Source: Pseudomonadota bacterium (GTDB lineage: Bacteria; Pseudomonadota; Gammaproteobacteria; Steroidobacterales; Steroidobacteraceae). Taken from it: a DNA stretch of 64,000 nt. A program made the position numbers and the translations under genes. Under the pieces are notes generated by a model. It did not search any database. It was not told the DNA's origin and worked only from the letters and a program-made list of their open reading frames with translations. Each line of letters opens with the position of its first letter. The first letter of the stretch is position 1. The stretch lies in NCBI GenBank assembly GCA_021843755.1, contig JAKBWB010000003.1, positions 1 to 64,000 of the forward strand, in the 5' to 3' direction. Shown here in pieces: positions 1 to 64,000 of the stretch.

Positions 1-290
1 GGAAGAAACGGCGCTTCTGCGCCGGTCGCGCTCGAGCGACATCATACAACTTGATTCCCGGTGCCAAAAAACTCCTCCAAAGTTAACTTAGCGGCAATGC
101 ACCTTAGCTGGACTCTTGTCCACCGCTAGTCGTTAGCTCATCCCTGATGAGCGCCTTTCGCGGCCGTCATTCGATTACCTCTGAGGATATGAGCCATGAC
201 TAGTGCCACTGGCCATACTGAGGCAACTCGTGCGAGGAAAGTGAATGGAACCAACGTGAAAGCAACCACGGGATTGGACGAGACTGACCC
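1..290. other. Left edge, no gene recognised
   Basis: No open frame here resembles a known protein. The stretch is less GC-rich than most of the window and ends at the start of the cis-prenyltransferase-like gene. It may hold that gene's promoter, but I cannot identify convincing -35 and -10 boxes. Confidence 0.4.
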
Positions 291-947
291 ATGAGTGCCC
301 AGCTACTGCCCGTGCCCCTGACGAGGCAATCACACAGCCAACGACGCTTACCCCGGCACATCGGTTTCATTCCGGACGGCAACCGGCGATGGGCGGTACA
401 ACACGGCCTTGCCAAGGAGCAGGGTTACGCGCGCGGCATTGCGCCCGGGCTGGCGCTCTTCGAAGCGTGTAAGGCGCTCGGCGTTGAGGAGATCTCGATC
501 TACGGATTCACTCAGGACAACACGCGGCGGCCAGCGGCGCAGGCCGAGCAATTTCGTTCCGCGTGCGTCGCCTTTGCGAAGGAGATCTCTCGCCGTGGTG
601 CCGCCTTGCTGGTACTGGGCGACGAGCGGTCCAGGCAGTTCCCCGTCGAACTGGCAGCGTTTCGAACCCGCCAGGGCGCGGGCATCAATGTCAATTTTCT
701 CGTGAACTACGGCTGGGAGTGGGACCTGGACGGCATCAAGGAAGGCGGACTGCGGTCGGCCGATGTCTCTCGCCTGGATTTGATAGTCCGCTGGGGCGGC
801 GGGCGGCGCTTGAGCGGCTTTTTGCCTGTGCAGTCTGTCTATGCCGACATTTTCGTGCTAGATGCGCTGTGGCCTGACTTTCAGCCGCAGCATCTGGACG
901 CTGCGTTGGCTTGGTTGGGCCGACAGGACCGGACGCTGGGAGGCTGA
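291..947 (+). CDS. Short cis-prenyltransferase (undecaprenyl diphosphate synthase-like)
   Basis: This 218-residue protein belongs to the cis-prenyltransferase (UppS) family, which extends allylic diphosphates with isopentenyl diphosphate. The N-terminal signature HIGFIPDGNRRW (residues 23-34) matches the family's H-x-x-x-x-x-DGN-x-RW and keeps the catalytic Asp (D29). The family C-terminal segment appears as RRLSGFLPVQSVYADI followed by LWPDF. The loop between the NYG motif and the RxSxF region is shorter than in housekeeping UppS, and the usual RTSGE becomes RWGGG. The protein is about 30 residues shorter than typical UppS. It is therefore probably a paralogue making a shorter or different isoprenoid, not the essential enzyme. 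It lies inside the candidate integrated element that ends at the tRNA-Pro half at 1194-1240. Product unknown. Confidence 0.8.
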   Translation: MSAQLLPVPLTRQSHSQRRLPRHIGFIPDGNRRWAVQHGLAKEQGYARGIAPGLALFEACKALGVEEISIYGFTQDNTRRPAAQAEQFRSACVAFAKEISRRGAALLVLGDERSRQFPVELAAFRTRQGAGINVNFLVNYGWEWDLDGIKEGGLRSADVSRLDLIVRWGGGRRLSGFLPVQSVYADIFVLDALWPDFQPQHLDAALAWLGRQDRTLGG

Positions 948-1193
948 TAACGGCGTGCCGCCGCACGCAAGGCCCCCTTTGCACGCTGGCTCCAGCACGC
1001 CTCCTGGGTGCAGACTGAGTCGAGGGGGCATCTCACCACGGCTAGGGGCGCCGCGGGACGCCCGGAATGAGTGACAAATCCGTGCCAACGGGGGGCCTTT
1101 CCAGGCCATTTTTCCAGGGTTCACCCCGACCCAGGCACGTGCTAAGCTGTTGATGTGTTTAAACTTTCAGTCACGTGAAGGCAGGCTCAGCGG

Positions 1194-1240
<47 letters not shown>

Positions 1241-1438
1241 ATAACTCAAAGGCTTACGCCAACAATCCGGGTCCGCCGGATCGCACCGGCCACTCGGGGA
1301 CTCATGGGGGACTCACGCCGTCCCCTCACTTATCGGACCTTCAGCCCAGGACCGCGAGGGCAACGCGGGCCCGTGCCCTATTGGTTGGTAATCGCATGCC
1401 CCGGCAGCAGCACCGTGTTTCGATCCACGCCCCCGCGC

Positions 1439-1448
1439 GGGGGGGGGG
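1439..1448 (+). repeat. Homopolymer G10
   Basis: Ten consecutive G residues lie just past the stop codon of the DUF6499-like frame, which reads on the minus strand. A longer homopolymer sits inside that frame. Either tract could reflect slippage or a sequencing artefact. Confidence 0.9.
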
Positions 1449-1464
1449 CTACGACCGCTCACGA

Positions 1465-1785
1465 TTAGCATCGCGCCCAAAAGCGCTCCGCCACCGTTAC
1501 GTCCGCTCGATGTGAGTGCATTTCGTCTCTCACCAATGTGACAGGCGGTGCAGCCCCGATCACCCAGACTGGTGAGACCTGCCGCGCGTCGAGCCGCGGG
1601 TCAACGAGTGCCGCGAGTCCCCCCCCCCCCCACCGCGCTGCGACACGTTGCGACGCACTGCGACGGCAACGCACCCAGTCGCGGTGATAGCGCGGATCGC
1701 GACGCAAGTACTCCCACGCCCGAGAAGCCGGGTCGAGATGCAGTACGTACGCGTACGCTGCGGAGCAGACCCACGAGTCGTCCAT
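1465..1785 (-). CDS. DUF6499-type (DUF2285-associated) ICE protein, probably truncated
   Basis: The 106-residue product has the pattern W-x-x-x-AAYAYVLHLD, then AWEYLRRDPRYHRDW (residues 5-37). I recognise this as the N-terminal DUF6499 module of DUF2285-type transcriptional regulators common in proteobacterial integrative conjugative elements. The part after the glycine run (LAALVDPR, then PVWVIGAAP) still reads like the family's middle segment. Full-length relatives carry a further DUF2285 DNA-binding domain, missing here. Residues 53-56 are encoded by a 13-base G tract (C13 on the plus strand, 1619-1631), and a second G10 tract lies just past the stop. It is probably a remnant of an element or a slippage-prone gene. 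Neighbouring the tRNA-Pro scar supports a mobile origin. Confidence 0.6.
   Translation of the reverse strand: MDDSWVCSAAYAYVLHLDPASRAWEYLRRDPRYHRDWVRCRRSASQRVAARWGGGGLAALVDPRLDARQVSPVWVIGAAPPVTLVRDEMHSHRADVTVAERFWARC
1619..1631 (+). repeat. Homopolymer C13 inside a coding frame
   Basis: Thirteen consecutive C residues (G on the coding strand) fall within the DUF6499-like gene at codons for Gly53-Gly56. With the present length, both sides stay in one frame. Gain or loss of one base would shift the downstream half. Such a tract could act as a slippage switch or be an assembly error. Confidence 0.9.
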
Positions 1786-2100
1786 GGCGGCGTGTGTGAC
1801 TCAACGTTTGTTCGCCTTATGGATCTGATGTCGGCCGCGACGTCCGCTGTAGCGTAAGCGGTCGGAAAACGGAAGACCGAGTTTTTCCGGAATTGCTCCC
1901 AAAACTCGAGTTGTTCTCTGCAAGCGCTTTGAATTCCCTGTTTATGCTGCATTTCTGTACGAGATCCTCTGATTAGGGGGTGGCGCGTTTCCTGCCGATC
2001 CGGTAATGCTCGCCGCCAAGGACGAGTGACGTCCGACTCATACGTCGAGGCGTCGCGCGCTCGACAGAAGTGATCACGGGATCTCGCAACATGCGGGCAC
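1786..2100. other. Intergenic region, no firm gene
   Basis: Lower-GC stretch between the divergent DUF6499-like and LysR genes. On the minus strand a frame starting at 1952 has fairly protein-like composition for about 50 residues. It then runs into the DUF6499-like gene in a different frame. I cannot assign it to a family, so it may be a leader or a decayed gene. The region probably also holds the promoters of both neighbours. Confidence 0.4.
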
Positions 2101-3030
2101 TTGAACAGACTGGCAACCCTCGCGAGGCTACGCCCCCACCGGCCGCTCGAACTGCGGCAATATCGGTATTTCGCGGTCCTCGCCGAGGAACCGCATTTCG
2201 CGCGCGCCGCCGAGCGCCTCGGCATCGGCCAGTCGAACCTGTCGCGCGAGATCCGAATGCTCGAAGATCAAATCGGGGGCAGGATTTTCTATCGCACCAG
2301 CCGACACACCGAGCTCACGGCCGCTGGCGAGCGCCTCCTCGATCACGCGCGGCGCGTCCTCGCCGCGGAGGAACATGCGCGGCTTGCCATCGGCGAACTC
2401 AAACGCAGCGCGAAGGAGCGGCTCCGGATCGGACTGTGCGAGCGCATCGCCTGCTCCCGGATCGCAACGGCCCTCTCAACCTGGCGACAGACCCATTCCG
2501 ACACGGAGCTACAGATTGTCAGCCGATCGGGCCACGCGCTCCTGGCCGAAATCGAAGCCGGTCTGCTCGACGCTGGGATCACCGCGATGCGCGTCGCAGA
2601 GCCCGGCATGGTGACCGACCGGCTCTGGACCGATCCTTGGGTGGCCGCGCTGCCGAAAGGCCACTCCCTCGCGTCGGAGCGCGCCCTCGAGCTGGCCGAT
2701 CTCGCTCGCGCGCCACTCGCCGTCCTTGCACCGGAACCCAGCGGCAGGTGTGAGCGACAGATTATCGATTATCTGCCAACGGTCGATTCACCGCTCTTCA
2801 TCGCCGAGCGCCCCACAACGGCTCTCGCGCTCGTGATCTGGGTCGAGGCGGGATGCGGCATAGGCCTCCTCACCGCAACGCAGGGCGATGGCGTCGCGCA
2901 CCCGAACGTCGTCCTCCGGCCGCTTCGCCGGGCGCTCCCGCCGGCCGAGATCCACCTCCTGCGCAGCAGTGCGCCGCCCTCGCCCCTTCTCTCAGGGCTG
3001 ATGGAGTGCTTGCGGGCGAACCGGGCGTGA
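2101..3030 (+). CDS. LysR-family transcriptional regulator
   Basis: The 309-residue protein has a LysR winged helix-turn-helix at about residues 16-75: LELRQYRYFAVLAEE, ARAAERLGIGQSNLSREI and the wing ELTAAGERLL. An effector-binding domain of normal length follows, with the usual motifs (DAGITAM for the DLAI-type stretch, then VAALPKGH). The best start is a TTG at 2101 without a clear ribosome site. The protein family begins near residue 16, so the true start could be slightly different. It is divergent from the DUF6499-like gene, and LysR genes are common cargo or regulators in integrative elements. No target operon is adjacent on the plus strand. Confidence 0.85.
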   Translation: MNRLATLARLRPHRPLELRQYRYFAVLAEEPHFARAAERLGIGQSNLSREIRMLEDQIGGRIFYRTSRHTELTAAGERLLDHARRVLAAEEHARLAIGELKRSAKERLRIGLCERIACSRIATALSTWRQTHSDTELQIVSRSGHALLAEIEAGLLDAGITAMRVAEPGMVTDRLWTDPWVAALPKGHSLASERALELADLARAPLAVLAPEPSGRCERQIIDYLPTVDSPLFIAERPTTALALVIWVEAGCGIGLLTATQGDGVAHPNVVLRPLRRALPPAEIHLLRSSAPPSPLLSGLMECLRANRA

Positions 3031-3258
3031 TCCCTCTCGCGGTGCGACCGCCCCGAACCCTCTCAATCCCCGCCCTTCGGATGACGCACGGGGTGCGAAT
3101 TTTTGCTCCTGGCTCAAGGGTTTGCGCGATGTATGGGGCGGCGAGATTCTGCACTGCCGCGCTCGGAGGGAACCCAGGAGCAAGACGGCAGTCACAGAAT
3201 GCCGTAATAATCTGTTTCTGATAGAATTAGCTTCACATTGGGGTCGTATGTTTGCATC

Positions 3259-3672
3259 ATGACCAGGAAGCCCCTCACCATCCGGGATCGCATCGCCGAA
3301 CGCATCCGTCGCACGCGCAAGACGGATGTCTTCCTGCGCGAGGATTTCGCCGCCTTCGGGGCCTACGATGTCGTCGGCCGCGAACTGCGCAAGCTGGTCG
3401 GCGAAGGACTTCTCGTGCAGGTGGGCTATGGCCTCTACGCACGCGCGAAGCCCTCGGTGCTGTCGGGCAAACCCATTCCGGTCACCCCGCTCATCGACAT
3501 TGGCTTCCAGGCGCTGCGCCGCCTGGGCTATTCGCCGCAGCCGAGCCGGGCCGCCCTGGACTACATCGAGAGACGCACGACACAAGTGCCCGCGGGTGAT
3601 CGCATTGCCGTGCCCGGTGCGCGCGTGACGCGCAAGATCGCATTCGGGCCGCGTGTCATCGAGTACACGTGA
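3259..3672 (+). CDS. AbiEi-like (DUF6088) type IV antitoxin
   Basis: The 137-residue protein resembles DUF6088/AbiEi-family antitoxins. These have an N-terminal winged helix that binds DNA and neutralise a nucleotidyltransferase toxin without direct contact. Visible features are the helix RDRIAERIRR, then VFLREDFAAFG and VGRELRKLVGEGLLVQVGYGLYA (about residues 26-60), matching the helix-turn-helix plus wing of this group, and a VPAG segment near residue 105. I chose the ATG at 3259; an in-frame TTG exists at 3238 without better support. The GTG of the next frame overlaps its stop codon (3669-3672), the translational coupling typical of AbiEi-AbiEii pairs. It lies in a lower-GC stretch. Confidence 0.7.
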   Translation: MTRKPLTIRDRIAERIRRTRKTDVFLREDFAAFGAYDVVGRELRKLVGEGLLVQVGYGLYARAKPSVLSGKPIPVTPLIDIGFQALRRLGYSPQPSRAALDYIERRTTQVPAGDRIAVPGARVTRKIAFGPRVIEYT

Positions 3673-3827
3673 AGCGGCTGACCCAAGCGCAATCGGAGCT
3701 GATTGACGCCTTCCTCGCCGAACACGGCGCTCGCGTGTCCACGGCACAGCTCGAAAAGGACTTTCTCATCTCCGAGGCGTTCTCGGCCTTTACCGAGCCG
3801 GTCGCGTACCGCGTCCGGATTATGTAG
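3669..3827 (+). pseudogene. Truncated AbiEii-type nucleotidyltransferase toxin
   Basis: This 52-codon frame starts at a GTG overlapping the antitoxin stop. It encodes an N-terminus (MKRLTQAQSELIDAFL, then LEKDFLISEAFSAF) that resembles the first 40-50 residues of AbiEii/AbiGii nucleotidyltransferase toxins, in which the E-K-D-x-x-x-x-E stretch precedes the catalytic domain. The frame stops at 3825-3827, so the whole nucleotidyltransferase core (normally about 200 more residues) is missing. The toxin is therefore inactive here, leaving an orphan antitoxin. The family call rests on position and a short match. Confidence 0.55.
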
Positions 3828-4116
3828 CTAACAGCTTTAGCTTTGCCCGTAAAATCCCTGCTCCTGGCGCAGAATCCTGGAACGAAATTAAACATCTAAT
3901 CATCGAATGGTTTGAGCGCTGGAACGAGACAACTGACGCTGGTCTGTGTGGATCTGCAGGCGGCAGGCGGCTCGGGGGAACCCGACATGACTTGCAAAGA
4001 TAGAGAACACTACAGCGAACGCGACCAGCGACGAGAAAGGCGGAGCGTCGTATTCTTGACTCCGCTCTATCCGACACAGCAGTCTCTGTTCAGCCGCACA
4101 CACCTGAGGTTTGTCC
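3828..4116. other. Rearranged stretch with a possible gene tail
   Basis: Immediately after the truncated toxin, another plus-strand frame (about 3806-4003) reads PDYVANSFSFARKI and then WNEIKHLIIEWFERWNETTD before a stop at 4001-4003. Its composition looks protein-like and it has no start of its own, so it may be the end of a gene joined here by rearrangement. I do not recognise the family. The rest has lower GC and probably includes the promoter of the gene at 4117. Confidence 0.35.
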
Positions 4117-4560
4117 GTGGAAGACATCCTGGCGATACTTGAATGTCTGCGGGGATTTGTCATCGATCGGGCCTCGCAAGAGAGCTTCGAGATGACGACG
4201 GCGGTGCTGCTCGAACTGATGAAGGTATACGGCGTGCATTCCGAGGCGATGCGCCACATGTTTCCCCTGCTTGAAGTGCTCAAGGATGATGTTCAGTCAA
4301 GCCGCTTTGAAGCGGCGCTACCAAAGGTGCTCGCCCTCCTCGAGACCTTCCGGGGAGCAGACCAAGCCGAGAAAGACACCTCAATGTCGACGGAACCCAC
4401 GGAAGAGGAAGCCGGCGGCTACGAGATTGTCAGGCTTCTTGCTGAATTAATGCCGCGCGATGCGCGCATGCCCTACACTGAGCTTGAGGCAAAGCAGGAG
4501 CGACTGCGACAGAAACTCACAGGACTCACCCTCAAACCTCCGCACAAGACGAAGCAATAG
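4117..4560 (+). CDS. Hypothetical acidic helical protein
   Basis: I do not recognise this 147-residue protein. It is acidic and leucine-rich, with predicted helices (MEDILAILECLRGFVID, TTAVLLELMKVY, ALPKVLALLETF) and a hydrophilic linker near residues 85-100. No signal peptide, membrane segment or metal motif is visible. The start chosen is GTG 4117; TTG 4111 is possible. It has lower GC than the rest of the window and lies between a broken toxin gene and a transposase fragment, which suggests acquired DNA. Function unknown. Confidence 0.55.
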   Translation: MEDILAILECLRGFVIDRASQESFEMTTAVLLELMKVYGVHSEAMRHMFPLLEVLKDDVQSSRFEAALPKVLALLETFRGADQAEKDTSMSTEPTEEEAGGYEIVRLLAELMPRDARMPYTELEAKQERLRQKLTGLTLKPPHKTKQ

Positions 4561-4612
4561 GCTACATTCCGCGCATATCGAACGTGATTTCCCGGAAATT
4601 TCCGCGCCCCGT

Positions 4613-4910
4613 TCAGGCGGCGGGTTCCTCGGCGGCCGAGAGGTATTCCTGCGTTGAGAGCTTGAAGAGCCGCAACACGGTTCGCTGCGGCTCGGTGAGC
4701 TTGTCGTAGAAGCGCTGGTGCACGCGTCCGGCCTCATCGACGAGCCGATGTCGCCGTAGGTCGGCGAACAGCTCGAACAACCGCTCGGTGGTCGGAGCGG
4801 CGCAGGGGCGCTCTTCGGGGTACAGCGGCGGTTTTAATACCGAGGGTGCGCATGCGCGCGCGGATGTCGCGCTGGATGAGCGCCTCGGTCATCAGCGCCA
4901 GGAACTACAG
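4613..4910 (-). pseudogene. C-terminal fragment of an IS1634-like (IS4 superfamily) transposase
   Basis: The reverse strand encodes LMTEALIQRDIRARM. After a one-base frameshift near the AAAA run at 4832-4840 it continues LYPEERPCAAPTTERLF, then FADLRRHRL and YDKLTEPQRTVLRLF, ending at a stop at 4613-4615. This is the typical C-terminus of IS1634-type transposases (LYPEeR, PTTerll, LtelQ). An in-frame TAG at 4905-4907 cuts the upstream side. Only about 95 of more than 500 residues remain and the DDE residues are gone, so it is inactive. I could not find terminal inverted repeats. Confidence 0.7.
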
Positions 4911-5222
4911 GAACAGGGGGACTCATCGATAAGCATGCTTGCTCTTTGTGGACGTTACCGCCGCGCTTGACGAACTTCTCTCTGCGAGCAGAGCCGCCGC
5001 GGCCGCCGGGCCTGTCATTTCCGTAGTGGATCACCTGCCGGCCTACCATTCGCGCAATGCGGGCGACATCATCGCTACGGCTGGTACCTGCCCGGGTCGA
5101 ACCCTCGGTGCCTGTCGCGATCGAGCCCACTGTCTTTCACCAGGAGTCAGACCGCTTGCGAGCGCTGCCCACCCCCCAAGGGCCGCAGAGATTTCGAGCG
5201 CTGAGACAACTGGCGCCGCTCG
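4911..5222. other. Intergenic, nothing recognised
   Basis: Open frames in this 310-base stretch have arginine/glycine-rich compositions typical of non-coding high-GC DNA. None resembles a known family. It joins the transposase fragment to the WXXGXW lipoprotein gene and may contain more of the decayed insertion sequence. Confidence 0.4.
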
Positions 5223-5555
5223 TCAACGGCGCCGGGCCCAGCCACCCCCGGTCATGCGCCAGCCGTGCGCGGTATCCACCCAGCGGCGCGGTACCCAGCG
5301 GTACCCGGGGCGGGGTGCCGCCCAATGCCCGCGCACCCAGTAGTAGCCGCTCGGCGCCCAGTTCCAATAGCCACCCAACCAGATGTTGCCGGGATACGGC
5401 GCAGGCCCGTAATACTCGACGCGTGGAAACGGCGGCGCGACGAGCACCGCGCCGCCGTAATAACCCGGCTCCGCCACGCAGGCACCGAGCGTCAGGGACA
5501 GCGCGAGCGTGACTGCCGTGATCACGGCGCGGCATGCGCGAGACCTTGCTGCCAT
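5223..5555 (-). CDS. WXXGXW-repeat lipoprotein (YXWGXW family)
   Basis: The 110-residue product has a lipoprotein signal with lipobox LTLGAC (Cys26). It continues with aromatic repeats of the WxxGxW type: GNIWLGGYW, GYYWVRGHW and GYRWVPRRW. These motifs define small outer-membrane or periplasmic proteins of unknown function (the BcpO-related group). The start at 5555 was chosen because it begins directly at the signal peptide (MAARSRACRAVITAV); an upstream in-frame ATG at 5588 would add a non-signal extension. The gene stands alone. Probable cell-envelope lipoprotein. Confidence 0.75.
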   Translation of the reverse strand: MAARSRACRAVITAVTLALSLTLGACVAEPGYYGGAVLVAPPFPRVEYYGPAPYPGNIWLGGYWNWAPSGYYWVRGHWAAPRPGYRWVPRRWVDTAHGWRMTGGGWARRR

Positions 5556-5713
5556 GTGGACCTCTCGCCTGGGGCACTGCCCCTGCAAAGCCGCTCAGTG
5601 CGGCGGATGCACGGGAGTGTGCGCCCGAGACAACTTTTTGATCACCTCGGCTTGTACGGACCGGCTGGCCCCGGCACAGTCCACGAATCCACATTCCCAC
5701 TCGGGAGAGCCCC

Positions 5714-6133
5714 GTGCCGATCGTCTATGCCCAGGAGCCGGAGCTGTCCGCCGAGGCCTTCCGTGACGTATTGATCGCCTCCACCCTCGGCGAGCGCCGT
5801 CCGGTGGAGGATCTCGCCCGCCTGGGACGGATGCTGCGCAAGGCGGATCTCATCGTCACTGCCCGCGACAGGGGCCGCCTGGTCGGCATCTCGCGCGCGC
5901 TCACCGACTTTTCGTACTGCTGTTATCTGTCCGATCTGGCGGTGGATGTCGCGTACCAGCGCCAGGGAATCGGCCGGCGGCTGATCGCCGAGACGCACGC
6001 GCTCGCCGGTCCGCTCACCACACTGATCCTGGTGGCCGCGCCGAACGCGGAGTCCTACTACCCGAGGATCGGCATGACCCAACGCCCCTCTTGCTGGACG
6101 CTGCCGCCGGCGCACCGCATGCCCGCGCAGTGA
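5714..6133 (+). CDS. GNAT-family N-acetyltransferase
   Basis: This 139-residue GNAT protein transfers an acetyl group from acetyl-CoA to an unknown amine. The acetyl-CoA-binding motif A is visible as VDVAYQRQGIGRRL (residues 78-90, Q/R-x-x-G-x-G), preceded by the beta-strand YLSDLAV. The C-terminal part has the ESYYPRIGM segment that follows motif B. The start is a GTG at 5714; no closer ATG exists. Its stop codon overlaps the copied RcnB tail described at 6130-6189. Substrate unknown. Confidence 0.8.
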   Translation: MPIVYAQEPELSAEAFRDVLIASTLGERRPVEDLARLGRMLRKADLIVTARDRGRLVGISRALTDFSYCCYLSDLAVDVAYQRQGIGRRLIAETHALAGPLTTLILVAAPNAESYYPRIGMTQRPSCWTLPPAHRMPAQ

Positions 6134-6189
6134 ATTTCGTTCGGGATGACCTCGAGCACGACGCCGGTCGCGATCGCGGCCAGGACCGC
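6130..6189 (-). pseudogene. Detached copy of an RcnB-like C-terminal tail
   Basis: On the minus strand these 20 codons read AVLAAIATGVVLEVIPNEIH. The last 20 residues of the complete RcnB-like protein encoded at 9912-10388 are AVLAAIATGVVLDVIANEFH, identical at 17 of 20 positions, and the DNA is also similar. Here the stop codon is lost (TGC instead of TGA) and the rest of the gene is absent. The copy ends exactly where the TnpB-like sequence begins, so it marks a recombination junction. Confidence 0.65.
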
Positions 6190-6462
6190 GACGTGAACGC
6201 GGCCAAGAATCTGCGGGCCGAGGGGCTGCGCATGCTCGCTGATCTCTCGCCCGCTACCGCCGAGAGGGCGGGAAGTCACGCGCGGGAAGTGGCCTGCGCG
6301 GCGCAATCGGTGCGACAGGTCACTGTCGTGCCGCTTCGGCGCCGCCCCACGCAGAACCGCGGCTCGAAGGCCCGCAAGGACCGAGGCGCGGCCAGCGCCG
6401 GTGCGCGGCGCACAGGTCGCTTCAATCGGGCGGATGCACCCAGGATTCGTGGCCGTAGATGA
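6184..6462 (+). pseudogene. C-terminal fragment of an IS200/IS605-type TnpB (OrfB)
   Basis: Reading from 6184 the plus strand encodes DRDVNAAKNLRAEGLRML and a basic tail, ending with a stop at 6460-6462. This resembles the end of TnpB/OrfB proteins, where D-R-D-x-N-A-A-x-N carries the last RuvC aspartate. The zinc ribbon and other RuvC motifs that should precede it are absent, replaced by the reversed RcnB tail. The fragment is not a functional nuclease. Its 3' region is where TnpB elements encode their guide RNA, so that portion might persist, but no conserved structure is demonstrable by eye. Confidence 0.55.
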
Positions 6463-6916
6463 TTTGCCAGCCGCCCGGAAAGTGCTTCCAGACATAACTC
6501 ACCACAAGCGCGCTGCCACCCGCTTTCCCGTCCGCAAGCGCGTAACGCGCGTAAAGGTGCAAAGCCGTAATTTCGACCCCCGGGGCGACCGCCATGAATC
6601 CGATCGGGCCAAGCTCGCTGTGATGCAATTGGCCCTTGCGATGCTGCCACCATTTGAGCTGTTGAGCATAGAGGGTCTTCCATCCCCTGATGAGCGTGCC
6701 ATTGACTGCAAACACCAGAGTGGGCGCATGCAGAAACGGGGCCATGAATCCGGCGGTATCGAGTGCCTTCGCGGATCGCAACATCCGCGCCAGGATCGGG
6801 CGGATTGCCGGCTCAGCCCCTGGTGGCGCCGCCGATACCCGGCCCGCTGCGCAAGCGGCCAGCGGCACCGATGCGCACACCACCAAGATCGCAAGACGAG
6901 CCGTCGTCAGTCTCAT
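6422..6916 (-). CDS. NTF2-like (SnoaL/DUF4440-type) lipoprotein
   Basis: The 164-residue protein starts with a signal peptide ending in a lipobox-like LAAC (Cys22). The rest has the features of an NTF2-like cone fold: helix ILARMLRSAKALDTAGF, FAVNGTLIRGWKTL, then alternating strands ending GGWQIIYGHESW. The final segment, W-x-I-x-x-x-H-x-S, is typical of DUF4440/SnoaL-like proteins. Members range from enzymes to binding proteins, so no specific reaction can be given. Its 3' end overlaps the TnpB fragment on the opposite strand. Confidence 0.7.
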   Translation of the reverse strand: MRLTTARLAILVVCASVPLAACAAGRVSAAPPGAEPAIRPILARMLRSAKALDTAGFMAPFLHAPTLVFAVNGTLIRGWKTLYAQQLKWWQHRKGQLHHSELGPIGFMAVAPGVEITALHLYARYALADGKAGGSALVVSYVWKHFPGGWQIIYGHESWVHPPD

Positions 6917-7030
6917 GATTCTCAGCCCCCCGAATGTCGGTCTCCGCCGCTCGCGAAGGGCGGCACGTTCGGCCCCGACGCGCGCTCGGGCGGACTCACC
7001 CAGGCGAACGTCGACGGGCAGGAACTGTCA

Positions 7031-7966
7031 CTATCCCCCGCTCAGCAGCGCTTCGATCTCCTCTCTCCGCGGCATCGACGGCGCGGTCCCGGCGCGCGTC
7101 ACCGAGATTCCTGCCGTCGCGCACCCAAACCGAGTCGCCTCCGGCACCGAGCGCCCCTCGCTCAGCGCCGCCGCGAACCCTCCGCAAAACGCATCGCCCG
7201 CACCGGTCGTCTCCACCACCGCCCCGGAATTGAACGCCCCCACCAGCAACGCCTCCGCGCCCTCGGCGCACACCAGCGCACCCTGTGCTCCCAGTGTCAC
7301 GATCACGCACCGAGCCCCGCGCCGCCGCAGCGCCTGGGCCGCGCTCTGCGCCTGAGCCACACTCTCCACCGGCTGCCCTGTCAGCAGCGCGGCCTCACTC
7401 TCATTCGGAATCAGGAAATCCACGAGTCCCAACATCTCATCGCTCAACGCCTGCGCCGGCGCCGGATTCAAGATCGTCAGCACCCCAGCCGCCCGCGCCA
7501 GCCGCAGTCCGCGCTCCACTGTTCCCAGCGGCAACTCCAACTGTGTCAACAGCACCCCCGCCGACCGAATTGCCGCACCCACGGCGTCCACATCCGCCGC
7601 CGTCAGCGTAAAGCACGCTCCCGGCACCACGATAATCGCGTTCTCCCCGCGCGCCTCATCGATCAAAATCGCCGCCGCACCCGTCGCCACATCACAGCTC
7701 CCCACCAGCGATGCGTCGATCCCATCGGCTGCCCACGTCTCGCGCGCCAGTCTCCCAAACGCATCATCGCCCAGCCGCGAGATCATCTGCACCGCCGCTC
7801 CCGCGCGCGCCGCCGCCACCGCCTGGTTCGACCCCTTGCCTCCCGGCCCCAACGCAAAGCCGCTGCCCATGAGCGTCTCGCCCCACGCCGGCAGTCGTGT
7901 CGCACGAAACGCCAGATCGGCCACATAGCTGCCCAGCACCACAATCTTCTTTCTCATTCGGTTCAT
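7031..7966 (-). CDS. rbsK: Ribokinase (PfkB family)
   Basis: This 311-residue PfkB-family kinase phosphorylates ribose or a related sugar at the expense of ATP. The substrate-side signature GGKGSNQ is at residues 42-48 and the ATP/anion-hole motif TTGAGDAFCGGF is near residue 255. NPAPA and NESEA motifs are also as in ribokinases. The ATG at 7966 begins just before the first strand (KKIVVLGSYVADLAF); an upstream extension would overlap the permease gene and adds no domain. It lies 14 bases downstream of the sugar permease on the same strand. The pair probably imports and phosphorylates one sugar. Ribose is the likeliest substrate but not proven. Confidence 0.88.
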   Translation of the reverse strand: MNRMRKKIVVLGSYVADLAFRATRLPAWGETLMGSGFALGPGGKGSNQAVAAARAGAAVQMISRLGDDAFGRLARETWAADGIDASLVGSCDVATGAAAILIDEARGENAIIVVPGACFTLTAADVDAVGAAIRSAGVLLTQLELPLGTVERGLRLARAAGVLTILNPAPAQALSDEMLGLVDFLIPNESEAALLTGQPVESVAQAQSAAQALRRRGARCVIVTLGAQGALVCAEGAEALLVGAFNSGAVVETTGAGDAFCGGFAAALSEGRSVPEATRFGCATAGISVTRAGTAPSMPRREEIEALLSGG

Positions 7967-7980
7967 TTCTCTTCTCCGAT

Positions 7981-8961
7981 CTACCCGGCATACGCGCGCG
8001 AAATCAGCACCAGCGCCAGCAGATACGCAACGAACATCGCGGCGAGATACCCCCGTGCGCGGACATTCGCGCCACGAAACTCCTTCCAAACAAACACTCC
8101 CCACACACACGCCACCATCGGCGACGCCTGCCCGATCGCATATGAGATCGCCACGCCCACCAGGCTCGCGGCCACGAAATTAAATACCGTTCCAAGCCCC
8201 CAGATCGCTCCGCCCAGCAAGCCCAGCGCATGATAGCGACGCGGCGCGCGAAAGTAGTCCCCGGCCGCCACCGGGCTGCCCACGATCGGCCACCGCATCA
8301 ACAGCGTGTTGAAGCAGAAGCAGCACACAAAGGCGCCGAACGTCAGGAAAACCGCGGTCGTATACGGTGTCAGCGTGTGCCCATGGGTCATTGCGCGCGT
8401 CACAAACGGAGCGAAGATTCCCATCAACAGCCCCGACACCACGCAAACCACCACGCCCTTGCGCGACACCGCCTTCGTGCCCGAGCGCAGCGCCCCATAG
8501 GCCTTTCCCACCAGCACCACGGCCACCACGGCCATCAGCACGCCGAGCCCCAGCAGCGTCGCGCTGCCGCGCGGCTGGATCGCATAGCTCAGCACCACGC
8601 CTTCCACCAGCGCAATCCCGATCGAGATCGGAAACGCCACGGCCAGCCCGACGATCTCTATGCCCGCGATCAGCAGCACATTTGCAATATTGAATATGAA
8701 CCCGCCCAGCGCCGCATACACCAGATTCAGGTCATCGGCCGAATGCACATTCGCAAGAAATGCCTGCGGCCCACCCGCATAGCTGCCCATCGTGAACGCC
8801 AGCACCAGCGCGATCAAAAATATGCCCAGCGCATAGTCCCAGTAGTACAGTTCGAACCGGTAGTTCCGCGTGCCCTTGAACGTATTCGCGAACGAGCCCC
8901 AGCAGATGGTGCTCAGAATCGTCATCAGCAGTGCGACAGCAAAGGTAGAGGGAACAAACAT
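7981..8961 (-). CDS. GRP/DMT-type sugar permease
   Basis: The 326-residue protein is almost entirely hydrophobic, with about ten membrane segments. It resembles the glucose/ribose porter (GRP) branch of the drug/metabolite transporter superfamily (RhaT/GlcU-like). Motifs include ILSTICWGSFANTFK at the N-terminus, GGFIFNIANVLLI, GLAVAFPISIGIALVEG and, near the end, VWGVFVWKEFRG. The ATG at 8961 follows a good GGGAGG ribosome site in the mRNA strand, better than an ATG 30 bases upstream. It is the first gene of a two-gene operon with ribokinase, which supports uptake of a sugar, probably with a proton. Confidence 0.8.
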   Translation of the reverse strand: MFVPSTFAVALLMTILSTICWGSFANTFKGTRNYRFELYYWDYALGIFLIALVLAFTMGSYAGGPQAFLANVHSADDLNLVYAALGGFIFNIANVLLIAGIEIVGLAVAFPISIGIALVEGVVLSYAIQPRGSATLLGLGVLMAVVAVVLVGKAYGALRSGTKAVSRKGVVVCVVSGLLMGIFAPFVTRAMTHGHTLTPYTTAVFLTFGAFVCCFCFNTLLMRWPIVGSPVAAGDYFRAPRRYHALGLLGGAIWGLGTVFNFVAASLVGVAISYAIGQASPMVACVWGVFVWKEFRGANVRARGYLAAMFVAYLLALVLISRAYAG

Positions 8962-9911
8962 CGGTAGCCTCCCGTGCCGCATGACCCGCAAGCCTCAGCC
9001 GGTCGCGACAGGCGGTCATTATGCCGCATGCGACGGGAGTCGGTGTGGCGAACAGCATCGCCGGCAACGGCTCCCACGGCGCCATGGATGACCGTGAACG
9101 CGGCGCAATGCCTGTATATCGCGCCGGTTCCGCGGCGGACCCCAACGAGCAGGAGATACCCCGGGGTCCGACCGCATCCGCCCGCACGCGCCGGCTGCTG
9201 CCGACGCAGCATCGGCGCCGACCGCCGCAGGTCCCGCGCGAACCCAGTCCCTCCAAAACAGTCGGGGTGAGCGCCCTCGGGCGGCCGCCTTTGCGTAATA
9301 CAACAGCACGGTTCGCACCTCGGGATTCGCGGCCAAGGTGAGCGCGAGGCGCCCGTTGGGTGGCCCGGCAGCGGCCAGAATCGCGCTCGCAATGCGGCTG
9401 AGTTTCTTAATTCCGGCCGATGCGGGCGGCGTCAACAGCCCGCGCGCCAAGGCCCGGCGGTGCGAGCCGCAGCGGGAACTGCGGGTCCGTCACGGACCGC
9501 GCGCACTCCCGGCGGCAGCCTGCTGCTGCGCGATCGCAGCGGGCCGGTTGGGATAAGGCGAAGGGAAGCAGAAGTCTCGCGCAGCCGGCCGAATGGCAGA
9601 TTCGAGCCCATCGACGCGGGCCGCGTCGGCAGGCAGGTTCTCAATGAGCGGCTTCGTAACACGCTGGTCCGTTCGCGCACTCGCCCGTGCGATTGCCGGC
9701 ACATCACCGCCAGACACCGCGCCGTGCCCCAACGCGGCTCGCATCAGCCGGTGCGCGCCGTGTCTCGGCCCTTGCGGACCCTTGGGCCGGTTCGCGGTTC
9801 CGGGTGCGGCGGCGCTGCAGCGAGAACCGATGCTGGCGCTCTCGGCTGCGCCGCGGGCCACTTCCGGGCCGCTTGCCCGTAGTGGGCGGCGCCGTCGCAC
9901 CACATTCCCGG
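8962..9911. other. Large intergenic region, no gene recognised
   Basis: Several open frames cross this 950-base high-GC stretch on both strands, but all have arginine-rich or alanine/proline-rich composition. None shows a known motif, signal peptide or plausible ribosome site. On the minus strand around 9270-9420 there is a short segment with more natural composition (LSRIASAILAAAG, LALTLAANPEVRTVLLYY) that may be a decayed gene. The permease promoter should lie near 8962-9100. Confidence 0.45.
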
Positions 9912-10388
9912 TCAGTGAAACTCGTTGGCGATGACGTCGAGCACGACGCCGGTCGCGATCGCGGCCAGCACCGCGTTGTTGCCGACCCGCACCCAGTAGT
10001 AGCCCGGCGGGGGCGGCGCAAGGTTGTAGTAGGCCGCATCCGGAACGATGTACGCCGGAGCGCGGTAGGCGATCGGGAGCCGGTCGCCGCGCCGCCAGAT
10101 CCGGTAATAGTAGCCCGGGGGCCGCAGATACCGGCCGTCGTCGAAGTCGCCCCAGCGGCGGGCGTGCCAGCCCTCGCGCTCGTGCTCGCGGCGCCACTCG
10201 CGCCGTCCCCGCCAATCGCGGCGCGCGCGCCAGTGGCGATGATCGCGGCCTCGATCGCCCCGGTGATCGTGACGCCACTCGCGACGGTCACGGCCATCAT
10301 GATGGCCGTTCCAGTGCGGCGGGTCGGCAAGGGCCAGCGAGCCGGCAAACAGCGCCAGCAGCATGCCGGCGATGATCGTGCGTTTCAT
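9912..10388 (-). CDS. RcnB-like exported protein
   Basis: The 158-residue protein starts with a signal peptide (MKRTIIAGMLLALFAGSLALA). A strongly basic and histidine/tryptophan-rich middle follows (HWNGHHDGRDRREW and many HR, DR repeats). The C-terminal half matches the RcnB family: YYYRIWRRGDRLP, then APPPPGYYWVRVGNNAVLAAI and a hydrophobic tail. RcnB in E. coli is a periplasmic protein that modulates nickel/cobalt efflux, but many RcnB-like proteins are uncharacterised. The ATG at 10388 has GAGG eight bases upstream and begins at the signal peptide. A partial copy of its last 20 codons sits at 6130-6189. Confidence 0.75.
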   Translation of the reverse strand: MKRTIIAGMLLALFAGSLALADPPHWNGHHDGRDRREWRHDHRGDRGRDHRHWRARRDWRGRREWRREHEREGWHARRWGDFDDGRYLRPPGYYYRIWRRGDRLPIAYRAPAYIVPDAAYYNLAPPPPGYYWVRVGNNAVLAAIATGVVLDVIANEFH

Positions 10389-10663
10389 GCAAACCTCGGG
10401 TCGTGTCGCGGCTTCGAGCCGCGAGCGTAGCATCGCGCGATTTCCCTGAGCGCCAGCTGAACGGATTTGCGCGGTGCTTCACGGCCGCCCGGCCAGACGC
10501 ACCGCACGGCCGTTTCGGCCGCCGAAGCGCCGCTCCGGCCCCTGGATGCCCCGCAAGTCGGTCACAATAATGAATGAATGCAAGGCGATTCTCTGCGCCG
10601 GCGCGCCGGGCATGCCGCGCCCCCTGGCCGGGGTCGAACTGTCTCGGGACGAATATAAGGCCG

Positions 10664-10894
10664 ATGGGCCGAGGTCAGGTGTCTCCGGGAGCCCACACGG
10701 CCTCGCCTCGAACGGAACGCTCCGGCGCTACCGGAATCGGTGCCGCGCCGGATCGGCCGTGGGGCGTTCTCCTCAATGTGAGCGCGGTCTTCCTGATCGG
10801 CATGGGGCTGTACGCGATCACGACCTTCAATGTCCTCGCCAAGCCGTTCGCCACCAGGCGCGCTCGACCGAGCGTCTCGGGGGCCGGATCATGA
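10664..10894 (+). CDS. Possible small membrane protein
   Basis: This 76-residue frame contains one clear membrane-spanning stretch (GVLLNVSAVFLIGMGLYAITTF) with a short basic C-terminal tail. The N-terminal 30 residues are hydrophilic. No family is recognised and no strong ribosome site precedes the ATG at 10664. The convincing hydrophobic segment stands out among the surrounding arginine-rich spurious frames, which is the only argument for coding. Confidence 0.3.
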   Translation: MGRGQVSPGAHTASPRTERSGATGIGAAPDRPWGVLLNVSAVFLIGMGLYAITTFNVLAKPFATRRARPSVSGAGS

Positions 10895-10940
10895 ACCTGG
10901 GCCACCCGCTGAAATGCGATTCGGCGCCATCCCCGTCGGC

Positions 10941-10964
10941 ACCAAAGCTCCCACCAAAGCTCCC
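10941..10964 (+). repeat. 12-base tandem repeat, two copies
   Basis: ACCAAAGCTCCC occurs twice in direct tandem without interruption. It is upstream of the RIO kinase promoter. No function is apparent. Confidence 0.85.
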
Positions 10965-11026
10965 ACGATAGGGATGCGACCCTCCCGATTCGCGTTCGTC
11001 CCGAAGCGACCATCAACCGACCGTGC

Positions 11027-11044
11027 TATACTGACAAAGTCAGT
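11027..11044 (+). promoter_or_regulatory. -10 box overlapped by a perfect palindrome
   Basis: TATACT at 11027-11032 is a good -10 box. It overlaps a perfect inverted repeat ACTGAC-AAA-GTCAGT at 11030-11044 (six-base arms, three-base spacer). A repressor bound there would cover the -10 and start site of the RIO kinase-helicase operon, 75-90 bases upstream of the first ATG. I see no strong -35 box, consistent with an activator or weak promoter. The binding protein is unknown. Confidence 0.5.
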
Positions 11045-11118
11045 GTCCCTATCGCGCCTGCCACGCATCGATCCGAAGGCGAGCTTCGCGGACCTCAAGA
11101 ACTGGCCCACGGAGATTC

Positions 11119-11979
11119 ATGAAGGTTCCCATAGGCTTGCAGCCGCTGATCGATGACGGCGTCATTGACGAGGTCGTCCGTTCCCTGAAGAGCGGCAAGG
11201 AGGCCACCGTCTACATGGTGCGCTCGGGATCCCAGCTGCGTTGCGCGAAAATCTATCGGGACATGGCGCAGCGGAGCTTTCAGAGGCGGGCGCAGTACCA
11301 GGAGGGACGCAAAGTCCGCGGCAGCCGCGAAGGACGCGCCATGAGCCGCAACACTCGGTTTGGCCGCAGGGAACGAGAGCACGAGTGGAAGAACACCGAA
11401 GTCGATGCGCTGTACCGGCTCGACGCGGCCGGCGTACGGGTCCCGCGGCCTTTCGGGTATTTCAACGACGTGTTGATCATGGAGTTGATCACGGACCCCC
11501 TGGGAAATCCTGCGCCGCGGCTGAGCGAGGTGGAGCTGACGCCGGGTGTCGCCCTCGATCATCACGAGTTTCTCATGCGCCAGATCGTCCGCATGCTGGC
11601 CCACGGCCTCATCCATGGGGACCTCTCGGAATTCAATGTGCTGCTGGCCCCGCAAGGACCGGTCATCATCGACTTTCCCCAAGTCGTCAACGCCGCAAGC
11701 AACAATGCCGCTTTCGCAATGCTCGAGCGGGACGTCAACAACATCCGATCCACGCTCGGGCGATTCGCGCCGCAATTGCTGCAGACCGAATTCGCTCTGG
11801 AAATGTGGTCGCTGTACGAGCAGGGCGAGCTGCATCCGGACGTTCCGCTGACGGGCAGGGCCGTACGCGACGAGGCCCCGGCCAATGCCGGCAGCGTTCT
11901 GCAAGTGATCGATGACGCGCGCGAAGAGGCGGTCCGCCGCCGCCTTGGCCGCAGTGACGATCCGGGGTACTCCATATGA
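11119..11979 (+). CDS. RIO-family serine/threonine protein kinase
   Basis: The 286-residue protein is a bacterial RIO1-type atypical kinase. The nucleotide-binding loop reads LKSGKEATVY (23-32), the ATP-anchoring lysine is in CAKIY (K44), the catalytic loop is HGDLSEFN (167-174, catalytic D169) and the metal-binding motif is IIDFPQ (D185). RIO kinases in archaea and eukaryotes act in ribosomal small-subunit maturation; bacterial members are poorly understood. Its stop overlaps the ATG of a DEAD-box helicase by four bases, so the two are translationally coupled and probably act together in RNA or ribosome metabolism. The ATG at 11119 begins at the expected N-terminal helix. Confidence 0.85.
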   Translation: MKVPIGLQPLIDDGVIDEVVRSLKSGKEATVYMVRSGSQLRCAKIYRDMAQRSFQRRAQYQEGRKVRGSREGRAMSRNTRFGRREREHEWKNTEVDALYRLDAAGVRVPRPFGYFNDVLIMELITDPLGNPAPRLSEVELTPGVALDHHEFLMRQIVRMLAHGLIHGDLSEFNVLLAPQGPVIIDFPQVVNAASNNAAFAMLERDVNNIRSTLGRFAPQLLQTEFALEMWSLYEQGELHPDVPLTGRAVRDEAPANAGSVLQVIDDAREEAVRRRLGRSDDPGYSI

Positions 11980-13790
11980 GCGATGAGCACGAGACGCCCG
12001 GCTTTCGCGAGCTGGGTTTGAACGATCAGATTCTCGAGGCGCTGACGGCGGTCGGCTATGAAACGCCCACTCCGATCCAGGCGAAGACCATTCCGCTGCT
12101 TCTGTCCGGTGCCGACCTGCTGGGTCAGGCGCAGACCGGTACCGGCAAGACGGCGGCGTTCGCGTTGCCGATTCTTGCGCGCATCGATCTGCAGCTCCCC
12201 GACCCGCAAGCGCTCGTGCTCGTGCCGACGCGCGAACTCGCGATTCAAGTGGCGGAAGCCTTTCAGCGCTATTCCGCGCATCTGACCGGCTTCCACGTCC
12301 TGCCCATCTACGGCGGCCAGAGCTACGTTCCGCAGATCAAGGGCCTCAAGCGCGGCGCGCACGTGATCGTGGGCACACCCGGGCGAATCATGGACCACAT
12401 GAAACGCGGCGCGTTGAAACTCGACTCCGTGCGATTCATCGTGCTCGATGAAGGCGACGAGATGCTGCAAATGGGCTTCCTCGAGGCGATCGAGTGGGTA
12501 TTGGAGCAGGCGCCGCCGAAGCGGCAGATCGCCCTGTTCTCGGCCACCCTGCCCGCGCCGATACGCCGAATTGCACACGAGCACATGCGCGAGCCCAGAC
12601 AAATCACCATCGAGAATCGCGCCAGCACGGCGCCAAAGATCCGCCAGCGCTACTGGCTCGTGAGCGGATTGCACAAGCTCGATGCGCTCACCAGGGTCCT
12701 CGAAGCGGAGCGCTTCGAAGCGATGCTGATTTTCGTTCGGACGAAGATCGAGACGAGCGAGCTGGCCGAGCGGCTCGAGGCCCGCGGCTTCAACGTCGCT
12801 GCGCTGCACGGAGATATTCCACAGCAGCAGCGCGAGCGCACGATCGCCGCTCTGAAGAGCGGACAAGTCGACATCGTCGTAGCCACCGATGTCGCCGCCC
12901 GGGGACTCGACGTGGAGCGGATCTCCCACGTCGTCAACTTCGACATCCCCTACGACTCGCAGACCTACGTTCACCGCATCGGTCGCACCGGCCGCGCCGG
13001 GCGCAGCGGCGAGGCGATCCTGTTCGTCGCGCCGCGCGAGCGCAACATGCTGCGCATCATCGAGCGCGCAACCCGGCAGCCCATCGAGCAGATGCGCCTG
13101 CCGAGCGTCGCGGACGTCAACGAGCAGCGCATAGCCAAATTCAAGGAATCGATCTCGAACACGGTACAAGGGGGCGAAGGCAAGGTGTTCCAGCCGCTGA
13201 TCGAGCAGATCGAGCGAGAGCAGAACATCCCGGCGGTCGAGATCGCCGCGGCGCTCGCGAGCCTCCTTCAGGGCCCGACGCCGTTTCTGTTGCCCCCCAA
13301 ACCCGGCACACCGGACCAGGACGGCCTGGCCGACGGGACCGAGAAGCGATCCGCAAGCGACAGGCCCGGCGCGACGGGTGATGCCGCGCCGGCGCGCCAG
13401 CCGCGCCCGCCCCGCCGATCCAAGGGTGGTGCGCGATTCGAAACGTTCCGCATCGAAGTCGGCCACGCGCACGGCGTGCAGCCCGGAAACATCGTTGGCG
13501 CCATCGTGAACGAGGCGGGGCTGGACAGCCGCGACATCGGCCACATCGACATCCGCGAGGACCACAGTCTGATCGACCTCCCCGCCGGCATGCCTCAGGA
13601 TATTTTCGAAAATCTCCAGGCCGTACGGGTCCGCGGGACCGAATTACGCATCAGCCGCGCGCACCCCAGACCCTCGCGTTCCGAGCGCCCCCCGCGCCTC
13701 GGGGCTCAGGCCCGCCCGCCCCATCGCACCGGCGCGGCGCAACGGCACGGCCAGGCTCCCAGAGGCCGCGGCAAGCCGCCCCGCCGCTAG
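11976..13790 (+). CDS. DEAD-box RNA helicase with DbpA-type RNA-binding domain
   Basis: The 604-residue protein has all superfamily 2 helicase motifs: a Q motif around residues 10-35, motif I AQTGTGKT (52-59), PTRELA (84-89), GTPGR (133-137), motif II DEGD (158-161), SAT, and in domain 2 VATDVAARGLD and HRIGRTGRAG. A DbpA-type RNA-binding domain lies near residues 485-560 (FRIEVGHAHGVQPGNIVGAI), followed by a basic tail rich in RPPR. The order is that of DeaD/CsdA helicases, which unwind RNA in ribosome assembly and cold adaptation. Motif II has Gly in place of Ala (DEGD, not DEAD); both acidic residues are kept. It overlaps the RIO kinase stop codon by ATGA. Confidence 0.9.
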   Translation: MSDEHETPGFRELGLNDQILEALTAVGYETPTPIQAKTIPLLLSGADLLGQAQTGTGKTAAFALPILARIDLQLPDPQALVLVPTRELAIQVAEAFQRYSAHLTGFHVLPIYGGQSYVPQIKGLKRGAHVIVGTPGRIMDHMKRGALKLDSVRFIVLDEGDEMLQMGFLEAIEWVLEQAPPKRQIALFSATLPAPIRRIAHEHMREPRQITIENRASTAPKIRQRYWLVSGLHKLDALTRVLEAERFEAMLIFVRTKIETSELAERLEARGFNVAALHGDIPQQQRERTIAALKSGQVDIVVATDVAARGLDVERISHVVNFDIPYDSQTYVHRIGRTGRAGRSGEAILFVAPRERNMLRIIERATRQPIEQMRLPSVADVNEQRIAKFKESISNTVQGGEGKVFQPLIEQIEREQNIPAVEIAAALASLLQGPTPFLLPPKPGTPDQDGLADGTEKRSASDRPGATGDAAPARQPRPPRRSKGGARFETFRIEVGHAHGVQPGNIVGAIVNEAGLDSRDIGHIDIREDHSLIDLPAGMPQDIFENLQAVRVRGTELRISRAHPRPSRSERPPRLGAQARPPHRTGAAQRHGQAPRGRGKPPRR

Positions 13791-13804
13791 CCGATGCGGC
13801 GCGC

Positions 13805-14113
13805 ATGCTGCTGCGCTCCGAGGACTATTCGCCGACGATGGCGCGCGACCTTGCAGAGACGCTCGAGGCTGCGCGGGCCGCGACCGATCTGCGCATGTCA
13901 GACCATCACCTGAGCGAGGGGCAGACCGGAACACAGGCGATCACCACGCTGCCGCACGCGCTCGGCGCAGCGCTGAAGTCCATGCTGATTCCCGGCGCCA
14001 CCTCCAGCGCGATTCCCGAGCTGCAGCGCGACCCACACCTGCGCATTGCATACAAGCCCCTGGGCGCGGAGGCCCTGTTGAGCGTGGCGGACGAGTTGAT
14101 CACACGCCACTGA
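13805..14113 (+). CDS. Hypothetical protein downstream of the helicase
   Basis: This 102-residue frame begins 14 bases after the helicase stop. The sequence has moderately natural composition (DYSPTMARDLAETLEAARAATDL, then LLSVADELITRH) but no recognised domain, signal or membrane segment. No good ribosome site is seen. It may be a small co-transcribed gene or a spurious frame. Confidence 0.35.
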   Translation: MLLRSEDYSPTMARDLAETLEAARAATDLRMSDHHLSEGQTGTQAITTLPHALGAALKSMLIPGATSSAIPELQRDPHLRIAYKPLGAEALLSVADELITRH

Positions 14114-14507
14114 CGGCAGCCCGGGCGTAACGACCGCGTGCGGGCACAGCCGCCCAGATGCATCGTCCTGGCCGTACACGGCGGCGGTCCGTTCACTGGC
14201 TCGAGACGCGTCCGCAGGCCGCATGTCATGGCTGCATGCGCCGAACCGCGGTTTTTGCCGCGTTGCGGGTTTAGAGCCGTCGCGTAATGTGTCATCATGG
14301 CCGCACCGGGCTGCGCGGACGAACCCGCGGTCCGGTGACGAAACAGTCGCAAGGGCCACGTGCCGGGCAAGATCGTCGAGGGGGAGAAACGTCGCCGCAG
14401 TGCCTGCCGGGGCCAGCTGATGCGCGCCGGGAATGCGGCCGTCGGGAGCGACGGAACGTTCCGGTTGCATGCATCGAACCACCTGAGGGATTCCTGGAGT
14501 CAACAAA
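14114..14507. other. Intergenic, nothing recognised
   Basis: No convincing gene or RNA structure is seen in this 394-base stretch between the helicase operon and the exported protein at 14508. A promoter for the latter is expected near its right end. Confidence 0.45.
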
Positions 14508-15017
14508 GTGAAAAAGGCGATATGCCCGTTGATTTCGTTGACACTGGTCGTCATTGCGGCCGCGCTCGGCTTCGAGCTGTGGAGCGCGAAGCGGCCTCAC
14601 AACCCCCCCGCCCCGAGACCGCCCAGCGCGCGGACCGTGCACACCGTTGCGCAAATCGAGCTTGCGCTCGGACGCAAAGATTGGGCGAGTTCCTGCGGCG
14701 CGAGCAATCCGGATATTCTCGGCGACATGGAGACTCTGCGGGGTATCAATCTGCGCGCGTTGCCGCACGATCAACGCGAGCTGCTGCGGGACGTCGCGCA
14801 ACGCCTGGCGGGAGCGGACGCGGGCTACAGTGCGGTATTCCTGGCCACGCATCGCCCGATGGCCGACTACAGCGATCGGGCGATCGTCGGCGCGGCTGCG
14901 CAGTCGGTCACTCCGCCGCGCACGGGCCCGGCATACGCCGTGCTCGAGCAGATCTACCGCACGCTGCCGTCCATCTACAAGGAGCCGATGGACTGCTCGC
15001 ACAAGCCGGCTCAATAG
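14508..15017 (+). CDS. Membrane-anchored hypothetical protein
   Basis: The 169-residue product starts with a lysine pair and a hydrophobic segment (residues 4-24, CPLISLTLVVIAAALGFEL). A proline-rich linker (PHNPPAPRPP) and a soluble domain follow. The domain has a few conserved-looking stretches (CGASNPDILGDMETLRGIN, LLRDVAQRLAGADAGYSAV) and two Cys residues that could form a disulfide in the periplasm. No family is recognised. Start is GTG 14508, which places the anchor at the N-terminus. The gene stands alone before the PilT-like gene. Confidence 0.5.
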   Translation: MKKAICPLISLTLVVIAAALGFELWSAKRPHNPPAPRPPSARTVHTVAQIELALGRKDWASSCGASNPDILGDMETLRGINLRALPHDQRELLRDVAQRLAGADAGYSAVFLATHRPMADYSDRAIVGAAAQSVTPPRTGPAYAVLEQIYRTLPSIYKEPMDCSHKPAQ

Positions 15018-15230
15018 CGACCGATGCGAGCCTGCCTCGAGCGCTCGATGCTCGGGCTGGTTGCGGGCCCGAGGAGCATGGGCTGCGGGGTCCATCGGCC
15101 GGACGGGACCGCCGGCAGGGCCGTGGCTCGCCGCGCGCCGCGATGAAACGGTCCCCGGCCGCCGTGATAGGGTGACTCGGGGCTCGTGCCCCGTCATCCG
15201 GGTGTCGAGTAAAGGGTTCCTCGGGCTGCC

Positions 15231-16397
15231 ATGTTGTTCAACGACTGGATTCAACAGGGTCGCGAACTCGGGGCGAGCGACCTGCATCTGGAGTCCGGCT
15301 CGCCGCTGGTCGCACGGATTCGGGGTGATCTTGCCGCCGTCGGCGAGCCCATCCCGGCGCAGCGCATCATTCAGGCGGGCCAGGAGCTGCTCGGCGCCGA
15401 GGCCTGGTCACAGTTTCTCGCACGCGGCTCCGCCGATGCCTCGGTAGCGGCGGCCGGCATACGCTGCCGGATGAGCCTGTACCGCACGATCCGCGGCATC
15501 GCCGTCGCCGTGCGGCTGCTCATGCCCGCCGTGAACGACCTGCGCGCCTGCAACCTGCACCCGGACCTGGGCAAGCTCATCGGGGCCGGCAGCGGTCTCG
15601 CCGTGATCTGCGGCCCGACGGGCTGCGGCAAGTCGACGACGCTTGCGGCGCTGATCGAGGAGATCAATACATCGAGCGCCCGCAATATCATTACGCTCGA
15701 GAGTCCGCTCGAGTACGTCTTCACGAACCGCCGTTCCTTCATCCGCCAGCGCGAAATCCCGACGCACTCGCCGACTTTCGAGCAGGCCGTGACCGATGCG
15801 CTGCGCGAGAATCCCGACGTGCTCGTGATCAGCGAGATGCGCACCCCGGAAGTCATCCGGCTCACATTGAGCGCCGCGGAGACCGGGCACCTCGTCCTCG
15901 CCACGATGCATTCGGCGAGCTGCGCGGAAGCGCTGAGCCGGATCTGCATGTCCTTTCCCGCCGAGATCCAGGGCAGCATCCGCGCCCAGCTCGCCGATGT
16001 GCTCGTCGGGGTCGTGTGCCAGCGGCTCGATTTCGTCGCCGCACATCACCTGCGGGTGCCTCGCTGCGAGATACTGTTGGCGAGCACGGCCGCCAAGGGG
16101 ACGCTGCGCGCCGGCCAGTTCAGCCAGATCCCGAACGTGATCCTCTCCGGCGGCGAGGAGGGCATGTGGACCTTCGAGCGATACCAGCGCTGGATGGAGC
16201 AGAAGACGGACTGGGTGCAACCGGCGCTCACGCAATCCGCGCTCGCCGAACAGACCGTCAAGGTGGTCAATCTCACCCCGACACCCTCCGGCCCGCCACC
16301 CGCGCGCACCGCCCCGGAGCCGCAGGCGGAGATCTCCATCGACGAGGATGTGGACCTCAACGAACTCGCGCGTCAGATCGAGGAGCGGATGCCATGA
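15231..16397 (+). CDS. PilT/PilU-like secretion ATPase, solitary
   Basis: The 388-residue protein is a GspE/PilT-superfamily hexameric ATPase. The N-terminal PAS-like domain begins GASDLHLESGSP (14-25), as in PilT. Walker A is GPTGCGKST (128-136), the Asp-box region reads TLESPLEYVF, and the His box is HLVLATMHSASCAEAL. Walker B departs from the PilT consensus: VLVISEMRT (198-205) instead of VLVGEMRD, keeping the glutamate. The Asp box has Ser where PilT has Asp. The C-terminus has a proline-rich linker and an acidic tail. PilT proteins retract type IV pili, but no pilus gene is adjacent, so it may be an accessory motor or have another role. Confidence 0.8.
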   Translation: MLFNDWIQQGRELGASDLHLESGSPLVARIRGDLAAVGEPIPAQRIIQAGQELLGAEAWSQFLARGSADASVAAAGIRCRMSLYRTIRGIAVAVRLLMPAVNDLRACNLHPDLGKLIGAGSGLAVICGPTGCGKSTTLAALIEEINTSSARNIITLESPLEYVFTNRRSFIRQREIPTHSPTFEQAVTDALRENPDVLVISEMRTPEVIRLTLSAAETGHLVLATMHSASCAEALSRICMSFPAEIQGSIRAQLADVLVGVVCQRLDFVAAHHLRVPRCEILLASTAAKGTLRAGQFSQIPNVILSGGEEGMWTFERYQRWMEQKTDWVQPALTQSALAEQTVKVVNLTPTPSGPPPARTAPEPQAEISIDEDVDLNELARQIEERMP

Positions 16398-16499
16398 GGG
16401 GGTACCCGCGGCAATGTCGGCGCGGCTCGCACCGCTGAAGTCACCCGGGCACCGTGCGGCCCCGGTGCAACGACCGCGCCGTCGGTACCCGGGGAGCCG

Positions 16500-19043
16500 C
16501 TACGCCCTCATTTCGGGCGCAATGTCGTAGATGCTGCGCACTTCCAGCTTGCGGCGAAACTCGTACGGCATCATGGGCTTCTCGAGTGTGATCCGGATCT
16601 TGCCGGCCCGGCCCCGGCGAAGATCCACGAAATTATCCGAATAATCCGCGTCGGTATCCCTCATGTTGGCCCACACCCAGAGCGCGGGCACGTCGCTTTC
16701 GATCACCACGTCATACTTGCGCTCCCCGCCGCTGGCGTGAACGGTGAATTTCGGTCTTCTCAACCGCAACTCCTTGGGACGACCAAACAGCAGCGTGTTC
16801 CGCGCCGCCGTCATACCGTCGACCACCACCTCCACCCACACCAAGAGGTTGCCCGCTCCCCAAGCCTGCACCAGTGGCGAGAGATCCAGGGTTTCGGCCC
16901 GGCGGCTGACCCGAGCGGGTATGTCGATCCGGCGCATCCCACGGGACAGTTCCTCGCCCTCAGCATTCGTCACCCACCAATACAGCTCGCCGGCCACATC
17001 GTGCTGCCTGTCGCTGGTGACGTGTATCTCCGCCTGTCCGGTTCGGGCATCGGGCAAGCCACTCACCAGAATGGGCGCAAAGAAATGCCTGGCCTGGAAC
17101 AGCGCCGCCTTCCACCGCCGGCAGTAATCCACCACCGACCATGTCGTTCCCGGCCAGCAGTCGTTGAACTGCCAGATGACCGACGCCATCGAGTGCGGCA
17201 TGTCGCGCCGCCAGTGCTCCACGCCGTAGCGCAAAGCCCATGCTTGATTGATCTGTGACAGCCACAGCGTGTCGGCAAACTCCTCGGGCGCCTTGCCGAA
17301 ATCCTCCTCGATATAGTGCATGATGATGCCGATGCCGTGGCCGCTGCCATCGCGCTCGTGATAGCGCATCACCGGCGAATGGACGCTGTCGCGGTTGGCC
17401 GCGTCCGCAAACGCCCGGACCGTCTTCGGCACCGGCATCGCTTGCATGCCGAATTCGGTGACAAAGCCTTCGATCTTGCGATAAGACTCCACCGGCTGGT
17501 TGCCATGCCAGACGCCCCAGGTGTGGATATCACCACTACCGTAGGCGCCGCTGCCGACTTCGTAAAACGCTCCGGGCACCAGGCGGTGCACGATGCCGCC
17601 GATCACATCGCGAAAGATCTCGTAGTACCCCTTGAAGTACTCGATTTCGTTGTTGCCGCTCCAGATCACAATGGACGGATGGTTCCGACAGCGGAGGGTC
17701 TGTTGCTCGATTTCCGCCCGCAAATTCGCCATCCAGCGCGCGTCCTTCACCGGGTAGGCGGCGTTGGCGAACTTGAATTCGAACTGCAGCATTATGCCGA
17801 GCTGGTCGCAAAGATCGAACAGCTCGTCCTGCTCGTAATAACCACCGCCCCAGAGCCGAATGAAGTTGAAGTTGCACTCCGCGGCCTTGGTCATATACCA
17901 GCGGATGATGCTCGGCGTGACGCGCGTGGGCATGTTGTCGGCCGGAATCCAGTCCGCGCCCTTGACGAACACCGGCACCCCATTGACACGCACATGCATG
18001 GCGACGCCGTCTTTGGGCGCCAGGACCTCGACGTTGCGCAGACCGACGCGGCGGCTCATTCGAGCCATTTCGGCGCCCGTCGAGTCGAGCAATTGCGCCG
18101 TGACCGTGTAAAGGGGCTGGTCACCCATGCTGTTGGGCCACCACAGCGCCGGCTCCCGGACGATCGCTCGTAGTCTGGCCCGCCCGTTCTCCAGCGCGCC
18201 AACGGCATGCGTCACGGTTTTTCCGTCCAGCGTCACCCGCGCCCGGACTGCCGCCCCGGAAGTCCGGCCGACGGCGCTGACCTCAATGTCCAGAAGCACG
18301 CTGCCGTCCGCACGATGTTGCTGCAACACCCCAAGATCCGTGATGCGAGCGTCGTAGCCGATCACTTCGATCTTCTGCCAGATGCCCTGAGTCAACAGTG
18401 GCCGGCACCAGTCCCAACCCCACATGTACGGCGCCTTGCGCACCCATGAGCGCTCTTTCGGAAGGTCAACACCGGTCTGTTCCCGGTAGGCGGCTCGCTG
18501 CGCTGCCACGTAGGGCGCGAGCGTCTCCAGCCGGATGCACAGGTGATTCGTGCCCGGTCGCAGATGCGGCTTGATGTCGAAGGTCCACTTGCGGAACATG
18601 TTGTCGGTGCGTCCGATCTCGGCGCCGTTGAGCCACAGCGTCGCAAGCGTGTCGAGACCATGGCACACCAGCTCGACGTGCTTCTTGGCGCGGACCTCGG
18701 CGGGAACGGCAAAGGTGCGCTCGAAGAGCCAGTTCCGTTCCGCCACCCATTGGACCTTGCCGTTGTTCTCGCCATAATACGGATCGGGAATTTTCCTGGC
18801 CGCGAGCAGATTGGTGTAGGTACTGCCCGGAATCGTCGCCGGCGTCATGTCGGACTTGCCGTCTTCCTTCAGCGTCCACATCTGGCCGCCCAGATCGAGC
18901 GACAGCAGGTTGCCGGCTTCGATCGCGGCCACCACCGCACCCGGTCTGTCCAACGCCAATGCCAAGCCGACCCCGCCGGTGGCCTTGAGCATCTCGCGTC
19001 GTGTGAGATAGGGTGCCAGTTCCTCCAACATGAGTTTGCGCAT
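16500..19043 (-). CDS. Tat-exported GH2 beta-mannosidase
   Basis: The 847-residue enzyme belongs to glycoside hydrolase family 2 and resembles beta-mannosidases that remove non-reducing mannose from beta-mannosides. A twin-arginine signal is clear: TRREMLKATGG (14-24) and a hydrophobic stretch to about residue 40. Domains in order are an N-terminal jelly roll (WLFERTF, LNGAEIGRTDNMF), an Ig-like domain and a TIM barrel with acid/base Glu in SGNNEIE (E466) and nucleophile Glu in GFVTEFG (E530). The IRLWGGGYYE segment is also typical. A C-terminal beta domain follows. Start at 19043 gives the signal peptide; upstream extension is arginine-rich noise. It is alone, but the GH130-GT4 operon at 30115 also handles mannose-type sugars. 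Confidence 0.88.
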   Translation of the reverse strand: MRKLMLEELAPYLTRREMLKATGGVGLALALDRPGAVVAAIEAGNLLSLDLGGQMWTLKEDGKSDMTPATIPGSTYTNLLAARKIPDPYYGENNGKVQWVAERNWLFERTFAVPAEVRAKKHVELVCHGLDTLATLWLNGAEIGRTDNMFRKWTFDIKPHLRPGTNHLCIRLETLAPYVAAQRAAYREQTGVDLPKERSWVRKAPYMWGWDWCRPLLTQGIWQKIEVIGYDARITDLGVLQQHRADGSVLLDIEVSAVGRTSGAAVRARVTLDGKTVTHAVGALENGRARLRAIVREPALWWPNSMGDQPLYTVTAQLLDSTGAEMARMSRRVGLRNVEVLAPKDGVAMHVRVNGVPVFVKGADWIPADNMPTRVTPSIIRWYMTKAAECNFNFIRLWGGGYYEQDELFDLCDQLGIMLQFEFKFANAAYPVKDARWMANLRAEIEQQTLRCRNHPSIVIWSGNNEIEYFKGYYEIFRDVIGGIVHRLVPGAFYEVGSGAYGSGDIHTWGVWHGNQPVESYRKIEGFVTEFGMQAMPVPKTVRAFADAANRDSVHSPVMRYHERDGSGHGIGIIMHYIEEDFGKAPEEFADTLWLSQINQAWALRYGVEHWRRDMPHSMASVIWQFNDCWPGTTWSVVDYCRRWKAALFQARHFFAPILVSGLPDARTGQAEIHVTSDRQHDVAGELYWWVTNAEGEELSRGMRRIDIPARVSRRAETLDLSPLVQAWGAGNLLVWVEVVVDGMTAARNTLLFGRPKELRLRRPKFTVHASGGERKYDVVIESDVPALWVWANMRDTDADYSDNFVDLRRGRAGKIRITLEKPMMPYEFRRKLEVRSIYDIAPEMRA

Positions 19044-20138
19044 TGTTGTTCGCCTCGGTATCCAATGCCCCAATGGACCGACCGTGTCCCGGTCGGACAC
19101 GAAATCTGCCGGGAGAACTGCATGCCTGGCAGCGGCCCCCTGACCGGCACCTGCGGCGCTTCGCCATGAGGCTCCTCGCCCGCCGCAATCGCCGAGGCGC
19201 AGCCGGCGCATGACCGACCGCCGGCAAGCCGCGGGCACTGTCAGCTCTCCATCCGACAGATCATAGCGGTTCTGCAGGTCCCGCGTCTTGGACGCCGGTT
19301 GCGGCCGGCCTGCCGGCGCCGGTTTGCGCTCGCATGCGGACACTCGTGCCGCGGCCGCGACATCCGCCGGCCGCACGCCGCGACCTGCACTGGGAATCAG
19401 GCCACGAGCGCAGTTCAATGTTGTAGGCGACCGGCACGGGAACCGCATGTTGCCGGGCGACCGCGCGCAGCGTACGTCCGACCTGCCGCTCGACCCGATG
19501 GTCGGCTTTGAGCAAGCCCGTCGCGCCCTGCGCACCGGCCTCGCTCGCGAGCCTGACTGCCCGAGGTGCCGCCTCCATCTTCAGCAGCGGCCTCGCGCCG
19601 TTGGTCTTACCGCCGCCCCAACGCTGCCGAACCGGCCGGATCGCGCCCGCCGGGGGCGGCGGCACGTTGAAGCGGGCACCCGGCCCGAGCGCGTGCACCT
19701 GCCGGCGCACAAGCGCCGCGCACCGCCGGCGCACTGGATGACTTCGAAGACTCACGGCCGCTCCTGCCGGATATGCGGTTCGGCCTCGGCCTTCTCTGCG
19801 GTCCCGTTTTAGCTCGGACCGACAGCGCTGTCAATCAGCACCCTTGCGCAGATCCGTCAGACCGCAAGCCTCCTCCCCGGCCACGCGGCGCAGATCCTCG
19901 CCCAGCTCGCCGGGGTTGCGCCCGGTCGGGCCCGGCGGGCGACACAACATCCGCAAGCGGCCCTCGGACCTGTCGGGAAACACCCGGACCGCTCCGACTC
20001 GGTGCGCGGGCTGACCTGCCGCGATCGCGCATACAACGCGCCGGTGCGGCAACTACCGATTGCGCTCGATCGGCGTCATGGTGATTGATAAGGGCCCAGC
20101 ATCGCGGGAAATCCCCGCGACCTCTACGGGAGACGCCC
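19044..20138. other. Large intergenic region, no gene recognised
   Basis: About 1.1 kb between the divergent beta-mannosidase and BON genes. Frames on both strands (for instance 19261-19755 on the minus strand) have weakly natural segments such as VARQHAVPVPVAYNIEL but no start, signal or family match. They may be remnants of an older gene. Promoters for both divergent neighbours should be at the edges. Confidence 0.45.
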
Positions 20139-20795
20139 ATGAAAGCCGACGTCGACATCAAGCGCGATGTGGAAGCGGAGCTGCGCTTCAGACCCGATAT
20201 CGACGAACGGGACATCGCGGTCAAGGTCAATGAGTCGGTCGTGACACTGACCGGCTTCACACGCACCTTCCTCGACAAGCAGCGGGCCGAGGAAGCCGCC
20301 AAGCGCGTGGCCGGTGTTGCCGGAGTCGCCAACGACATCGAGGTTCGCCGGGGCGACGGCGAGGCGACCGTCGACCCGGAGATCACTCGGGCGGTCGTTC
20401 ACGCCATTCGCGCCGAGGTGCCATCCGCCAGCGACGACATCACGGTACTGGTGCACCGCGGCTATGTCACGCTCGAAGGCAAGGTGGAGTGGTACTACCT
20501 GAAGGAACTGGCCGAGAGCGCGGTCCGCCGGATCCGCGGGGTGACCGGCGTTACCAACTCGATGGTCGTCGAGCCGAGCGCCAAACCCCGCGAGATCAAA
20601 CAGCGCATCGAGGAAGCGTTCCGGCGCAGCGCGCAAGTCGACGCGAATCGGATCACCGTCGAGGCGCACGGCGGCGAAGTGACCTTGCGCGGGCGAGTGC
20701 CCACGTGGACCGAGTGCGATGAGGCGCAACATACCGCCTGGTCGGCTCCCGGCGTCACGCGGGTCAACAACGAGATCACTGTCGGCTCGATCTGA
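20139..20795 (+). CDS. Triple BON-domain protein
   Basis: The 218-residue protein consists of three BON domains of about 70 residues each, starting near residues 1, 75 and 148. Each has the pattern of a helix (DVEAELRFRPDID, ITRAVVHAIRAEV, IEEAFRRSAQVD), a strand V-T-L-x-G and a second helix ending with G-V-x-x-V-x-N-x-I/M. BON domains occur in OsmY and related proteins and bind phospholipid membranes. There is no signal peptide, so it may be cytoplasmic. The ATG at 20139 follows GGGAG. It is followed after only five bases by the acyl ligase-acyltransferase gene, which suggests a shared role at membranes or lipids. Confidence 0.88.
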   Translation: MKADVDIKRDVEAELRFRPDIDERDIAVKVNESVVTLTGFTRTFLDKQRAEEAAKRVAGVAGVANDIEVRRGDGEATVDPEITRAVVHAIRAEVPSASDDITVLVHRGYVTLEGKVEWYYLKELAESAVRRIRGVTGVTNSMVVEPSAKPREIKQRIEEAFRRSAQVDANRITVEAHGGEVTLRGRVPTWTECDEAQHTAWSAPGVTRVNNEITVGSI

Positions 20796-20800
20796 GAGCT

Positions 20801-23653
20801 GTGTCCGCCTCAGCGTCCGCCCCGGAGCCGATGCAGCGGGTCGTCGAGGATGCCGTCGGCACGCTCTTCCGGGAGCTGCATCACGCGCGCCCGCCGGCCC
20901 CTCTCGGCCCGCACAGCCGGCTGGATGCCGATCTCGGCTTCGACAGCCTGGTGCGCGCCGAGCTGCTCGCGCGGCTCGAGCGCCGGCTGAGCGTCGAACT
21001 CCGGACGGACACCCTCGCCTCGCTCGACACGATCGCCGATCTGGTGCGCGCCGTGAGCAGCGCCCCAAAGGCCCACGGGAGCGCCGGACGGACGGCATCG
21101 AGCGCCGCGGCCGCGGTGAGCCGGCTGGTCGACCCCGGGACGGACGGCCGGCCGGAATCGGCGGCAACACTGCTCGATGTGTTGGACTGGCGCGCCGCGC
21201 GGGATCCGCACGCCACACACGCGATCGTGCTCGGCGAGGACAGCCCGCAAGTCCTGAGCTACGCGCACTTGCGCGAGCGCGCGCAGGCCGTCGCGTCAGT
21301 ATTGCAGGGGCTCGGACTCGCCCGCGGATCGAGTGTCGCGCTGATGCTGCCGACTTCGGCCGACTATCTGCATGCGCTCTTCGGTGTGCTGCTCGCCGGC
21401 GCCGTCCCGGTCCCGCTCTATCCGCCCGTCCACCGCACCCAGCTCGAACAGCACGTACGCCGGCACGCCGAGATCCTGGCCAATGCCGACTCGCAGGTCC
21501 TGATCACGATTCGGGAGATCCGGCCGGTCGCGCGCCTGCTCAAATCGAGAACAACCGCGCTGCGCCACATCCTCTCCATGGCCGATCTCGCGCCGGGCGC
21601 CCAGGGGCCACCGCCCGAGCCGGACCGAAGCGGCGCGAACTCGGTGTCCGGCACATCCACCGCATTGCTGCAGTACACCTCCGGCAGCACCGGCTCGCCC
21701 AAAGGCGTCGTGCTCACGCACGCACAGTTGCTCGCGAACATTCGCGCGATGGGCGCGTCGATCGGGGCAACCGACCGCGACGTCTTCGTCAGCTGGCTGC
21801 CGCTCTACCACGACATGGGCCTGATCGGTGCGTGGCTCGCCTCGCTCTACTTCGGCTGCCTGCTGGTGTTGCTGCCGCCGACGGCGTTCCTGGCCAGACC
21901 GGCGCGCTGGCTGCGCACGCTCGCGGATTACCGCGCGACCCTGACCGCTGCGCCGAACTTCGCCTACGAGCTCGCGGCGCGGCGCCCGGCGGAACAAGAG
22001 CTGCAGGGTCTCGACCTCGCCTCCGTACGTGTCAGCTTCAATGGCGCCGAACCGGTACAGCCGGGAACGCTGGAGCGCTTCCGCGCCCGCTTTGCCCCCT
22101 ACGGCTTTCGCGCGCAGGTGATGACACCGGTGTACGGCCTTGCCGAGGCGGGTGTCGGGCTCACGTTCCCACCTCCCGGCCGCGGTCCGATCATCGATCG
22201 CATCGATCGGGAGCAGCTCGCGCGCCGCGGATTGGCGCGCCCGGTGCCCGCAGGCGCGCCGGATCCGGCGCTGTTCGTCTCGTGCGGCGCTCCCCTGCCC
22301 GGCTATCGACTGCGGGTCGTCGATGAGCGGGGCATCGAAGTCGGTGAGCGCATCGAGGGTGATCTTCAGTTCGCCGGACCGTCCGCCACGAACGGATACT
22401 TCCGCAATGTCGAGGCCACCGAACGTCTGCTCTGCGGCATGTGGCGCAACACCGGGGATCGGGCGTACCTCGCGGCCGGTGAGCTGTACGTCACCGGACG
22501 GGCCAAGGACATCGTCATCCGGCGTGGACGGCACATTTATCCGCAAGAGATCGAAAGCGCCGTGGGCGAACTGGCCGGTGCGCGCAGAGGCTGTGTCGTG
22601 GCATTCGGCACGCAGGACGAAGTGACGGGCACCGAGCGGCTGATCGTCGTCGCGGAGACCCGGCTGACCGATCCGCTGCGCCGGCTCGAGCTGAAGGCTC
22701 GCATCATCGAACGTGTCACCGCCGCCGCCGGCGAACCGGCCGACGAAATCGTCCTCGCCGCGCCCCATGCCGTGCTCAAGACCTCCAGCGGCAAGCTGCG
22801 CCGCGCGGCCACGCGCGACGCCTACCTCGATGGGACGCTCGGGCGCGCCGTGGGCACCCCGACTCTGCAAATGGCGCGGTTGCTCACCGAGAGCGTCCAA
22901 TTGACCGTGCGCCGCCGGGTCGACGCGGCGCTGCGCCTCGCATTCGGCATATACGCCTGGTCCCTCCTGCTCCCGACCGGCGCCGTGGCGGCGGGAGTGA
23001 CGCTGCTGCTGCGCAATCCCACCCGCATCTGGCGCCTCAATCACCAGGCAGCCCGGCTGCTCTGGCGCCTACTGCGCATGCCTGCCGCGGTAACGGACAC
23101 CGAGCGCGCCGGGCTGAGCACACCGCAACCGCACATCGTCGCGGTGAATCACGCCAGCTACGCCGACAGCCTGCTGATCGCCGCCCTGCTCGCGCAGCCC
23201 CACCGCTTCGTCGCCAAAGCCGAGCTCGCCCGCGTGCCGGTGCTGGGGCGTTACCTGCGCAAGCTGCGCACGCTGTTTGTCGATCGGTTCGAGCCTGGGC
23301 AGGGCGTAGCGGACATCGGTTTGATCCGCGAGGCGCTGCGCCGCGGCGACTGCGCCGTCGTGTTTCCCGAGGGCACCTTCACTTCCCAGACGGGACTGCG
23401 CGAGTTCCATCTCGGGGCGTTTCAGGCGGCGGCGGCCGAGCAAGTCCCGATCATCCCGCTCGCGCTGAAGGGCACCCGCTCGGTACTTCGGGACGGCCGG
23501 TGGCTGCCTCGCCGCGCGCCCATCGAAGCGGTGTTCGGCGCACCGCTCCTGCCACGCGCGGACGAGGATCGTTTCACGGCGGCCGTCCGCCTGCGCGAGG
23601 AGACGCGGGCTTTCATCCTGCAACACTGCGGCGAGCCGAGTTCGACGGCGTGA
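20801..23653 (+). CDS. ACP - acyl-AMP ligase - PlsC acyltransferase fusion
   Basis: The 950-residue protein is a three-part fusion. Residues 11-85 are an acyl-carrier-like domain with the phosphopantetheine motif DLGFDSL (Ser49). Residues about 120-690 form a fatty acyl-AMP ligase with YTSGSTGSPKGV (292-303), VYGLAEAG, TGDRAYL-like NTGDRAYL and GRAKDIVIRRGRHIYPQEIE. The last 230 residues are a PlsC-type acyltransferase with NHASYAD (H784, D789) and FPEGT (E857). A hydrophobic linker (about 700-750) could be a membrane segment. This suggests that a fatty acid is activated, loaded onto the carrier and passed to a lysolipid or alcohol. E. coli Aas has the opposite domain order and no attached carrier. 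Start is GTG at 20801, five bases after the BON gene. Confidence 0.85.
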   Translation: MSASASAPEPMQRVVEDAVGTLFRELHHARPPAPLGPHSRLDADLGFDSLVRAELLARLERRLSVELRTDTLASLDTIADLVRAVSSAPKAHGSAGRTASSAAAAVSRLVDPGTDGRPESAATLLDVLDWRAARDPHATHAIVLGEDSPQVLSYAHLRERAQAVASVLQGLGLARGSSVALMLPTSADYLHALFGVLLAGAVPVPLYPPVHRTQLEQHVRRHAEILANADSQVLITIREIRPVARLLKSRTTALRHILSMADLAPGAQGPPPEPDRSGANSVSGTSTALLQYTSGSTGSPKGVVLTHAQLLANIRAMGASIGATDRDVFVSWLPLYHDMGLIGAWLASLYFGCLLVLLPPTAFLARPARWLRTLADYRATLTAAPNFAYELAARRPAEQELQGLDLASVRVSFNGAEPVQPGTLERFRARFAPYGFRAQVMTPVYGLAEAGVGLTFPPPGRGPIIDRIDREQLARRGLARPVPAGAPDPALFVSCGAPLPGYRLRVVDERGIEVGERIEGDLQFAGPSATNGYFRNVEATERLLCGMWRNTGDRAYLAAGELYVTGRAKDIVIRRGRHIYPQEIESAVGELAGARRGCVVAFGTQDEVTGTERLIVVAETRLTDPLRRLELKARIIERVTAAAGEPADEIVLAAPHAVLKTSSGKLRRAATRDAYLDGTLGRAVGTPTLQMARLLTESVQLTVRRRVDAALRLAFGIYAWSLLLPTGAVAAGVTLLLRNPTRIWRLNHQAARLLWRLLRMPAAVTDTERAGLSTPQPHIVAVNHASYADSLLIAALLAQPHRFVAKAELARVPVLGRYLRKLRTLFVDRFEPGQGVADIGLIREALRRGDCAVVFPEGTFTSQTGLREFHLGAFQAAAAEQVPIIPLALKGTRSVLRDGRWLPRRAPIEAVFGAPLLPRADEDRFTAAVRLREETRAFILQHCGEPSSTA

Positions 23654-24142
23654 CGGCCCGCCACGTCCCGGGGCAGCCAGAGCCGCTAGATCATTCCCAG
23701 AGTCGACCCTGCGCCCGGCGGGTCCCGACAGCACGCGCCTCGCCCCGGTCCCTCGGGGCCTTCCATCCGGTTCGCACCTCTCGGCGGTCGGACTTGCCTC
23801 GCTCGGCTGGACCGAGCGGCGTCTCGGATCCGCGTTCATCGCATTGCCTAACGTTCCGGCCGCCCGGCGCCAGAGGCTTGCACCTGCCTGGGATTCTTAC
23901 CGCCGCGCAACCTGATGCACGTTCCGGGATTGATCGTACGAGGCGGCGGACATCCCGCTGCGCGGTGCTTTCCACCGCCGGGATCGCTCGCCTCCCGATT
24001 CGCTTCGGGGCGGCTGAGCGAGGCGATCTTCCGTGGCGATGCCGCGGCGCCCGAGCATCTCGAGCGGGGAGCCGCCGCGTGAGCCGTCGCCGACCGGGGC
24101 AACCCCTGGTCGCACGAGCACGGTGAGTCTAGGATCGAGGCC
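23654..24142. other. Intergenic, nothing recognised
   Basis: No frame in these 490 bases resembles a protein and no clear hairpin terminator was found by eye. It separates the lipid-related pair from the molybdoenzyme set and should contain the promoter of the latter. Confidence 0.45.
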
Positions 24143-25213
24143 ATGGAATCCGACCTCGGCCCTCTCTTACCGCTCTGGGAACGTGAGCGCTGCGCCGGAC
24201 GCCCCGTCGCGCTCGCCATCCTGACCCGGACACTCGGCTCGACCTATCAGCGCCCGGGCGCGCTGCTGTTGGTCAGTTCGCGCGGCGAGTACGCGGGACT
24301 GATCTCCGGCGGCTGTCTCGAGGGTGATCTCGCCGAGCACGCACGCGCAGTCATCGAATCCGGCCGGGCGCGAGCGATCGACTATGATCTGCGCGATCCG
24401 AATGACCTGGTCTGGGGGCTCGGCGCCGGCTGCGAGGGCGCGATGCACGTGCTGCTGGTGCGCGTCGGACCCGCCGAGCAGTGGGAACCCTTGAGCTGCC
24501 TCGCGCAGGCGTACGCCACGCACAGTCCGGCCGCGATCGGCCTGATTGCCGAGTCGGATGATCCCCAACTGCCCCTCGGCACCGTGTTCGGCGCGGGCAG
24601 GGCGCCGGAAGGGCTGTCGGATGCGGCGCGCGCGGCGCTCTCTGCGGCGCCGCGCGCCGAGCGGCCGGGCTGGCACACGGAGCCAGGGCGATATGCGCTG
24701 TTTCTGCTGCCGCTCGCCCTGCCCCCGCGCCTGCTGCTGCTCGGGGCCGGCCCCGATGCCGTGCCGCTGACGCGCATCGCCTGCGAACTGCACTGGAAGG
24801 TGACGGTGGCCGACCACCGGGGCGCCTTTGCAACCGCCGAGCGCTTCCCCTCGGCCCACCGGATCATTCAGACGCGCCCCGAGGCGCTCGACGCAACGCT
24901 GAGACTGTCGGAGTTCGAGGCGGCCGTCGTGATGAGTCATCAACTACAGGCGGATCGCGAATATCTCCGTGCGCTCGCGCGCAGCCCGGTGCCCTACGTC
25001 GGCCTGCTCGGTCCGCCGGCCCGCCGGGACCGGCTGCTCGCCGAACTCGCGGAGGACGGCGAGCGTCTGGCACAACGGCTGCACGCGCCCGTCGGCCTGA
25101 ACCTGGGAGGCCGCTCCCCCCAGGCCATCGCGGTGTCCGTCGTTGCCGAGATCCTGGCGCATCGGCATCGGTGCCTCGGTCAGGTGGAATTGCGCCGGCC
25201 GGCCGCCTCATGA
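24143..25213 (+). CDS. XdhC/CoxI-family molybdenum-enzyme maturation factor
   Basis: The 356-residue protein belongs to the XdhC/CoxI family. These proteins bind molybdenum cofactor, promote its sulfuration and hand it to xanthine-dehydrogenase-type enzymes. The N-terminal XdhC domain shows AILTRTLGSTYQRPGALLLVS, the signature SGGCLEGDL and VWGLGAGCEGAM. The C-terminal Rossmann-like domain has LLLLGAGPDAVPLTRIA, a region VADHRGAFATAERFP and PYVGLLGPPARRDRLL. The stop codon overlaps the ATG of the MocA-like gene. The whole set precedes iorA-iorB, whose product needs this cofactor. Confidence 0.88.
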   Translation: MESDLGPLLPLWERERCAGRPVALAILTRTLGSTYQRPGALLLVSSRGEYAGLISGGCLEGDLAEHARAVIESGRARAIDYDLRDPNDLVWGLGAGCEGAMHVLLVRVGPAEQWEPLSCLAQAYATHSPAAIGLIAESDDPQLPLGTVFGAGRAPEGLSDAARAALSAAPRAERPGWHTEPGRYALFLLPLALPPRLLLLGAGPDAVPLTRIACELHWKVTVADHRGAFATAERFPSAHRIIQTRPEALDATLRLSEFEAAVVMSHQLQADREYLRALARSPVPYVGLLGPPARRDRLLAELAEDGERLAQRLHAPVGLNLGGRSPQAIAVSVVAEILAHRHRCLGQVELRRPAAS

Positions 25214-25830
25214 GCCGCGACCGGCTTGAGCTGCATGCGCTGGTGCTCGCGGCCGGAGCCGCGAGCCGCTTCGGCGCCCTCAAACAGCTGGCGGCGGTCG
25301 ATGGCCAGCCGCTGCTGCAGCGCGTCCTCACGCGCGCGGGCGCTGCGGCGGATCGCACCCGGGTTGTCCTGGGCGCGCACGCCGCGCGCCTTGCGCCCCT
25401 CGTCACTCAATGTGCCGCGGGCGTCGTCATAAATGCGAACTGGCGCGAAGGGATCGCGAGCTCGATCCGCGCAGGAGTGCAACATCTGCCCGCGACGTGC
25501 GCCGGCGTCATGTTGGTTCTAGGCGACCAGGCGCTGATCGAGACCGAGGACTTCAAGCGGCTGGCGCTCACCTGGCGCGCCGCGCCGCGCTCGATCGTGG
25601 CGGCGCGCCACGGCGCGGTGCTCGGTGCGCCGGCCATATTCCCGAGGCGATGGTTCGGCGCGCTCGGGCAGCTCAGCGGCGACGCCGGCGCGCGCGCGCT
25701 CATCGAGCGGCACAGCGCTGCGGTGATCGCCGTCGAGATGCCGAATGCCGCATTCGATCTCGACACGAGCGCGGATCTGGCCAGGCTCGCGCCTGCCGCA
25801 GACTCAGGCGGCGCCGGACCGAGCGGCTGA
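25210..25830 (+). CDS. MobA/MocA-like molybdopterin nucleotidyltransferase
   Basis: The 206-residue protein resembles MocA-type nucleotidyltransferases, which join CTP or GTP to molybdopterin for dinucleotide cofactors. The nucleotide-binding signature LAAGAASRFGALKQL (about 12-26) is present, with the next motifs NANWREGIASSIRAGV and MLVLGDQALI. The first Ser/Gly-rich loop reads AAGAASRFG, consistent with the family. The ATG at 25210 lies within the XdhC stop (ATGA). The pair is commonly found with molybdenum hydroxylases of the IorAB/CoxL type, which use the cytosine dinucleotide form. Confidence 0.85.
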   Translation: MSRDRLELHALVLAAGAASRFGALKQLAAVDGQPLLQRVLTRAGAAADRTRVVLGAHAARLAPLVTQCAAGVVINANWREGIASSIRAGVQHLPATCAGVMLVLGDQALIETEDFKRLALTWRAAPRSIVAARHGAVLGAPAIFPRRWFGALGQLSGDAGARALIERHSAAVIAVEMPNAAFDLDTSADLARLAPAADSGGAGPSG

Positions 25831-25911
25831 CCCGGGCAGTCGCATCGCCTATACTGGACATTCGCTTTCGGCCGCGCATACCGGTGCAGGACCGATCAGA
25901 CGGAGGCGCTC

Positions 25912-26400
25912 ATGCGGTATACCATCCGGGTCAATGGCAGACGGCGCGTCGTGCAAAGCGACGCAGATACACCGCTGCTGTGGGTTCTGCGCGACGACCT
26001 GCGGCTCACGGGCAGCAAATTCGGCTGTGGCATCGCCTACTGCGGCGCCTGCACGGTCCATCTCGATGGTGTCCCCGCGCGCGCCTGCGTCACGCCGATC
26101 TCGGCCGTGGGCAATGCGGCGATCGTCACGATCGAGGGCATCGGCCGCAGCCATTGGGGACGCAGAGTCAAGTCGGCGTGGCTCGACCTGGACGTCATGC
26201 AGTGCGGCTACTGTCAGGCGGGCCAGGTCATGACGGCGACCGCGCTGTTGGCCCGCAATCCCCGGCCGACCGATGCGGACATCGACCAGGCGATGCGCAA
26301 CAATATCTGCCGCTGCTGCACGTATACGCGCATTCGCGCAGCGATCAAGCGGGCGGCCGGCCTGCCGACGGCCGACACGCGGGAGGCCGATCATGGATAA
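25912..26400 (+). CDS. iorA: [2Fe-2S] subunit of isoquinoline 1-oxidoreductase-type enzyme
   Basis: The 162-residue protein carries two [2Fe-2S] clusters. The ferredoxin-type cluster uses Cys39, 44, 47 and 59 (FGCGIAYCGACTVHLDG). The second uses Cys98 and 101 (QCGYCQAGQ) and Cys133 and 135 (NICRCCTYTR). This is the small subunit of molybdenum hydroxylases, passing electrons from the molybdenum site of IorB to an acceptor. An extra Cys at 136 (CRCC) is seen in some IorA proteins. The ATG at 25912 follows a GGAGG-like stretch. It overlaps the next gene by eight bases, indicating coupled translation. Confidence 0.9.
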   Translation: MRYTIRVNGRRRVVQSDADTPLLWVLRDDLRLTGSKFGCGIAYCGACTVHLDGVPARACVTPISAVGNAAIVTIEGIGRSHWGRRVKSAWLDLDVMQCGYCQAGQVMTATALLARNPRPTDADIDQAMRNNICRCCTYTRIRAAIKRAAGLPTADTREADHG

Positions 26401-28681
26401 CGACGCCGCCTCAGTCCATCCGGATCATCCGCCATCCACGCCGTCTGCGCCTGCACGGCTCTCGCGGCGCGCGTTCGTAACCGCGAGCCTGACCGCCGGC
26501 GGCGGATTACTGCTGACGCTGCATCTGCCCGCCGCGGCCCGCGCCGCCGGCGCCCCCACGGAGCGCTCCGAATCCGCCGAGATCAACCCCTTCATCAGCA
26601 TCGCGCCCGATGGGATCGTCACGATCATGGCGAAGAACCCGGAAATCGGCCAGGGCATGAAGACGACGCTGCCGATGCTCATCGCCGAGGAGCTCGACGT
26701 CGAATGGAAGAATGTTCGCGCCAAGCAGGCGATGCTCGATCCGATCTACGGGCCGCAGTTCGCCGGTGGCAGCCTCGGCACACCGCTGAACTGGATTCCG
26801 ATGCAGCAGGTCGGCGCCGCCGGCCGCCAGATGCTGATCGAGGCCGCAGCGCGGATCTGGCACGTCCCGCCGGGCGAGTGCCGCGCCGCCAAGGGCATGG
26901 TGCACCACCGGCCAACCGGCCGGGCGTTGCCGTACGGAGCGCTCGCGCGCAAGGCCGCCGCGTTGAGGCCACCGGAACTCGACAGCGTCACGCTGAAGAG
27001 CCCGAAGGACTACACCATCATCGGCAAGTTTACCGGCGGCATCGACAGCCCGCGGGTCCTCGACGGTGACCGGCTGTTCGGCATCGACGTGATCGTGCCG
27101 CAGATGAGTTATGCCGTGTACGAGAAGTCACCGGTATTCGGCGGCCGTATCGTGCGTGCCAATATCGAGGAGATCCGCGCGCTGCCCGGTGTTCGCGCGG
27201 CGTTCATCGTGCGCGGATCCGCGCCCGACGCGGCCATCAAGATGGGCCTGGTCGATGGCGTCGCGATCGTCGCCGACAGATGGTGGGATGCGGAAAAGGC
27301 GCGCAGGAAGCTGCGTGTCGAGTGGACTCCGCAGGCCCGTTCGCGCCAGAGCACACAGGCCTTCGCGCAGGAAGCGGCGCGACTGATGCGGTCCAGTGCG
27401 CACTCGATCATTCGCCGCGACGGGGACGTGGACGCCGCGCTGGCGCGCGCGGCCAAGGTGCTGAAAGCGACGTACTCGTACCCATTCCTCGCGCATGCAA
27501 CCCTCGAACCACAGAACTGCACGGCGCACGTCAGGCCCGACGGCAGCGTGGAAATCTGGGCCCCCACGCAGAACCCCGACTCCGGCGCGCACCTCGTCGC
27601 CCAAACCCTCGGCATCGATCCGGGCAAGGTCAAGGTGCACATGACGCGCTGCGGCGGCGGCTTCGGCCGGCGGCTGAGCAACGATTACATGGTCGAGGCA
27701 GCCATGATCGCCAAGCGCACCGGGCGCGCGGTGAAGGTGCTGTGGGACAGAACACAGGACTTCCACCACGATGCCTACCGGCCGGCGGGATTCCATGCCT
27801 TCACGGCCGGACTGGCGGCATCGGGCAAACCGGTCGCGTTCAGGGATCACTTCGTCACCTTCGGCCAGGACGGACAGGTCGCCTCCTCGGCCAACCTGCC
27901 GCGCGATCACTTCCCCGCCGGTTATGTCCCGAGCCTCGAGTACGGCCAATCACTGCTCCAGCTCGACGTGCCCACCGGACCGATGCGCAACCCCGGAGGG
28001 AATGCGCTCGCTTTTGCCTTCGAATCCTTCATCGACGAGCTCGCCCATGCCGGAGGCCTCGACCCGCTCGCGCTGCGGCTCGATCTGTACGGACCGCCGC
28101 GCGTGCTCAGCGCCCCGCCACCACGGGGCGGCCTGCGAATACCGCCTTTCGACACCGGCCGGGTTCGCGGCGTGCTCGAGCTCGTGGCGCAGAAGTCCGG
28201 TTGGAAGCGGCGCGGTGCGTTGCCCGCGGGCACGGGTCTGGGACTCGCCTTCTATTACAGCCACTTCGGCTATGTCGCCGAGGTCGTCAAGGCGGGCGTG
28301 AACCCGGATGGTACGCCCAAGGTGCACAAGATCTGGGCAGCGGTCGACATCGGCCGACAGATCATCAATCCCGCCGGTGCCTACAACCAGGTGCAGGGCG
28401 CGGTCCTCGACGGCCTCGGACAGGCCCTGCACCTGTTGATCACCGTGGAGAACGGCCGCGTCGTGCAGCGCAATTTCGACACGTATCATCTGCTGCGCAT
28501 GGACGAGGCGCCGCCGGTCGAAGTGCATTTCCTGCTCAGCGACAACGACCCGACCGGCCTCGGCGAGCCGGCGCTGCCGCCGGTCCTGCCGGCTCTGTGC
28601 AACGCCCTGTTCGCCGCCAGCGGCACGCGCATTCGATCGTTGCCGATCGACCGGCTGCACTCCCACCACGCCAGGGCGTGA
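26393..28681 (+). CDS. iorB: Molybdopterin subunit of isoquinoline 1-oxidoreductase-type enzyme, Tat-exported
   Basis: The 762-residue protein is the large molybdenum-cofactor subunit of an IorB-type aldehyde or N-heterocycle hydroxylase. A twin-arginine signal is present: LSRRAFVTASLTAGGGLLL (23-41) and a cleavage site near AARA. The xanthine-dehydrogenase-type motifs follow: PEIGQGMKTTLPMLIAEELD, the substrate channel segment HATLEPQNCTAH, the GGGFGRRLSNDYM loop that binds the cofactor, PTGPMRNPG and GLGEPALPPV, which holds the catalytic glutamate (GxGE). Substrate is unknown; close relatives oxidise isoquinoline, aldehydes or carbon-nitrogen heterocycles. It is the last gene of xdhC-mocA-like-iorA-iorB. 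Confidence 0.9.
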   Translation: MDNDAASVHPDHPPSTPSAPARLSRRAFVTASLTAGGGLLLTLHLPAAARAAGAPTERSESAEINPFISIAPDGIVTIMAKNPEIGQGMKTTLPMLIAEELDVEWKNVRAKQAMLDPIYGPQFAGGSLGTPLNWIPMQQVGAAGRQMLIEAAARIWHVPPGECRAAKGMVHHRPTGRALPYGALARKAAALRPPELDSVTLKSPKDYTIIGKFTGGIDSPRVLDGDRLFGIDVIVPQMSYAVYEKSPVFGGRIVRANIEEIRALPGVRAAFIVRGSAPDAAIKMGLVDGVAIVADRWWDAEKARRKLRVEWTPQARSRQSTQAFAQEAARLMRSSAHSIIRRDGDVDAALARAAKVLKATYSYPFLAHATLEPQNCTAHVRPDGSVEIWAPTQNPDSGAHLVAQTLGIDPGKVKVHMTRCGGGFGRRLSNDYMVEAAMIAKRTGRAVKVLWDRTQDFHHDAYRPAGFHAFTAGLAASGKPVAFRDHFVTFGQDGQVASSANLPRDHFPAGYVPSLEYGQSLLQLDVPTGPMRNPGGNALAFAFESFIDELAHAGGLDPLALRLDLYGPPRVLSAPPPRGGLRIPPFDTGRVRGVLELVAQKSGWKRRGALPAGTGLGLAFYYSHFGYVAEVVKAGVNPDGTPKVHKIWAAVDIGRQIINPAGAYNQVQGAVLDGLGQALHLLITVENGRVVQRNFDTYHLLRMDEAPPVEVHFLLSDNDPTGLGEPALPPVLPALCNALFAASGTRIRSLPIDRLHSHHARA

Positions 28682-28793
28682 CCCGCCGCCGCGCGCGCGT
28701 CTCACCCGTCATCGTGGCTGCGCCGGCCTGCCGGCGTGCGCGCGCCTGCCGAATATTGCATCCCCGGCGGCGGCAAAGCACAATGATGCCATC

Positions 28794-29900
28794 ATGCCTC
28801 TGCCAACTCTGTTCACACCGCTGCGTGTCGGCCAGCTCGATCTCGTCAATCGCATCGTCATCGCGCCGATGTGCCAGTACTCGGCGCAGGACGGCTGCAT
28901 GAGCGACTGGCACCTGATTCACCTCGGCCATCTGGCGCTCTCGGGCGCGGCACTGCTGACGATCGAGGCGACAGCCGTCCGGCCCGAGGGCCGGATCACC
29001 TACGCCGACGTCGGACTGTGGAATGAGGGCACCGAGTCGGCCATGCGACAGACGCTCGAGAGTATTCGGCGCTGGTCGCCGATCCCCATCGCGGTTCAAC
29101 TGGCGCACGCCGGGCGCAAAGCCTCAACGGAAGTACCGTGGCTCGGAGGGCGCCAGCTCGGGGTCGACGACCCCCATGGCTGGCAGACGATCGCACCCTC
29201 GCCGATTCCCTTCACGCCCGAGCAGCATCCTCCAGCGGCGCTCGACCGTCACGACCTGCACGCGCTGCGCGATGCGTTCGCGGCGGCCGCGACGCGCGCG
29301 GCGCGCATGGGCCTCGATGCCGTGCAGATACATGCCGCGCACGGCTATCTGTTGCATCAGTTTCTCTCCCCTCTCGCCAATCAGCGCGACGACGAGTACG
29401 GCGGCAGTCTGCGCAACCGGATGCGGTTTCCACTCGAGGTATTTGCCGCGGTCCGGGACGCGTTTGCGCCCGACCGGCCGGTATCGGTGCGCGTATCCGC
29501 GACCGACTGGACGAGCGGCGGTTGGGATCTGGAGCAAACGGTGGCATTCGCACAGGCGCTGCAGGAGCGCGGCTGCGCAGCCATTCACGTCTCCAGCGGC
29601 GGCTTGCATCCGGCGCAGCAGATCCCCGTCGGCCCCGGCTATCAGGTACCCCTCGCGCGCACCATCAAATCGAACGTGCGCATTCCGGTGGTGGCCGTCG
29701 GGCTGATCACCGGATTCGAGCAGGCCGAGGCAATCGTCGCCACCGGGGACGCGGACCTCGTGGCCCTTGCCCGCACCGCCCTGTACGACCCGCGCTGGCC
29801 CTGGCATGCCGCTGCCGCTCTCGGCGCCCAGGTCCGCGCACCGCATCAGTACCTGCGCGCCGAGCCGCACCGGCTGCCCGAGCTGTTCCTGCGCGACTAG
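28794..29900 (+). CDS. Old Yellow Enzyme-type NADH:flavin oxidoreductase (YqjM/NamA-like)
   Basis: The 368-residue flavoprotein is a TIM-barrel ene-reductase. The N-terminal APMCQYSAQDG contains the Cys typical of the YqjM class. Other marks are WHLIHLGHLALSGAALLTIEATAV, QLAHAGRKAS (FMN and substrate histidine), HAAHGYLLHQFLSPLANQRDDEYGG, and the phosphate-binding DADLVALARTALYDPRWPWHAA. These enzymes reduce the C=C bond of alpha,beta-unsaturated carbonyls with NAD(P)H. It follows iorB by 112 bases. It could act on the same class of unsaturated or oxidised compounds, but no direct link is shown. Confidence 0.9.
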   Translation: MPLPTLFTPLRVGQLDLVNRIVIAPMCQYSAQDGCMSDWHLIHLGHLALSGAALLTIEATAVRPEGRITYADVGLWNEGTESAMRQTLESIRRWSPIPIAVQLAHAGRKASTEVPWLGGRQLGVDDPHGWQTIAPSPIPFTPEQHPPAALDRHDLHALRDAFAAAATRAARMGLDAVQIHAAHGYLLHQFLSPLANQRDDEYGGSLRNRMRFPLEVFAAVRDAFAPDRPVSVRVSATDWTSGGWDLEQTVAFAQALQERGCAAIHVSSGGLHPAQQIPVGPGYQVPLARTIKSNVRIPVVAVGLITGFEQAEAIVATGDADLVALARTALYDPRWPWHAAAALGAQVRAPHQYLRAEPHRLPELFLRD

Positions 29901-30047
29901 ACGCGCGCCGCGCCCGAGCATCCACGCCGCCTCAACAGACTGTCGGCTGTCCGGACCGGCCCGCCCGCCGCTGCGGCGGGATCCGTTCTGCGCCCGGCTT
30001 GCATCGACTATCGCCCCGTGCCGCGGCACCGCGCGCAACCGGCCGAA

Positions 30048-30075
30048 TTGCATATCGACTCGCGAGTGCTATCAT
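30048..30075 (+). promoter_or_regulatory. Candidate promoter of the GH130-GT4 operon
   Basis: TTGCAT (30048-30053) and TATCAT (30070-30075) with a 16-base spacer resemble -35 and -10 boxes in an otherwise GC-rich region, about 40 bases upstream of the operon's first ATG. A T-run follows immediately. Prediction by eye only. Confidence 0.4.
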
Positions 30076-30114
30076 TTTTTGTCGTTCTATCGAGGGAATC
30101 ACCTTGTTTTCGGC

Positions 30115-31581
30115 ATGAGAGTAAAGCGAACCTCGTTGATTCTCAGACCCGATTGTTCGCGGGTTTTCTTCCGTCCTTTCGAGCTGCGCAGCCCGGAGCA
30201 GCTCACGCGCACACTGGCCCGGGTCATGTCGCTGACGGAACAACAGGCCGAATCCGAAGCGCGGTCCATACTCGTGGATTTCGTGGCGCGCCACCAGCGG
30301 CTCAACGAATTTCTGCTGCAGAGATTCGCCCAGGTGCAGGCGGAGCTGCCGACCGATGTTCCAGTCAGCCCGGCGCGCAGACTGTTGCTCGGCGCTTATC
30401 TGACCCAGGAATACTCCCTGGAGGCGGCCGCGCTCTTCAACCCGTCCATCGTCGAGCACCCCGATCAGTCCGACCTGCCCGCCGGCAGCCTGCGGTTCGT
30501 TTTGAGTCTGCGCGCAACGGGCGAAGGTCACGTGTCCTCCATCGTCTTTCGAACCGGAATCATCGACGGCGAGGGAACCATCAGCGTGATCGAGCCGACG
30601 CGGTTCGTGACCGCCGCCGAGGTTCTGCCCAACCTTTCCTACGAGAAGAAGCTGTTCGAGCAGAAGCTCTGGGAACTCGGTCTGCTCAACGGCTTCGCCG
30701 TGGATGTTCTGGCGCAGCTTGGCGAGGTGTTCACCTGGGAGCAGCTGCACGGCACAGTGGCACGGGGCTTGCGCCGGGATCGCCAGCATCGGCTCGACGA
30801 GGAGGACGTCGCCCGCGGCGTTCTCGCCCTGGCGCGCGCCAACTATGCGGTGAGCTTCGCCGATACGACCCGCCTGTCCGAGCGGGTGATCTTTCCGAGC
30901 TCGCCGACCGAAAGCCGCGGCATCGAGGATGCGCGCTTCGTGCTGTTCAGGGACGAGGACGGCAGCCGCCGGTATTATGCGACCTTCACCGCGTTCGACG
31001 GTCACGTGGCGCTGCCCCAGCTGCTCGAGACGGATGATTTCGTCCGGTTCAACATCAGCACGCTGAACGGACCGGAGGTGCGCAACAAGGGAATGGCGCT
31101 GTTTCCGCGGCGGATCAACGGGTGTTACGCCATGCTCTCGCGCCAGGACAACGAAAACATCTACCTGATGTACTCGGACATGCTGCACTTCTGGTACGAG
31201 AAGCGGCTGCTGCTGCGGCCCACGTACCCGTGGGAATTCGTGCAGATCGGCAATTGCGGCTCGCCCATCGAGACCGACGCGGGTTGGCTGGTGCTCACCC
31301 ATGGCGTCGGCCCCATGCGCCGCTATGCCATCGGCGCGGTGCTGCTCGCCCGTGACGATCCGACGCGCGTGATCGGACGCCTGCGCGAGCCGCTGCTGCT
31401 GCCAACCGAAAGCGAGCGTGAAGGCTACGTTCCCAATGTCGTGTACAGCTGCGGCGCCCTGGTCCACGCGGGCCGGCTGATTCTGCCCTACGCGATGAGC
31501 GACCAATGCGCGAGCTTCGCGACGGTCTGCCTTGCCGAGCTGCTCGGCGAACTCACGGCCCACGGAGCCGAGGCACAATGA
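30115..31581 (+). CDS. GH130-family glycoside phosphorylase/hydrolase, long form
   Basis: The 488-residue protein belongs to glycoside hydrolase family 130, most of whose members phosphorolyse beta-mannosides to mannose 1-phosphate. The five-bladed propeller domain is in the second half, with SRGIEDARFVLF (ESRGIEDAR near residues 266-274; D272 is the predicted catalytic acid) and GNCGSPIETDAGWLVLTHGVGP. The first 230 residues form a helical N-terminal extension not found in the short GH130 proteins. No signal peptide is present, so it is cytoplasmic. ATG at 30115 follows a short spacer from the promoter candidate. Its stop overlaps the next gene's ATG. Beta-mannoside substrate is inferred from the family. 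Confidence 0.82.
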   Translation: MRVKRTSLILRPDCSRVFFRPFELRSPEQLTRTLARVMSLTEQQAESEARSILVDFVARHQRLNEFLLQRFAQVQAELPTDVPVSPARRLLLGAYLTQEYSLEAAALFNPSIVEHPDQSDLPAGSLRFVLSLRATGEGHVSSIVFRTGIIDGEGTISVIEPTRFVTAAEVLPNLSYEKKLFEQKLWELGLLNGFAVDVLAQLGEVFTWEQLHGTVARGLRRDRQHRLDEEDVARGVLALARANYAVSFADTTRLSERVIFPSSPTESRGIEDARFVLFRDEDGSRRYYATFTAFDGHVALPQLLETDDFVRFNISTLNGPEVRNKGMALFPRRINGCYAMLSRQDNENIYLMYSDMLHFWYEKRLLLRPTYPWEFVQIGNCGSPIETDAGWLVLTHGVGPMRRYAIGAVLLARDDPTRVIGRLREPLLLPTESEREGYVPNVVYSCGALVHAGRLILPYAMSDQCASFATVCLAELLGELTAHGAEAQ

Positions 31582-33920
31582 GCTTTCCGAAGTCGAGCAG
31601 CCGCTTCGCGCTGGTGTGCGACTACGTGCCGCGGCGCTGTGGCATCGCGACGTTCTCGCACGATCTGTGTCAGATGCTGGTTGGGCACGCCAAGTCCGCC
31701 GAGTGCATCGTCGTGCCGGTGAACGACGTGCCGGAGGGCTACGACTATCCTCCGGAGGTCCGCTTCGAGATCTGCGAGCAGGACCTGAAGTCCTACCAGC
31801 GTGCAGCGGACTTCCTCAACTTCAGCGACGCCGAAATCGTTTGCCTGCAGCACGAGTTCGGCATCTACGGCGGACCGGCGGGCAGTCACATTCTGGCGCT
31901 GTTGAGGCAGCTGCGCATCCCGGTGGTCGCGCAGCTGCACACGGTGCTGGCCGAGCCCAATCGCGAGCAGCGCCGCGTCATCGACGAAATGAGCCGCCTG
32001 GTCGCGCGATTCATCGTCATGAGCGAGCGCGGCCGCGGGATGCTCAGCGGGATCTACAGGATCGGCGCCGAGCGGATCGACGTGATTCCGCATGGCATCC
32101 CCGACATGCCGTTCGTCGACCCGGCGTTCTACAAGGATCAGTTTGGCGTCGAGGGCAAGAAGACTCTGTTGACCTTCGGACTGCTCTCCCCCGGCAAGGG
32201 CATCGAGTACGTGTTGCATGCGCTGCCGGAGATTCTGGCCGCGGTGCCCGATCTGGTCTACATCGTTCTCGGCGCGACCCACCCGAATCTGCTGCGCCAA
32301 GAAGGCGAGAACTACCGGTTCGGACTGGAGCGGCTGGTTTCCGACCTCGGGATCAAGCAGAACGTCATCTTCTACAATCGGTTCGTCGAGATCGGGGAAC
32401 TGAAAGAGTTCCTCGGCGCAGCCGACATCTACATCACGCCGTATCTGAACCCCGCGCAGATCACCTCCGGCACGCTCGCCTACGCGTTCGGCTGCGGCAA
32501 GGCCGTCGTATCGACCCCGTACTGGCATGCCCAGGAGCTGCTTGCCAACGGCCGCGGGGTGCTGGTGCCGTTTCGCGACAGCACGGCCATCGCGCGCGAA
32601 GTCGTCGCCCTGTTCGAGGACGAAGTGCGGCGCCATGCCATGCGCAAGCAGGCGTATCTGCTCGGTCGCGAGATGACCTGGGATCACCTCGGGCACGAAT
32701 ATCTGGAGTCCTTCCGCAAGGCGCGCGAAGCGCAATCCGGGCGGCGCCACCCTCGGGCACTGCTGAAGACCCGGGAACAGGAGCAATTCGAGCTGCCGCC
32801 CCTGCAGCTGGCGCATCTGCGGCGGCTCTCGGACGCCGTCGGCCTGATGCAGCACGCGGTATGTTCCGTGCCGAACTTCCGCGAAGGCTATTGCACGGAC
32901 GACAATTCACGCGCGCTGTTGCTCGCGGTGCTGCTGGAGGAGACCGGCGATGACGCGCCGGAAATCCGGCTGGCCGCCTATCGGTACGCGGCGCTCATCG
33001 ACTATGCGTTCATTCCCGGGTCCCGGCGCTTTCACAACTTCATGAGCTTCGAGCGGCGCTGGATGGATGAGTGCGGATCCGACGACTGCTGGGGCCGCGT
33101 GTTATGGGCGCTCGGGGCCTGCGTCGGCCGTTCGCGCCGCCCGGATCTGCAGCGCTGGGCGATGCAGTGGTTCGAGCCGGCGCTGACGGGCATAGACCGA
33201 TCCGAGGCGCCGCGGGCCTGGGCATTTGCGCTGCTCGGAATTCACGAGTATTTCCGCAGATTGAGCGGTGACCGCTTCGTCAGTCAGATGCGCGAGGCAC
33301 TCCTGCAGCGTCTGCTGGCGAGATTTCATCAGGCCAGCCGCCCGGATTGGCCGTGGTTCGAAGACGCCCTCACCTACGTGAACGCCAAACTGCCGCACGC
33401 GCTCATCCTGGGCGGCCGGTGGGCCGGTGTGGGCGAGGCGCTCGATGTCGGCTTGCGCACCCTGCGGTGGCTGGTAGAAGTTCAGACCGCGGAAGCCGGG
33501 CATTTTCGCCCGATCGGCTGCAACGGCTTCTATCCGCGCGGCGGTCCGCGCGCGCAGTTCGATCAGCAGCCGATCGAAGCCTACACCACGATGTCGGCGT
33601 GCCTGGAGGCCTGGTTCGCGACGCGCGATGAGTTCTGGATGAACGAGGCGCGCAAGGCCTTCGAATGGTTCCTCGGGCGCAACGACCTTGGCCGATCGCT
33701 GTACGATGCCGGCACCGGGGGCTGCTTCGATGCGCTGCACGTCGACCGCGTCAATTTGAATCAGGGCGCGGAATCGACCCTGGCGTTCCTGCTGGCCCTG
33801 CAGGAGATGCGGCTGGCGGAAACTTCGCTGGAGGTATTGGCCGATCCGGCCGGGCCCGGCCGTGGCGCCCGCGCCCGCGTGAACCGCGCGGGCATCGAGT
33901 CGGAGTGTCTGATGAAATGA
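31578..33920 (+). CDS. GT4 glycosyltransferase fused to an alpha/alpha-toroid domain
   Basis: The 780-residue protein begins with a GT4 (GT-B fold) glycosyltransferase in residues 1-400: VCDYVPRRCGIATFSHDL, HEFGIYGGPAG, VIPHGIPDMPF, the sugar-nucleotide site with LLTFGLLSPGKGIEYVL, and GTLAYAFGCGKAVVSTPYWHAQELL. Residues 410-770 look like an (alpha/alpha)6 toroid, with helices and conserved stretches CTDDNSRALLLAVLLEE, GSRRFHNFMSFERRW and IGCNGFYPRGG. This second part resembles glycan-processing toroid proteins, but I cannot name a family. Its ATG overlaps the stop of the first GH130 gene and its stop overlaps the start of the second, so all three are made together. Confidence 0.82.
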   Translation: MSFPKSSSRFALVCDYVPRRCGIATFSHDLCQMLVGHAKSAECIVVPVNDVPEGYDYPPEVRFEICEQDLKSYQRAADFLNFSDAEIVCLQHEFGIYGGPAGSHILALLRQLRIPVVAQLHTVLAEPNREQRRVIDEMSRLVARFIVMSERGRGMLSGIYRIGAERIDVIPHGIPDMPFVDPAFYKDQFGVEGKKTLLTFGLLSPGKGIEYVLHALPEILAAVPDLVYIVLGATHPNLLRQEGENYRFGLERLVSDLGIKQNVIFYNRFVEIGELKEFLGAADIYITPYLNPAQITSGTLAYAFGCGKAVVSTPYWHAQELLANGRGVLVPFRDSTAIAREVVALFEDEVRRHAMRKQAYLLGREMTWDHLGHEYLESFRKAREAQSGRRHPRALLKTREQEQFELPPLQLAHLRRLSDAVGLMQHAVCSVPNFREGYCTDDNSRALLLAVLLEETGDDAPEIRLAAYRYAALIDYAFIPGSRRFHNFMSFERRWMDECGSDDCWGRVLWALGACVGRSRRPDLQRWAMQWFEPALTGIDRSEAPRAWAFALLGIHEYFRRLSGDRFVSQMREALLQRLLARFHQASRPDWPWFEDALTYVNAKLPHALILGGRWAGVGEALDVGLRTLRWLVEVQTAEAGHFRPIGCNGFYPRGGPRAQFDQQPIEAYTTMSACLEAWFATRDEFWMNEARKAFEWFLGRNDLGRSLYDAGTGGCFDALHVDRVNLNQGAESTLAFLLALQEMRLAETSLEVLADPAGPGRGARARVNRAGIESECLMK

Positions 33921-34978
33921 TCCCCCGGCTGCGCAGCCGGCGCCTTTTGGGCCCCGAGGACATCCCGCCGTCGCAGGATGATCTGCGGGTCGTCGGCGCT
34001 TTCAATCCCGGAGTCATCGACACCGGCGATGGAATTACGCTGTTGGTGCGCGTCGCGGAGACGGCGCGGGAAAAGCGCCCGGCATTCGTTGCGCTGCCTC
34101 GTTGGGATCCGGCCGGAGCGCGCATCGGCATCGACTGGCTCCCCGAGGACGAGGTGTTCGCCGATGACCCGCGCGTGGTCACCATACGGTCCACGGGCCT
34201 CAAGCGCCTGACGTTCTTTTCGCATCTGCTCGTCGCGCACAGCCGCGATGGCTGGAACATCGATGCTGTCGGACCGATGCGGATCTGGCCCGCGGGGGAG
34301 TTGGAAGAGTTCGGTATGGAGGACCCGCGCATCACGGCATTGAACGGTCGATACTATTTCAGCTATGTCGCCGTGTCGCGCCACGGCGCGGCCACGGCGC
34401 TCGCCTCGACCGGCGACTTCCGCGACTTCGACCGCCTCGGCGTGATCTTTCCGCCCGAGAACAAGGATGTCGTACTGTTTCCCGAGCGTGTCCACGGGGA
34501 GTTTCTCGCGCTGCACCGGCCGAATCCCGCGCAACATTTCACGCGCCCGGGGATCTGGCTCGCGTCCTCGCCGGATCTGACTCATTGGGGAGGTCACGCG
34601 CCGCTGCTGCGCGGCGCGGGCGCGCACGAAGCCGGGCGCATCGGGGCGGGGAGCCCGCCGATTCGAACCGCGGCGGGGTGGCTCGCGATCTATCACGGCA
34701 ATGCCGCGGGGGCGGGCCCGCCGGCGGGGGTGGGGACCTATGGCGCGGGCGCCGTCCTGACGGATCTCGACCGGCCCGGCAGGATCATCGGTCGCTGCAC
34801 CCGGGTGCTCGCCCCGGAAACCCCTTATGAGCGCCAGGGATTCGTGCCGGATGTGATATTTCCAACCGGCATCGTGCCGCGCGGGGAAACGGTGCTGATC
34901 TATTACGGCGCGGCGGACCAGGCCGTCGGCGTCACGCAATTGCGGCTGCGCGATTTATTGCGCGCCGTGGGTCATTGA
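33917..34978 (+). CDS. GH130-family phosphorylase/hydrolase, short form
   Basis: The 353-residue protein is a typical single-domain GH130 propeller. The catalytic GMEDPRIT (133-140, D136) is canonical. Other family signatures are GAFNPGVIDTGDGITLLVRV (blade 1), NKDVVLFPER, GIWLASSPDLTHWGG and IGAGSPPIRTAAGWLAIYHG. The ending IYYGAADQAVGVTQL is also conserved. Members phosphorolyse mannosides such as beta-1,4- or beta-1,2-mannobiose, or hydrolyse them. Its start lies within the ATGA at the stop of the glycosyltransferase gene. A hairpin follows directly after its stop. Confidence 0.88.
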   Translation: MIPRLRSRRLLGPEDIPPSQDDLRVVGAFNPGVIDTGDGITLLVRVAETAREKRPAFVALPRWDPAGARIGIDWLPEDEVFADDPRVVTIRSTGLKRLTFFSHLLVAHSRDGWNIDAVGPMRIWPAGELEEFGMEDPRITALNGRYYFSYVAVSRHGAATALASTGDFRDFDRLGVIFPPENKDVVLFPERVHGEFLALHRPNPAQHFTRPGIWLASSPDLTHWGGHAPLLRGAGAHEAGRIGAGSPPIRTAAGWLAIYHGNAAGAGPPAGVGTYGAGAVLTDLDRPGRIIGRCTRVLAPETPYERQGFVPDVIFPTGIVPRGETVLIYYGAADQAVGVTQLRLRDLLRAVGH

Positions 34979-34997
34979 GCCGCCGCACGGGCGGCTC
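34977..34997. terminator. Candidate hairpin between converging operons
   Basis: An eight-base perfect stem (GAGCCGCC/GGCGGCTC) with a five-base loop begins inside the stop codon of the short GH130 gene. No T-run follows. It could end transcription from the left operon before the converging zwf gene or act by pausing. Confidence 0.35.
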
Positions 34998-35035
34998 CCG
35001 CACGGACACGGCCGGGCAGCGGCGGGTGATCGCCC

Positions 35036-36415
35036 TCACTGCTCGAGGATCGGATCGTACCAGCCGTCGGGCGGGGCGAGCCGGGCCGCCTCGGAGGGAC
35101 CCCAGGTTCCGGGCTGGTATGCGTGTACCGGCGTGCCGGCCTTGAGCGCCGGATCGACGATGCGCCAGGCTTCCTCGACGTAATCCTCGCGGGCAAACAA
35201 CGTGCTGTCTCCGGACATCGCGTCCGTGAGCACCCGCTCGTAGGCCTCCATCTCGTTCGCGCCGGCGTGCCGGCTCGCCAGCAGCTCGTTGGTCTGGCCG
35301 ACACCGAGCTCGGCCTCGTCCATCACGTTCAGGCCGATCGCCATCTCGTTCTGCGGACTGATACGGAAACGGAAGTAGTTGGGCTGCGGAGTGCAGCCGG
35401 AATAGAGCGAAGGCGGGCGGCGCAGATGGACGACGACTTCGGTGCAGGTCACCGGCAGGGATTTGCCCGTACGGATGTAGAAGGGCACGCCCTGCCAACG
35501 CCAGTTGTCCAGCTCCAGGCGAAGCGCTGCGAACGTCTCGGTCTGCGAGTTCGGCGCCACGCCCTTCTCCTGGAGATAACCGCTGAACTGGCCGCGAACC
35601 AGATCCGCGGGGGTCAGGGGCGGGATCGCCTTGAGCACTTTCACCTTCTCGTCACGGATCGATTCGCTGTCGGTGCGTGCCGGCGGCTCCATGGCGAGGT
35701 TGGCGAGCACCTGAAACAAGTGATTCTGCACGACGTCGCGGACCGCGCCGACCGGATCGTAGAACGACCCGCGTCCCTGGATGCCGAAGTTCTCGGCCAT
35801 GGTGATCTGCACGCTCTTGACGTACTCGCGGCTCCAGAACGACTCCAGGAGCGCGTTGGTGAAGCGGAAGAACACCATGTTGTGCACCGGCCGCTTGCCG
35901 AGATAGTGGTCGATGCGGAAGATGTGCTGCTCATCGAACGAGCCGAGCAGGATCTGATTGAGCGCGCGCGCCGACTGCAGATCGTGTCCGAAGGGCTTCT
36001 CCACCACCACGCGCGTGCCCGGCTGGGTGCAGCCCGCCTGCGCGAGCTGCTCGACGACCTTGCCGAACAGCGACGGTGGAATCGCCAGGTAGTGCGCCGG
36101 CCGACTCGCCTTCCCGAGCAGCTTGCGCAGCGTGCGAAACGTCGCCGCGTCGGCGTAGTCGCCGTCCACGTACGAGAGGAGCGCGGTGAGTTTCGCGAAT
36201 GCTTGCGGATCGACGCCGCCACCGTGCTGCTCCAGACTCGCGCGCGCGCGTTCCCGCAGCTGCTCGATGCCCCATCCGGCCTTCGCCACGGCGATCACCG
36301 GGACGGTGAGCGTGCCGCGTTTGATCATCGCCTGCAGCGCCGGAAAGACCTTCTTGAAAGCCAGGTCGCCGGTGGCCCCGAAGAATACCAGCGCGTCGCT
36401 GTGGGTTTCGTTCAT
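35036..36415 (-). CDS. zwf: Glucose-6-phosphate dehydrogenase
   Basis: The 459-residue enzyme oxidises glucose 6-phosphate to 6-phosphogluconolactone with NAD(P)+. The dinucleotide-binding loop is GATGDLAFKKVFPAL near the N-terminus. The active-site signature is RIDHYLGKRPV (catalytic His and Lys in RIDHYLGK; canonical enzymes have KE, here KR). The EKPFGHDLQSA and VPFYIRTGKSLP motifs are also present. Start at 36415 begins at the conserved N-terminus. It is the last gene of tal-ROK-pgi-gnd-zwf on the minus strand. Confidence 0.95.
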   Translation of the reverse strand: MNETHSDALVFFGATGDLAFKKVFPALQAMIKRGTLTVPVIAVAKAGWGIEQLRERARASLEQHGGGVDPQAFAKLTALLSYVDGDYADAATFRTLRKLLGKASRPAHYLAIPPSLFGKVVEQLAQAGCTQPGTRVVVEKPFGHDLQSARALNQILLGSFDEQHIFRIDHYLGKRPVHNMVFFRFTNALLESFWSREYVKSVQITMAENFGIQGRGSFYDPVGAVRDVVQNHLFQVLANLAMEPPARTDSESIRDEKVKVLKAIPPLTPADLVRGQFSGYLQEKGVAPNSQTETFAALRLELDNWRWQGVPFYIRTGKSLPVTCTEVVVHLRRPPSLYSGCTPQPNYFRFRISPQNEMAIGLNVMDEAELGVGQTNELLASRHAGANEMEAYERVLTDAMSGDSTLFAREDYVEEAWRIVDPALKAGTPVHAYQPGTWGPSEAARLAPPDGWYDPILEQ

Positions 36416-36435
36416 GTGAGCCTCCGCTGCTGTGC

Positions 36436-37452
36436 CTATTTGGCCGGTTTCTCGAGGTGGCCACCAAACTCGTAGCGCATGGCCGAGAGAATTTTCGCCT
36501 GGAAGTCCGCCTCGCCGCGCGAGCTGAAGCGCTCGTAGAGCGCCGTGGTGAGCACCGGCGCCGGCTGCCCTTCGTCGATCGCCGCCTTGATCGTCCAGCG
36601 CCCCTCGCCGGAATCGGACACGTGGCCGGCGAATTTCGCCAGTGTCGGGTCGCGCTGCAGCGCGTCGGCCGTGAGATCGAGCAGCCAGGAGGCGATGACG
36701 CTGCCGCGTCGCCAAACCTCGGTGATGTCCGCCAGATTCAACTCATACTGGTAATTCTGCGGATCCCGCAGCGGGGTGGTCTCCGCATCCACCTCCTCGG
36801 GGCGCCGCCCGACGTTGGCCGCACGCAGGATGCCGAGGCCCTCGGCATACGCGGCCATGATGCCGTACTCGATGCCGTTGTGAACCATCTTGACGAAATG
36901 ACCGGCGCCGTTCGGTCCGCAGTGCAGGTAGCCCTGTTCGGCCGGGCCCGGCGGGCCCGAGCGCCCCGCGGTGCGCGCGATCGAGCCGATGCCGGGCGCG
37001 AGCCGCGCCAGCACCGGGTCGAGGCGTTTCACCGCGGCGTTGCCCCCGCCGATCATCATGCAGTAGCCGCGCTCGAGGCCCCACACCCCGCCGCTGGTAC
37101 CGACGTCCACGTACTCGATGCCCTTGTCCGCCAGCGCCCGGGCGCGGCGGATGTCGTCGATATAGTAGGAATTGCCGCCGTCGATGACGATATCACCCTT
37201 GCCGAGCAGCGGCACCAGATCCGCGAGCGTGGCGTCGACCGCCGCGGCCGGCACCATCAGCCACACCGCCCGCGGCGCGGCGAGCTTCTGCACCAGCTCG
37301 GCCAGCGAAGCGGCGCCGGTCGCTTTCTCCTTGACCAGCTCGGCGACCGCGGCCGCCGAGCGATCGAACACCACGCACTCGTGGCCGCCCTGCAAGAGCC
37401 GCCGCACCATGTTTGCGCCCATGCGCCCAAGGCCGATCATTCCGAGTTGCAT
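36436..37452 (-). CDS. gnd: 6-phosphogluconate dehydrogenase (decarboxylating), short GntZ/YqeC-like type
   Basis: The 338-residue enzyme converts 6-phosphogluconate to ribulose 5-phosphate, CO2 and NAD(P)H. The Rossmann motif is GMIGLGRMGANMVRRLL (GxGxMG). The substrate and catalytic segments are VIDGGNSYYIDD, DVGTSGGVWGLERGYCMMIGG and HFVKMVHNGIEYGIMAAYAEG, with the conserved Lys and Asn in KMVHNGIEYG. About 330 residues is the short, usually NAD-preferring subgroup, against about 470 for the long form. The ATG at 37452 has GAGGAG upstream. It lies 20 bases before zwf on the minus strand. Confidence 0.93.
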   Translation of the reverse strand: MQLGMIGLGRMGANMVRRLLQGGHECVVFDRSAAAVAELVKEKATGAASLAELVQKLAAPRAVWLMVPAAAVDATLADLVPLLGKGDIVIDGGNSYYIDDIRRARALADKGIEYVDVGTSGGVWGLERGYCMMIGGGNAAVKRLDPVLARLAPGIGSIARTAGRSGPPGPAEQGYLHCGPNGAGHFVKMVHNGIEYGIMAAYAEGLGILRAANVGRRPEEVDAETTPLRDPQNYQYELNLADITEVWRRGSVIASWLLDLTADALQRDPTLAKFAGHVSDSGEGRWTIKAAIDEGQPAPVLTTALYERFSSRGEADFQAKILSAMRYEFGGHLEKPAK

Positions 37453-37534
37453 GAATCGCTCCTCATAATTGCATAGCGACGGATGAGCGGCGCCGTGCAC
37501 GCCGCCGCGGTTGCCGCCGGACCGCCCGGCAGGC

Positions 37535-39178
37535 TCATTGCGAGCCTTTCATCTTGCGATAGCGGCGAATCAGGTTGTTCGTCGAGCTGTCGTGGCGCAG
37601 CGCCGGGGCGGCCGGACCTTCCAGCTCGGGGATGATCGCCTGGGCCAGCGCCTTGCCCAGCTCGACGCCCCACTGGTCGAAGGAGTTGATGTTCCAGATG
37701 ACGCCCTGGGTGAACACGCTGTGCTCGTAGAGCGCGACCAGCTTGCCGAGCGCTGCGGGCGTGAGCCGCTCGGCGAGAATCGTATTCGAGGGACGGTTGC
37801 CCTCGAACACCCGATGCGGCGCCAGCCACTCGGCAATACCCTCGGCACGCACCTGCTCCAGGGTCTTGCCGAACGCGAGCGCCTCGCCCTGGGCGATGAC
37901 GTTGGCAAGCAGCATGTCGTGATGGCGTCCGAGCGGTGTCAGCGCATGCGCGAACGCGATGAAGTCGCAGGGAATGAGCCGCGTCCCCTGATGAATCAGC
38001 TGATAAAAGGAATGCTGTCCGTTGGTCCCCGGCTCGCCCCAGTAGATCGGCCCGGTATCGACCCCGACGGGATCGCCCGCGAGCGTGACGTGCTTGCCGT
38101 TGCTCTCCATCGTCAGCTGCTGCAGATATGCCGGGAAGCGCTTGAGGTACTGCTCGTACGGCAGCACGGCGATGGTCTGTGCCCCGAAGAAATCCGTATA
38201 CCACACCCCCAGCAGCGCCAGCAGCACCGGCAGGTTGCGCTCGAACGGCGCGGTGCGGAAATGCTCGTCCATCTGCCGGAAGCCCGCGAGCATGGCCCGG
38301 AAGTTCTCCGGCCCGACGGCGAGCATGGTCGACAGGCCGATCGCCGAGTCCATGGAGTAGCGCCCGCCCACCCAGTCCCAGAAGCCGAACATGTTGGCGG
38401 TGTCGATGCCGAACGCGGCGACCTTCTCCGCGTTGGTCGAGACCGCCACGAAATGCTTGGCCACCGCGGCCGCATCGCCGCCGAGCCCACCGAGCAACCA
38501 GTCGCGCGCGGTATGCGCATTGGTCATGGTCTCGAGCGTGGTGAAGGTCTTCGACGAGACGACGAACAGCGTCTCGGCCGGGTCGAGATCGCGCGTCGCC
38601 TCGAGGAAGTCCGTGCCGTCGACGTTCGACACGAAGCGAAAGCACAGCGCGCGCTCGCTGTAGTGGCGCAGCGCCTCGTAGGCCATCACCGGGCCGAGAT
38701 CCGAGCCGCCGATGCCGATGTTGATGACGTTGCGGATACGGCGGCCGGTGTGGCCGAGCCACTGGCCGCGGCGTACGCGCTCGGCGAATGCGCTCATCTT
38801 GTCGAGAACCGCGTGCACCTCGGGCACGACATCGGCGCCGTCGACCAGGATGCTCTGGCCGCGCGGCGCACGCAGCGCCACATGCAGCACGGCGCGATTC
38901 TCGGTCACGTTGATCTTCTGACCCGAGAACATCGCCTCGATGCGCTCGCGCAGGTGCGCCTCCTCGGCGAGCGCAAGCAGCAGCCGCAACGTCTCGTCGG
39001 TGACGCGGTTCTTGGAGTAATCGAGGAATATCCCGGCGCCCTCCGCGGTGAGCCGCTCACCGCGGCGGCCGTCCTCGGCGAACAGCTGGCGCAGATGCGT
39101 ACCGGCGACGCTGCGGTGGTGAGCGGCGAGCGCCCGCCATGCGGGCCGCTCGCCGGGGGTCTGGTCCGTCTTGCTCAT
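37535..39178 (-). CDS. pgi: Glucose-6-phosphate isomerase
   Basis: The 547-residue enzyme interconverts glucose 6-phosphate and fructose 6-phosphate. Signature segments are [34 protein letters not shown], the catalytic Glu in [19 protein letters not shown], and the C-terminal [13 protein letters not shown]. Length matches E. coli Pgi. Its ATG lies within the stop of the preceding ROK gene. GGAGG precedes it within that gene. Confidence 0.96.
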
Positions 39179-39891
39179 GTCCGGTTCCTCCGCTTTCCGC
39201 GGCCCCCGGCCGGGCGCGATGCACGCGGGCGGCGCGCCGCGCCCGCCTTTTCCCACAGCGCGAATCCGCCCTTGAAGGCGTTGGCGTTGTCACCCGCACG
39301 GCACAGCGGCGGCAGCGTCTTCAAGTGCCGGACGTTGCCGCCCCCGATCACGATCTCATCGGGCTCGAGCGCCGCCGCGAGCTGCTTGACGACGTCGGCG
39401 ACGTGCTTGCGCCATTTCTTCTTTCCCAGGCGCTCGAGCGCCCGATCGCTGACGTAGTCCTCGTAAGTATGCTTCAGATACGGCAGATGCCCGATCTCCA
39501 TCGGCTCGACCAGCCCGTCGACGATGAGCGCGGTGCCGAGCCCGGTCCCGAGCCCGAGGAAGAGCATCCTGCCGCCGCGGTAGCTGCCCAGGGCCTGCAT
39601 CGCCGCATCGTTGACGACGCGCACCGGACAGCCGAAAGCGCGGGCAAAATCGAAGCCCACCCAGCCGGCGCCGAGATTGTGCGGCTCGGCCACCACGTGA
39701 TCGTGCACGACCGGCCCCGGGTAGCCGATCGAGACCGCCTCGTAGCGCCAGCCGCGCGCCAGCCGCTTCACGCGCGCGACCATCTGCCGCGCCGTCAGCT
39801 TCGGGCCGGATTCGAACTCGCGCTTCTCGGTCTCGCCCGTGGCGAGAATCTTCACATGCGTCCCACCGACATCGACCGCGAGCACCCTCAT
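39175..39891 (-). CDS. ROK-family glucokinase (polyphosphate-glucokinase-like)
   Basis: The 238-residue protein has the ASKHA fold of the ROK family. The phosphate-1 motif is [12 protein letters not shown] near the N-terminus, with sugar-binding [10 protein letters not shown] and the phosphate-2 motif [16 protein letters not shown]. The C-terminal adenosine-type motif appears as [15 protein letters not shown]. It resembles polyphosphate or ATP glucokinases of the PpgK group, which phosphorylate glucose; the donor cannot be told from the sequence. The usual ROK zinc motif is not visible. Gene order with tal upstream and pgi downstream supports supply of glucose 6-phosphate. A basic tail ([15 protein letters not shown]) ends it. 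Confidence 0.8.
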
Positions 39892-39896
39892 GGCAG

Positions 39897-40982
39897 TCAG
39901 GCCGCCGCACCGAGCGCCGAGCTCTTCGCTGCGATGACCGCGAGCAGGTCCTGCCAGGATTTCACGAACGCCGCGGCGCCCTCCTGCTGCAACTGCTCGG
40001 CGAGCGCGAGCACGTCGATGCCGGCCTCGGCGAACCGCGCGAGCACCTGCTCGCAATCGCCGCCGTCCTCGGCCAGACCGGCGCCGATTTCGCTACGTTC
40101 CGCCACCGCCTTGAGCGTGGCCTCGGGTATCGTGTTGACGGTAAACGGCGCCGCCAGCGCGTTGACGTACAGCGCCGGGTCGGCCTTGGGATCCTTGGTG
40201 CCGGTGCTGGCCCAAAGCAATCGCTGCGGCCGCGCTCCGGCGTTGTACAGGCGCCGGGCGCGCGCCGAGAACAACAGCTGCAGAGCCGCGCGGTAGGTCC
40301 GCCCGGCAATGGCGATGCCCAGGAGGTTGGTCAGGTCCGCCGGCGTCTTGCCGGCGACCGCCACATCCCAGCGGCTGACGAACACCGAAGCCACGGAGCC
40401 GACATCGGGATTCAGTCCCGCCGCCACACGCCGCTCGATGCCACGCACATACGCCTCGGCGGCGGCGAGGTACTGTTCACGCGAGAACAGGAGCGTCACG
40501 TTGACGGGAATGCCCGCGAAGATCGCCGCCTCGATGGCCGGCAACCCCGCCTTGGTCCCCGGGATCTTGATGAACAGATTCGGCCGATCGGCCTCGGCGT
40601 GCAGCGCCTTGGCCGCCGCGATGGTCTTGTCGGTGTCGTAGGCGAGCTGCGGAGAGACTTCGAGCGATACCCAGCCGTCGACTCCGTTGGTGCGCTCGAA
40701 CGTCGGGCGGAATTCGTCCGCGGCCCGTCTGATGTCCGCGAGCGCCAGGTCGAAGAACAGCGTCTCGCCCTTGCGCCCCGCCTTGAGCTGCGCGCGGATC
40801 GAGCTGTCATACGCCGTGCTGTTCTTCACCGCATGATCGAAGATCGTCGGGTTGGAGGTCAGGCCGGTCACCGACAGCTCGGCGATGTAACGCCGCAGCG
40901 TTCCGCTGTCGAGCAGATCACGAGTGATGTTGTCGAGCCAGATGCTCTGTCCGAGCTGGTGCAGTAGCTGCGTCGCTTTCAT
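39897..40982 (-). CDS. tal: Transaldolase
   Basis: The 361-residue enzyme transfers dihydroxyacetone units between sedoheptulose 7-phosphate and glyceraldehyde 3-phosphate. The N-terminal signature is GLTSNPTIFDHAV (40-52). The Schiff-base lysine is in NLFIKIPGTKAG (Lys139). The LLWASTGTKDP phosphate-binding segment is conserved. This length is that of the long bacterial Tal class, and about 45 residues longer than E. coli TalB. It is the first gene of the pentose-phosphate operon; the gap upstream should hold the operon promoter. Confidence 0.95.
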   Translation of the reverse strand: MKATQLLHQLGQSIWLDNITRDLLDSGTLRRYIAELSVTGLTSNPTIFDHAVKNSTAYDSSIRAQLKAGRKGETLFFDLALADIRRAADEFRPTFERTNGVDGWVSLEVSPQLAYDTDKTIAAAKALHAEADRPNLFIKIPGTKAGLPAIEAAIFAGIPVNVTLLFSREQYLAAAEAYVRGIERRVAAGLNPDVGSVASVFVSRWDVAVAGKTPADLTNLLGIAIAGRTYRAALQLLFSARARRLYNAGARPQRLLWASTGTKDPKADPALYVNALAAPFTVNTIPEATLKAVAERSEIGAGLAEDGGDCEQVLARFAEAGIDVLALAEQLQQEGAAAFVKSWQDLLAVIAAKSSALGAAA

Positions 40983-41272
40983 CGTGTCATCTCCGTCTCA
41001 AGTCGCACAAGCGCGCCGCCGCCGGCGTTCCCGACGGGCGTACTCGCAGTGAGGAGTCGTTTCATTCGATCGGGGCGATCGCCGCGGGCGCCGTCAGATC
41101 CGTCGCACCGGCCTTCCTTAGGCGGCAGGGCAGCCTGAGCGGCCTGTCCAGGCCGATCGTTCGCCGCTTACCCGGCCACGAGGCGATGTCAGCCGGAACT
41201 CATCCGGCGCCACGCCGCACACCTTGTAGACTAGCACAGTCGCGCCCGGCTCGTCAGTCCACCCGCGCCCGC
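40983..41272. other. Intergenic, probable operon promoter, nothing firm
   Basis: This 290-base gap lies between tal and the histidine phosphatase, both on the minus strand. It should hold the promoter of the pentose-phosphate operon, but I see no strong -35/-10 pair or repeat. Confidence 0.4.
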
Positions 41273-41860
41273 TCAACGGCGCGTTTCGTTCCACAGGTGC
41301 ACCACCGGCTCGTGCGGTCCGTGCTCATAGCCGAGCACGCTCACGCTGGCGGTGCCAAGCTGCAGCAGCCGGCCGGATTGCGGTGGCAGATCGAGCCAGC
41401 GGGCCGCCAACACCCGCAGAATGTGTCCGCTCGAGAACAGCAGGGCGTTGCCCCCTGCGGTGCGCACCCGGGCGATCACGCGATCGGCGCGCGCCCCAAC
41501 CTCGACGGCGGACTCTCCGTCGGGACAGCCGTCGCGAAACAGATCCCAATCGGGCCGCTCGGCCCGGATCTGCGCCGTACTGCGCCCCTCGTAGGCTCCA
41601 TAGTTCCACTCGCACAGATCCTGGTCCGTGCGCGCCGCGGCGGCAAAGCCGGCCAGCTCGCAGGTGCGCACCGCGCGCCGCAACGGACTGGTCAACACCA
41701 GCGCGAAGGGCACGGCTTGCAGCCGCGGCGCGAGCTCGCGCGCGCCCTGCTCACCGCGCTCGGTCAGCGGCAGATCGGTCAAGCCGGTGTGCTGCCCGGT
41801 GAGGCTCCAGGGCGTCTCGCCGTGGCGCACCAGATAAACCAGCGGCAGCTCGGTACTCAT
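41273..41860 (-). CDS. Histidine phosphatase (phosphoglycerate-mutase superfamily)
   Basis: The 195-residue protein has the branch-1 histidine phosphatase signature LVRHGETPW (10-18; phosphorylated His13). Conserved Arg in TSPLRRAVRTCE, the Glu-containing CEWNYGAYEGRS (as in GpmB/CobC-like phosphatases) and the second catalytic His in SSGHILRVLAARW follow. Substrate is not determined. It resembles SixA/GpmB/CobC-type small-molecule phosphatases. Start at 41860; an ATG 21 bases upstream is possible. It is upstream of the tal operon on the same strand and divergent from the GST gene. Confidence 0.88.
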   Translation of the reverse strand: MSTELPLVYLVRHGETPWSLTGQHTGLTDLPLTERGEQGARELAPRLQAVPFALVLTSPLRRAVRTCELAGFAAAARTDQDLCEWNYGAYEGRSTAQIRAERPDWDLFRDGCPDGESAVEVGARADRVIARVRTAGGNALLFSSGHILRVLAARWLDLPPQSGRLLQLGTASVSVLGYEHGPHEPVVHLWNETRR

Positions 41861-42031
41861 CGTGTTGGTTCGTGGCGGCATGACGCTCCGATCGTACGCA
41901 GGATCCCCGCACAAGTGAAGTGCTTGCGCGCCGGCAGGCGCCGCACCGTACCGTCTCGCGCGGCTTTCGTGCTAGGGTATATTCTCGCGCGGCGTTGTGC
42001 GCGGGCGTTGATCATCGTTTGGAGGTGCGGC

Positions 42032-42754
42032 GTGATCGATCTGTACTACTGGCCGACGCCGAACGGCCACAAGATCACGATGTTTCTCGAGGAATCGGCC
42101 CTGGCATATCGCATCGTGCCGGTGAACATCGGCAAGGGCGAGCAGTTCCGGCCGGAATTCCTGGCCATTTCGCCGAACAACCGCATGCCTGCCATCGTCG
42201 ATCACGAGCCGGCCTGCGGCGGCGGACCGCTGTCGGTGTTCGAATCCGGCGCGATCCTGTGGTATCTCGGCAAGAAGACCGGCCAGCTCATCCCCGCCGA
42301 CCCGCGCGGCGAGTTCGAGACGCTGCAATGGCTGTTCTGGCAGGTGGCCGGTCTCGGACCGATGGCGGGGCAGAATCACCACTTCGCGCAGTATGCGCCC
42401 GAGAAGATTCCCTATGCCATCGAGCGGTACGTGCGGGAGACCAACCGGCTGTACGGCGTGCTCGAGCGGCGCCTCGCCGATCACCCGTTCATCGCCGGCG
42501 AGGCATACACGGTGGCCGACATCGCCAGCTATCCGTGGATCGTGCCCCATCAGCGCCAGCGGCAGAACCTGGATGAATTCCCGAGCCTCAAGCGCTGGTT
42601 CGCTGCGGTCGCCGCGCGCCCCGCGACGCAGCGCGCCTACGCGCGCGCGGGTGAGTTCCCGTCGCAGCCGGTGGTGAGCGAGGAATCGCGCCACATACTG
42701 TTCGGGCAGACCGCCGCGAACCTCGCCGGCGGCGACTTCAAGGACGGGCGTTAG
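42032..42754 (+). CDS. Glutathione S-transferase, YfcG/YghU-like (Nu class)
   Basis: The 240-residue protein has the two-domain GST fold. The thioredoxin domain starts LYYWPTPNGHKITMFLEES, the form seen in YfcG/YghU Nu-class GSTs. The cis-Pro motif region is ISPNNRMPAIVDHE and the glutathione-binding FESGAILWYLGKK is conserved. The helical domain has VADIASYPWIV. Nu-class enzymes act as disulfide reductases with glutathione. The start is GTG at 42032 with GGAGG six bases upstream. It is divergent from the phosphatase and convergent with the aldehyde dehydrogenase. Confidence 0.9.
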   Translation: MIDLYYWPTPNGHKITMFLEESALAYRIVPVNIGKGEQFRPEFLAISPNNRMPAIVDHEPACGGGPLSVFESGAILWYLGKKTGQLIPADPRGEFETLQWLFWQVAGLGPMAGQNHHFAQYAPEKIPYAIERYVRETNRLYGVLERRLADHPFIAGEAYTVADIASYPWIVPHQRQRQNLDEFPSLKRWFAAVAARPATQRAYARAGEFPSQPVVSEESRHILFGQTAANLAGGDFKDGR

Positions 42755-42758
42755 TCAG

Positions 42759-44234
42759 TTAGCCGAGCCAGGCGGACAGCCTGCGCAGCAGCGCCACCGT
42801 GCGCCGTACGCGCGCGCCGTACGGCGGAAAGAGCGCGCTCGAGAGCTGCAATCTCGCCTCGACGATCGCGCGCTCGTGCGAGAACGCGCGGATGCCCCAC
42901 TCGCCGTGATAGCTGCCGATGCCGGAGTGATTGACACCGCCGAACGGCAGGTTGTGCTGCAGGAACTGCACGGCGACCTGATTGATGCAGGTCCCGCCGG
43001 CGCTGGTCCGCGCAATGAGCCGGCGCGCCGCGCGCCGCCGGCGCGACCAGATGTACATCGCGAGCGGTTTCGGCGCGGCATTGATCCGCCCGATGAGATC
43101 GTCCTGCGAGCGGTACGTGATGATCGGTAACAGCGGCCCGAAGATCTCCTCCTGCATGATGCGCGCCTCGTCGGGCACGCCCCCGAGCAGCGTTGGGGCG
43201 AGGAATCGCCGCTGCGGAGCGACCTCGCCGCCGTGCAGCACCTGCGCGCCGCGCGACCGGGCGTCCTCGAGCAGCCCGGCAAGCCGCAGGGTGTGGCGCG
43301 CATTGACGATCCGGGCCAGATCCGGCGAGCGCTCCGGATCGGAGCCGTACCAGTCCGCGAGCCGACGCTTGAGGCGTGCGAGCACCTGCTCGTAGACGGT
43401 CTCGTGCACGTATAAGTGATCCGGCGCGATGCACGTCTGCCCCGCATTGAAACACTTGCTCCAGGCGATGACATCGGCGGCGCGCTCCACGTCCGCACTT
43501 GCATCGATGATCGCCGGGGACTTGCCGCCGAGCTCGAGCGTGATGCTGGACAGATGCCGCGCCGCGGCGCTCATCACCACCCGACCGACCGCCGGCGAGC
43601 CGGTAAAGAAAATATGGTCGAACGGCAGCTCCAGCAGAGCGCCGGCCACCGACGCGTCACCCTCGAACAGCGCCACCTCGCTCGCATCGAACGCCGCGCG
43701 GATCAGGCTCGCGAGCAGACTGGAGCTGTGCGGCGCGAACTCGGAGGTCTTGATGACGGCCGTGTTGCCGCACGCCAGCGCGGGGATGAGCGGTCCGAGC
43801 GTGAGCACCAGCGGATAGTTCCACGGCGAGATGATCAGCGCGCGGCCGCGCGGCTCGCGCTGCACCCAGGCGCGGGTCCCGAGCGTCGCGACGGTCGGGC
43901 GCACGCGCCGCGCGCGCAGCCACCGCGCCAGATTCCGGCGATGGTCGGCCAGATCCGCCAACAGAGGCAGCAGCTCGGCCAGCTCGGTCTCCGTTTCGGG
44001 ACGACCCAGATCCGCCTGAATCGCCTCGAGAATCCCCCGGCGGTGACTGAGGATCTGCGCGCGCAGGCGTTCGAGCCTCTCGAGGCGTTCCCGCACGGTC
44101 GAGCTGCGCAGGCGCATCGCGGCCGCGAGCTGCCCGTCAAACACCCGGCGGATCTCGGCAGCGAGCGATGCGTTCAAGCCGCCGGGAAGCCCGTCCGGTG
44201 CGCACTGCGGCTCGGGCACCGTTGTCCGGCTCAT
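42759..44234 (-). CDS. Aldehyde dehydrogenase (NAD(P)+-dependent)
   Basis: The 491-residue enzyme oxidises an aldehyde to the acid. It has the ALDH motifs ISPWNYPLVLTLGPLIPALACGNTAVIK, FTGSPAVGRVVM, the catalytic Glu in LELGGKSPAII and the catalytic Cys in FNAGQTCIAPD. The C-terminus matches the coniferyl-aldehyde-dehydrogenase/ALDH3-like group (EEIFGPLLPIITY, NHSGIGSYHGEWGIRAFSH). These ALDH3-like enzymes often act on fatty or aromatic aldehydes. Its ATG overlaps the stop of the upstream LysR gene, so the regulator and enzyme are probably translated from one message. Confidence 0.9.
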   Translation of the reverse strand: MSRTTVPEPQCAPDGLPGGLNASLAAEIRRVFDGQLAAAMRLRSSTVRERLERLERLRAQILSHRRGILEAIQADLGRPETETELAELLPLLADLADHRRNLARWLRARRVRPTVATLGTRAWVQREPRGRALIISPWNYPLVLTLGPLIPALACGNTAVIKTSEFAPHSSSLLASLIRAAFDASEVALFEGDASVAGALLELPFDHIFFTGSPAVGRVVMSAAARHLSSITLELGGKSPAIIDASADVERAADVIAWSKCFNAGQTCIAPDHLYVHETVYEQVLARLKRRLADWYGSDPERSPDLARIVNARHTLRLAGLLEDARSRGAQVLHGGEVAPQRRFLAPTLLGGVPDEARIMQEEIFGPLLPIITYRSQDDLIGRINAAPKPLAMYIWSRRRRAARRLIARTSAGGTCINQVAVQFLQHNLPFGGVNHSGIGSYHGEWGIRAFSHERAIVEARLQLSSALFPPYGARVRRTVALLRRLSAWLG

Positions 44235-45118
44235 TGGGAGGCCGCCCGCGCCTGCTCGATGAACTGGCGCACCACCGCGGAGCGCTCCTCACCCCGATAT
44301 GCCACGCCGAGCAGTGCATGCAACGTCTCGCCGCGCAGCGGCACGTACGCCACGGTCCGTGGCTGCAGCGAGCGCATGCTCGCCGGCACGACGGAAACGC
44401 CGAGCGATGCCGCGACCAGATTGATCGTGGAGGACAGCTGCGGTGCGTATTGTCCCACCCGCGGCGTAAAGCCCGCCGCCTCGCAGGCCTCGACCACCGC
44501 GTCGGCCAGCCCCGGGCGCACGGCGCGCGGATACAGAATGAAGGTCTCGGCGGCGAGGTCTGTCAGCCGCACGCTGCGCCGCCGCGCCAGCTTGTGCTCA
44601 CCGGGCAACGCGACGACGAGGGGCTCCCGTTCCAGCAGGTCAAATACCAACCCCCGTTCCTGCGGCAGCGGCGGGCGCAGGAAGCCCACGTCTATCCCGC
44701 CTCCCCGCAATTGCGTGGCGAGATCCGTGGACGGGTGCTCCTCGAGCGAGATCTCGACTTGCGGAAAGGCGGCCCGGAAACCGCGCAGCACGGAGGTCAC
44801 CAGCGGATTGAATGAGGCGGATTCCGTGAAGCCCACCCTGACCCGTCCCCGGGCGCCGCGGGCCGCCGAGCGCACCCGCCCCGCCGCATCGCGCACCGCG
44901 TCCAGGATGCGCGCCGCTTCGGTCGCGAGCACCTGGCCGGCATCCGTGAGCCCGATGCGGTAGGCCGAGCGGTCGATGAGGGTCACACCGAGCTCCGCCT
45001 CCAGCGCCTTGAGCTGTTGCGTCAGCGGCGGCTGCGAGATGTTCAGCCGGCGCGCCGCGCGGGTGATGTTCAGCTCCTCGGCCACGGCGAGGAAGTACCG
45101 CAGATGGCGCAACTCCAT
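44231..45118 (-). CDS. LysR-family regulator divergent from the methylcitrate operon
   Basis: The 295-residue protein has a LysR winged helix at residues 1-60: MELRHLRYFLAVAEELNITRAARRLNISQPPLTQQLKALE. An effector-binding domain of normal length follows, with FLRPPLPQERGLVFDLL and VALPGEHKLARRRSVRL. ATG 45118 begins at the conserved helix; an upstream in-frame start at 45154 would lie inside the AT-rich operator. It is divergent from prpC with a 76-base gap, so it is the likely regulator of that operon, and co-transcribed with the downstream aldehyde dehydrogenase. Many proteobacteria use the sigma-54 activator PrpR instead. Confidence 0.88.
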   Translation of the reverse strand: MELRHLRYFLAVAEELNITRAARRLNISQPPLTQQLKALEAELGVTLIDRSAYRIGLTDAGQVLATEAARILDAVRDAAGRVRSAARGARGRVRVGFTESASFNPLVTSVLRGFRAAFPQVEISLEEHPSTDLATQLRGGGIDVGFLRPPLPQERGLVFDLLEREPLVVALPGEHKLARRRSVRLTDLAAETFILYPRAVRPGLADAVVEACEAAGFTPRVGQYAPQLSSTINLVAASLGVSVVPASMRSLQPRTVAYVPLRGETLHALLGVAYRGEERSAVVRQFIEQARAASQ

Positions 45119-45133
45119 GATGATATTTTTCTC

Positions 45134-45157
45134 ATATCGAAATCTTATTTTCAATAT
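45134..45157. promoter_or_regulatory. AT-rich palindrome between LysR gene and prpC
   Basis: ATATCGAAA-TCTTAT-TTTCAATAT: nine-base arms matching at eight of nine positions around a six-base spacer. This is the only strongly AT-rich stretch in the neighbourhood and is centred in the 76-base divergent gap. Position and form fit a LysR-type binding site (T-N11-A-like dyad) controlling prpC and autoregulating the regulator. Confidence 0.55.
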
Positions 45158-45194
45158 ATTTTCGTTTGGACCCGGGCGAGACTAGAGTCGCCGC

Positions 45195-46355
45195 ATGAAC
45201 GCCACTGCACAGCCGGCTCCGGGGCTGAAACCGAAGAAATCCGTCGCGCTCTCCGGCGTGACGGCGGGCAATACGGCACTCTGCACCGTCGGGCGCAGCG
45301 GCAACGACCTGCACTACCGCGGCTACGACATCCTCGAGATCGCCACCGCTTGCGAGTACGAGGAGATCGCTCATTTGCTCATCCACGGCACCCTGCCGAA
45401 CCGGACCGAGCTCACCGCCTACAAGGCCAAGCTGCGCTCGCTGCGCGCACTGCCGGCCGTGGTGCGCGCCGTGCTCGAGCAGCTCCCGGCCGCGGCCCAC
45501 CCGATGGACGTGCTGCGCACCGGTGTCTCGGCGCTCGGCTGCACGCTGCCCGAGAAGGATGGTCACTGCGAGTCCGGCGCGCGCGATATCGCCGATCGTC
45601 TGATCGCCTCGCTCGGCTCGATGCTCGCCTACTGGTATCACGCCAGTCACAGCGGGCACCAGGTTCAGCTCGAGACCGAGGACGATTCGATCGGCGGGCA
45701 TTTCCTGCACGTCCTGCACCGCCGGCCGCCGCCGGCCTCCTGGGTACGGGCCATGCATACCTCGCTCATTCTCTATGCCGAGCACGAGTTCAATGCCTCG
45801 ACGTTTACCGCCCGGGTCATCGCCGGCACCGGCTCGGACATGTACTCGTGCATCGCGGGCGCGATCGGCGCGCTGCGCGGACCGAAACATGGCGGGGCGA
45901 ACGAAGTCGCCTGCGAGATTCAGCTGCGCTATGCGGATCCTGACCACGCCGAGGCCGACATCCGCGCGCGCCTGGCGGCCAAGGAAGTCATCATCGGTTT
46001 CGGGCATCCGGTCTACACCGTGTCTGATCCGCGCAATCAGGTGATCAAGGCACTCGCCCGCGAACTCGGCGAGCAGGCCGGCGATCTGAAGATGTTCTCG
46101 ATCGCCGAGCGCATCGAGACGGTGATGATGCGCGAGAAGCGCATGTTTCCCAACCTCGACTGGTTCTCGGCGGTGTCCTACCATCTGCTGCAGGTGCCGA
46201 CCGAGATGTTCACGCCGCTGTTCGTGATCGCCCGCACCGCCGGCTGGGCGGCGCACGTGATCGAGCAGCGCGCCGACGGCAAGATCATCCGGCCGACCGC
46301 CGAGTACGTCGGTCCCGAGCCGCGACCGTTCGTGCCGCTCGACAAGCGCCCCTGA
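45195..46355 (+). CDS. prpC: 2-methylcitrate synthase
   Basis: The 386-residue protein is a citrate-synthase-family enzyme. Marks include the N-terminal [28 protein letters not shown] of the methylcitrate type, [41 protein letters not shown], with the catalytic His in GPKHGGAN and GFGHPVY, and the Asp near [20 protein letters not shown]. Position with prpD and prpB identifies it as condensing propionyl-CoA with oxaloacetate. The ATG at 45195 is the first gene of prpC-prpD-prpB. Confidence 0.94.
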
Positions 46356-46376
46356 CCCCCCCACACCCGCCGCACC

Positions 46377-47828
46377 ATGTCCGCACCTCACGCCGCCGCC
46401 CGGCCCGCCCCCGATCAGGTCATGCTCGACATCGCCGATTACGTGCTCGGCGCGGATCCCGGCGGCGAGCTGGCCTACCAGACCGCGCACTACTGTCTGC
46501 TCGACACGCTCGGCTGCGGCCTGGAGGCGCTCGAGTACCCCGCCTGCGCCAAGCTTCTCGGCCCCATCGTGCCCGGGACCTGGGTGCCGAACGGTGCGCG
46601 CGTGCCGGGCACACAGTTCCAGCTCGACCCGGTGCAGGCCGCGTTCAACATCGGCGCGATGATCCGCTGGCTCGACTTCAACGACACCTGGCTCGCGGCC
46701 GAGTGGGGCCATCCGTCGGACAACCTCGGTGGGATCGCGGCCACCGCCGACTGGCTCTCGCGCGAGGCGCTGGCCCGCGGGCGCGCGCCGCTGACCATGC
46801 GCGAGGTGTTGACGGCCATGATCCGCGCGCACGAGATCCAGGGCGTCATCGCGCTCGAGAACAGCTTCAACCGCGTCGGACTCGATCACGTGCTGCTGGT
46901 CAAGGTCGCCTCGACGGCGGTGGTCGGCCGCCTGCTCGGCCTCTCGCGCGATGAAATCGTCAACGCCATCTCGCTCGCCTGGGTGGACGGGCAGAGCCTG
47001 CGCACCTACCGCCACGCGCCCAACACCGGCTCGCGCAAGAGCTGGGCCGCGGGCGATGCGACCAGCCGCGCCGTCCGCCTGGCGTTGATGGCGCGCACCG
47101 GGGAGATGGGCTATCCGACGGCGCTCTCGGCCAGGACCTGGGGCTTCTATGACGTGTCGCTCAAGGGCGAGCCGCTCAAGATCTCGCGCGCCTATGGCTC
47201 CTATGTCATGGAAAATGTCTTGTTCAAGATCTCCTATCCGGCCGAATTCCACGCCCAGACCGCGGTGGAAGCGGCCGTGCGGATCCACGGCCGGCTCGCC
47301 GAGCTCGGGGTGGGCGCCGAGCAGATCGAGCACGTCACCGTGCGCACCCATCAGGCGTGCCTGCGCATCATCGACAAGCACGGTCCGCTCGCCAACCCCG
47401 CCGACCGCGACCATTGCATACAGTACATGATGGCGGTGCCGTTGCTGTTCGGCCGGCTGAGCGCGGCGGACTACGAGGACACGGTGGCCGCCGATCCGCG
47501 CATCGACGCGCTGCGCGCGCGCATCCACTGCGTGGAGGAGCCGCAGTTCACGCGCGACTATCTCGACCCCGAGAAGCGCTCCATCGCCAACGCGGTGACG
47601 GTACGGCTCGCCGATGGCCGCGAGCTGCCGGAGGTGGTGGTGGAGTATCCCATCGGACACCGGCGCCGGCGCGCCGAGGGCATCCCGCTGTTGATCGAGA
47701 AGTTCCGGCGCAACCTCGCGCGGCGCTTCCCGCCGAAGCAGCAGCGGGCGATCGCCGAGCTGTCGCTCGATCGGGCGCGTCTCGAGCGCACACCGGTCAA
47801 TGAATATTTCGATCTGTACGTGATCTGA
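46377..47828 (+). CDS. prpD: 2-methylcitrate dehydratase (MmgE/PrpD family)
   Basis: The 483-residue protein belongs to the MmgE/PrpD family, iron-sulfur-independent dehydratases that convert 2-methylcitrate to cis-aconitate-type products. Conserved segments: [75 protein letters not shown] and [16 protein letters not shown]. Its length is that of E. coli PrpD. It lies 21 bases after prpC and 13 bases before prpB. Confidence 0.94.
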
Positions 47829-47841
47829 GGAGGCGGTCGCC

Positions 47842-48744
47842 GTGAGCACCTATCTGATCGGGGCGGATCAGCCCGCCACGCCCGCCGGCGAGCGGTTCGC
47901 GGCGCTCGTGCGGCGCGGTCCGCTCCTTGCGCTGCCGGGCGCCTACAACGGGCTCGCGGCGCTGCAGGCCAGGCGGGCCGGATTCGAAGCGGTGTATCTG
48001 TCGGGCGCGGCAATGAGCGCCTCCATGGGCCTGCCGGATCTGGGCATCATCACGATCGATGATGTCTGTTTCTTCATCCGCCAGATCAACCGCGCCGCGA
48101 GCCTGCCGGTGCTCGTCGACGGCGACACCGGCTACGGCGAGGCGCTGAACGTGATGCACATGGTGCGCGCGTTCGAAGAAGCCGGAGCGGCGGCGGTGCA
48201 CATCGAGGATCAGATGCTGCCGAAGAAATGCGGCCATCTGAACGACAAGAAGCTGCTGCCGGCGGCGGAAATGGCGGCGAAAATCGCCGCGGCGGCGCGC
48301 GCCCGGCGGCACCTGTACATCATTGCGCGCACCGACGCGGCCGCGAGCGAGGGACTGGACGGCGCCGTGGCGCGCGCCCGGCGCTATCTCGATGCGGGAG
48401 CCGACGCCATCTTCCCCGAGGCGCTCACCAGCGCCGAGATGTTCCGCGAGTTCGCCCGGCGCATCAGCGCTCCGCTGCTCGCCAACATGACCGAATTCGG
48501 GCGCACCCCGTATTTCACGGCCGAGGAGTTCCGCGCCATGGGTTACAGGATGGTGATCTGGCCGGTCAGCGCGCTGCGCATGGCCGCCCGCTCTCACGAG
48601 CGGCTCTACCAGAGGATTGCGCGCGAGGGCGGACCGCACAGTCTGATCGGGGAGATGCAGACCCGCGAGGAACTCTACGAGACGATCCGCTACGCGGACT
48701 ACGAGGCGCTCGACGCTTCGATAGTGAAGAGTCTGCCGCCGTAA
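47842..48744 (+). CDS. prpB: 2-methylisocitrate lyase
   Basis: The 300-residue protein is an isocitrate-lyase/PEP-mutase family enzyme that splits 2-methylisocitrate into pyruvate and succinate. The PrpB catalytic signature KKCGHLNDKKL is intact (KKCGH), as are the metal-binding DGDTGYGEALN and HIEDQ. GTG at 47842 follows a GGAGG sequence seven bases upstream. It completes the methylcitrate cycle set that converts propionyl-CoA to pyruvate. Confidence 0.95.
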   Translation: MSTYLIGADQPATPAGERFAALVRRGPLLALPGAYNGLAALQARRAGFEAVYLSGAAMSASMGLPDLGIITIDDVCFFIRQINRAASLPVLVDGDTGYGEALNVMHMVRAFEEAGAAAVHIEDQMLPKKCGHLNDKKLLPAAEMAAKIAAAARARRHLYIIARTDAAASEGLDGAVARARRYLDAGADAIFPEALTSAEMFREFARRISAPLLANMTEFGRTPYFTAEEFRAMGYRMVIWPVSALRMAARSHERLYQRIAREGGPHSLIGEMQTREELYETIRYADYEALDASIVKSLPP

Positions 48745-48745
48745 A

Positions 48746-48772
48746 CTGCCGCGCTCGCACGCGGCGCGGCAG
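48746..48772. terminator. Hairpin after prpB
   Basis: A nine-base perfect stem (CTGCCGCGC/GCGCGGCAG, loop TCGCACGCG) starts one base after the prpB stop. It lies between prpB and a converging small gene, so it could serve both. No T-run follows. Confidence 0.4.
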
Positions 48773-48775
48773 GGT

Positions 48776-48862
48776 TCAGCCGCGGCGGCCCACTACGGTC
48801 TCGTAAGCGAAGCCGAGCAGCAGCACCCAGGTGAGCACGAGCTGAAATATCGCAATAGCCAT
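48776..48862 (-). CDS. 28-residue single-span membrane protein
   Basis: The frame encodes MAIAIFQLVLTWVLLLGFAY and then ETVVGRRG, a hydrophobic helix with a basic C-terminus. The ATG at 48862 is preceded in the mRNA by an AAAGGAAAA stretch at a good distance. It ends just after the prpB hairpin, so it does not overlap prpB. Size and shape resemble small membrane proteins such as KdpF-like or small stress proteins, but I cannot name it. It is divergent from slyD. Confidence 0.5.
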   Translation of the reverse strand: MAIAIFQLVLTWVLLLGFAYETVVGRRG

Positions 48863-49099
48863 GATGTTTTCCTTTGAGTCCATAGGTCCACGGAACGCGC
48901 GGCAGTGTAGGCGGCGGCGCACGAGGCGGACATGACCATCGCGGGGGTGCAGGGCCTGACCTGTGCGAGAGCGTCACGGGTACTCCCTTCGGGAGAGCCG
49001 GCGCGAGGCATGGCGAGCAGCCTCATCCGGCGGTAGAATCGCCGGCCTCGCCCCGCCGCGGCGCCTGACATTCTCCTCCCGTATCCCCGGAGCACCTCG

Positions 49100-49585
49100 A
49101 TGGCCATCGCCACAGATTCCGTCGTCACGTTTCATTACACCCTCAAGGACGAAGACGGCACGGTGCTCGAGCACTCCGATCCGGGCGAGCCGCTCGCCTA
49201 TCTGCACGGCCATGGCCACATCATCCCGGGACTCGAGAAAGAGCTGAGCGGCCGCAGCAGCGGCGAGGCGCTGACAGTGACGGTGCAGCCCGCCGAGGGC
49301 TACGGGGAATACGACGCGAATCTGGTGCAGCGCGTTCCGCGCCGCGCGCTGCGCGGCATCAGCGACATCCGCGCGGGTTTGCGTCTGCAGGCGCAGACCG
49401 AGCACGGTCCGCGGGCCGTGACGGTCACCCAGGTCGTCGGCGACATGGTCACGCTCGACGGCAACCACCCTCTGGCCGGCAAGAAGCTGCAGTTCGAGGT
49501 CCGCATCGAGGACGTGCGCCCCGCCACCGCGGCGGAACTGGAGCACGGGCACGTCCACGGGTCCAACGGACACCATGCCCATTGA
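49100..49585 (+). CDS. slyD: FKBP-type peptidyl-prolyl isomerase SlyD
   Basis: The 161-residue protein has the SlyD/FKBP fold: VVTFHYTLKDEDGTVLEHS, the YLHGHGHIIPGLEKEL signature, an IF insert domain starting near residue 70 and ending around DGNHPLAGKKLQFEV. The C-terminus is histidine-rich (EHGHVHGSNGHHAH), the metal-binding tail of SlyD, here short. It catalyses proline isomerisation, acts as a chaperone and delivers nickel to hydrogenase in E. coli. ATG at 49100 begins directly at the domain. Confidence 0.93.
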   Translation: MAIATDSVVTFHYTLKDEDGTVLEHSDPGEPLAYLHGHGHIIPGLEKELSGRSSGEALTVTVQPAEGYGEYDANLVQRVPRRALRGISDIRAGLRLQAQTEHGPRAVTVTQVVGDMVTLDGNHPLAGKKLQFEVRIEDVRPATAAELEHGHVHGSNGHHAH

Positions 49586-49605
49586 GCCGCGCGGCGGCGG
49601 GCTGA

Positions 49606-50214
49606 TCAGAACCAGCCGTAATTGAAGCTGACGCTGATGCGCTCACCGCCGGGATTCGCCGGCACCTCGTGGCGCAGCCAACTCTCGAACAGCACCACGG
49701 TGCCGGCCGCCGCGCCGATCACGACCCACGGCCGATTGGCGCGCCGCGCCGCACGCCGCCGCGGCGGCGCGGCCATCATGCGCTCGAGCCGCGGATCCTC
49801 GATCTTCAGTGCGGCGCAGCCGCGCGGCGTCTTCAGATAGAACGTGCCGCTGATCGTGGCGAGCGGATGCAGATGCAGGCCGTGCGCCGTGCCGCGCGGC
49901 ATGATATTGACCCAGCAATCGGTCATGGTGAGCGCGCGGCCGGTCAGGTCGAGATCGAGCGAGCGGGCATAGGCGGCCACATGCCGGTCGATCGCGCGCT
50001 CGAGCGCCCCGAATGTCGGGGAAAGCCGGTGCATGCGGCACGCCGAGCCGTATGAGGTATACCCACCGGGGTAGTTCTGCGCCGACCAGCGCCGGCCGGC
50101 CGGGTCGTCGAGCCGCAGTTGGCGGCTTTCGCGCAACAGCCGGGGGATGAGCCGCGGCGCCTCGGTCAGGCGCCGCGAATAAACCAGCGTTGGAAACAAC
50201 CGTTCGAGACTCAC
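49606..50214 (-). CDS. 2OG-Fe(II) oxygenase-like protein (TIGR02466/PF13759 type)
   Basis: The 202-residue protein resembles putative 2-oxoglutarate/iron oxygenases with a double-stranded beta-helix. The N-terminus LERLFPTLVYSRRL is typical of this group. The iron-binding region shows HGLHLHPLATISGTFYL and a second site ESWLRHEVPANPGGERISVSFNYGW, with the conserved R and the final YGW. A stretch between them is arginine-rich (RRRAARRANRP). Function of the family is not known. It stands alone, convergent with slyD. Confidence 0.8.
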   Translation of the reverse strand: MSLERLFPTLVYSRRLTEAPRLIPRLLRESRQLRLDDPAGRRWSAQNYPGGYTSYGSACRMHRLSPTFGALERAIDRHVAAYARSLDLDLTGRALTMTDCWVNIMPRGTAHGLHLHPLATISGTFYLKTPRGCAALKIEDPRLERMMAAPPRRRAARRANRPWVVIGAAAGTVVLFESWLRHEVPANPGGERISVSFNYGWF

Positions 50215-50398
50215 ACGCCGAGTATAACGGCACCACGCTCACCGGCGCGCGATCCCCGGCTCGATCCTCGCGCGCCCGGGGAAGAGCCCCTCGGCCGTGC
50301 GGCCCCGGGCGGCATCGACGCAGGACCGATGCCCCTGCGCGCCCGAATAGTGGGCGCAGCGCGCTGACCGGGCTGGCGCCCCGTTGCGCGTGCGCAGC

Positions 50399-51643
50399 TC
50401 AACGCTCCCGCGGCTCACTCATGAAGATCGTCGCGGGGTGCTCGAGACGCTCCTTCAGCGCCTGAATCATCGCTGCCGCGTCGTAACCATCGACGAAGCG
50501 ATGATCGAACGAGGAGGACAGATTCATCATGCGCCGTACGCTCACCGCACCCTGGTAGACCACGGGCCGCTCGAGCGCGCGGTTGACACCGATGATGGCC
50601 ACCTCGGGCGCGTTGATGATCGGCGTACTGACGATACCGCCGAGCCTGCCGAGGCTGGTGAGCGTGATGGTCGAGCCGCCGAGCTCCTCGCGTGTCGCTT
50701 TGTTGACGCGCGCCGCTTCGGTCACGCGGCGCATCTCGGCGGCGATCTCCCACAGGGAGCGGTGCTGGGCGTCGCGCACCACCGGCACCTTCAAGCCTTC
50801 GCTCGTCTGGGTAGCCACCCCCACGTGCACCGCGCGATGGCGGATGATCACGCCGCGCTCGGCGTCGTAGTGCGCATTGCACTGCGGAAATTCCCGCAGG
50901 ACGTGCACCAGGGCCACGACCAGGAACGGCAGGTAGGTCAACGCCGGCTCGCCGCGGGCGAGCCGGCTGTTCAAGTGCCGGCGCAACGCCTCGAGCTCGG
51001 TAACGTCGACTTCCTCGACGTAGGAGAAATGCGGAATGTCGCGCTTGCTCTGACTCATTCGCTGGGCGATGAGCCGGCGGACGCCGATGACCTTGATCTC
51101 CTCCCGCTGCGGCTCGGCATCGCCAGCCTCCGCACGGCTCGGCCGCCGCGTGCCGCGCGCATCGCCCGCGATGTGCGCCTCCAGGTCCTGGCGCAGGATC
51201 CGGCCCTGCGGTCCGCTGCCCTGCACCTGCGTCAGATCGATTCCCGCCTCGTGCGCGCGGCGCCGATTGGCGGGGGACGTCATGACCCGCCCCTGAGCCG
51301 GCGCCGGCTCAGCCAGGGCGCAAGCCCCCGGGCGCGCCCCGGCGCCAGGCGCCCGTGCCGGCTCGCCCGCAGGCTCCTCACGCGCCTGCGGCCCGCTCCC
51401 GTCCCCGGTCTCGATCACGATCAATTCCGAGCCGACGGCGACCACCTCGCCGGGCTCGCCGCGGGTGGAAATCACCGTGCCGCTGACCGGCGAAGGCACC
51501 TCGACGGCGGCCTTTTCGGTCATCACCTCGACCAGCACCTGCTCCTCGGCGACGGTCTCACCGGGCTTGACGTGCCAGCTGACGACCTCGGCCGATACCG
51601 TGCCTTCGCCAAGATCGGGCAGCTTGAAGACGTAACGGCTCAT
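50399..51643 (-). CDS. bkdB: Branched-chain 2-oxoacid dehydrogenase E2 (dihydrolipoyl acyltransferase)
   Basis: The 414-residue E2 has an N-terminal lipoyl domain with target lysine in VEVMTEKAAVEVPSPV (Lys44), a proline/alanine linker, an E1/E3-binding domain (NRRRAHEAGIDLTQVQGSGPQGRILRQDL) and a C-terminal catalytic domain ending in DHRFVDGYDAA (HxxxDG). The substrate-binding region NLSSSFDHR is also conserved. One lipoyl domain fits branched-chain-type E2. Its ATG overlaps the stop of the E1beta gene. E3 is not in this window, so a general dihydrolipoyl dehydrogenase is presumably used. Confidence 0.92.
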   Translation of the reverse strand: MSRYVFKLPDLGEGTVSAEVVSWHVKPGETVAEEQVLVEVMTEKAAVEVPSPVSGTVISTRGEPGEVVAVGSELIVIETGDGSGPQAREEPAGEPARAPGAGARPGACALAEPAPAQGRVMTSPANRRRAHEAGIDLTQVQGSGPQGRILRQDLEAHIAGDARGTRRPSRAEAGDAEPQREEIKVIGVRRLIAQRMSQSKRDIPHFSYVEEVDVTELEALRRHLNSRLARGEPALTYLPFLVVALVHVLREFPQCNAHYDAERGVIIRHRAVHVGVATQTSEGLKVPVVRDAQHRSLWEIAAEMRRVTEAARVNKATREELGGSTITLTSLGRLGGIVSTPIINAPEVAIIGVNRALERPVVYQGAVSVRRMMNLSSSFDHRFVDGYDAAAMIQALKERLEHPATIFMSEPRER

Positions 51644-52659
51644 GCGGCGCTCTCCATCACGGCGCGCAGCGCTGCGGCGATGCGCGCGGGCCCCGGGAAA
51701 TAGTCCCACTCGAACGCGTGCGGATACGGCGTGTCCCACCCGGTGACCCGCGCGATGGGCGCCTCCAGGTGCCAGAAGCACTCCTCCTGCACGGTTGCCG
51801 ACAACTCCGCGCCGAAGCCGCTGAAGCGCGTCGCCTCGTGGACGATGACGCATCGGCCCGTCTTGCAGACCGACGTGCACAGCATATCGACATCCAGCGG
51901 CACCAGGGTGCGCAGGTCGATGATCTCCGCATCGACCCCGCACAGTCGCACCGCCGCCTCGGCCACGTGCACCATGGTGCCGTAGGTGAGCAGGGTCGCC
52001 GCGGCGCCCGGGCGGACGATATCGGCCTTGCCGAGCGGTATGGCGTAGTGGCCGTCGGGAACCTCGCCCTTCGGATGGCTGCTCCACGGCACCGCGGGTT
52101 TGTGCGGATCGCCGTCGAAGGGGCCGTTGTAGATGCGCTTGGGCTCGAAGAACAGCACCGGGTCCTCGCTCTCGATCGAGCTGATCAGCAGGCCCTTCGC
52201 GTCGTGCGGATTCGAGGGCATCACGACCTTCAGGCCGCAAACGTGGGTGAACACGCCCTCCGGGCTCTGCGAATGCGTCTGGCCGCCGCGGATGCCGCCG
52301 CCGCACGGGGTGCGGATGGTCACCGGCGCGCACAAGTCCCCCGCCGTGCGGTAGCGCAGCCGGGCGAGCTCGCTCACGATCTGATCGAACGCGGGGTAGA
52401 TGTAGTCGGCGAATTGAATCTCCGCCACCGGCCGCAGGCCGTTGACGCCCATGCCGATCGCCGCGGCGATGATGCCACCCTCGGCGATCGGCGTATCGAG
52501 CACGCGGTGCTCGCCGTACTTGCGCTGCAACCCGTCGGTGCAGCGGAACACCCCGCCGAAATAGCCGACGTCCTCGCCGAAGACCACCACCCGCGGGTCG
52601 CGTCCCAACATGACATCGAGCGCCGAGTTGATCGCCTGCACCATGTTCATCTGTGCCAT
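51640..52659 (-). CDS. bkdA2: Branched-chain 2-oxoacid dehydrogenase E1 beta subunit
   Basis: The 339-residue protein is a typical E1 beta chain. Marks: VVVFGEDVGYFGGVFRCTDGLQRKYG, the IAEGGIIAAAIGMGVNGLRPVAEIQFADYIYPAFDQI segment with the catalytic acidic residues, RTPCGGGIRGGQTHSQSPEGVFTH, and ATLLTYGTMVH. E1 alpha and beta form the thiamine-diphosphate-dependent decarboxylase that attacks branched 2-oxoacids. The stop overlaps the E2 ATG; the E1 alpha gene ends three bases before its start. Confidence 0.93.
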   Translation of the reverse strand: MAQMNMVQAINSALDVMLGRDPRVVVFGEDVGYFGGVFRCTDGLQRKYGEHRVLDTPIAEGGIIAAAIGMGVNGLRPVAEIQFADYIYPAFDQIVSELARLRYRTAGDLCAPVTIRTPCGGGIRGGQTHSQSPEGVFTHVCGLKVVMPSNPHDAKGLLISSIESEDPVLFFEPKRIYNGPFDGDPHKPAVPWSSHPKGEVPDGHYAIPLGKADIVRPGAAATLLTYGTMVHVAEAAVRLCGVDAEIIDLRTLVPLDVDMLCTSVCKTGRCVIVHEATRFSGFGAELSATVQEECFWHLEAPIARVTGWDTPYPHAFEWDYFPGPARIAAALRAVMESAA

Positions 52660-52662
52660 GAC

Positions 52663-53949
<1,287 letters not shown>

Positions 53950-54111
53950 TTACCACCGCCGCTTTCCGGCAAGATGCAAATGTTACCGCCCTGAAAGTGC
54001 AATGTACGTCCCAATCCGTGCGCGATAAGGACGATCAACGCAATGAATATCGCATACCCAACCGGCGCCGGCGGATTGGCGGAGCTGCGTGGGATAGCCA
54101 TAATCCCCCCG

Positions 54112-54447
54112 ATGAAATCCTACCGCACCGGCCGCGGCGTTGTGCTGCGCAACGCGCCCGCGGCGCCCCCGCGCGCCACGGCCGCCGCGCCGCGGGCGCC
54201 GGCCGGACCGGCCCGAGTACGGGTCGGACGCGAGATCGCCGGCCGCGGCGGCAAGGCCGTCTCGGTCATCATGGGCCTGCCGCTCGGGGACGCCGAGCTC
54301 GAGGCACTCGCGCGCGAGCTGAAGAAACTCTGCGGCGCCGGCGGCGCGGTACGCGCCGGGCACATCGAGATCCAGGGCGAGCATCGCGACCGGCTCGTGG
54401 CAGAGCTGTGCCGGCGAGGCTGGGACGCCAAGCGCTCGGGCGGCTAG
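54112..54447 (+). CDS. SUI1/YciH-family translation factor-like protein
   Basis: The 111-residue protein ends in a SUI1 domain: KAVSVIMGLPL, ELEALARELKKLCGAGGAVRAGHIEIQGEHRDRLVAELCRRGW, the fold of eIF1 and E. coli YciH. These bind the small ribosomal subunit and affect start-site choice. The ATG at 54112 begins with KSYRTGRGVVL, as in YciH; an in-frame ATG at 54043 gives an unnatural 23-residue extension. It is divergent from the bkd operon. Confidence 0.8.
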   Translation: MKSYRTGRGVVLRNAPAAPPRATAAAPRAPAGPARVRVGREIAGRGGKAVSVIMGLPLGDAELEALARELKKLCGAGGAVRAGHIEIQGEHRDRLVAELCRRGWDAKRSGG

Positions 54448-54708
54448 CGCACCGCGGGCGATCAACGGCACGCCGCACACCCGATCGAGCGCGGTGCGCC
54501 ACGCACCACGAGTCAAGTCCAGGCCCGGCTCGGGCGTCCCGGGGCGCAAAGCGGCCCACCGACGGCCGAGCGGGCGCCGCCGCCGATTCGGCACACCTGC
54601 GGACCTGCGTTCCCTGCACGGCACGATGCCTTCGGCCGGAGCATGCAGTATGGTAGGCGGCTTTGGCACGCTCGATGGAAGCGGCCGACCCGATGGAGGC
54701 TGAAAATC

Positions 54709-57078
54709 ATGACCGAAAACGGCTCACGCGACGCTCCGGGGGCACCGGGCCTTTCGCCTACCTGGTGCAGCAGTGCCAAGGACGTCGTCGGCTGCTCGCT
54801 CGGCCGCTCGCGGCTGTGGTTCACCATCGGCGGCGGGATCGTCAACGAGGTCTACTATCCGCGCGTCGACATTCCGCAGATTCGCGATCTCGGCTTCATC
54901 GTCGCCGACGGCCGCGGGTTCTGGATCGAGGTCAAGCGCCTCGGCAAGCCGACCCTCACCCTCGCCGGTCCCGGGATTCCCGCGGTGCACGTCGTGCATC
55001 ACCACGAGCGGTTCGATCTGGTCCTGCGGATCGTGCCGTGCGCCGAGCGGGACGTCCTGCTGGTCGAGGTCGAGCTCACCGGCGAGGAGGGCTTGCGGCC
55101 GTACGCGCTGCTCGCTCCGCATCTCGGCGGGACCGGACATGACAACAGGGTAAGCGTGGCCGATCACCGCGGACATCGATTGCTGCTCGGCGAGCAGGGT
55201 CCCTTCGCGCTTGCGCTCGGGGCGGTCGATCCGGATCAGCACGACGCATGGGGACGCGCGAGCTGCGGCTACGTCGGCACCAGCGACGGCTGGCAGGACT
55301 TTGCGTGCAACGGCGCGATGCGCTGGGAGTACGAGTGCGCGGGCCCGGGCACCGTCGCGGTGCTCGGCGAGCTGCCGCGCAAGGCGGTTCTCGCCCTCGG
55401 TATCAGCAGCAGCACCGAATCTGCCGCGACCCTGGCGCTGTCGGCGCTGTTCGAGCCGTTCGAGGCGAGCTGGCAGCGGCAAATCAGCGACTGGTCGCTG
55501 TGGCAAAAGGAGTGCGCCGAGCGCGCCCCGCTCGCCGGCTCGCTGCCGCCGCAGTGCCGCGAGCAGTTTCAGATCTCGACCATGGTGCTGCGGGCGCACC
55601 ACTGCAAGACGTTCCCCGGCGCGATGGTCGCCAGTCTGAGCGTGCCCTGGGGCAATACCAAGGATGAGCGCCCCGGATATCACCTGGTCTGGCCGCGCGA
55701 CTTGTGCGAGTGCGCCGGCGCGCTGCTCGCCTACGGCGCCACGCAGGAGGCGCTCGACACGCTGCGCTACCTGCGGGCGACGCAACTGGCCGATGGCCAT
55801 TGGAACCAGAATCAGTGGCTTGGCGGCACACCGTTCTGGACCGGCGTGCAGCTCGATGAGACCGCTTTCCCGGTGCTGCTCGCCGCAGCGCTGCACGCGC
55901 ACCAGGCGCTCGACGGGATGCATGTGGCGGGCATGATTCACAACGCGCTCTCGTTCATCGTGGGCAACGGACCGGTCTCGGACCAGGACCGGTGGGAAGA
56001 GGACGCGGGCATCAACACGTTCACGCTCTCGGCATGCATCGCGGCCCTGGTGTGCGGGGCCTCGCACCTCGAGCCCGCCGCGCGCGAGCTTGCGCTCGCG
56101 ATCGCGGACTATTGGAACGCGAGCCTCGAGGACTGGACGGCGGTGTGCGACACGCCGCTCGCCCGGGAGCACGGCATTGCCGGGTATTACGTGCGCGTGG
56201 CGCCGGCCGATGCGCTGCATGACCGCAGCGCGTTGCGCAACGCCCTGCCGATCCGCAATCAGGCCATCGATCCGAATCTGCCGGCCTACGCCCAGGTCGG
56301 TGTCGACTTCCTGCAGCTGGTGCGCTTCGGCCTGCGCGCCCCGGATGATCCGCTGATCCTCGGCACGCTCACGCTCGTCGATGCTTTGTTGAAAGTCGAC
56401 ACGCCGAGCGGGCCGAGCTGGCACCGCTACAACGACGACGGCTACGGCGAGCACGATGACGGCTCGGCCTACGACGGCACCGGCCGGGGGCGGGCTTGGC
56501 CGCTGCTCACCGGCGAGCGCGGGCACTACGAGCTCGCCGCCGGGCGCGACCCGCTGCCCCTGCTGCAAGCGATGGTCCGCATGGCCTCCAGCGGCGGGAT
56601 GTTGCCGGAGCAGATCTGGGATGCCGCACCCATCCCCAATCGCTTCCTCGAGCCCGGCCGACCGACCGGCAGCGCCATGCCCCTGGTGTGGGCGCACGCC
56701 GAGTTCATCAAGCTCGCTGCCTCGCGCGCCATTGGCCGGCCCTTCGACCGGCCGGAGCCGCTCTGGCGTCGCTATGGCGGCAAGCGCCCCGCCCTGAAAC
56801 GCGTATTCTGGCTGCCCCATGCCCCACCCAGCGGGCTGCCCGAAGGCGCCTCGCTGACGCTTGCGCTGACGGCGCCGGGAGTGTTTCGATGGGGATTCGA
56901 CGGCTGGCACGACACGCAGGAACGCGCCACCGAGGCCAATCCGCTCGGCCTTCACCTGGTCGACATCGATACCCGCAGGCTCCGAGCGGGACAAAAGATT
57001 GACCTGACCTACCGGCGCCGGGCGGACGGCCAGTGGGCCGGCCAGGACTACTGCGTTACGGTCACTGCGCCGGCTTGA
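54709..57078 (+). CDS. GH15 glucoamylase-like enzyme (glucan 1,4-alpha-glucosidase/glucodextranase type)
   Basis: The 789-residue protein has an N-terminal beta-sandwich (residues about 1-270, starting with SLGRSRLWFTIGGGIVNEVYYPRVD) and a GH15 (alpha/alpha)6 barrel. Active-site elements include VWPRDLCECAGALLA, the general acid in RWEEDAGI (E430 or E431) and the base in GGMLPEQIWDAA (E634). A C-terminal segment (residues about 700-789) forms another beta domain. GH15 enzymes remove glucose from alpha-1,4- and alpha-1,6-glucans or trehalose. No signal peptide is present, so it acts on intracellular glucans. GGAGG precedes the ATG. It stands alone. Confidence 0.87.
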   Translation: MTENGSRDAPGAPGLSPTWCSSAKDVVGCSLGRSRLWFTIGGGIVNEVYYPRVDIPQIRDLGFIVADGRGFWIEVKRLGKPTLTLAGPGIPAVHVVHHHERFDLVLRIVPCAERDVLLVEVELTGEEGLRPYALLAPHLGGTGHDNRVSVADHRGHRLLLGEQGPFALALGAVDPDQHDAWGRASCGYVGTSDGWQDFACNGAMRWEYECAGPGTVAVLGELPRKAVLALGISSSTESAATLALSALFEPFEASWQRQISDWSLWQKECAERAPLAGSLPPQCREQFQISTMVLRAHHCKTFPGAMVASLSVPWGNTKDERPGYHLVWPRDLCECAGALLAYGATQEALDTLRYLRATQLADGHWNQNQWLGGTPFWTGVQLDETAFPVLLAAALHAHQALDGMHVAGMIHNALSFIVGNGPVSDQDRWEEDAGINTFTLSACIAALVCGASHLEPAARELALAIADYWNASLEDWTAVCDTPLAREHGIAGYYVRVAPADALHDRSALRNALPIRNQAIDPNLPAYAQVGVDFLQLVRFGLRAPDDPLILGTLTLVDALLKVDTPSGPSWHRYNDDGYGEHDDGSAYDGTGRGRAWPLLTGERGHYELAAGRDPLPLLQAMVRMASSGGMLPEQIWDAAPIPNRFLEPGRPTGSAMPLVWAHAEFIKLAASRAIGRPFDRPEPLWRRYGGKRPALKRVFWLPHAPPSGLPEGASLTLALTAPGVFRWGFDGWHDTQERATEANPLGLHLVDIDTRRLRAGQKIDLTYRRRADGQWAGQDYCVTVTAPA

Positions 57079-57308
57079 GCAACTCACGACCGCCCGCCGG
57101 GCGAGCCCCCGGGCCTGTCGGCGGCTCGGGTCCCGCCGCTCGGCCGGCGCAGCGGCTCGGCTATCGACTTCGGTTCCGGCGGTGTAGAGTCGTCTCTGGG
57201 CGATCGGTCGCGGAGCGCACGGTACCGATTCCGGCACGTCTCCGATCGGCGTCAACCGGCGGAACCCTCGGACGTTTCAAGGGTCCATATCTAGCAGAGG
57301 CAGCGACA

Positions 57309-57947
57309 ATGGACGCAAGGGCCGTGATGCGAGTAACGAAAGTCATCGGGCTGCTGGCGGCGGCCGGGGCCACATTGATGCTGGCGGCATGCGCGACCGG
57401 ACCGGTGATCCGCACGCGCATGGCCCTGGGGGCCAATCTCGCCAGCGCGCATACGTTCGCGTACGTGGCCCATCCGGGCACCGATCACGGACCGTACAAA
57501 TCACTGACGACCCAGCTGCTCGAGCAGGATGTCACGGGCGAGATGGAATCGCGCGGCTATACGCTGGTGTCCGCCAACGCTCACCCCGACCTGCTGGTGG
57601 ATTTCCGAGTCAGCGTGCACAGCCGCGTCGAAGGCGGATACCCCGTCGGACCCTACTGGGGCGCCTGGGGCGGCCCTTGGGGATGGGGCGGCTGGGGCGA
57701 TGACGACGGCCCCTGGGGCTGGGGCGGCGGCTGGGGCTGGGGCTGGGGCGGCGGTTTCTACAATGGCATCTATACCGTGACCAAGTCATCGCTGACCGTC
57801 TCGGTGATCGACCGCGCGGATCGCGCGGTGGTCTGGAGCGGTACGGCCACTTCGACGCTCTCGCACAGCATGATGAGCCATCCGGGGCACGCGATCGAGC
57901 GATCCGTGCAGGAAATCTTCGCCCACTATCCGGTGCCGCCGCGTTAG
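57309..57947 (+). CDS. DUF4136 lipoprotein with a Gly/Trp-rich insert
   Basis: The 212-residue protein has a signal peptide ending in LAAC and a DUF4136 domain: FAYVAHPG, LLEQDVTGEMESRGY, ADRAVVWSGTATSTL. In the middle (about residues 113-155) lies a run dominated by Gly and Trp (GAWGGPWGWGGWG, then GWGGGWGWGWGGG). DUF4136 proteins are cell-envelope lipoproteins of unknown role. ATG at 57309 (or 57327, which starts the hydrophobic part) lies after a possible GAGGCAGC site. The 3' end overlaps the nitroreductase gene by four bases, convergently. Confidence 0.82.
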   Translation: MDARAVMRVTKVIGLLAAAGATLMLAACATGPVIRTRMALGANLASAHTFAYVAHPGTDHGPYKSLTTQLLEQDVTGEMESRGYTLVSANAHPDLLVDFRVSVHSRVEGGYPVGPYWGAWGGPWGWGGWGDDDGPWGWGGGWGWGWGGGFYNGIYTVTKSSLTVSVIDRADRAVVWSGTATSTLSHSMMSHPGHAIERSVQEIFAHYPVPPR

Positions 57948-58522
57948 CCGTCCACCACCGGCCCGTGCCAGTAAGACACCCGATCCTGCCAATCGTGTCG
58001 GGGCGCTTGCGCGTCCCGACCCTGCGGCTCGGTACCGATGTAGAGAAAGGCCACCAGTGCATCGGCAGGCGCGATGCCCAGGGCGCATTTGACCTCAGCG
58101 TCGTACGCGGCCCCTCCGGTCTTCCATACGGCATTGAACCCCAGGGCGCGCGCCGCCAATAGAATGTTCTGCGCCGCCGCCCCCGCCGACAGTACCTGTT
58201 CGATCATCGGCACCCTGGAACGTGGATCCTTCACGGCCGCCACGGCGATGATGAGCGGGGCGCGAAACGCCTTCAATCGCTCCTGCTCGAGCGCTTCGGG
58301 ACTGGAGGCGGGCCGCACGCGGCGCAACTGATCGGCGAGCAGCGCGCCAAAGCGCTCGCGCGCCGCGTCCCGGATCACGATGAATCGCCAGGGGCGCAAC
58401 CGGCCGTGATCGGGGGCCCGCGCCGCGCTGGCCAGCAGCAGCTCCAGTGTTGCCGCGTCGGGTCCAGGCTCATGCAGGGCCGTCGCCGAGCGGCGGCTCA
58501 AGAGAAGATCGATCGCCTCCAT
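57944..58522 (-). CDS. Nitroreductase-family protein (YdjA-like)
   Basis: The 192-residue flavoprotein has the nitroreductase pattern: [11 protein letters not shown] (FMN phosphate binding), [17 protein letters not shown], and the C-terminal [23 protein letters not shown]. The motif and length match YdjA, a short nitroreductase that uses NAD(P)H to reduce nitro compounds or quinones. The ATG at 58522 begins the fold at [11 protein letters not shown]. It is divergent from apt. Confidence 0.87.
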
Positions 58523-58569
58523 GGATCGATCATGACACAATTCAGGCCCAATCCGTGTACAGTCCCGCT

Positions 58570-59115
58570 ATGGATTCCGCTGACCTCCACGCGCTGCGCA
58601 CCGCCATCCGCTGCGTTCCGGACTACCCGAAGCCCGGGATTCTGTTTCGGGACATCACCACGCTGCTCGGCAACGCACCGATGTTCCAACTTGCTGTCGC
58701 GGAGCTCTCGCGGCCCTGGGCCGATCGGCAGATCGGCCACGTCGCGGGCATCGAGGCACGCGGATTCATCCTCGGCGGCGCGGTTGCGCACCGGGTCGGC
58801 GCCGGCTTCATTCCCATCCGCAAGAAGGGCAAGCTCCCGCACGAGACGGTGCGCGTGGCGTACTCGCTCGAGTACGGTCTCGACGAGATGGAAATGCACC
58901 GTGATGCCATCGAGCCGGGAGAACAGGTGCTCCTGATCGACGATCTGATCGCCACCGGAGGGACCGCCGAGGCCGCCGTCAAGCTGTTGCGCGGACTCGG
59001 CGCCGAGATCCTCGCGGCCTGCTTCGTCATCGACCTGCCGGAACTCGGCGGCGCCCGCCGCCTGCAAGCCCTCGACGTACCCGTCCACAGCCTTGTCGCT
59101 TTTCAGGGACAGTAA
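58570..59115 (+). CDS. apt: Adenine phosphoribosyltransferase
   Basis: The 181-residue enzyme makes AMP from adenine and PRPP. Signatures are the N-terminal [66 protein letters not shown] (adenine and flexible loop) and the PRPP motif [18 protein letters not shown]. Length and sequence are typical. Start at 58570 matches the N-terminus of E. coli Apt-like proteins. Confidence 0.96.
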
Positions 59116-59243
59116 GGCGCCACAACATTACGTTCTGGTCATCCACGGTCGCGGTGCAGCCCTTGCTGCGATAATCAGTGCCGTTCCGGCGCCGACCGCC
59201 CGGGGCACTCGTCAACCGCTCAATCTCTCGCTTGGAGACGTCG

Positions 59244-59528
59244 ATGTTCAAGAAGCTCGTCCCTGTCCTCGGCGCGTTGCTGGTCGCCGGCTCTCTGTTG
59301 GTGGCCCCCGTTGCCGCCGTCGCGGCTCCGGCCGCGGCCCCGCACCATGTCGTGAAGAAGGCCATGCACAAGAGCTGGGCCCACAAGGGCGCCATGCAGA
59401 AAAAGTGGGCCCACAAGAAGACCTGGGCTCACAAGAAATGGGCTCACAAGGGTGCCATGCACAAGAAGTGGGCGCCCAAGAAGACGAAGACCATGAAGCA
59501 CACGATGATGAAGAAGAAAGCGGCCTAA
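59244..59528 (+). CDS. Secreted His/Lys/Trp-repeat protein
   Basis: The 94-residue product has a signal peptide (MFKKLVPVLGALLVAGSLLVAPVAAVAA). The mature part is built almost only of Lys, His, Trp, Ala and Met in an imperfect repeat near KKWAHKGAMHK. Such basic His-rich exported proteins resemble acid-shock protein Asr-like peptides in composition, but no domain is recognised. A terminator follows about 25 bases after its stop. The mature protein is strongly positively charged and could bind metal, DNA or membrane. Confidence 0.65.
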   Translation: MFKKLVPVLGALLVAGSLLVAPVAAVAAPAAAPHHVVKKAMHKSWAHKGAMQKKWAHKKTWAHKKWAHKGAMHKKWAPKKTKTMKHTMMKKKAA

Positions 59529-59551
59529 GCGGCAGTGCTGATGACTCGAGG

Positions 59552-59584
59552 AGAGCCCCGCCGTCGCGCGGGGCTCTTTCGTTT
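59552..59584 (+). terminator. Rho-independent terminator
   Basis: A ten-base perfect stem AGAGCCCCGC/GCGGGGCTCT with a six-base loop CGTCGC is followed by TTCGTTT. It lies just after the His/Lys-repeat gene. Confidence 0.7.
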
Positions 59585-59703
59585 GAAGTCTGATCACAGC
59601 GGCACGACGGGCGTATCCGCACGCCGCGCGGGCCGATCGCCCGGTGGCGCGAGCGTGGCGCTGACCGGACGGGCCGCGGCTTACGCTACAATCGTGCGCA
59701 CCG

Positions 59704-62421
59704 GTGAACCGTCGTGACATCCAATTCCCGCCCGAGCACTCGGCCCTGCGCGCCGACGTGCATGCACTCGGGGAGCTGATCGGGCAGGTCCTGCGCGAGC
59801 AAGGCGGGGAGGCTCTGTTCGAGCTGGTCGAACTCGACCGCCGCGCGGCCATCGCCCGGCGCGAGGGCGATCCACAGGCCGCCGCCGAGCTTTGCGCCTC
59901 CGTTCGCGAGCGCTCCCCGGCACTTGCCCGGGATCTGCTGCGCGCCTTCTCCACCTGGTTTCGCACGATGAATCTCGCCGAGAGCGTGCACCGCATCCGC
60001 CGGCGCCGCGAGTATTTCCGCGACACCGAGCATCCGCAGCCCGGCGGCGTGGAGAGCGCCATCGCCGAGCTGCGCGAGCGCGGCATGAGTCTCGAGGAAA
60101 CGCTCGCGCTCATCGGCTCGCTGCACATCGAGCCGGTGTTCGCCGCCCATGCCCTGCACGCGGTGCGGCGCACGCTGCTGCGCAAGCAGCACCGGATCGC
60201 CGAGCGGCTGCTCGAGCGCCTCGACCCGACGCTGATACCGCCAGAGCTGCGCAGCTTGTGGAATGCGATCCGCTTCGAGCTCACCACCGCGTGGCAGACC
60301 GAGGAGCTGCCGCGCAAGCAGCTCACGGTGAACGATGAGCGCGAGCAGGTCGTGTTCTACCTGGTCGAGATCCTGTATCGCGTGGTGCCGGCGCTCTACG
60401 AGGAAATCGCGCTCGCGCTCGCCAAGGTCTTCGCGGTGCCGAGCGACTCGTTCGAATTGCCCTGCATCGTGCGCTTCGGCTCATGGGTCGGCGGCGACAT
60501 GGACGGCCATACCGACGTGCACGCCAAGACGATCCGCGAGACCCTGGCCCGCCACCAACACATCCTCCTCGGCGCCTACATCGCCGAGTGTCAGAAGCTC
60601 GCCGAGCGGCTCTCGCAGGGCGAGCGGCGCATCGGCGTCTCGCGCAAGCTGAGCCAGCGGATCGAGGACTACACGCGGCTCGCCCCCGGGGCGCGCCCAG
60701 CCACGCTCGGGCGCCGCGATCGGATGCCTTACCGGCTGTTCCTCTCGCAGCTCGCCCTGCGTCTGCGCGAAACCCAGGACGGCCGGGGCAACGGTTACGG
60801 CAGCGCGCGCCAGTTCCGCGACGACGTACAGCTGATCGCCGACAGCCTGCAGGCCAACCAGGGCGCGCACGCCGGCCTGTTTCAGATCCGCCGGCTGCTG
60901 CGCCGCATCGATACCTTCGGCTTTCACCTCGCCTGCCTGGATGTGCGCCAGCACGCCAGCGTCCTGCATCGGATCATCGCGCAAGGCAGCGACGATGCGC
61001 TCTGGACGCGGCGCCCGAGCGCCGAGCGCACCCGGCTGCTGATCGAGGCGCTCGAGAGAGACCTCGGACCGCGCGTGGCGCTCGATGCGCTCGCGCGGCG
61101 CAACCTCGCGGTGTTCGAGACCTTCGCGCAAATGCGCCACCGCTACGGCGCCGAGGCAATCGGCTCGTTCGTGGTGAGCGGCACGGAAGGCGTAGACGAC
61201 GTGCTCGCGGCCCTGCTGCTCGCCCGCTGGGCGTCCGTGTTCGACCGCGACACCGGCGAGGTCGCCCTGGATGTGGCCCCGCAGCTGGAATCGATCGCCG
61301 CGCTCGAGCGCAGCGGCGCGATCATGCAGCAGCTGCTCGCCGAGCCGGTGTACCGGCGCCACCTCGAGAACCGCGGCGGCAACCAGCATGTGCTGATCGG
61401 CTACTCCGACAGCAACATGGATGCCGGCCCCTGCGCCTCGCGCTTCGCGATTCATCAGGCGCAGCATGCGCTGGCCGAGACCCTCGGAGCCGCCCGCCAG
61501 CAGTTCACGCTCATGCACGTGCGCGGCGCCAGCCTGGCACGGGGCGGAGGGCGCGTGGACCGGCTGGTGCGCTCCGCCCCCCCCGGAGTCATCAACCGCG
61601 TGCTGCGCCTGCGCGAACAGGGCGAGACCATCCGCCAGGGTTACGGCCTGCGGCCGATCGCCATGCGCACCCTGGAGCGGGCCTTCCATGCGCTCAGCCT
61701 GGCGACGGCCGAGCGCTCCGCGCGCCCCACCGCGCCCGAGCACATCGCCTGCGCCGCAACCATCGCCGCGGTCAGTCGCGAGGTCTACCGTTCGCTCGTG
61801 TACGAGCAGCGCGGCTTCCACGAATTCTTTCGCGCCGTGACGCCCATCGATGTCATCGAGCGCATGCAGGTCGGCTCGCGCACCATGCACCGTCACGAGG
61901 GTGAAGGCATCGCCAAGCTGTTGCCGGTGCCGTGGGTATTCGCCTGGACGCAGACGCGCCATCTGCTGCCGGCGTGGTTCGGCGCCGGCTCGGGCTTGCG
62001 GGCCGCGAGCGAGCGCCACGGCGCGCCCGTGGTGCGCGCCGCGTACGAACAGTGGTACTTCCTGCGCAATCTCGTCGATGACGTCGAATCGATGCTGGCG
62101 CGCGCCGATCTGGACATCGCCGCGGCCTACCACACGCTCGTGCCCGCGGGGCTGCTGCGGTTCGCCGAACTCATCCGCGCCGAGTATCTGCTGACACGCG
62201 CGCAGGTGCTCAAGCTCAAGGATGCCGCCGAGTTGCTCGACGATGATCCGGCGCTGCAGCGCAGCATCCGCTTGCGCAATCCGTACATCGACCCGATGAA
62301 CCTGATGCAGGTCGACCTGCTGGGGCGGTGGCGCGCCGGCGAGCGCGCCGAGCGCGAGCTGTTCGAGGCGTTGTTGGTCAGCATCGCGGGCATCGCCCAA
62401 GGCCTGCAAAGCACGGGGTAG
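59704..62421 (+). CDS. Divergent phosphoenolpyruvate carboxylase homologue
   Basis: The 905-residue protein aligns over its length with PEP carboxylase (PEP + bicarbonate to oxaloacetate). The C-terminus is canonical (RNPYIDPMNLMQVDLLGRWR). However, several active-site motifs differ: AHPT near the N-terminus reads AHAL (H149), GGDRDGN reads GGDMDGH (263-269), GYSDSNKDGG reads GYSDSNMDAG (566-575) and the HGRGGTVGRGGGP loop reads HVRGASLARGGGR (605-617). The His and the main Arg are kept, but many loop residues that contact PEP or bicarbonate are not. It is best called a PEPC homologue of uncertain activity. Start is GTG 59704. The gene stands alone upstream of a GNAT gene. Confidence 0.82.
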   Translation: MNRRDIQFPPEHSALRADVHALGELIGQVLREQGGEALFELVELDRRAAIARREGDPQAAAELCASVRERSPALARDLLRAFSTWFRTMNLAESVHRIRRRREYFRDTEHPQPGGVESAIAELRERGMSLEETLALIGSLHIEPVFAAHALHAVRRTLLRKQHRIAERLLERLDPTLIPPELRSLWNAIRFELTTAWQTEELPRKQLTVNDEREQVVFYLVEILYRVVPALYEEIALALAKVFAVPSDSFELPCIVRFGSWVGGDMDGHTDVHAKTIRETLARHQHILLGAYIAECQKLAERLSQGERRIGVSRKLSQRIEDYTRLAPGARPATLGRRDRMPYRLFLSQLALRLRETQDGRGNGYGSARQFRDDVQLIADSLQANQGAHAGLFQIRRLLRRIDTFGFHLACLDVRQHASVLHRIIAQGSDDALWTRRPSAERTRLLIEALERDLGPRVALDALARRNLAVFETFAQMRHRYGAEAIGSFVVSGTEGVDDVLAALLLARWASVFDRDTGEVALDVAPQLESIAALERSGAIMQQLLAEPVYRRHLENRGGNQHVLIGYSDSNMDAGPCASRFAIHQAQHALAETLGAARQQFTLMHVRGASLARGGGRVDRLVRSAPPGVINRVLRLREQGETIRQGYGLRPIAMRTLERAFHALSLATAERSARPTAPEHIACAATIAAVSREVYRSLVYEQRGFHEFFRAVTPIDVIERMQVGSRTMHRHEGEGIAKLLPVPWVFAWTQTRHLLPAWFGAGSGLRAASERHGAPVVRAAYEQWYFLRNLVDDVESMLARADLDIAAAYHTLVPAGLLRFAELIRAEYLLTRAQVLKLKDAAELLDDDPALQRSIRLRNPYIDPMNLMQVDLLGRWRAGERAERELFEALLVSIAGIAQGLQSTG

Positions 62422-62429
62422 AGACGCCA

Positions 62430-62915
62430 ATGCTCGTGATCCAACCGGCCCGCGAAGCCGACGTGCCCCAGATCCTGCGGTTCATCCGCGAGCTGGCCCG
62501 CTACGAGCGCCTGGAGCACGAGGTCATCGCCACCGAGGCCGATCTGCGCGCGGCCTTGTTTGGCGAGCGCCCCTGCGCGCAGGCGCTGCTCGCCCGCCTC
62601 GAGGGCGTGCCGGCCGGCTTCGCGCTGTACTTTCAGAACTTCTCGACATTCACCGGGCGGCCCGGGCTGTACCTCGAGGACCTCTACGTCACACCCCAGG
62701 CGCGCGGGCGCGGGATCGGCCGCCAGCTGCTGCGCCACCTGGCGCGTGTGGCTATCGAGCGACGGTGCGCCCGCGTGGACTGGGCCGCCCTCGCCTGGAA
62801 TACGGGCGCGATCGCCTTCTACCGCGGTCTCGGCGCGCAACCGCTCGAGGACTGGCGAGTATTCCGGCTCACCGGAGCACCGCTCGAGCAACTCGCCGGT
62901 CCGGACGGCGAATGA
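62430..62915 (+). CDS. GNAT-family acetyltransferase, diamine-acetyltransferase-like
   Basis: The 161-residue protein is a GNAT enzyme with the spermidine/diamine acetyltransferase look: READVPQILRFIRELARYERLEHEV at the N-terminus, FALYFQNFSTFTGRPGLYLEDLYVTPQARGRGIGRQLL (motif A RGRGIG), then WNTGAIAFYRGLGAQPLEDW. SSAT-type enzymes acetylate polyamines or thialysine. The ATG at 62430 is nine bases after the PEPC-like stop, so the two may be co-transcribed. Confidence 0.88.
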   Translation: MLVIQPAREADVPQILRFIRELARYERLEHEVIATEADLRAALFGERPCAQALLARLEGVPAGFALYFQNFSTFTGRPGLYLEDLYVTPQARGRGIGRQLLRHLARVAIERRCARVDWAALAWNTGAIAFYRGLGAQPLEDWRVFRLTGAPLEQLAGPDGE

Positions 62916-63088
62916 GGTGCGCCGACTCCCGGGTCTGAACGAGCGCTGAACCGCGCGGCGCGTGCGCGGTCAACTCCCATCGCCGCGGCTTCTGAGGTAA
63001 GCTGCGCGCATCAGGACGGTCGTGGTTGTTTGTACCGCCTGAGCCACGAGCCGTGATCGATCCGCCCGAGCCTCGGAGTAACCCTGAC

Positions 63089-63907
63089 ATGCGCATTCGT
63101 TCCCGTGTACTTCCAGCGCTGGCCGGGATGCTGTTCGCGCTGGCGACCGTCGTGGCACACGCCCAGGCGCGGCAGGAGGGTCGCCTGCTGCTGGCGACTC
63201 AGGTCCTGAACGATCTGAAGGGTCCGCGCGATCAGGGTATCCCGCGGTGGCTGCTGCAGCGCGCCTACGCCGTCGCCGTGATCCCCGGTCTGACCAAGGT
63301 GGCGTTCTTCTTCGGGGGCCGCTTCGGCCATGGCGTGCTCGTGGCGCGCACGCCGAACGGCGGTTTCTCCAGTCCGGTGTTCATCACCCTCGCCGGCGGC
63401 AGCTTCGGCTTCCAATGGGGCGTGCAGAAGACCGACCTGGTGCTGGTGTTCACCTCGCGCAAGGGCGTGGCCGGCCTGAGCGGCGGCAAGGTCACCCTCG
63501 GCGCCGACGCCTCCGTGGCGGCCGGTCCGGTCGGGCGGGAAGCATCCGCGGCCACGGTTCAGACGTTCAACGCCGCCGTGTACTCCTATTCCCACACCGA
63601 GGGCCTGTTCGCGGGAGTCTCGGTCAACGGCGCGGAGCTGACCGCCGATCAGAGCGCGGACGCCGCGTTCTATCACGACCCGCACGTACGGGTCTCGCAG
63701 ATTCTCTCCGGCGCGGTCACCACCGACAACTCGGCCGCGACCAGCTTCGTCGACGCGGTGGACGCGGCCTCCGGATTGGCGCCAGGACCGGCGCAGGCCG
63801 CCGCCCCCGCGACCCCGGCGACACCCGCCGCGCAACCGCAGACGAGTTCCGGGGCTCAAGCCTTCCCGTTGCAGGATCAGAACCCGGGCAGCAACCCGCC
63901 GAATTGA
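63089..63907 (+). CDS. SYLF (YSC84-type) domain protein, exported
   Basis: The 272-residue protein has a signal peptide (residues 1-26, ending AHAQA) and a SYLF domain: IPGLTKVAFFFGGRFGHGVLVAR, GGSFGFQWGVQKTDLVLVFTS and ASAATVQTFNAAVYSYSHTEGLFAGVSVNGAEL. The C-terminal 40 residues are alanine/proline-rich and disordered (PAQAAAPATPATPAAQ). SYLF proteins bind phosphoinositides in eukaryotes; bacterial exported members are envelope proteins of unknown role. ATG 63089 begins at the signal. Confidence 0.85.
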   Translation: MRIRSRVLPALAGMLFALATVVAHAQARQEGRLLLATQVLNDLKGPRDQGIPRWLLQRAYAVAVIPGLTKVAFFFGGRFGHGVLVARTPNGGFSSPVFITLAGGSFGFQWGVQKTDLVLVFTSRKGVAGLSGGKVTLGADASVAAGPVGREASAATVQTFNAAVYSYSHTEGLFAGVSVNGAELTADQSADAAFYHDPHVRVSQILSGAVTTDNSAATSFVDAVDAASGLAPGPAQAAAPATPATPAAQPQTSSGAQAFPLQDQNPGSNPPN

Positions 63908-64000
63908 CTCCGCGTTTGATTCGGCGCGCGCGGTCGGGCGGAGCCCGGCCGCACGGTTGCCCTCAATGGCCCGGGGGCGCCGGCGAGTCCGCGACCAACA

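Follow-up and report, generated by a model that had tools for sequence, protein, structure and literature searches.

A recurrent bacterial operon of two GH130 enzymes and a GT4-toroid protein as a candidate module for mannoside turnover

Two different GH130 enzymes encoded on either side of a putative glycosyltransferase raise the question of whether a bacterium may both build and phosphorolyse a mannoside inside the cell, and of how such gene products would work together. We examined this question at a locus in the window, a stretch of 64,000 nucleotides from a member of the Steroidobacteraceae (contig JAKBWB010000003.1). Positions 30115-34978 encode, in this order, GH130a (488 aa), a 780-aa fusion of a GT4 glycosyltransferase with an (alpha/alpha)6 toroid, and lastly GH130b (353 aa; Table 1). 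Direct reading, together with matches to PF04041 and PF00534, bears out the original prediction that two different GH130s flank a GT4/toroid gene with an ATGA at both junctions. The lack of export signals that it had also claimed agrees with the N-termini of the operon proteins, where none is apparent to the eye, and its convergence on pentose-phosphate genes is found as well, with zwf, gnd, pgi and tal on the opposite strand. The operon and zwf converge because GH130b ends at 34978 and zwf, on the other strand, at 35036; these four genes are neighbours of the operon, and their link to the module is putative. The GT4-toroid gene was scanned as a longer ORF (31506-33920) and GH130b as 33914-34978; 31506 is probably the wrong start for the former, and 31578 is preferred. 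Counts of promoter-like sites at the operon (one, on the opposite strand, versus 0.5 expected) and of terminator-like sites (one, within GH130b, versus 3.4 expected) are uninformative.

Table 1. Features of the operon and its neighbourhood in the window.
Feature	Coordinates	Strand	Evidence
GH130a, long GH130 enzyme	30115..31581	+	PF04041 103 bits, cut-off 26
ATGA stop-start overlap GH130a/GT	31578..31581	+	letters read directly
GT4-toroid	31578..33920	+	PF00534/PF13692/PF13439 above cut-off; AF2 model
ATGA stop-start overlap GT/GH130b	33917..33920	+	letters read directly
GH130b, beta-1,2-mannobiose-phosphorylase-type GH130	33917..34978	+	PF04041 150.5 bits, cut-off 26
zwf, glucose-6-phosphate dehydrogenase	35036..36715	-	TIGR00871 463 bits, above cut-off
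gnd-type 6-phosphogluconate dehydrogenase	36436..37500	-	TIGR00872 420 bits, above cut-off
pgi	37535..39256	-	NF001211 845 bits, above cut-off
tal	39897..40982	-	NF002881 441 bits, above cut-off

A GH130 gene adjoins the GT-toroid gene at 22 of 27 genome loci, leaving 5 of the 27 without one, and lies at most 2 kb from it in 24 of 27 plasmid records. Among 274 genomes of the class, the GT-toroid occurs in 9 and GH130a in 9, and in all 8 genomes common to both the genes are adjacent (co-occurrence P 1.1e-13 over the 274 genomes, with kinship between genomes ignored). GH130a stands without an adjoining GT-toroid at the plasmid loci L127-L129 and in G101, and the genome that holds L040 has a match of the GH130b type and none to the long GH130a. 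Because the same genes adjoin in many lineages, the arrangement exceeds chance, and since the order recurs, the suggestion that it might be unique to this genome, a case in which the prediction was to be given up, falls away. It had also been put forward as an arrangement with no known functional description, and searches of an open PMC library, which omits most subscription papers, indeed gave none; they likewise yielded no biochemistry of any member of the module.

GH130a had been credited with a 230-residue N-terminal extension. Extra sequence is present, but the figure reflects the start of the Pfam match (PF04041), which begins only at residue 226; because Asn109 of the -1 subsite and the conserved Asp272 match Asn28 and Asp92 of Teth514_1788, the extra sequence amounts to about 81 N-terminal and about 99 inserted residues. 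In an AF2 model (pLDDT 79) the core is a five-bladed propeller, preceded by a helical part and interrupted by an insertion that is mostly helical, the extras being modelled largely as helices at 27-95 and 178-241; Teth514_1788 (303 residues, 9fj8) has neither of the two. By fold (VIA), GH130a matches Lin0857 (Z 30.2, rmsd 2.8, 280 aligned) and Teth514_1788 (Z 29.2). It keeps the -1-subsite residues N109, D272 and D463, matched to Asn28, Asp92 and Asp281 of the latter. The Asn column of both GH130s, which lies outside the printed alignments, was placed by motif, and the Asp columns were aided by alignment. At the columns that we take, following UhgbMP, to bind phosphate, GH130a retains R343 and H396 and has Q378 at the remaining position (Q in 29 of 34 rows, K in 3 and I in 2), unlike the Thermoanaerobacter enzymes; GH130b has basic residues there, namely R (HRP), R (RIGAG) and H (YHGN). 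The glutamates of hydrolase-type GH130s are absent from these columns, which hold R343 and Q378 in GH130a and R and R in GH130b. Such glutamates replace the basic phosphate-site residues in GH130 beta-1,2-mannosidases, according to PMC4599007.

GH130b resembles the beta-1,2-mannobiose phosphorylases in sequence. Its top sequence relatives among solved structures are Lin0857 (phmmer 1.3e-66) and Uhgb_MS (2e-60), yet it scores 299 bits against the beta-1,2-mannobiose phosphorylase model NF050092, under the cut-off of 550. It carries the motifs NKD, HRP, RIGAG and YHGN, with -1-subsite residues in FNPG, MEDPR and GAAD. The NK motif is found in GH130a and GH130b, as in Teth514_1788 and Teth514_1789; TM1225 has NR, and at L064 and L066 the GH130b-like proteins likewise have R in place of the NK lysine. 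The lysine column appears to correspond to Lys199 of BT3780, the lysine of beta-1,2 enzymes in PMC4599007. The nearest solved relatives of the two GH130s are phosphorylases of beta-1,2-mannobiose and of 1,2-beta-oligomannan, together with a mannoside synthase dependent on mannose 1-phosphate (Man1P). Membership of PF04041, the -1-site residues and the presumed lysine of beta-1,2 enzymes together uphold the mannoside chemistry that had been expected of the family.

In the GT4-toroid protein, an AF2 model (pLDDT 82.6) places the GT4 domain at about residues 7-388 and the toroid at about 399-755. The GT half matches Glycos_transf_1 (PF00534; 62.9 bits, cut-off 26.4) and Glyco_transf_4 (34.4 bits, cut-off 28.5), and by fold (VIA) it lies nearest sucrose-phosphate synthase (Z 35.4), tied with MshA (34.9), followed by PimA (33.7). 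With these three it has the GT-B fold and sequence similarity in common, and it differs from them in a Q-x7-Y motif, a Leu for an Arg and the added C-terminal toroid. Q294-x7-Y302, present in 57 of 57 rows, aligns to the E-x7-E of PimA, a motif that we take to be typical of GT4, and L202, invariant in the same 57, occupies the position of an Arg that presumably belongs to the PimA-type donor-phosphate site. Because of these two replacements, use of GDP-mannose by the GT domain is only putative. The toroid alone had no Pfam match at E 0.01, and its assignment to a known Pfam family was dropped. Its nearest solved fold (VIA) is 7tem (Z 37.3, rmsd 2.7, 335 aligned), which was also the sole match of its sequence profile to solved structures at E up to 1 (2e-15); the protein in 7tem is YPO2471, whose title calls it a putative exported protein and gives no function. 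The toroid shares the (alpha/alpha)6 fold with cellobiose 2-epimerases (Z about 29-30 over 325-336 residues) and AGE toroids, and any epimerase activity of its own is putative. Two of its histidines are conserved in 47 of 57 (H413) and 55 of 57 rows (H426).

These residue patterns lead to the question of which half does the work. We give little credence to a GT4 domain that is structural or binds a sugar phosphate, rather than being an NDP-sugar transferase, beside a toroid that acts as a hydrolase, lyase or epimerase and feeds the GH130s. Such a division of labour would suit the loss of the canonical motif and Arg in all rows, while second GT4s in four such clusters (L064, L124, L130, L131) retain E-x7-E, and it would suit the conserved polar residues of the toroid (D441, D442, R445, N702 and D718 in 55/57, two rows being gapped; D662 in 54/57). 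However, the GT domain is itself well conserved, with a mean identity per column of 65% across 21 rows (K207 in 57/57, H121 in 56/57 with one gap), and glycogen synthases can also carry Tyr at the second motif position. Moreover, at L122 a toroid-less relative of the GT domain (27.6% over 380 residues) adjoins GH130a, a hint that the GT half is able to serve by itself.

The genes that surround the module in relatives point to mannose. In eight loci (L053, L054, L055, L057, L059, L061, L063, L065) the end of manA, for mannose-6-phosphate isomerase, overlaps the start of the GT gene by 4 bases; mannose-1-phosphate guanylyltransferase genes occur at the module in L057, L058, L072, L132, L051 and L066, a phosphomannomutase gene follows it in L057 and a phosphohexomutase gene in L124, and L123 and L124 hold a GT4-PMI fusion. 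Neither manA nor a guanylyltransferase gene adjoins the window operon. Pentose-phosphate genes are close to several module copies; zwf in particular recurs in this vicinity at L025, L061, L063, L065 and L073.

A cluster of Thermoanaerobacter, as described in PMC4264767, combines two GH130 phosphorylases, a GT4, a mannose-1-phosphate guanylyltransferase, five ABC-transporter genes and a GH5, and has been proposed to serve GDP-mannose salvage, beta-mannosides being phosphorolysed to Man1P. It is like the module in its two different GH130s and GT4, in the -1-site residues and in the NK motif, and guanylyltransferase genes are common to it and to relatives of the window module. The same paper presents GH130 enzymes as acting on beta-mannosides by an inverting mechanism, and the GT4 only as an alpha-mannosyltransferase. 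With this precedent, and with guanylyltransferase genes at several module copies, one might suppose that beta-mannosides, whether imported or recycled, are phosphorolysed by GH130a and GH130b, that the resulting Man1P supplies GDP-mannose, and that the GT4-toroid spends the latter on a cell-surface glycan. We consider this unlikely: unlike the Thermoanaerobacter cluster with its transporter genes and GH5, the window has no mannoside importer among its annotated genes (part of the window ORFs), the plasmid gene tables examined, which are incomplete, show none immediately next to the module, and the toroid would be left unexplained.

Rather improbable, too, is a compatible-solute route in which the GT4-toroid attaches mannose, or a different hexose, to an acceptor that is small or phosphorylated; the product would be released by a phosphatase and recycled by the GH130s. 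The folds of the GT domain nearest to sucrose-phosphate synthase and MshA would fit such a route, but acceptors cannot be read from folds. Stress genes also lie close on sphingomonad plasmids (dnaK, groL, a universal stress protein and Dps), and HAD-IIB hydrolases occur near the module in L058, L072, L073 and L132; these four loci, however, represent three plasmids, two of them with near-identical GT rows, and HAD-IIB was the best label (three proteins, E 1e-8) of no ORF in the 37 loci scanned.

The original prediction was of synthesis and phosphorolysis in one cycle, with an intracellular oligosaccharide for storage or signalling. The GH130 mannoside chemistry, the mannose genes beside many relatives and the lack of an importer among the annotated window genes are in its favour. 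The GT4 family is retaining, MshA also being named so, and GH130 enzymes are inverting and have beta-mannosides as their substrates, so a direct cycle in which the GT4 makes what the GH130s phosphorolyse is unsupported; the GT without E-x7-E and the Gln of GH130a also speak against it. The simple cycle therefore needs amending, and probably the GT-toroid makes or edits an acceptor to which the GH130s add, or from which they remove, beta-mannose by way of Man1P. We accordingly favour the view that the module is a cytosolic, horizontally moving set for mannoside turnover, with a confidence that is about evenly balanced; from gene content, recurrence, residue patterns and predicted folds we infer the sugar, the linkage, the reaction directions and the physiological use, for which a reserve, a solute and a glycoconjugate are candidates. 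Besides the retaining family and the residue changes in the GT domain and GH130a, several findings count against this view, namely the GT loci that lack a GH130 neighbour, the copies of GH130a that lack an adjoining GT-toroid, the missing long GH130a in the genome of L040, the want of manA or a guanylyltransferase gene beside the window operon, and the glycogen genes of this genome. Mannose would be activated from fructose 6-phosphate as Man1P or GDP-mannose. In what is the least certain step, the GT4-toroid would make or edit the acceptor, be it an alpha-linked primer, a backbone or a terminus, which the toroid may trim. The GH130 enzymes would use Man1P to add beta-mannosyl units (probably beta-1,2), or phosphate to take them off, and Man1P could rejoin central metabolism by way of Man6P and fructose 6-phosphate.

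A parallel exists in Leishmania, where mannogen, a beta-1,2-mannan energy store, is handled by GT108 five-bladed propellers capable of transfer and phosphorolysis; the accessible part of PMC8950772 treats GT108 as a separate sequence family and mentions no GT4-toroid. GH130a has fold matches to the GT108 proteins MPT-4 (Z 18.4) and MPT-2 (Z 17.9), although GH130 phosphorylases are much closer (Z about 30), and phmmer gave no row for 6q50 at E 0.001. A bolder and more doubtful proposal is that some ten phyla share a mannogen-like cytosolic reserve of mannan or oligomannoside, built and mobilised by GT4-toroid and GH130 proteins (with a second GT4 in larger versions) and encoded on plasmids and islands near stress and pentose-phosphate genes; the GT4-toroids would then be a new group of glycosyltransferases that work by Q-x7-Y chemistry.

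Glycogen is the main carbohydrate reserve known in bacteria. If the proposed turnover is real, a widespread mobile mannose cycle based on GH130 would be a further cytosolic route for holding hexose and a bacterial counterpart of the Leishmania mannogen enzymes, and many genes labelled merely 'glycosyltransferase family 4' or 'glycoside hydrolase family 130' would gain a function. The Q-x7-Y variant of GT4 poses a concrete enzymological puzzle.

As regards the rest of this genome, glycogen synthase and phosphorylase genes are also present, and the idea that the mannoside module replaces glycogen was therefore rejected. The single GMP_PMI match reaches 94.6 bits, under the cut-off of 372.95, and a complete mannose-1-phosphate guanylyltransferase was not accepted; since this sole match falls under the cut-off, GDP-mannose formation by that enzyme in this genome is only putative. 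A Burkholderia low-oxygen locus with a stress and acetate-kinase neighbourhood was considered as an island of the kind proposed above and dropped, the accessible part of PMC6127331 containing no mannose gene that we could find. The phosphohexomutase domain PF02878 has three matches in the genome. A third GH130 locus (C43), which matches neither GH130a nor GH130b, scores 18.7 bits, or 26.7 bits with its frame neighbours.

The three genes of the window operon (see table) are packed as tightly as the original prediction held, with ATGA overlaps, read directly from the sequence, at both joints, GH130a/GT4-toroid and GT4-toroid/GH130b. An FMN-oxidoreductase gene lies 5' of the operon and ends 214 bases before GH130a; 3' of it, the opposite strand carries zwf, gnd and pgi, then an ORF weakly resembling a sugar kinase, and tal, so that the expected convergence on pentose-phosphate genes is borne out. 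The ORF between pgi and tal (39175-40056, minus strand) is weakly polyphosphate-glucokinase-like (73.7 bits against a cut-off of 250). Promoter and terminator scans of the operon were uninformative, and neither manA (mannose-6-phosphate isomerase) nor a guanylyltransferase gene was found adjoining it. Elsewhere in the window are consecutive XdhC-like, MobA-like nucleotidyltransferase and molybdopterin-binding oxidoreductase genes (24143-28681), and the methylcitrate-cycle genes prpC, prpD and prpB, each over its NCBIfam cut-off, with a LysR-type regulator gene adjoining (45195-48744).

Genes of the window operon
Gene	Position	Strand	Basis
GH130a	30115-31581	+	ORF, profile match
GT4-toroid	31578-33920	+	ORF, profile match
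GH130b	33917-34978	+	ORF, profile match

One scan of the genome collection yielded 28 GT-toroid loci, 27 of which were taken into the counts. A GH130 gene lies near or adjoins the GT in 22 of these 27 (GH130a in 19, a GH130b-type gene in 16, both in 13), the sole GH130 of loci L040, L041 and L051 being a distant b-type (170-180 bits). The five loci without GH130 (L042, L043, L046, L047, L048), several of which sit on short contigs or close to a contig end, have a GT 44-49% identical to that of the window, yet so do L045, L050 and L051, which carry a GH130. The window gene order recurs beyond its genome, as the original prediction needed, in L025 (same genus) and in L026 and L027 (Verrucomicrobiota), the GH130a of L027 being truncated where its contig stops. 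Six cyanobacterial loci share this order, but with ~1.1 kb separating GT and GH130b. In L029, the sole cyanobacterial gap examined, a GFO/IDH/MocA oxidoreductase gene (10262-11374) overlaps both GT and GH130b, and may be a fourth member of the module in this cyanobacterium; a Synechococcus record (L030, 6526-7998) has an interrupted GH130a matched by two ORFs. According to record titles, mostly of MAGs, the GT occurs with a GH130 in Pseudomonadota, Verrucomicrobiota, Cyanobacteriota, Planctomycetota, Chloroflexota, Elusimicrobiota, Hydrogenedentota and Bacillota, to which plasmids add Fusobacteriota and Deinococcota, and the long GH130a is found in 7 of these 10 phyla. Two KSB1 loci have the GT without GH130.

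Of 274 genomes sampled from the class, 9 carry GT-toroid, 9 carry GH130a and 8 carry both (hypergeometric P 1.1e-13, uncorrected for kinship), and the coordinates place GH130a next to at least one GT in all eight shared genomes, an extra GT piece at a contig edge in G234 not being judgeable. The exceptions are G071, with a stop-broken GT match and no GH130a match, and G101, whose GH130a adjoins a GT4 without toroid. In 40 genomes near the window's, strong full-length GT matches come from the window's genome itself, from 6 of its 24 congeners and from 2 of the 15 remaining genomes of the order. Seven of eight genomes or records searched individually gave a strong GH130a match, the exception being the genome behind L040. 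The toroid also occurs in 27 plasmid records, with a GH130 match or gene at most 2 kb from the toroid GT in 24 (NZ_CP011450 counted from annotation, the Deinococcus one a distant GH130); in one further record the distance is 5.6 kb, and in two it is ~19 kb. On a Neorhizobium galegae plasmid (L055, 9052-11341) the GT gene runs over three frames and is absent from the gene table, either because the copy is broken or because the sequence contains an error. Three GH130a loci without an adjoining toroid GT, in copper- and stress-gene regions, count against strict coupling: L127 (8061-9284) amid copper-resistance genes, L128 (8019-9254) near TerD, HAD-IIB and acetate kinase genes, and L129 (7971-9275).

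In relatives, manA ends 4 bases within the GT start in L053, L054, L055, L057, L059 (the second copy in the window's genome) and congeners L061, L063 and L065. Mannose-1-phosphate guanylyltransferase is annotated in L057, L058, L072 and L132, adjoins a GH130b-type gene in L066 (638 bits), and is matched next to the GT in L051 (332.6 bits, cut-off 373). A phosphomannomutase follows in L057; the phosphohexomutase of L124 matches the L057 protein with 526 bits, its best NCBIfam model being phosphoglucosamine mutase, under cut-off. In L123 and L124, moreover, the second GT4 forms a fusion with the isomerase portion of GMP_PMI (~140 bits). Because of these manA, guanylyltransferase and mutase neighbours, mannose is the likely sugar of the module. 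In L069 and L070 the module is followed by an AGE-family epimerase, zwf is close to it in the window, L025, L061, L063 and L065, and the S. sanxanigenens island (L073) assembles GT, GH130, tkt, tal/pgi, gnd, zwf, two HAD-IIB, a second GH130, pgl and manA. Through the neighbours named here the module is tied to fructose 6-phosphate and the pentose-phosphate route; in L071, GT and GH130 occur with none of these neighbours. On sphingomonad plasmids (L057, L058, L072, L073, L132) the module lies near DnaK/GrpE, GroEL, universal stress protein or Dps genes, with Crp/Fnr regulators, acetate kinase and phosphate acetyltransferase also nearby in L073.

The 230-residue N-terminal extension originally ascribed to GH130a follows from a Pfam match that starts only at residue 226. 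The extra sequence is real, but it is not a single N-terminal block: the -1-subsite Asn and Asp are residues 109 and 272, against 28 and 92 in Teth514_1788 (PMC4264767), so that the additions amount to ~81 residues at the front and ~99 within the propeller. The AF2 model (pLDDT 79) has helices within 27-95 and 178-241, and its predicted fold is closest to Lin0857, Uhgb_MS and Teth514_1788 (tied; Z 30.2, 29.4 and 29.2), followed by the GH130 hydrolase entry 5a7v (24.8) and Leishmania MPT-4 and MPT-2 (~18). At the column that is Arg/Lys in Teth514_1788, Teth514_1789, TM1225 and Lin0857, GH130a differs in having mostly Gln (29 of 34 rows; Lys in 3, Ile in 2), while R343 is kept in 34/34 rows and H396 in every row reaching that far. 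With R343 kept and Gln, Lys or Ile at the compared column, GH130a does not count as a BT3780-type hydrolase by the residue criterion of PMC4599007.

The AF2 model of GT4-toroid has a pLDDT of 82.6, with a pTM of 0.51 that makes the relative placement of its halves unsure. By predicted fold, the GT half resembles sucrose-phosphate synthase (Z 35.4), MshA (34.9) and PimA (33.7), and the toroid YPO2471 (37.3) and cellobiose 2-epimerases (~30). A sequence search with the toroid against solved structures, at E up to 1, likewise found YPO2471 (PDB 7tem), a putative exported Yersinia protein, and no other relative. In the alignment, the E-x7-E of PimA is replaced by Q294-x7-Y302 and its donor-phosphate Arg by L202, whereas His and Lys are retained as H121 and K207. 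Q294, Y302, L202 and K207 are invariant across 57 GT rows. In a larger cluster version (L064, L123, L124, L130, L131) the GT-toroid and GH130 genes are accompanied by another GT4, which retains E-x7-E in L064, L124, L130 (Ilyobacter) and L131 (Deinococcus). No E-x7-E was seen in the expected region of the L122 GT4, which lacks a toroid and is related to the window GT domain (27.6% over 380). Toroid residues D441, D442, R445, N702 and D718 are kept in 55 of 57 rows (the other two gapped) and D662 in 54, and these conserved polar residues suggest a working pocket.

GH130b scores 299 bits against NF050092 (beta-1,2-mannobiose phosphorylase), under the cut-off of 550; phmmer gives 1.3e-66 to Lin0857 and 2e-60 to Uhgb_MS, and the window protein has a basic residue or His at all three compared positions.

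GT4 is a retaining family and GH130 an inverting one, so the GT4 would not make the bond that GH130 breaks. The simple cycle first proposed, if read as GT4 making what GH130 phosphorolyses, is therefore not supported in that form. The most economical account is that GT-toroid would supply or edit an acceptor on which GH130 would add or remove beta-mannose via mannose 1-phosphate (Man1P). Uhgb_MS, Teth514_1788/1789 and the Leishmania enzymes work on beta-mannose in this way. A table row of PMC8950772 lists Uhgb_MS as a mixed-linkage mannoside synthase with Man1P as donor, its products including a beta-mannosyl unit on alpha-1,2-mannotriose, a product type in which a GT4 that makes alpha bonds and a GH130 that acts on beta bonds could serve one molecule.

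Our guess that the product serves as a reserve draws on the apparent cytosolic location, the central-metabolism neighbours, and the finding of no mannoside importer among the annotated window genes. Since the genome also has glycogen genes, a mannoside would not be its sole reserve, and much of this evidence would equally suit a compatible solute or glycoconjugate. While the enzyme families are known ones, for the conserved gene combination, the Q-x7-Y GT4-toroid fusion and the GH130a subfamily we found no description in the open-access papers searched, outside which most subscription papers lie, leaving novelty unproven; the available parts of PMC11131427, which mentions intracellular GH130 in soil archaea, and PMC5352709, with GH130 counts for Isosphaeraceae, contain no such arrangement.

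The second copy in the window's genome (contig C45, L059, 8070-12723) consists of a manA-like gene, GT-toroid and GH130a, its GT being 47% identical to that of the window. In a maximum likelihood GT tree of 56 rows, with several deep forks open or weak and six rows flagged as long branches, the window copy and L025 nest inside Verrucomicrobiota sequences (nested forks with L025, L026 and L027: 100/100, 100/96 and 100/99), and the C45 copy falls in a separate clade with congeners and alphaproteobacterial plasmids (100/99). Given these two clades, the two versions of the module probably arrived in this genome by different routes.
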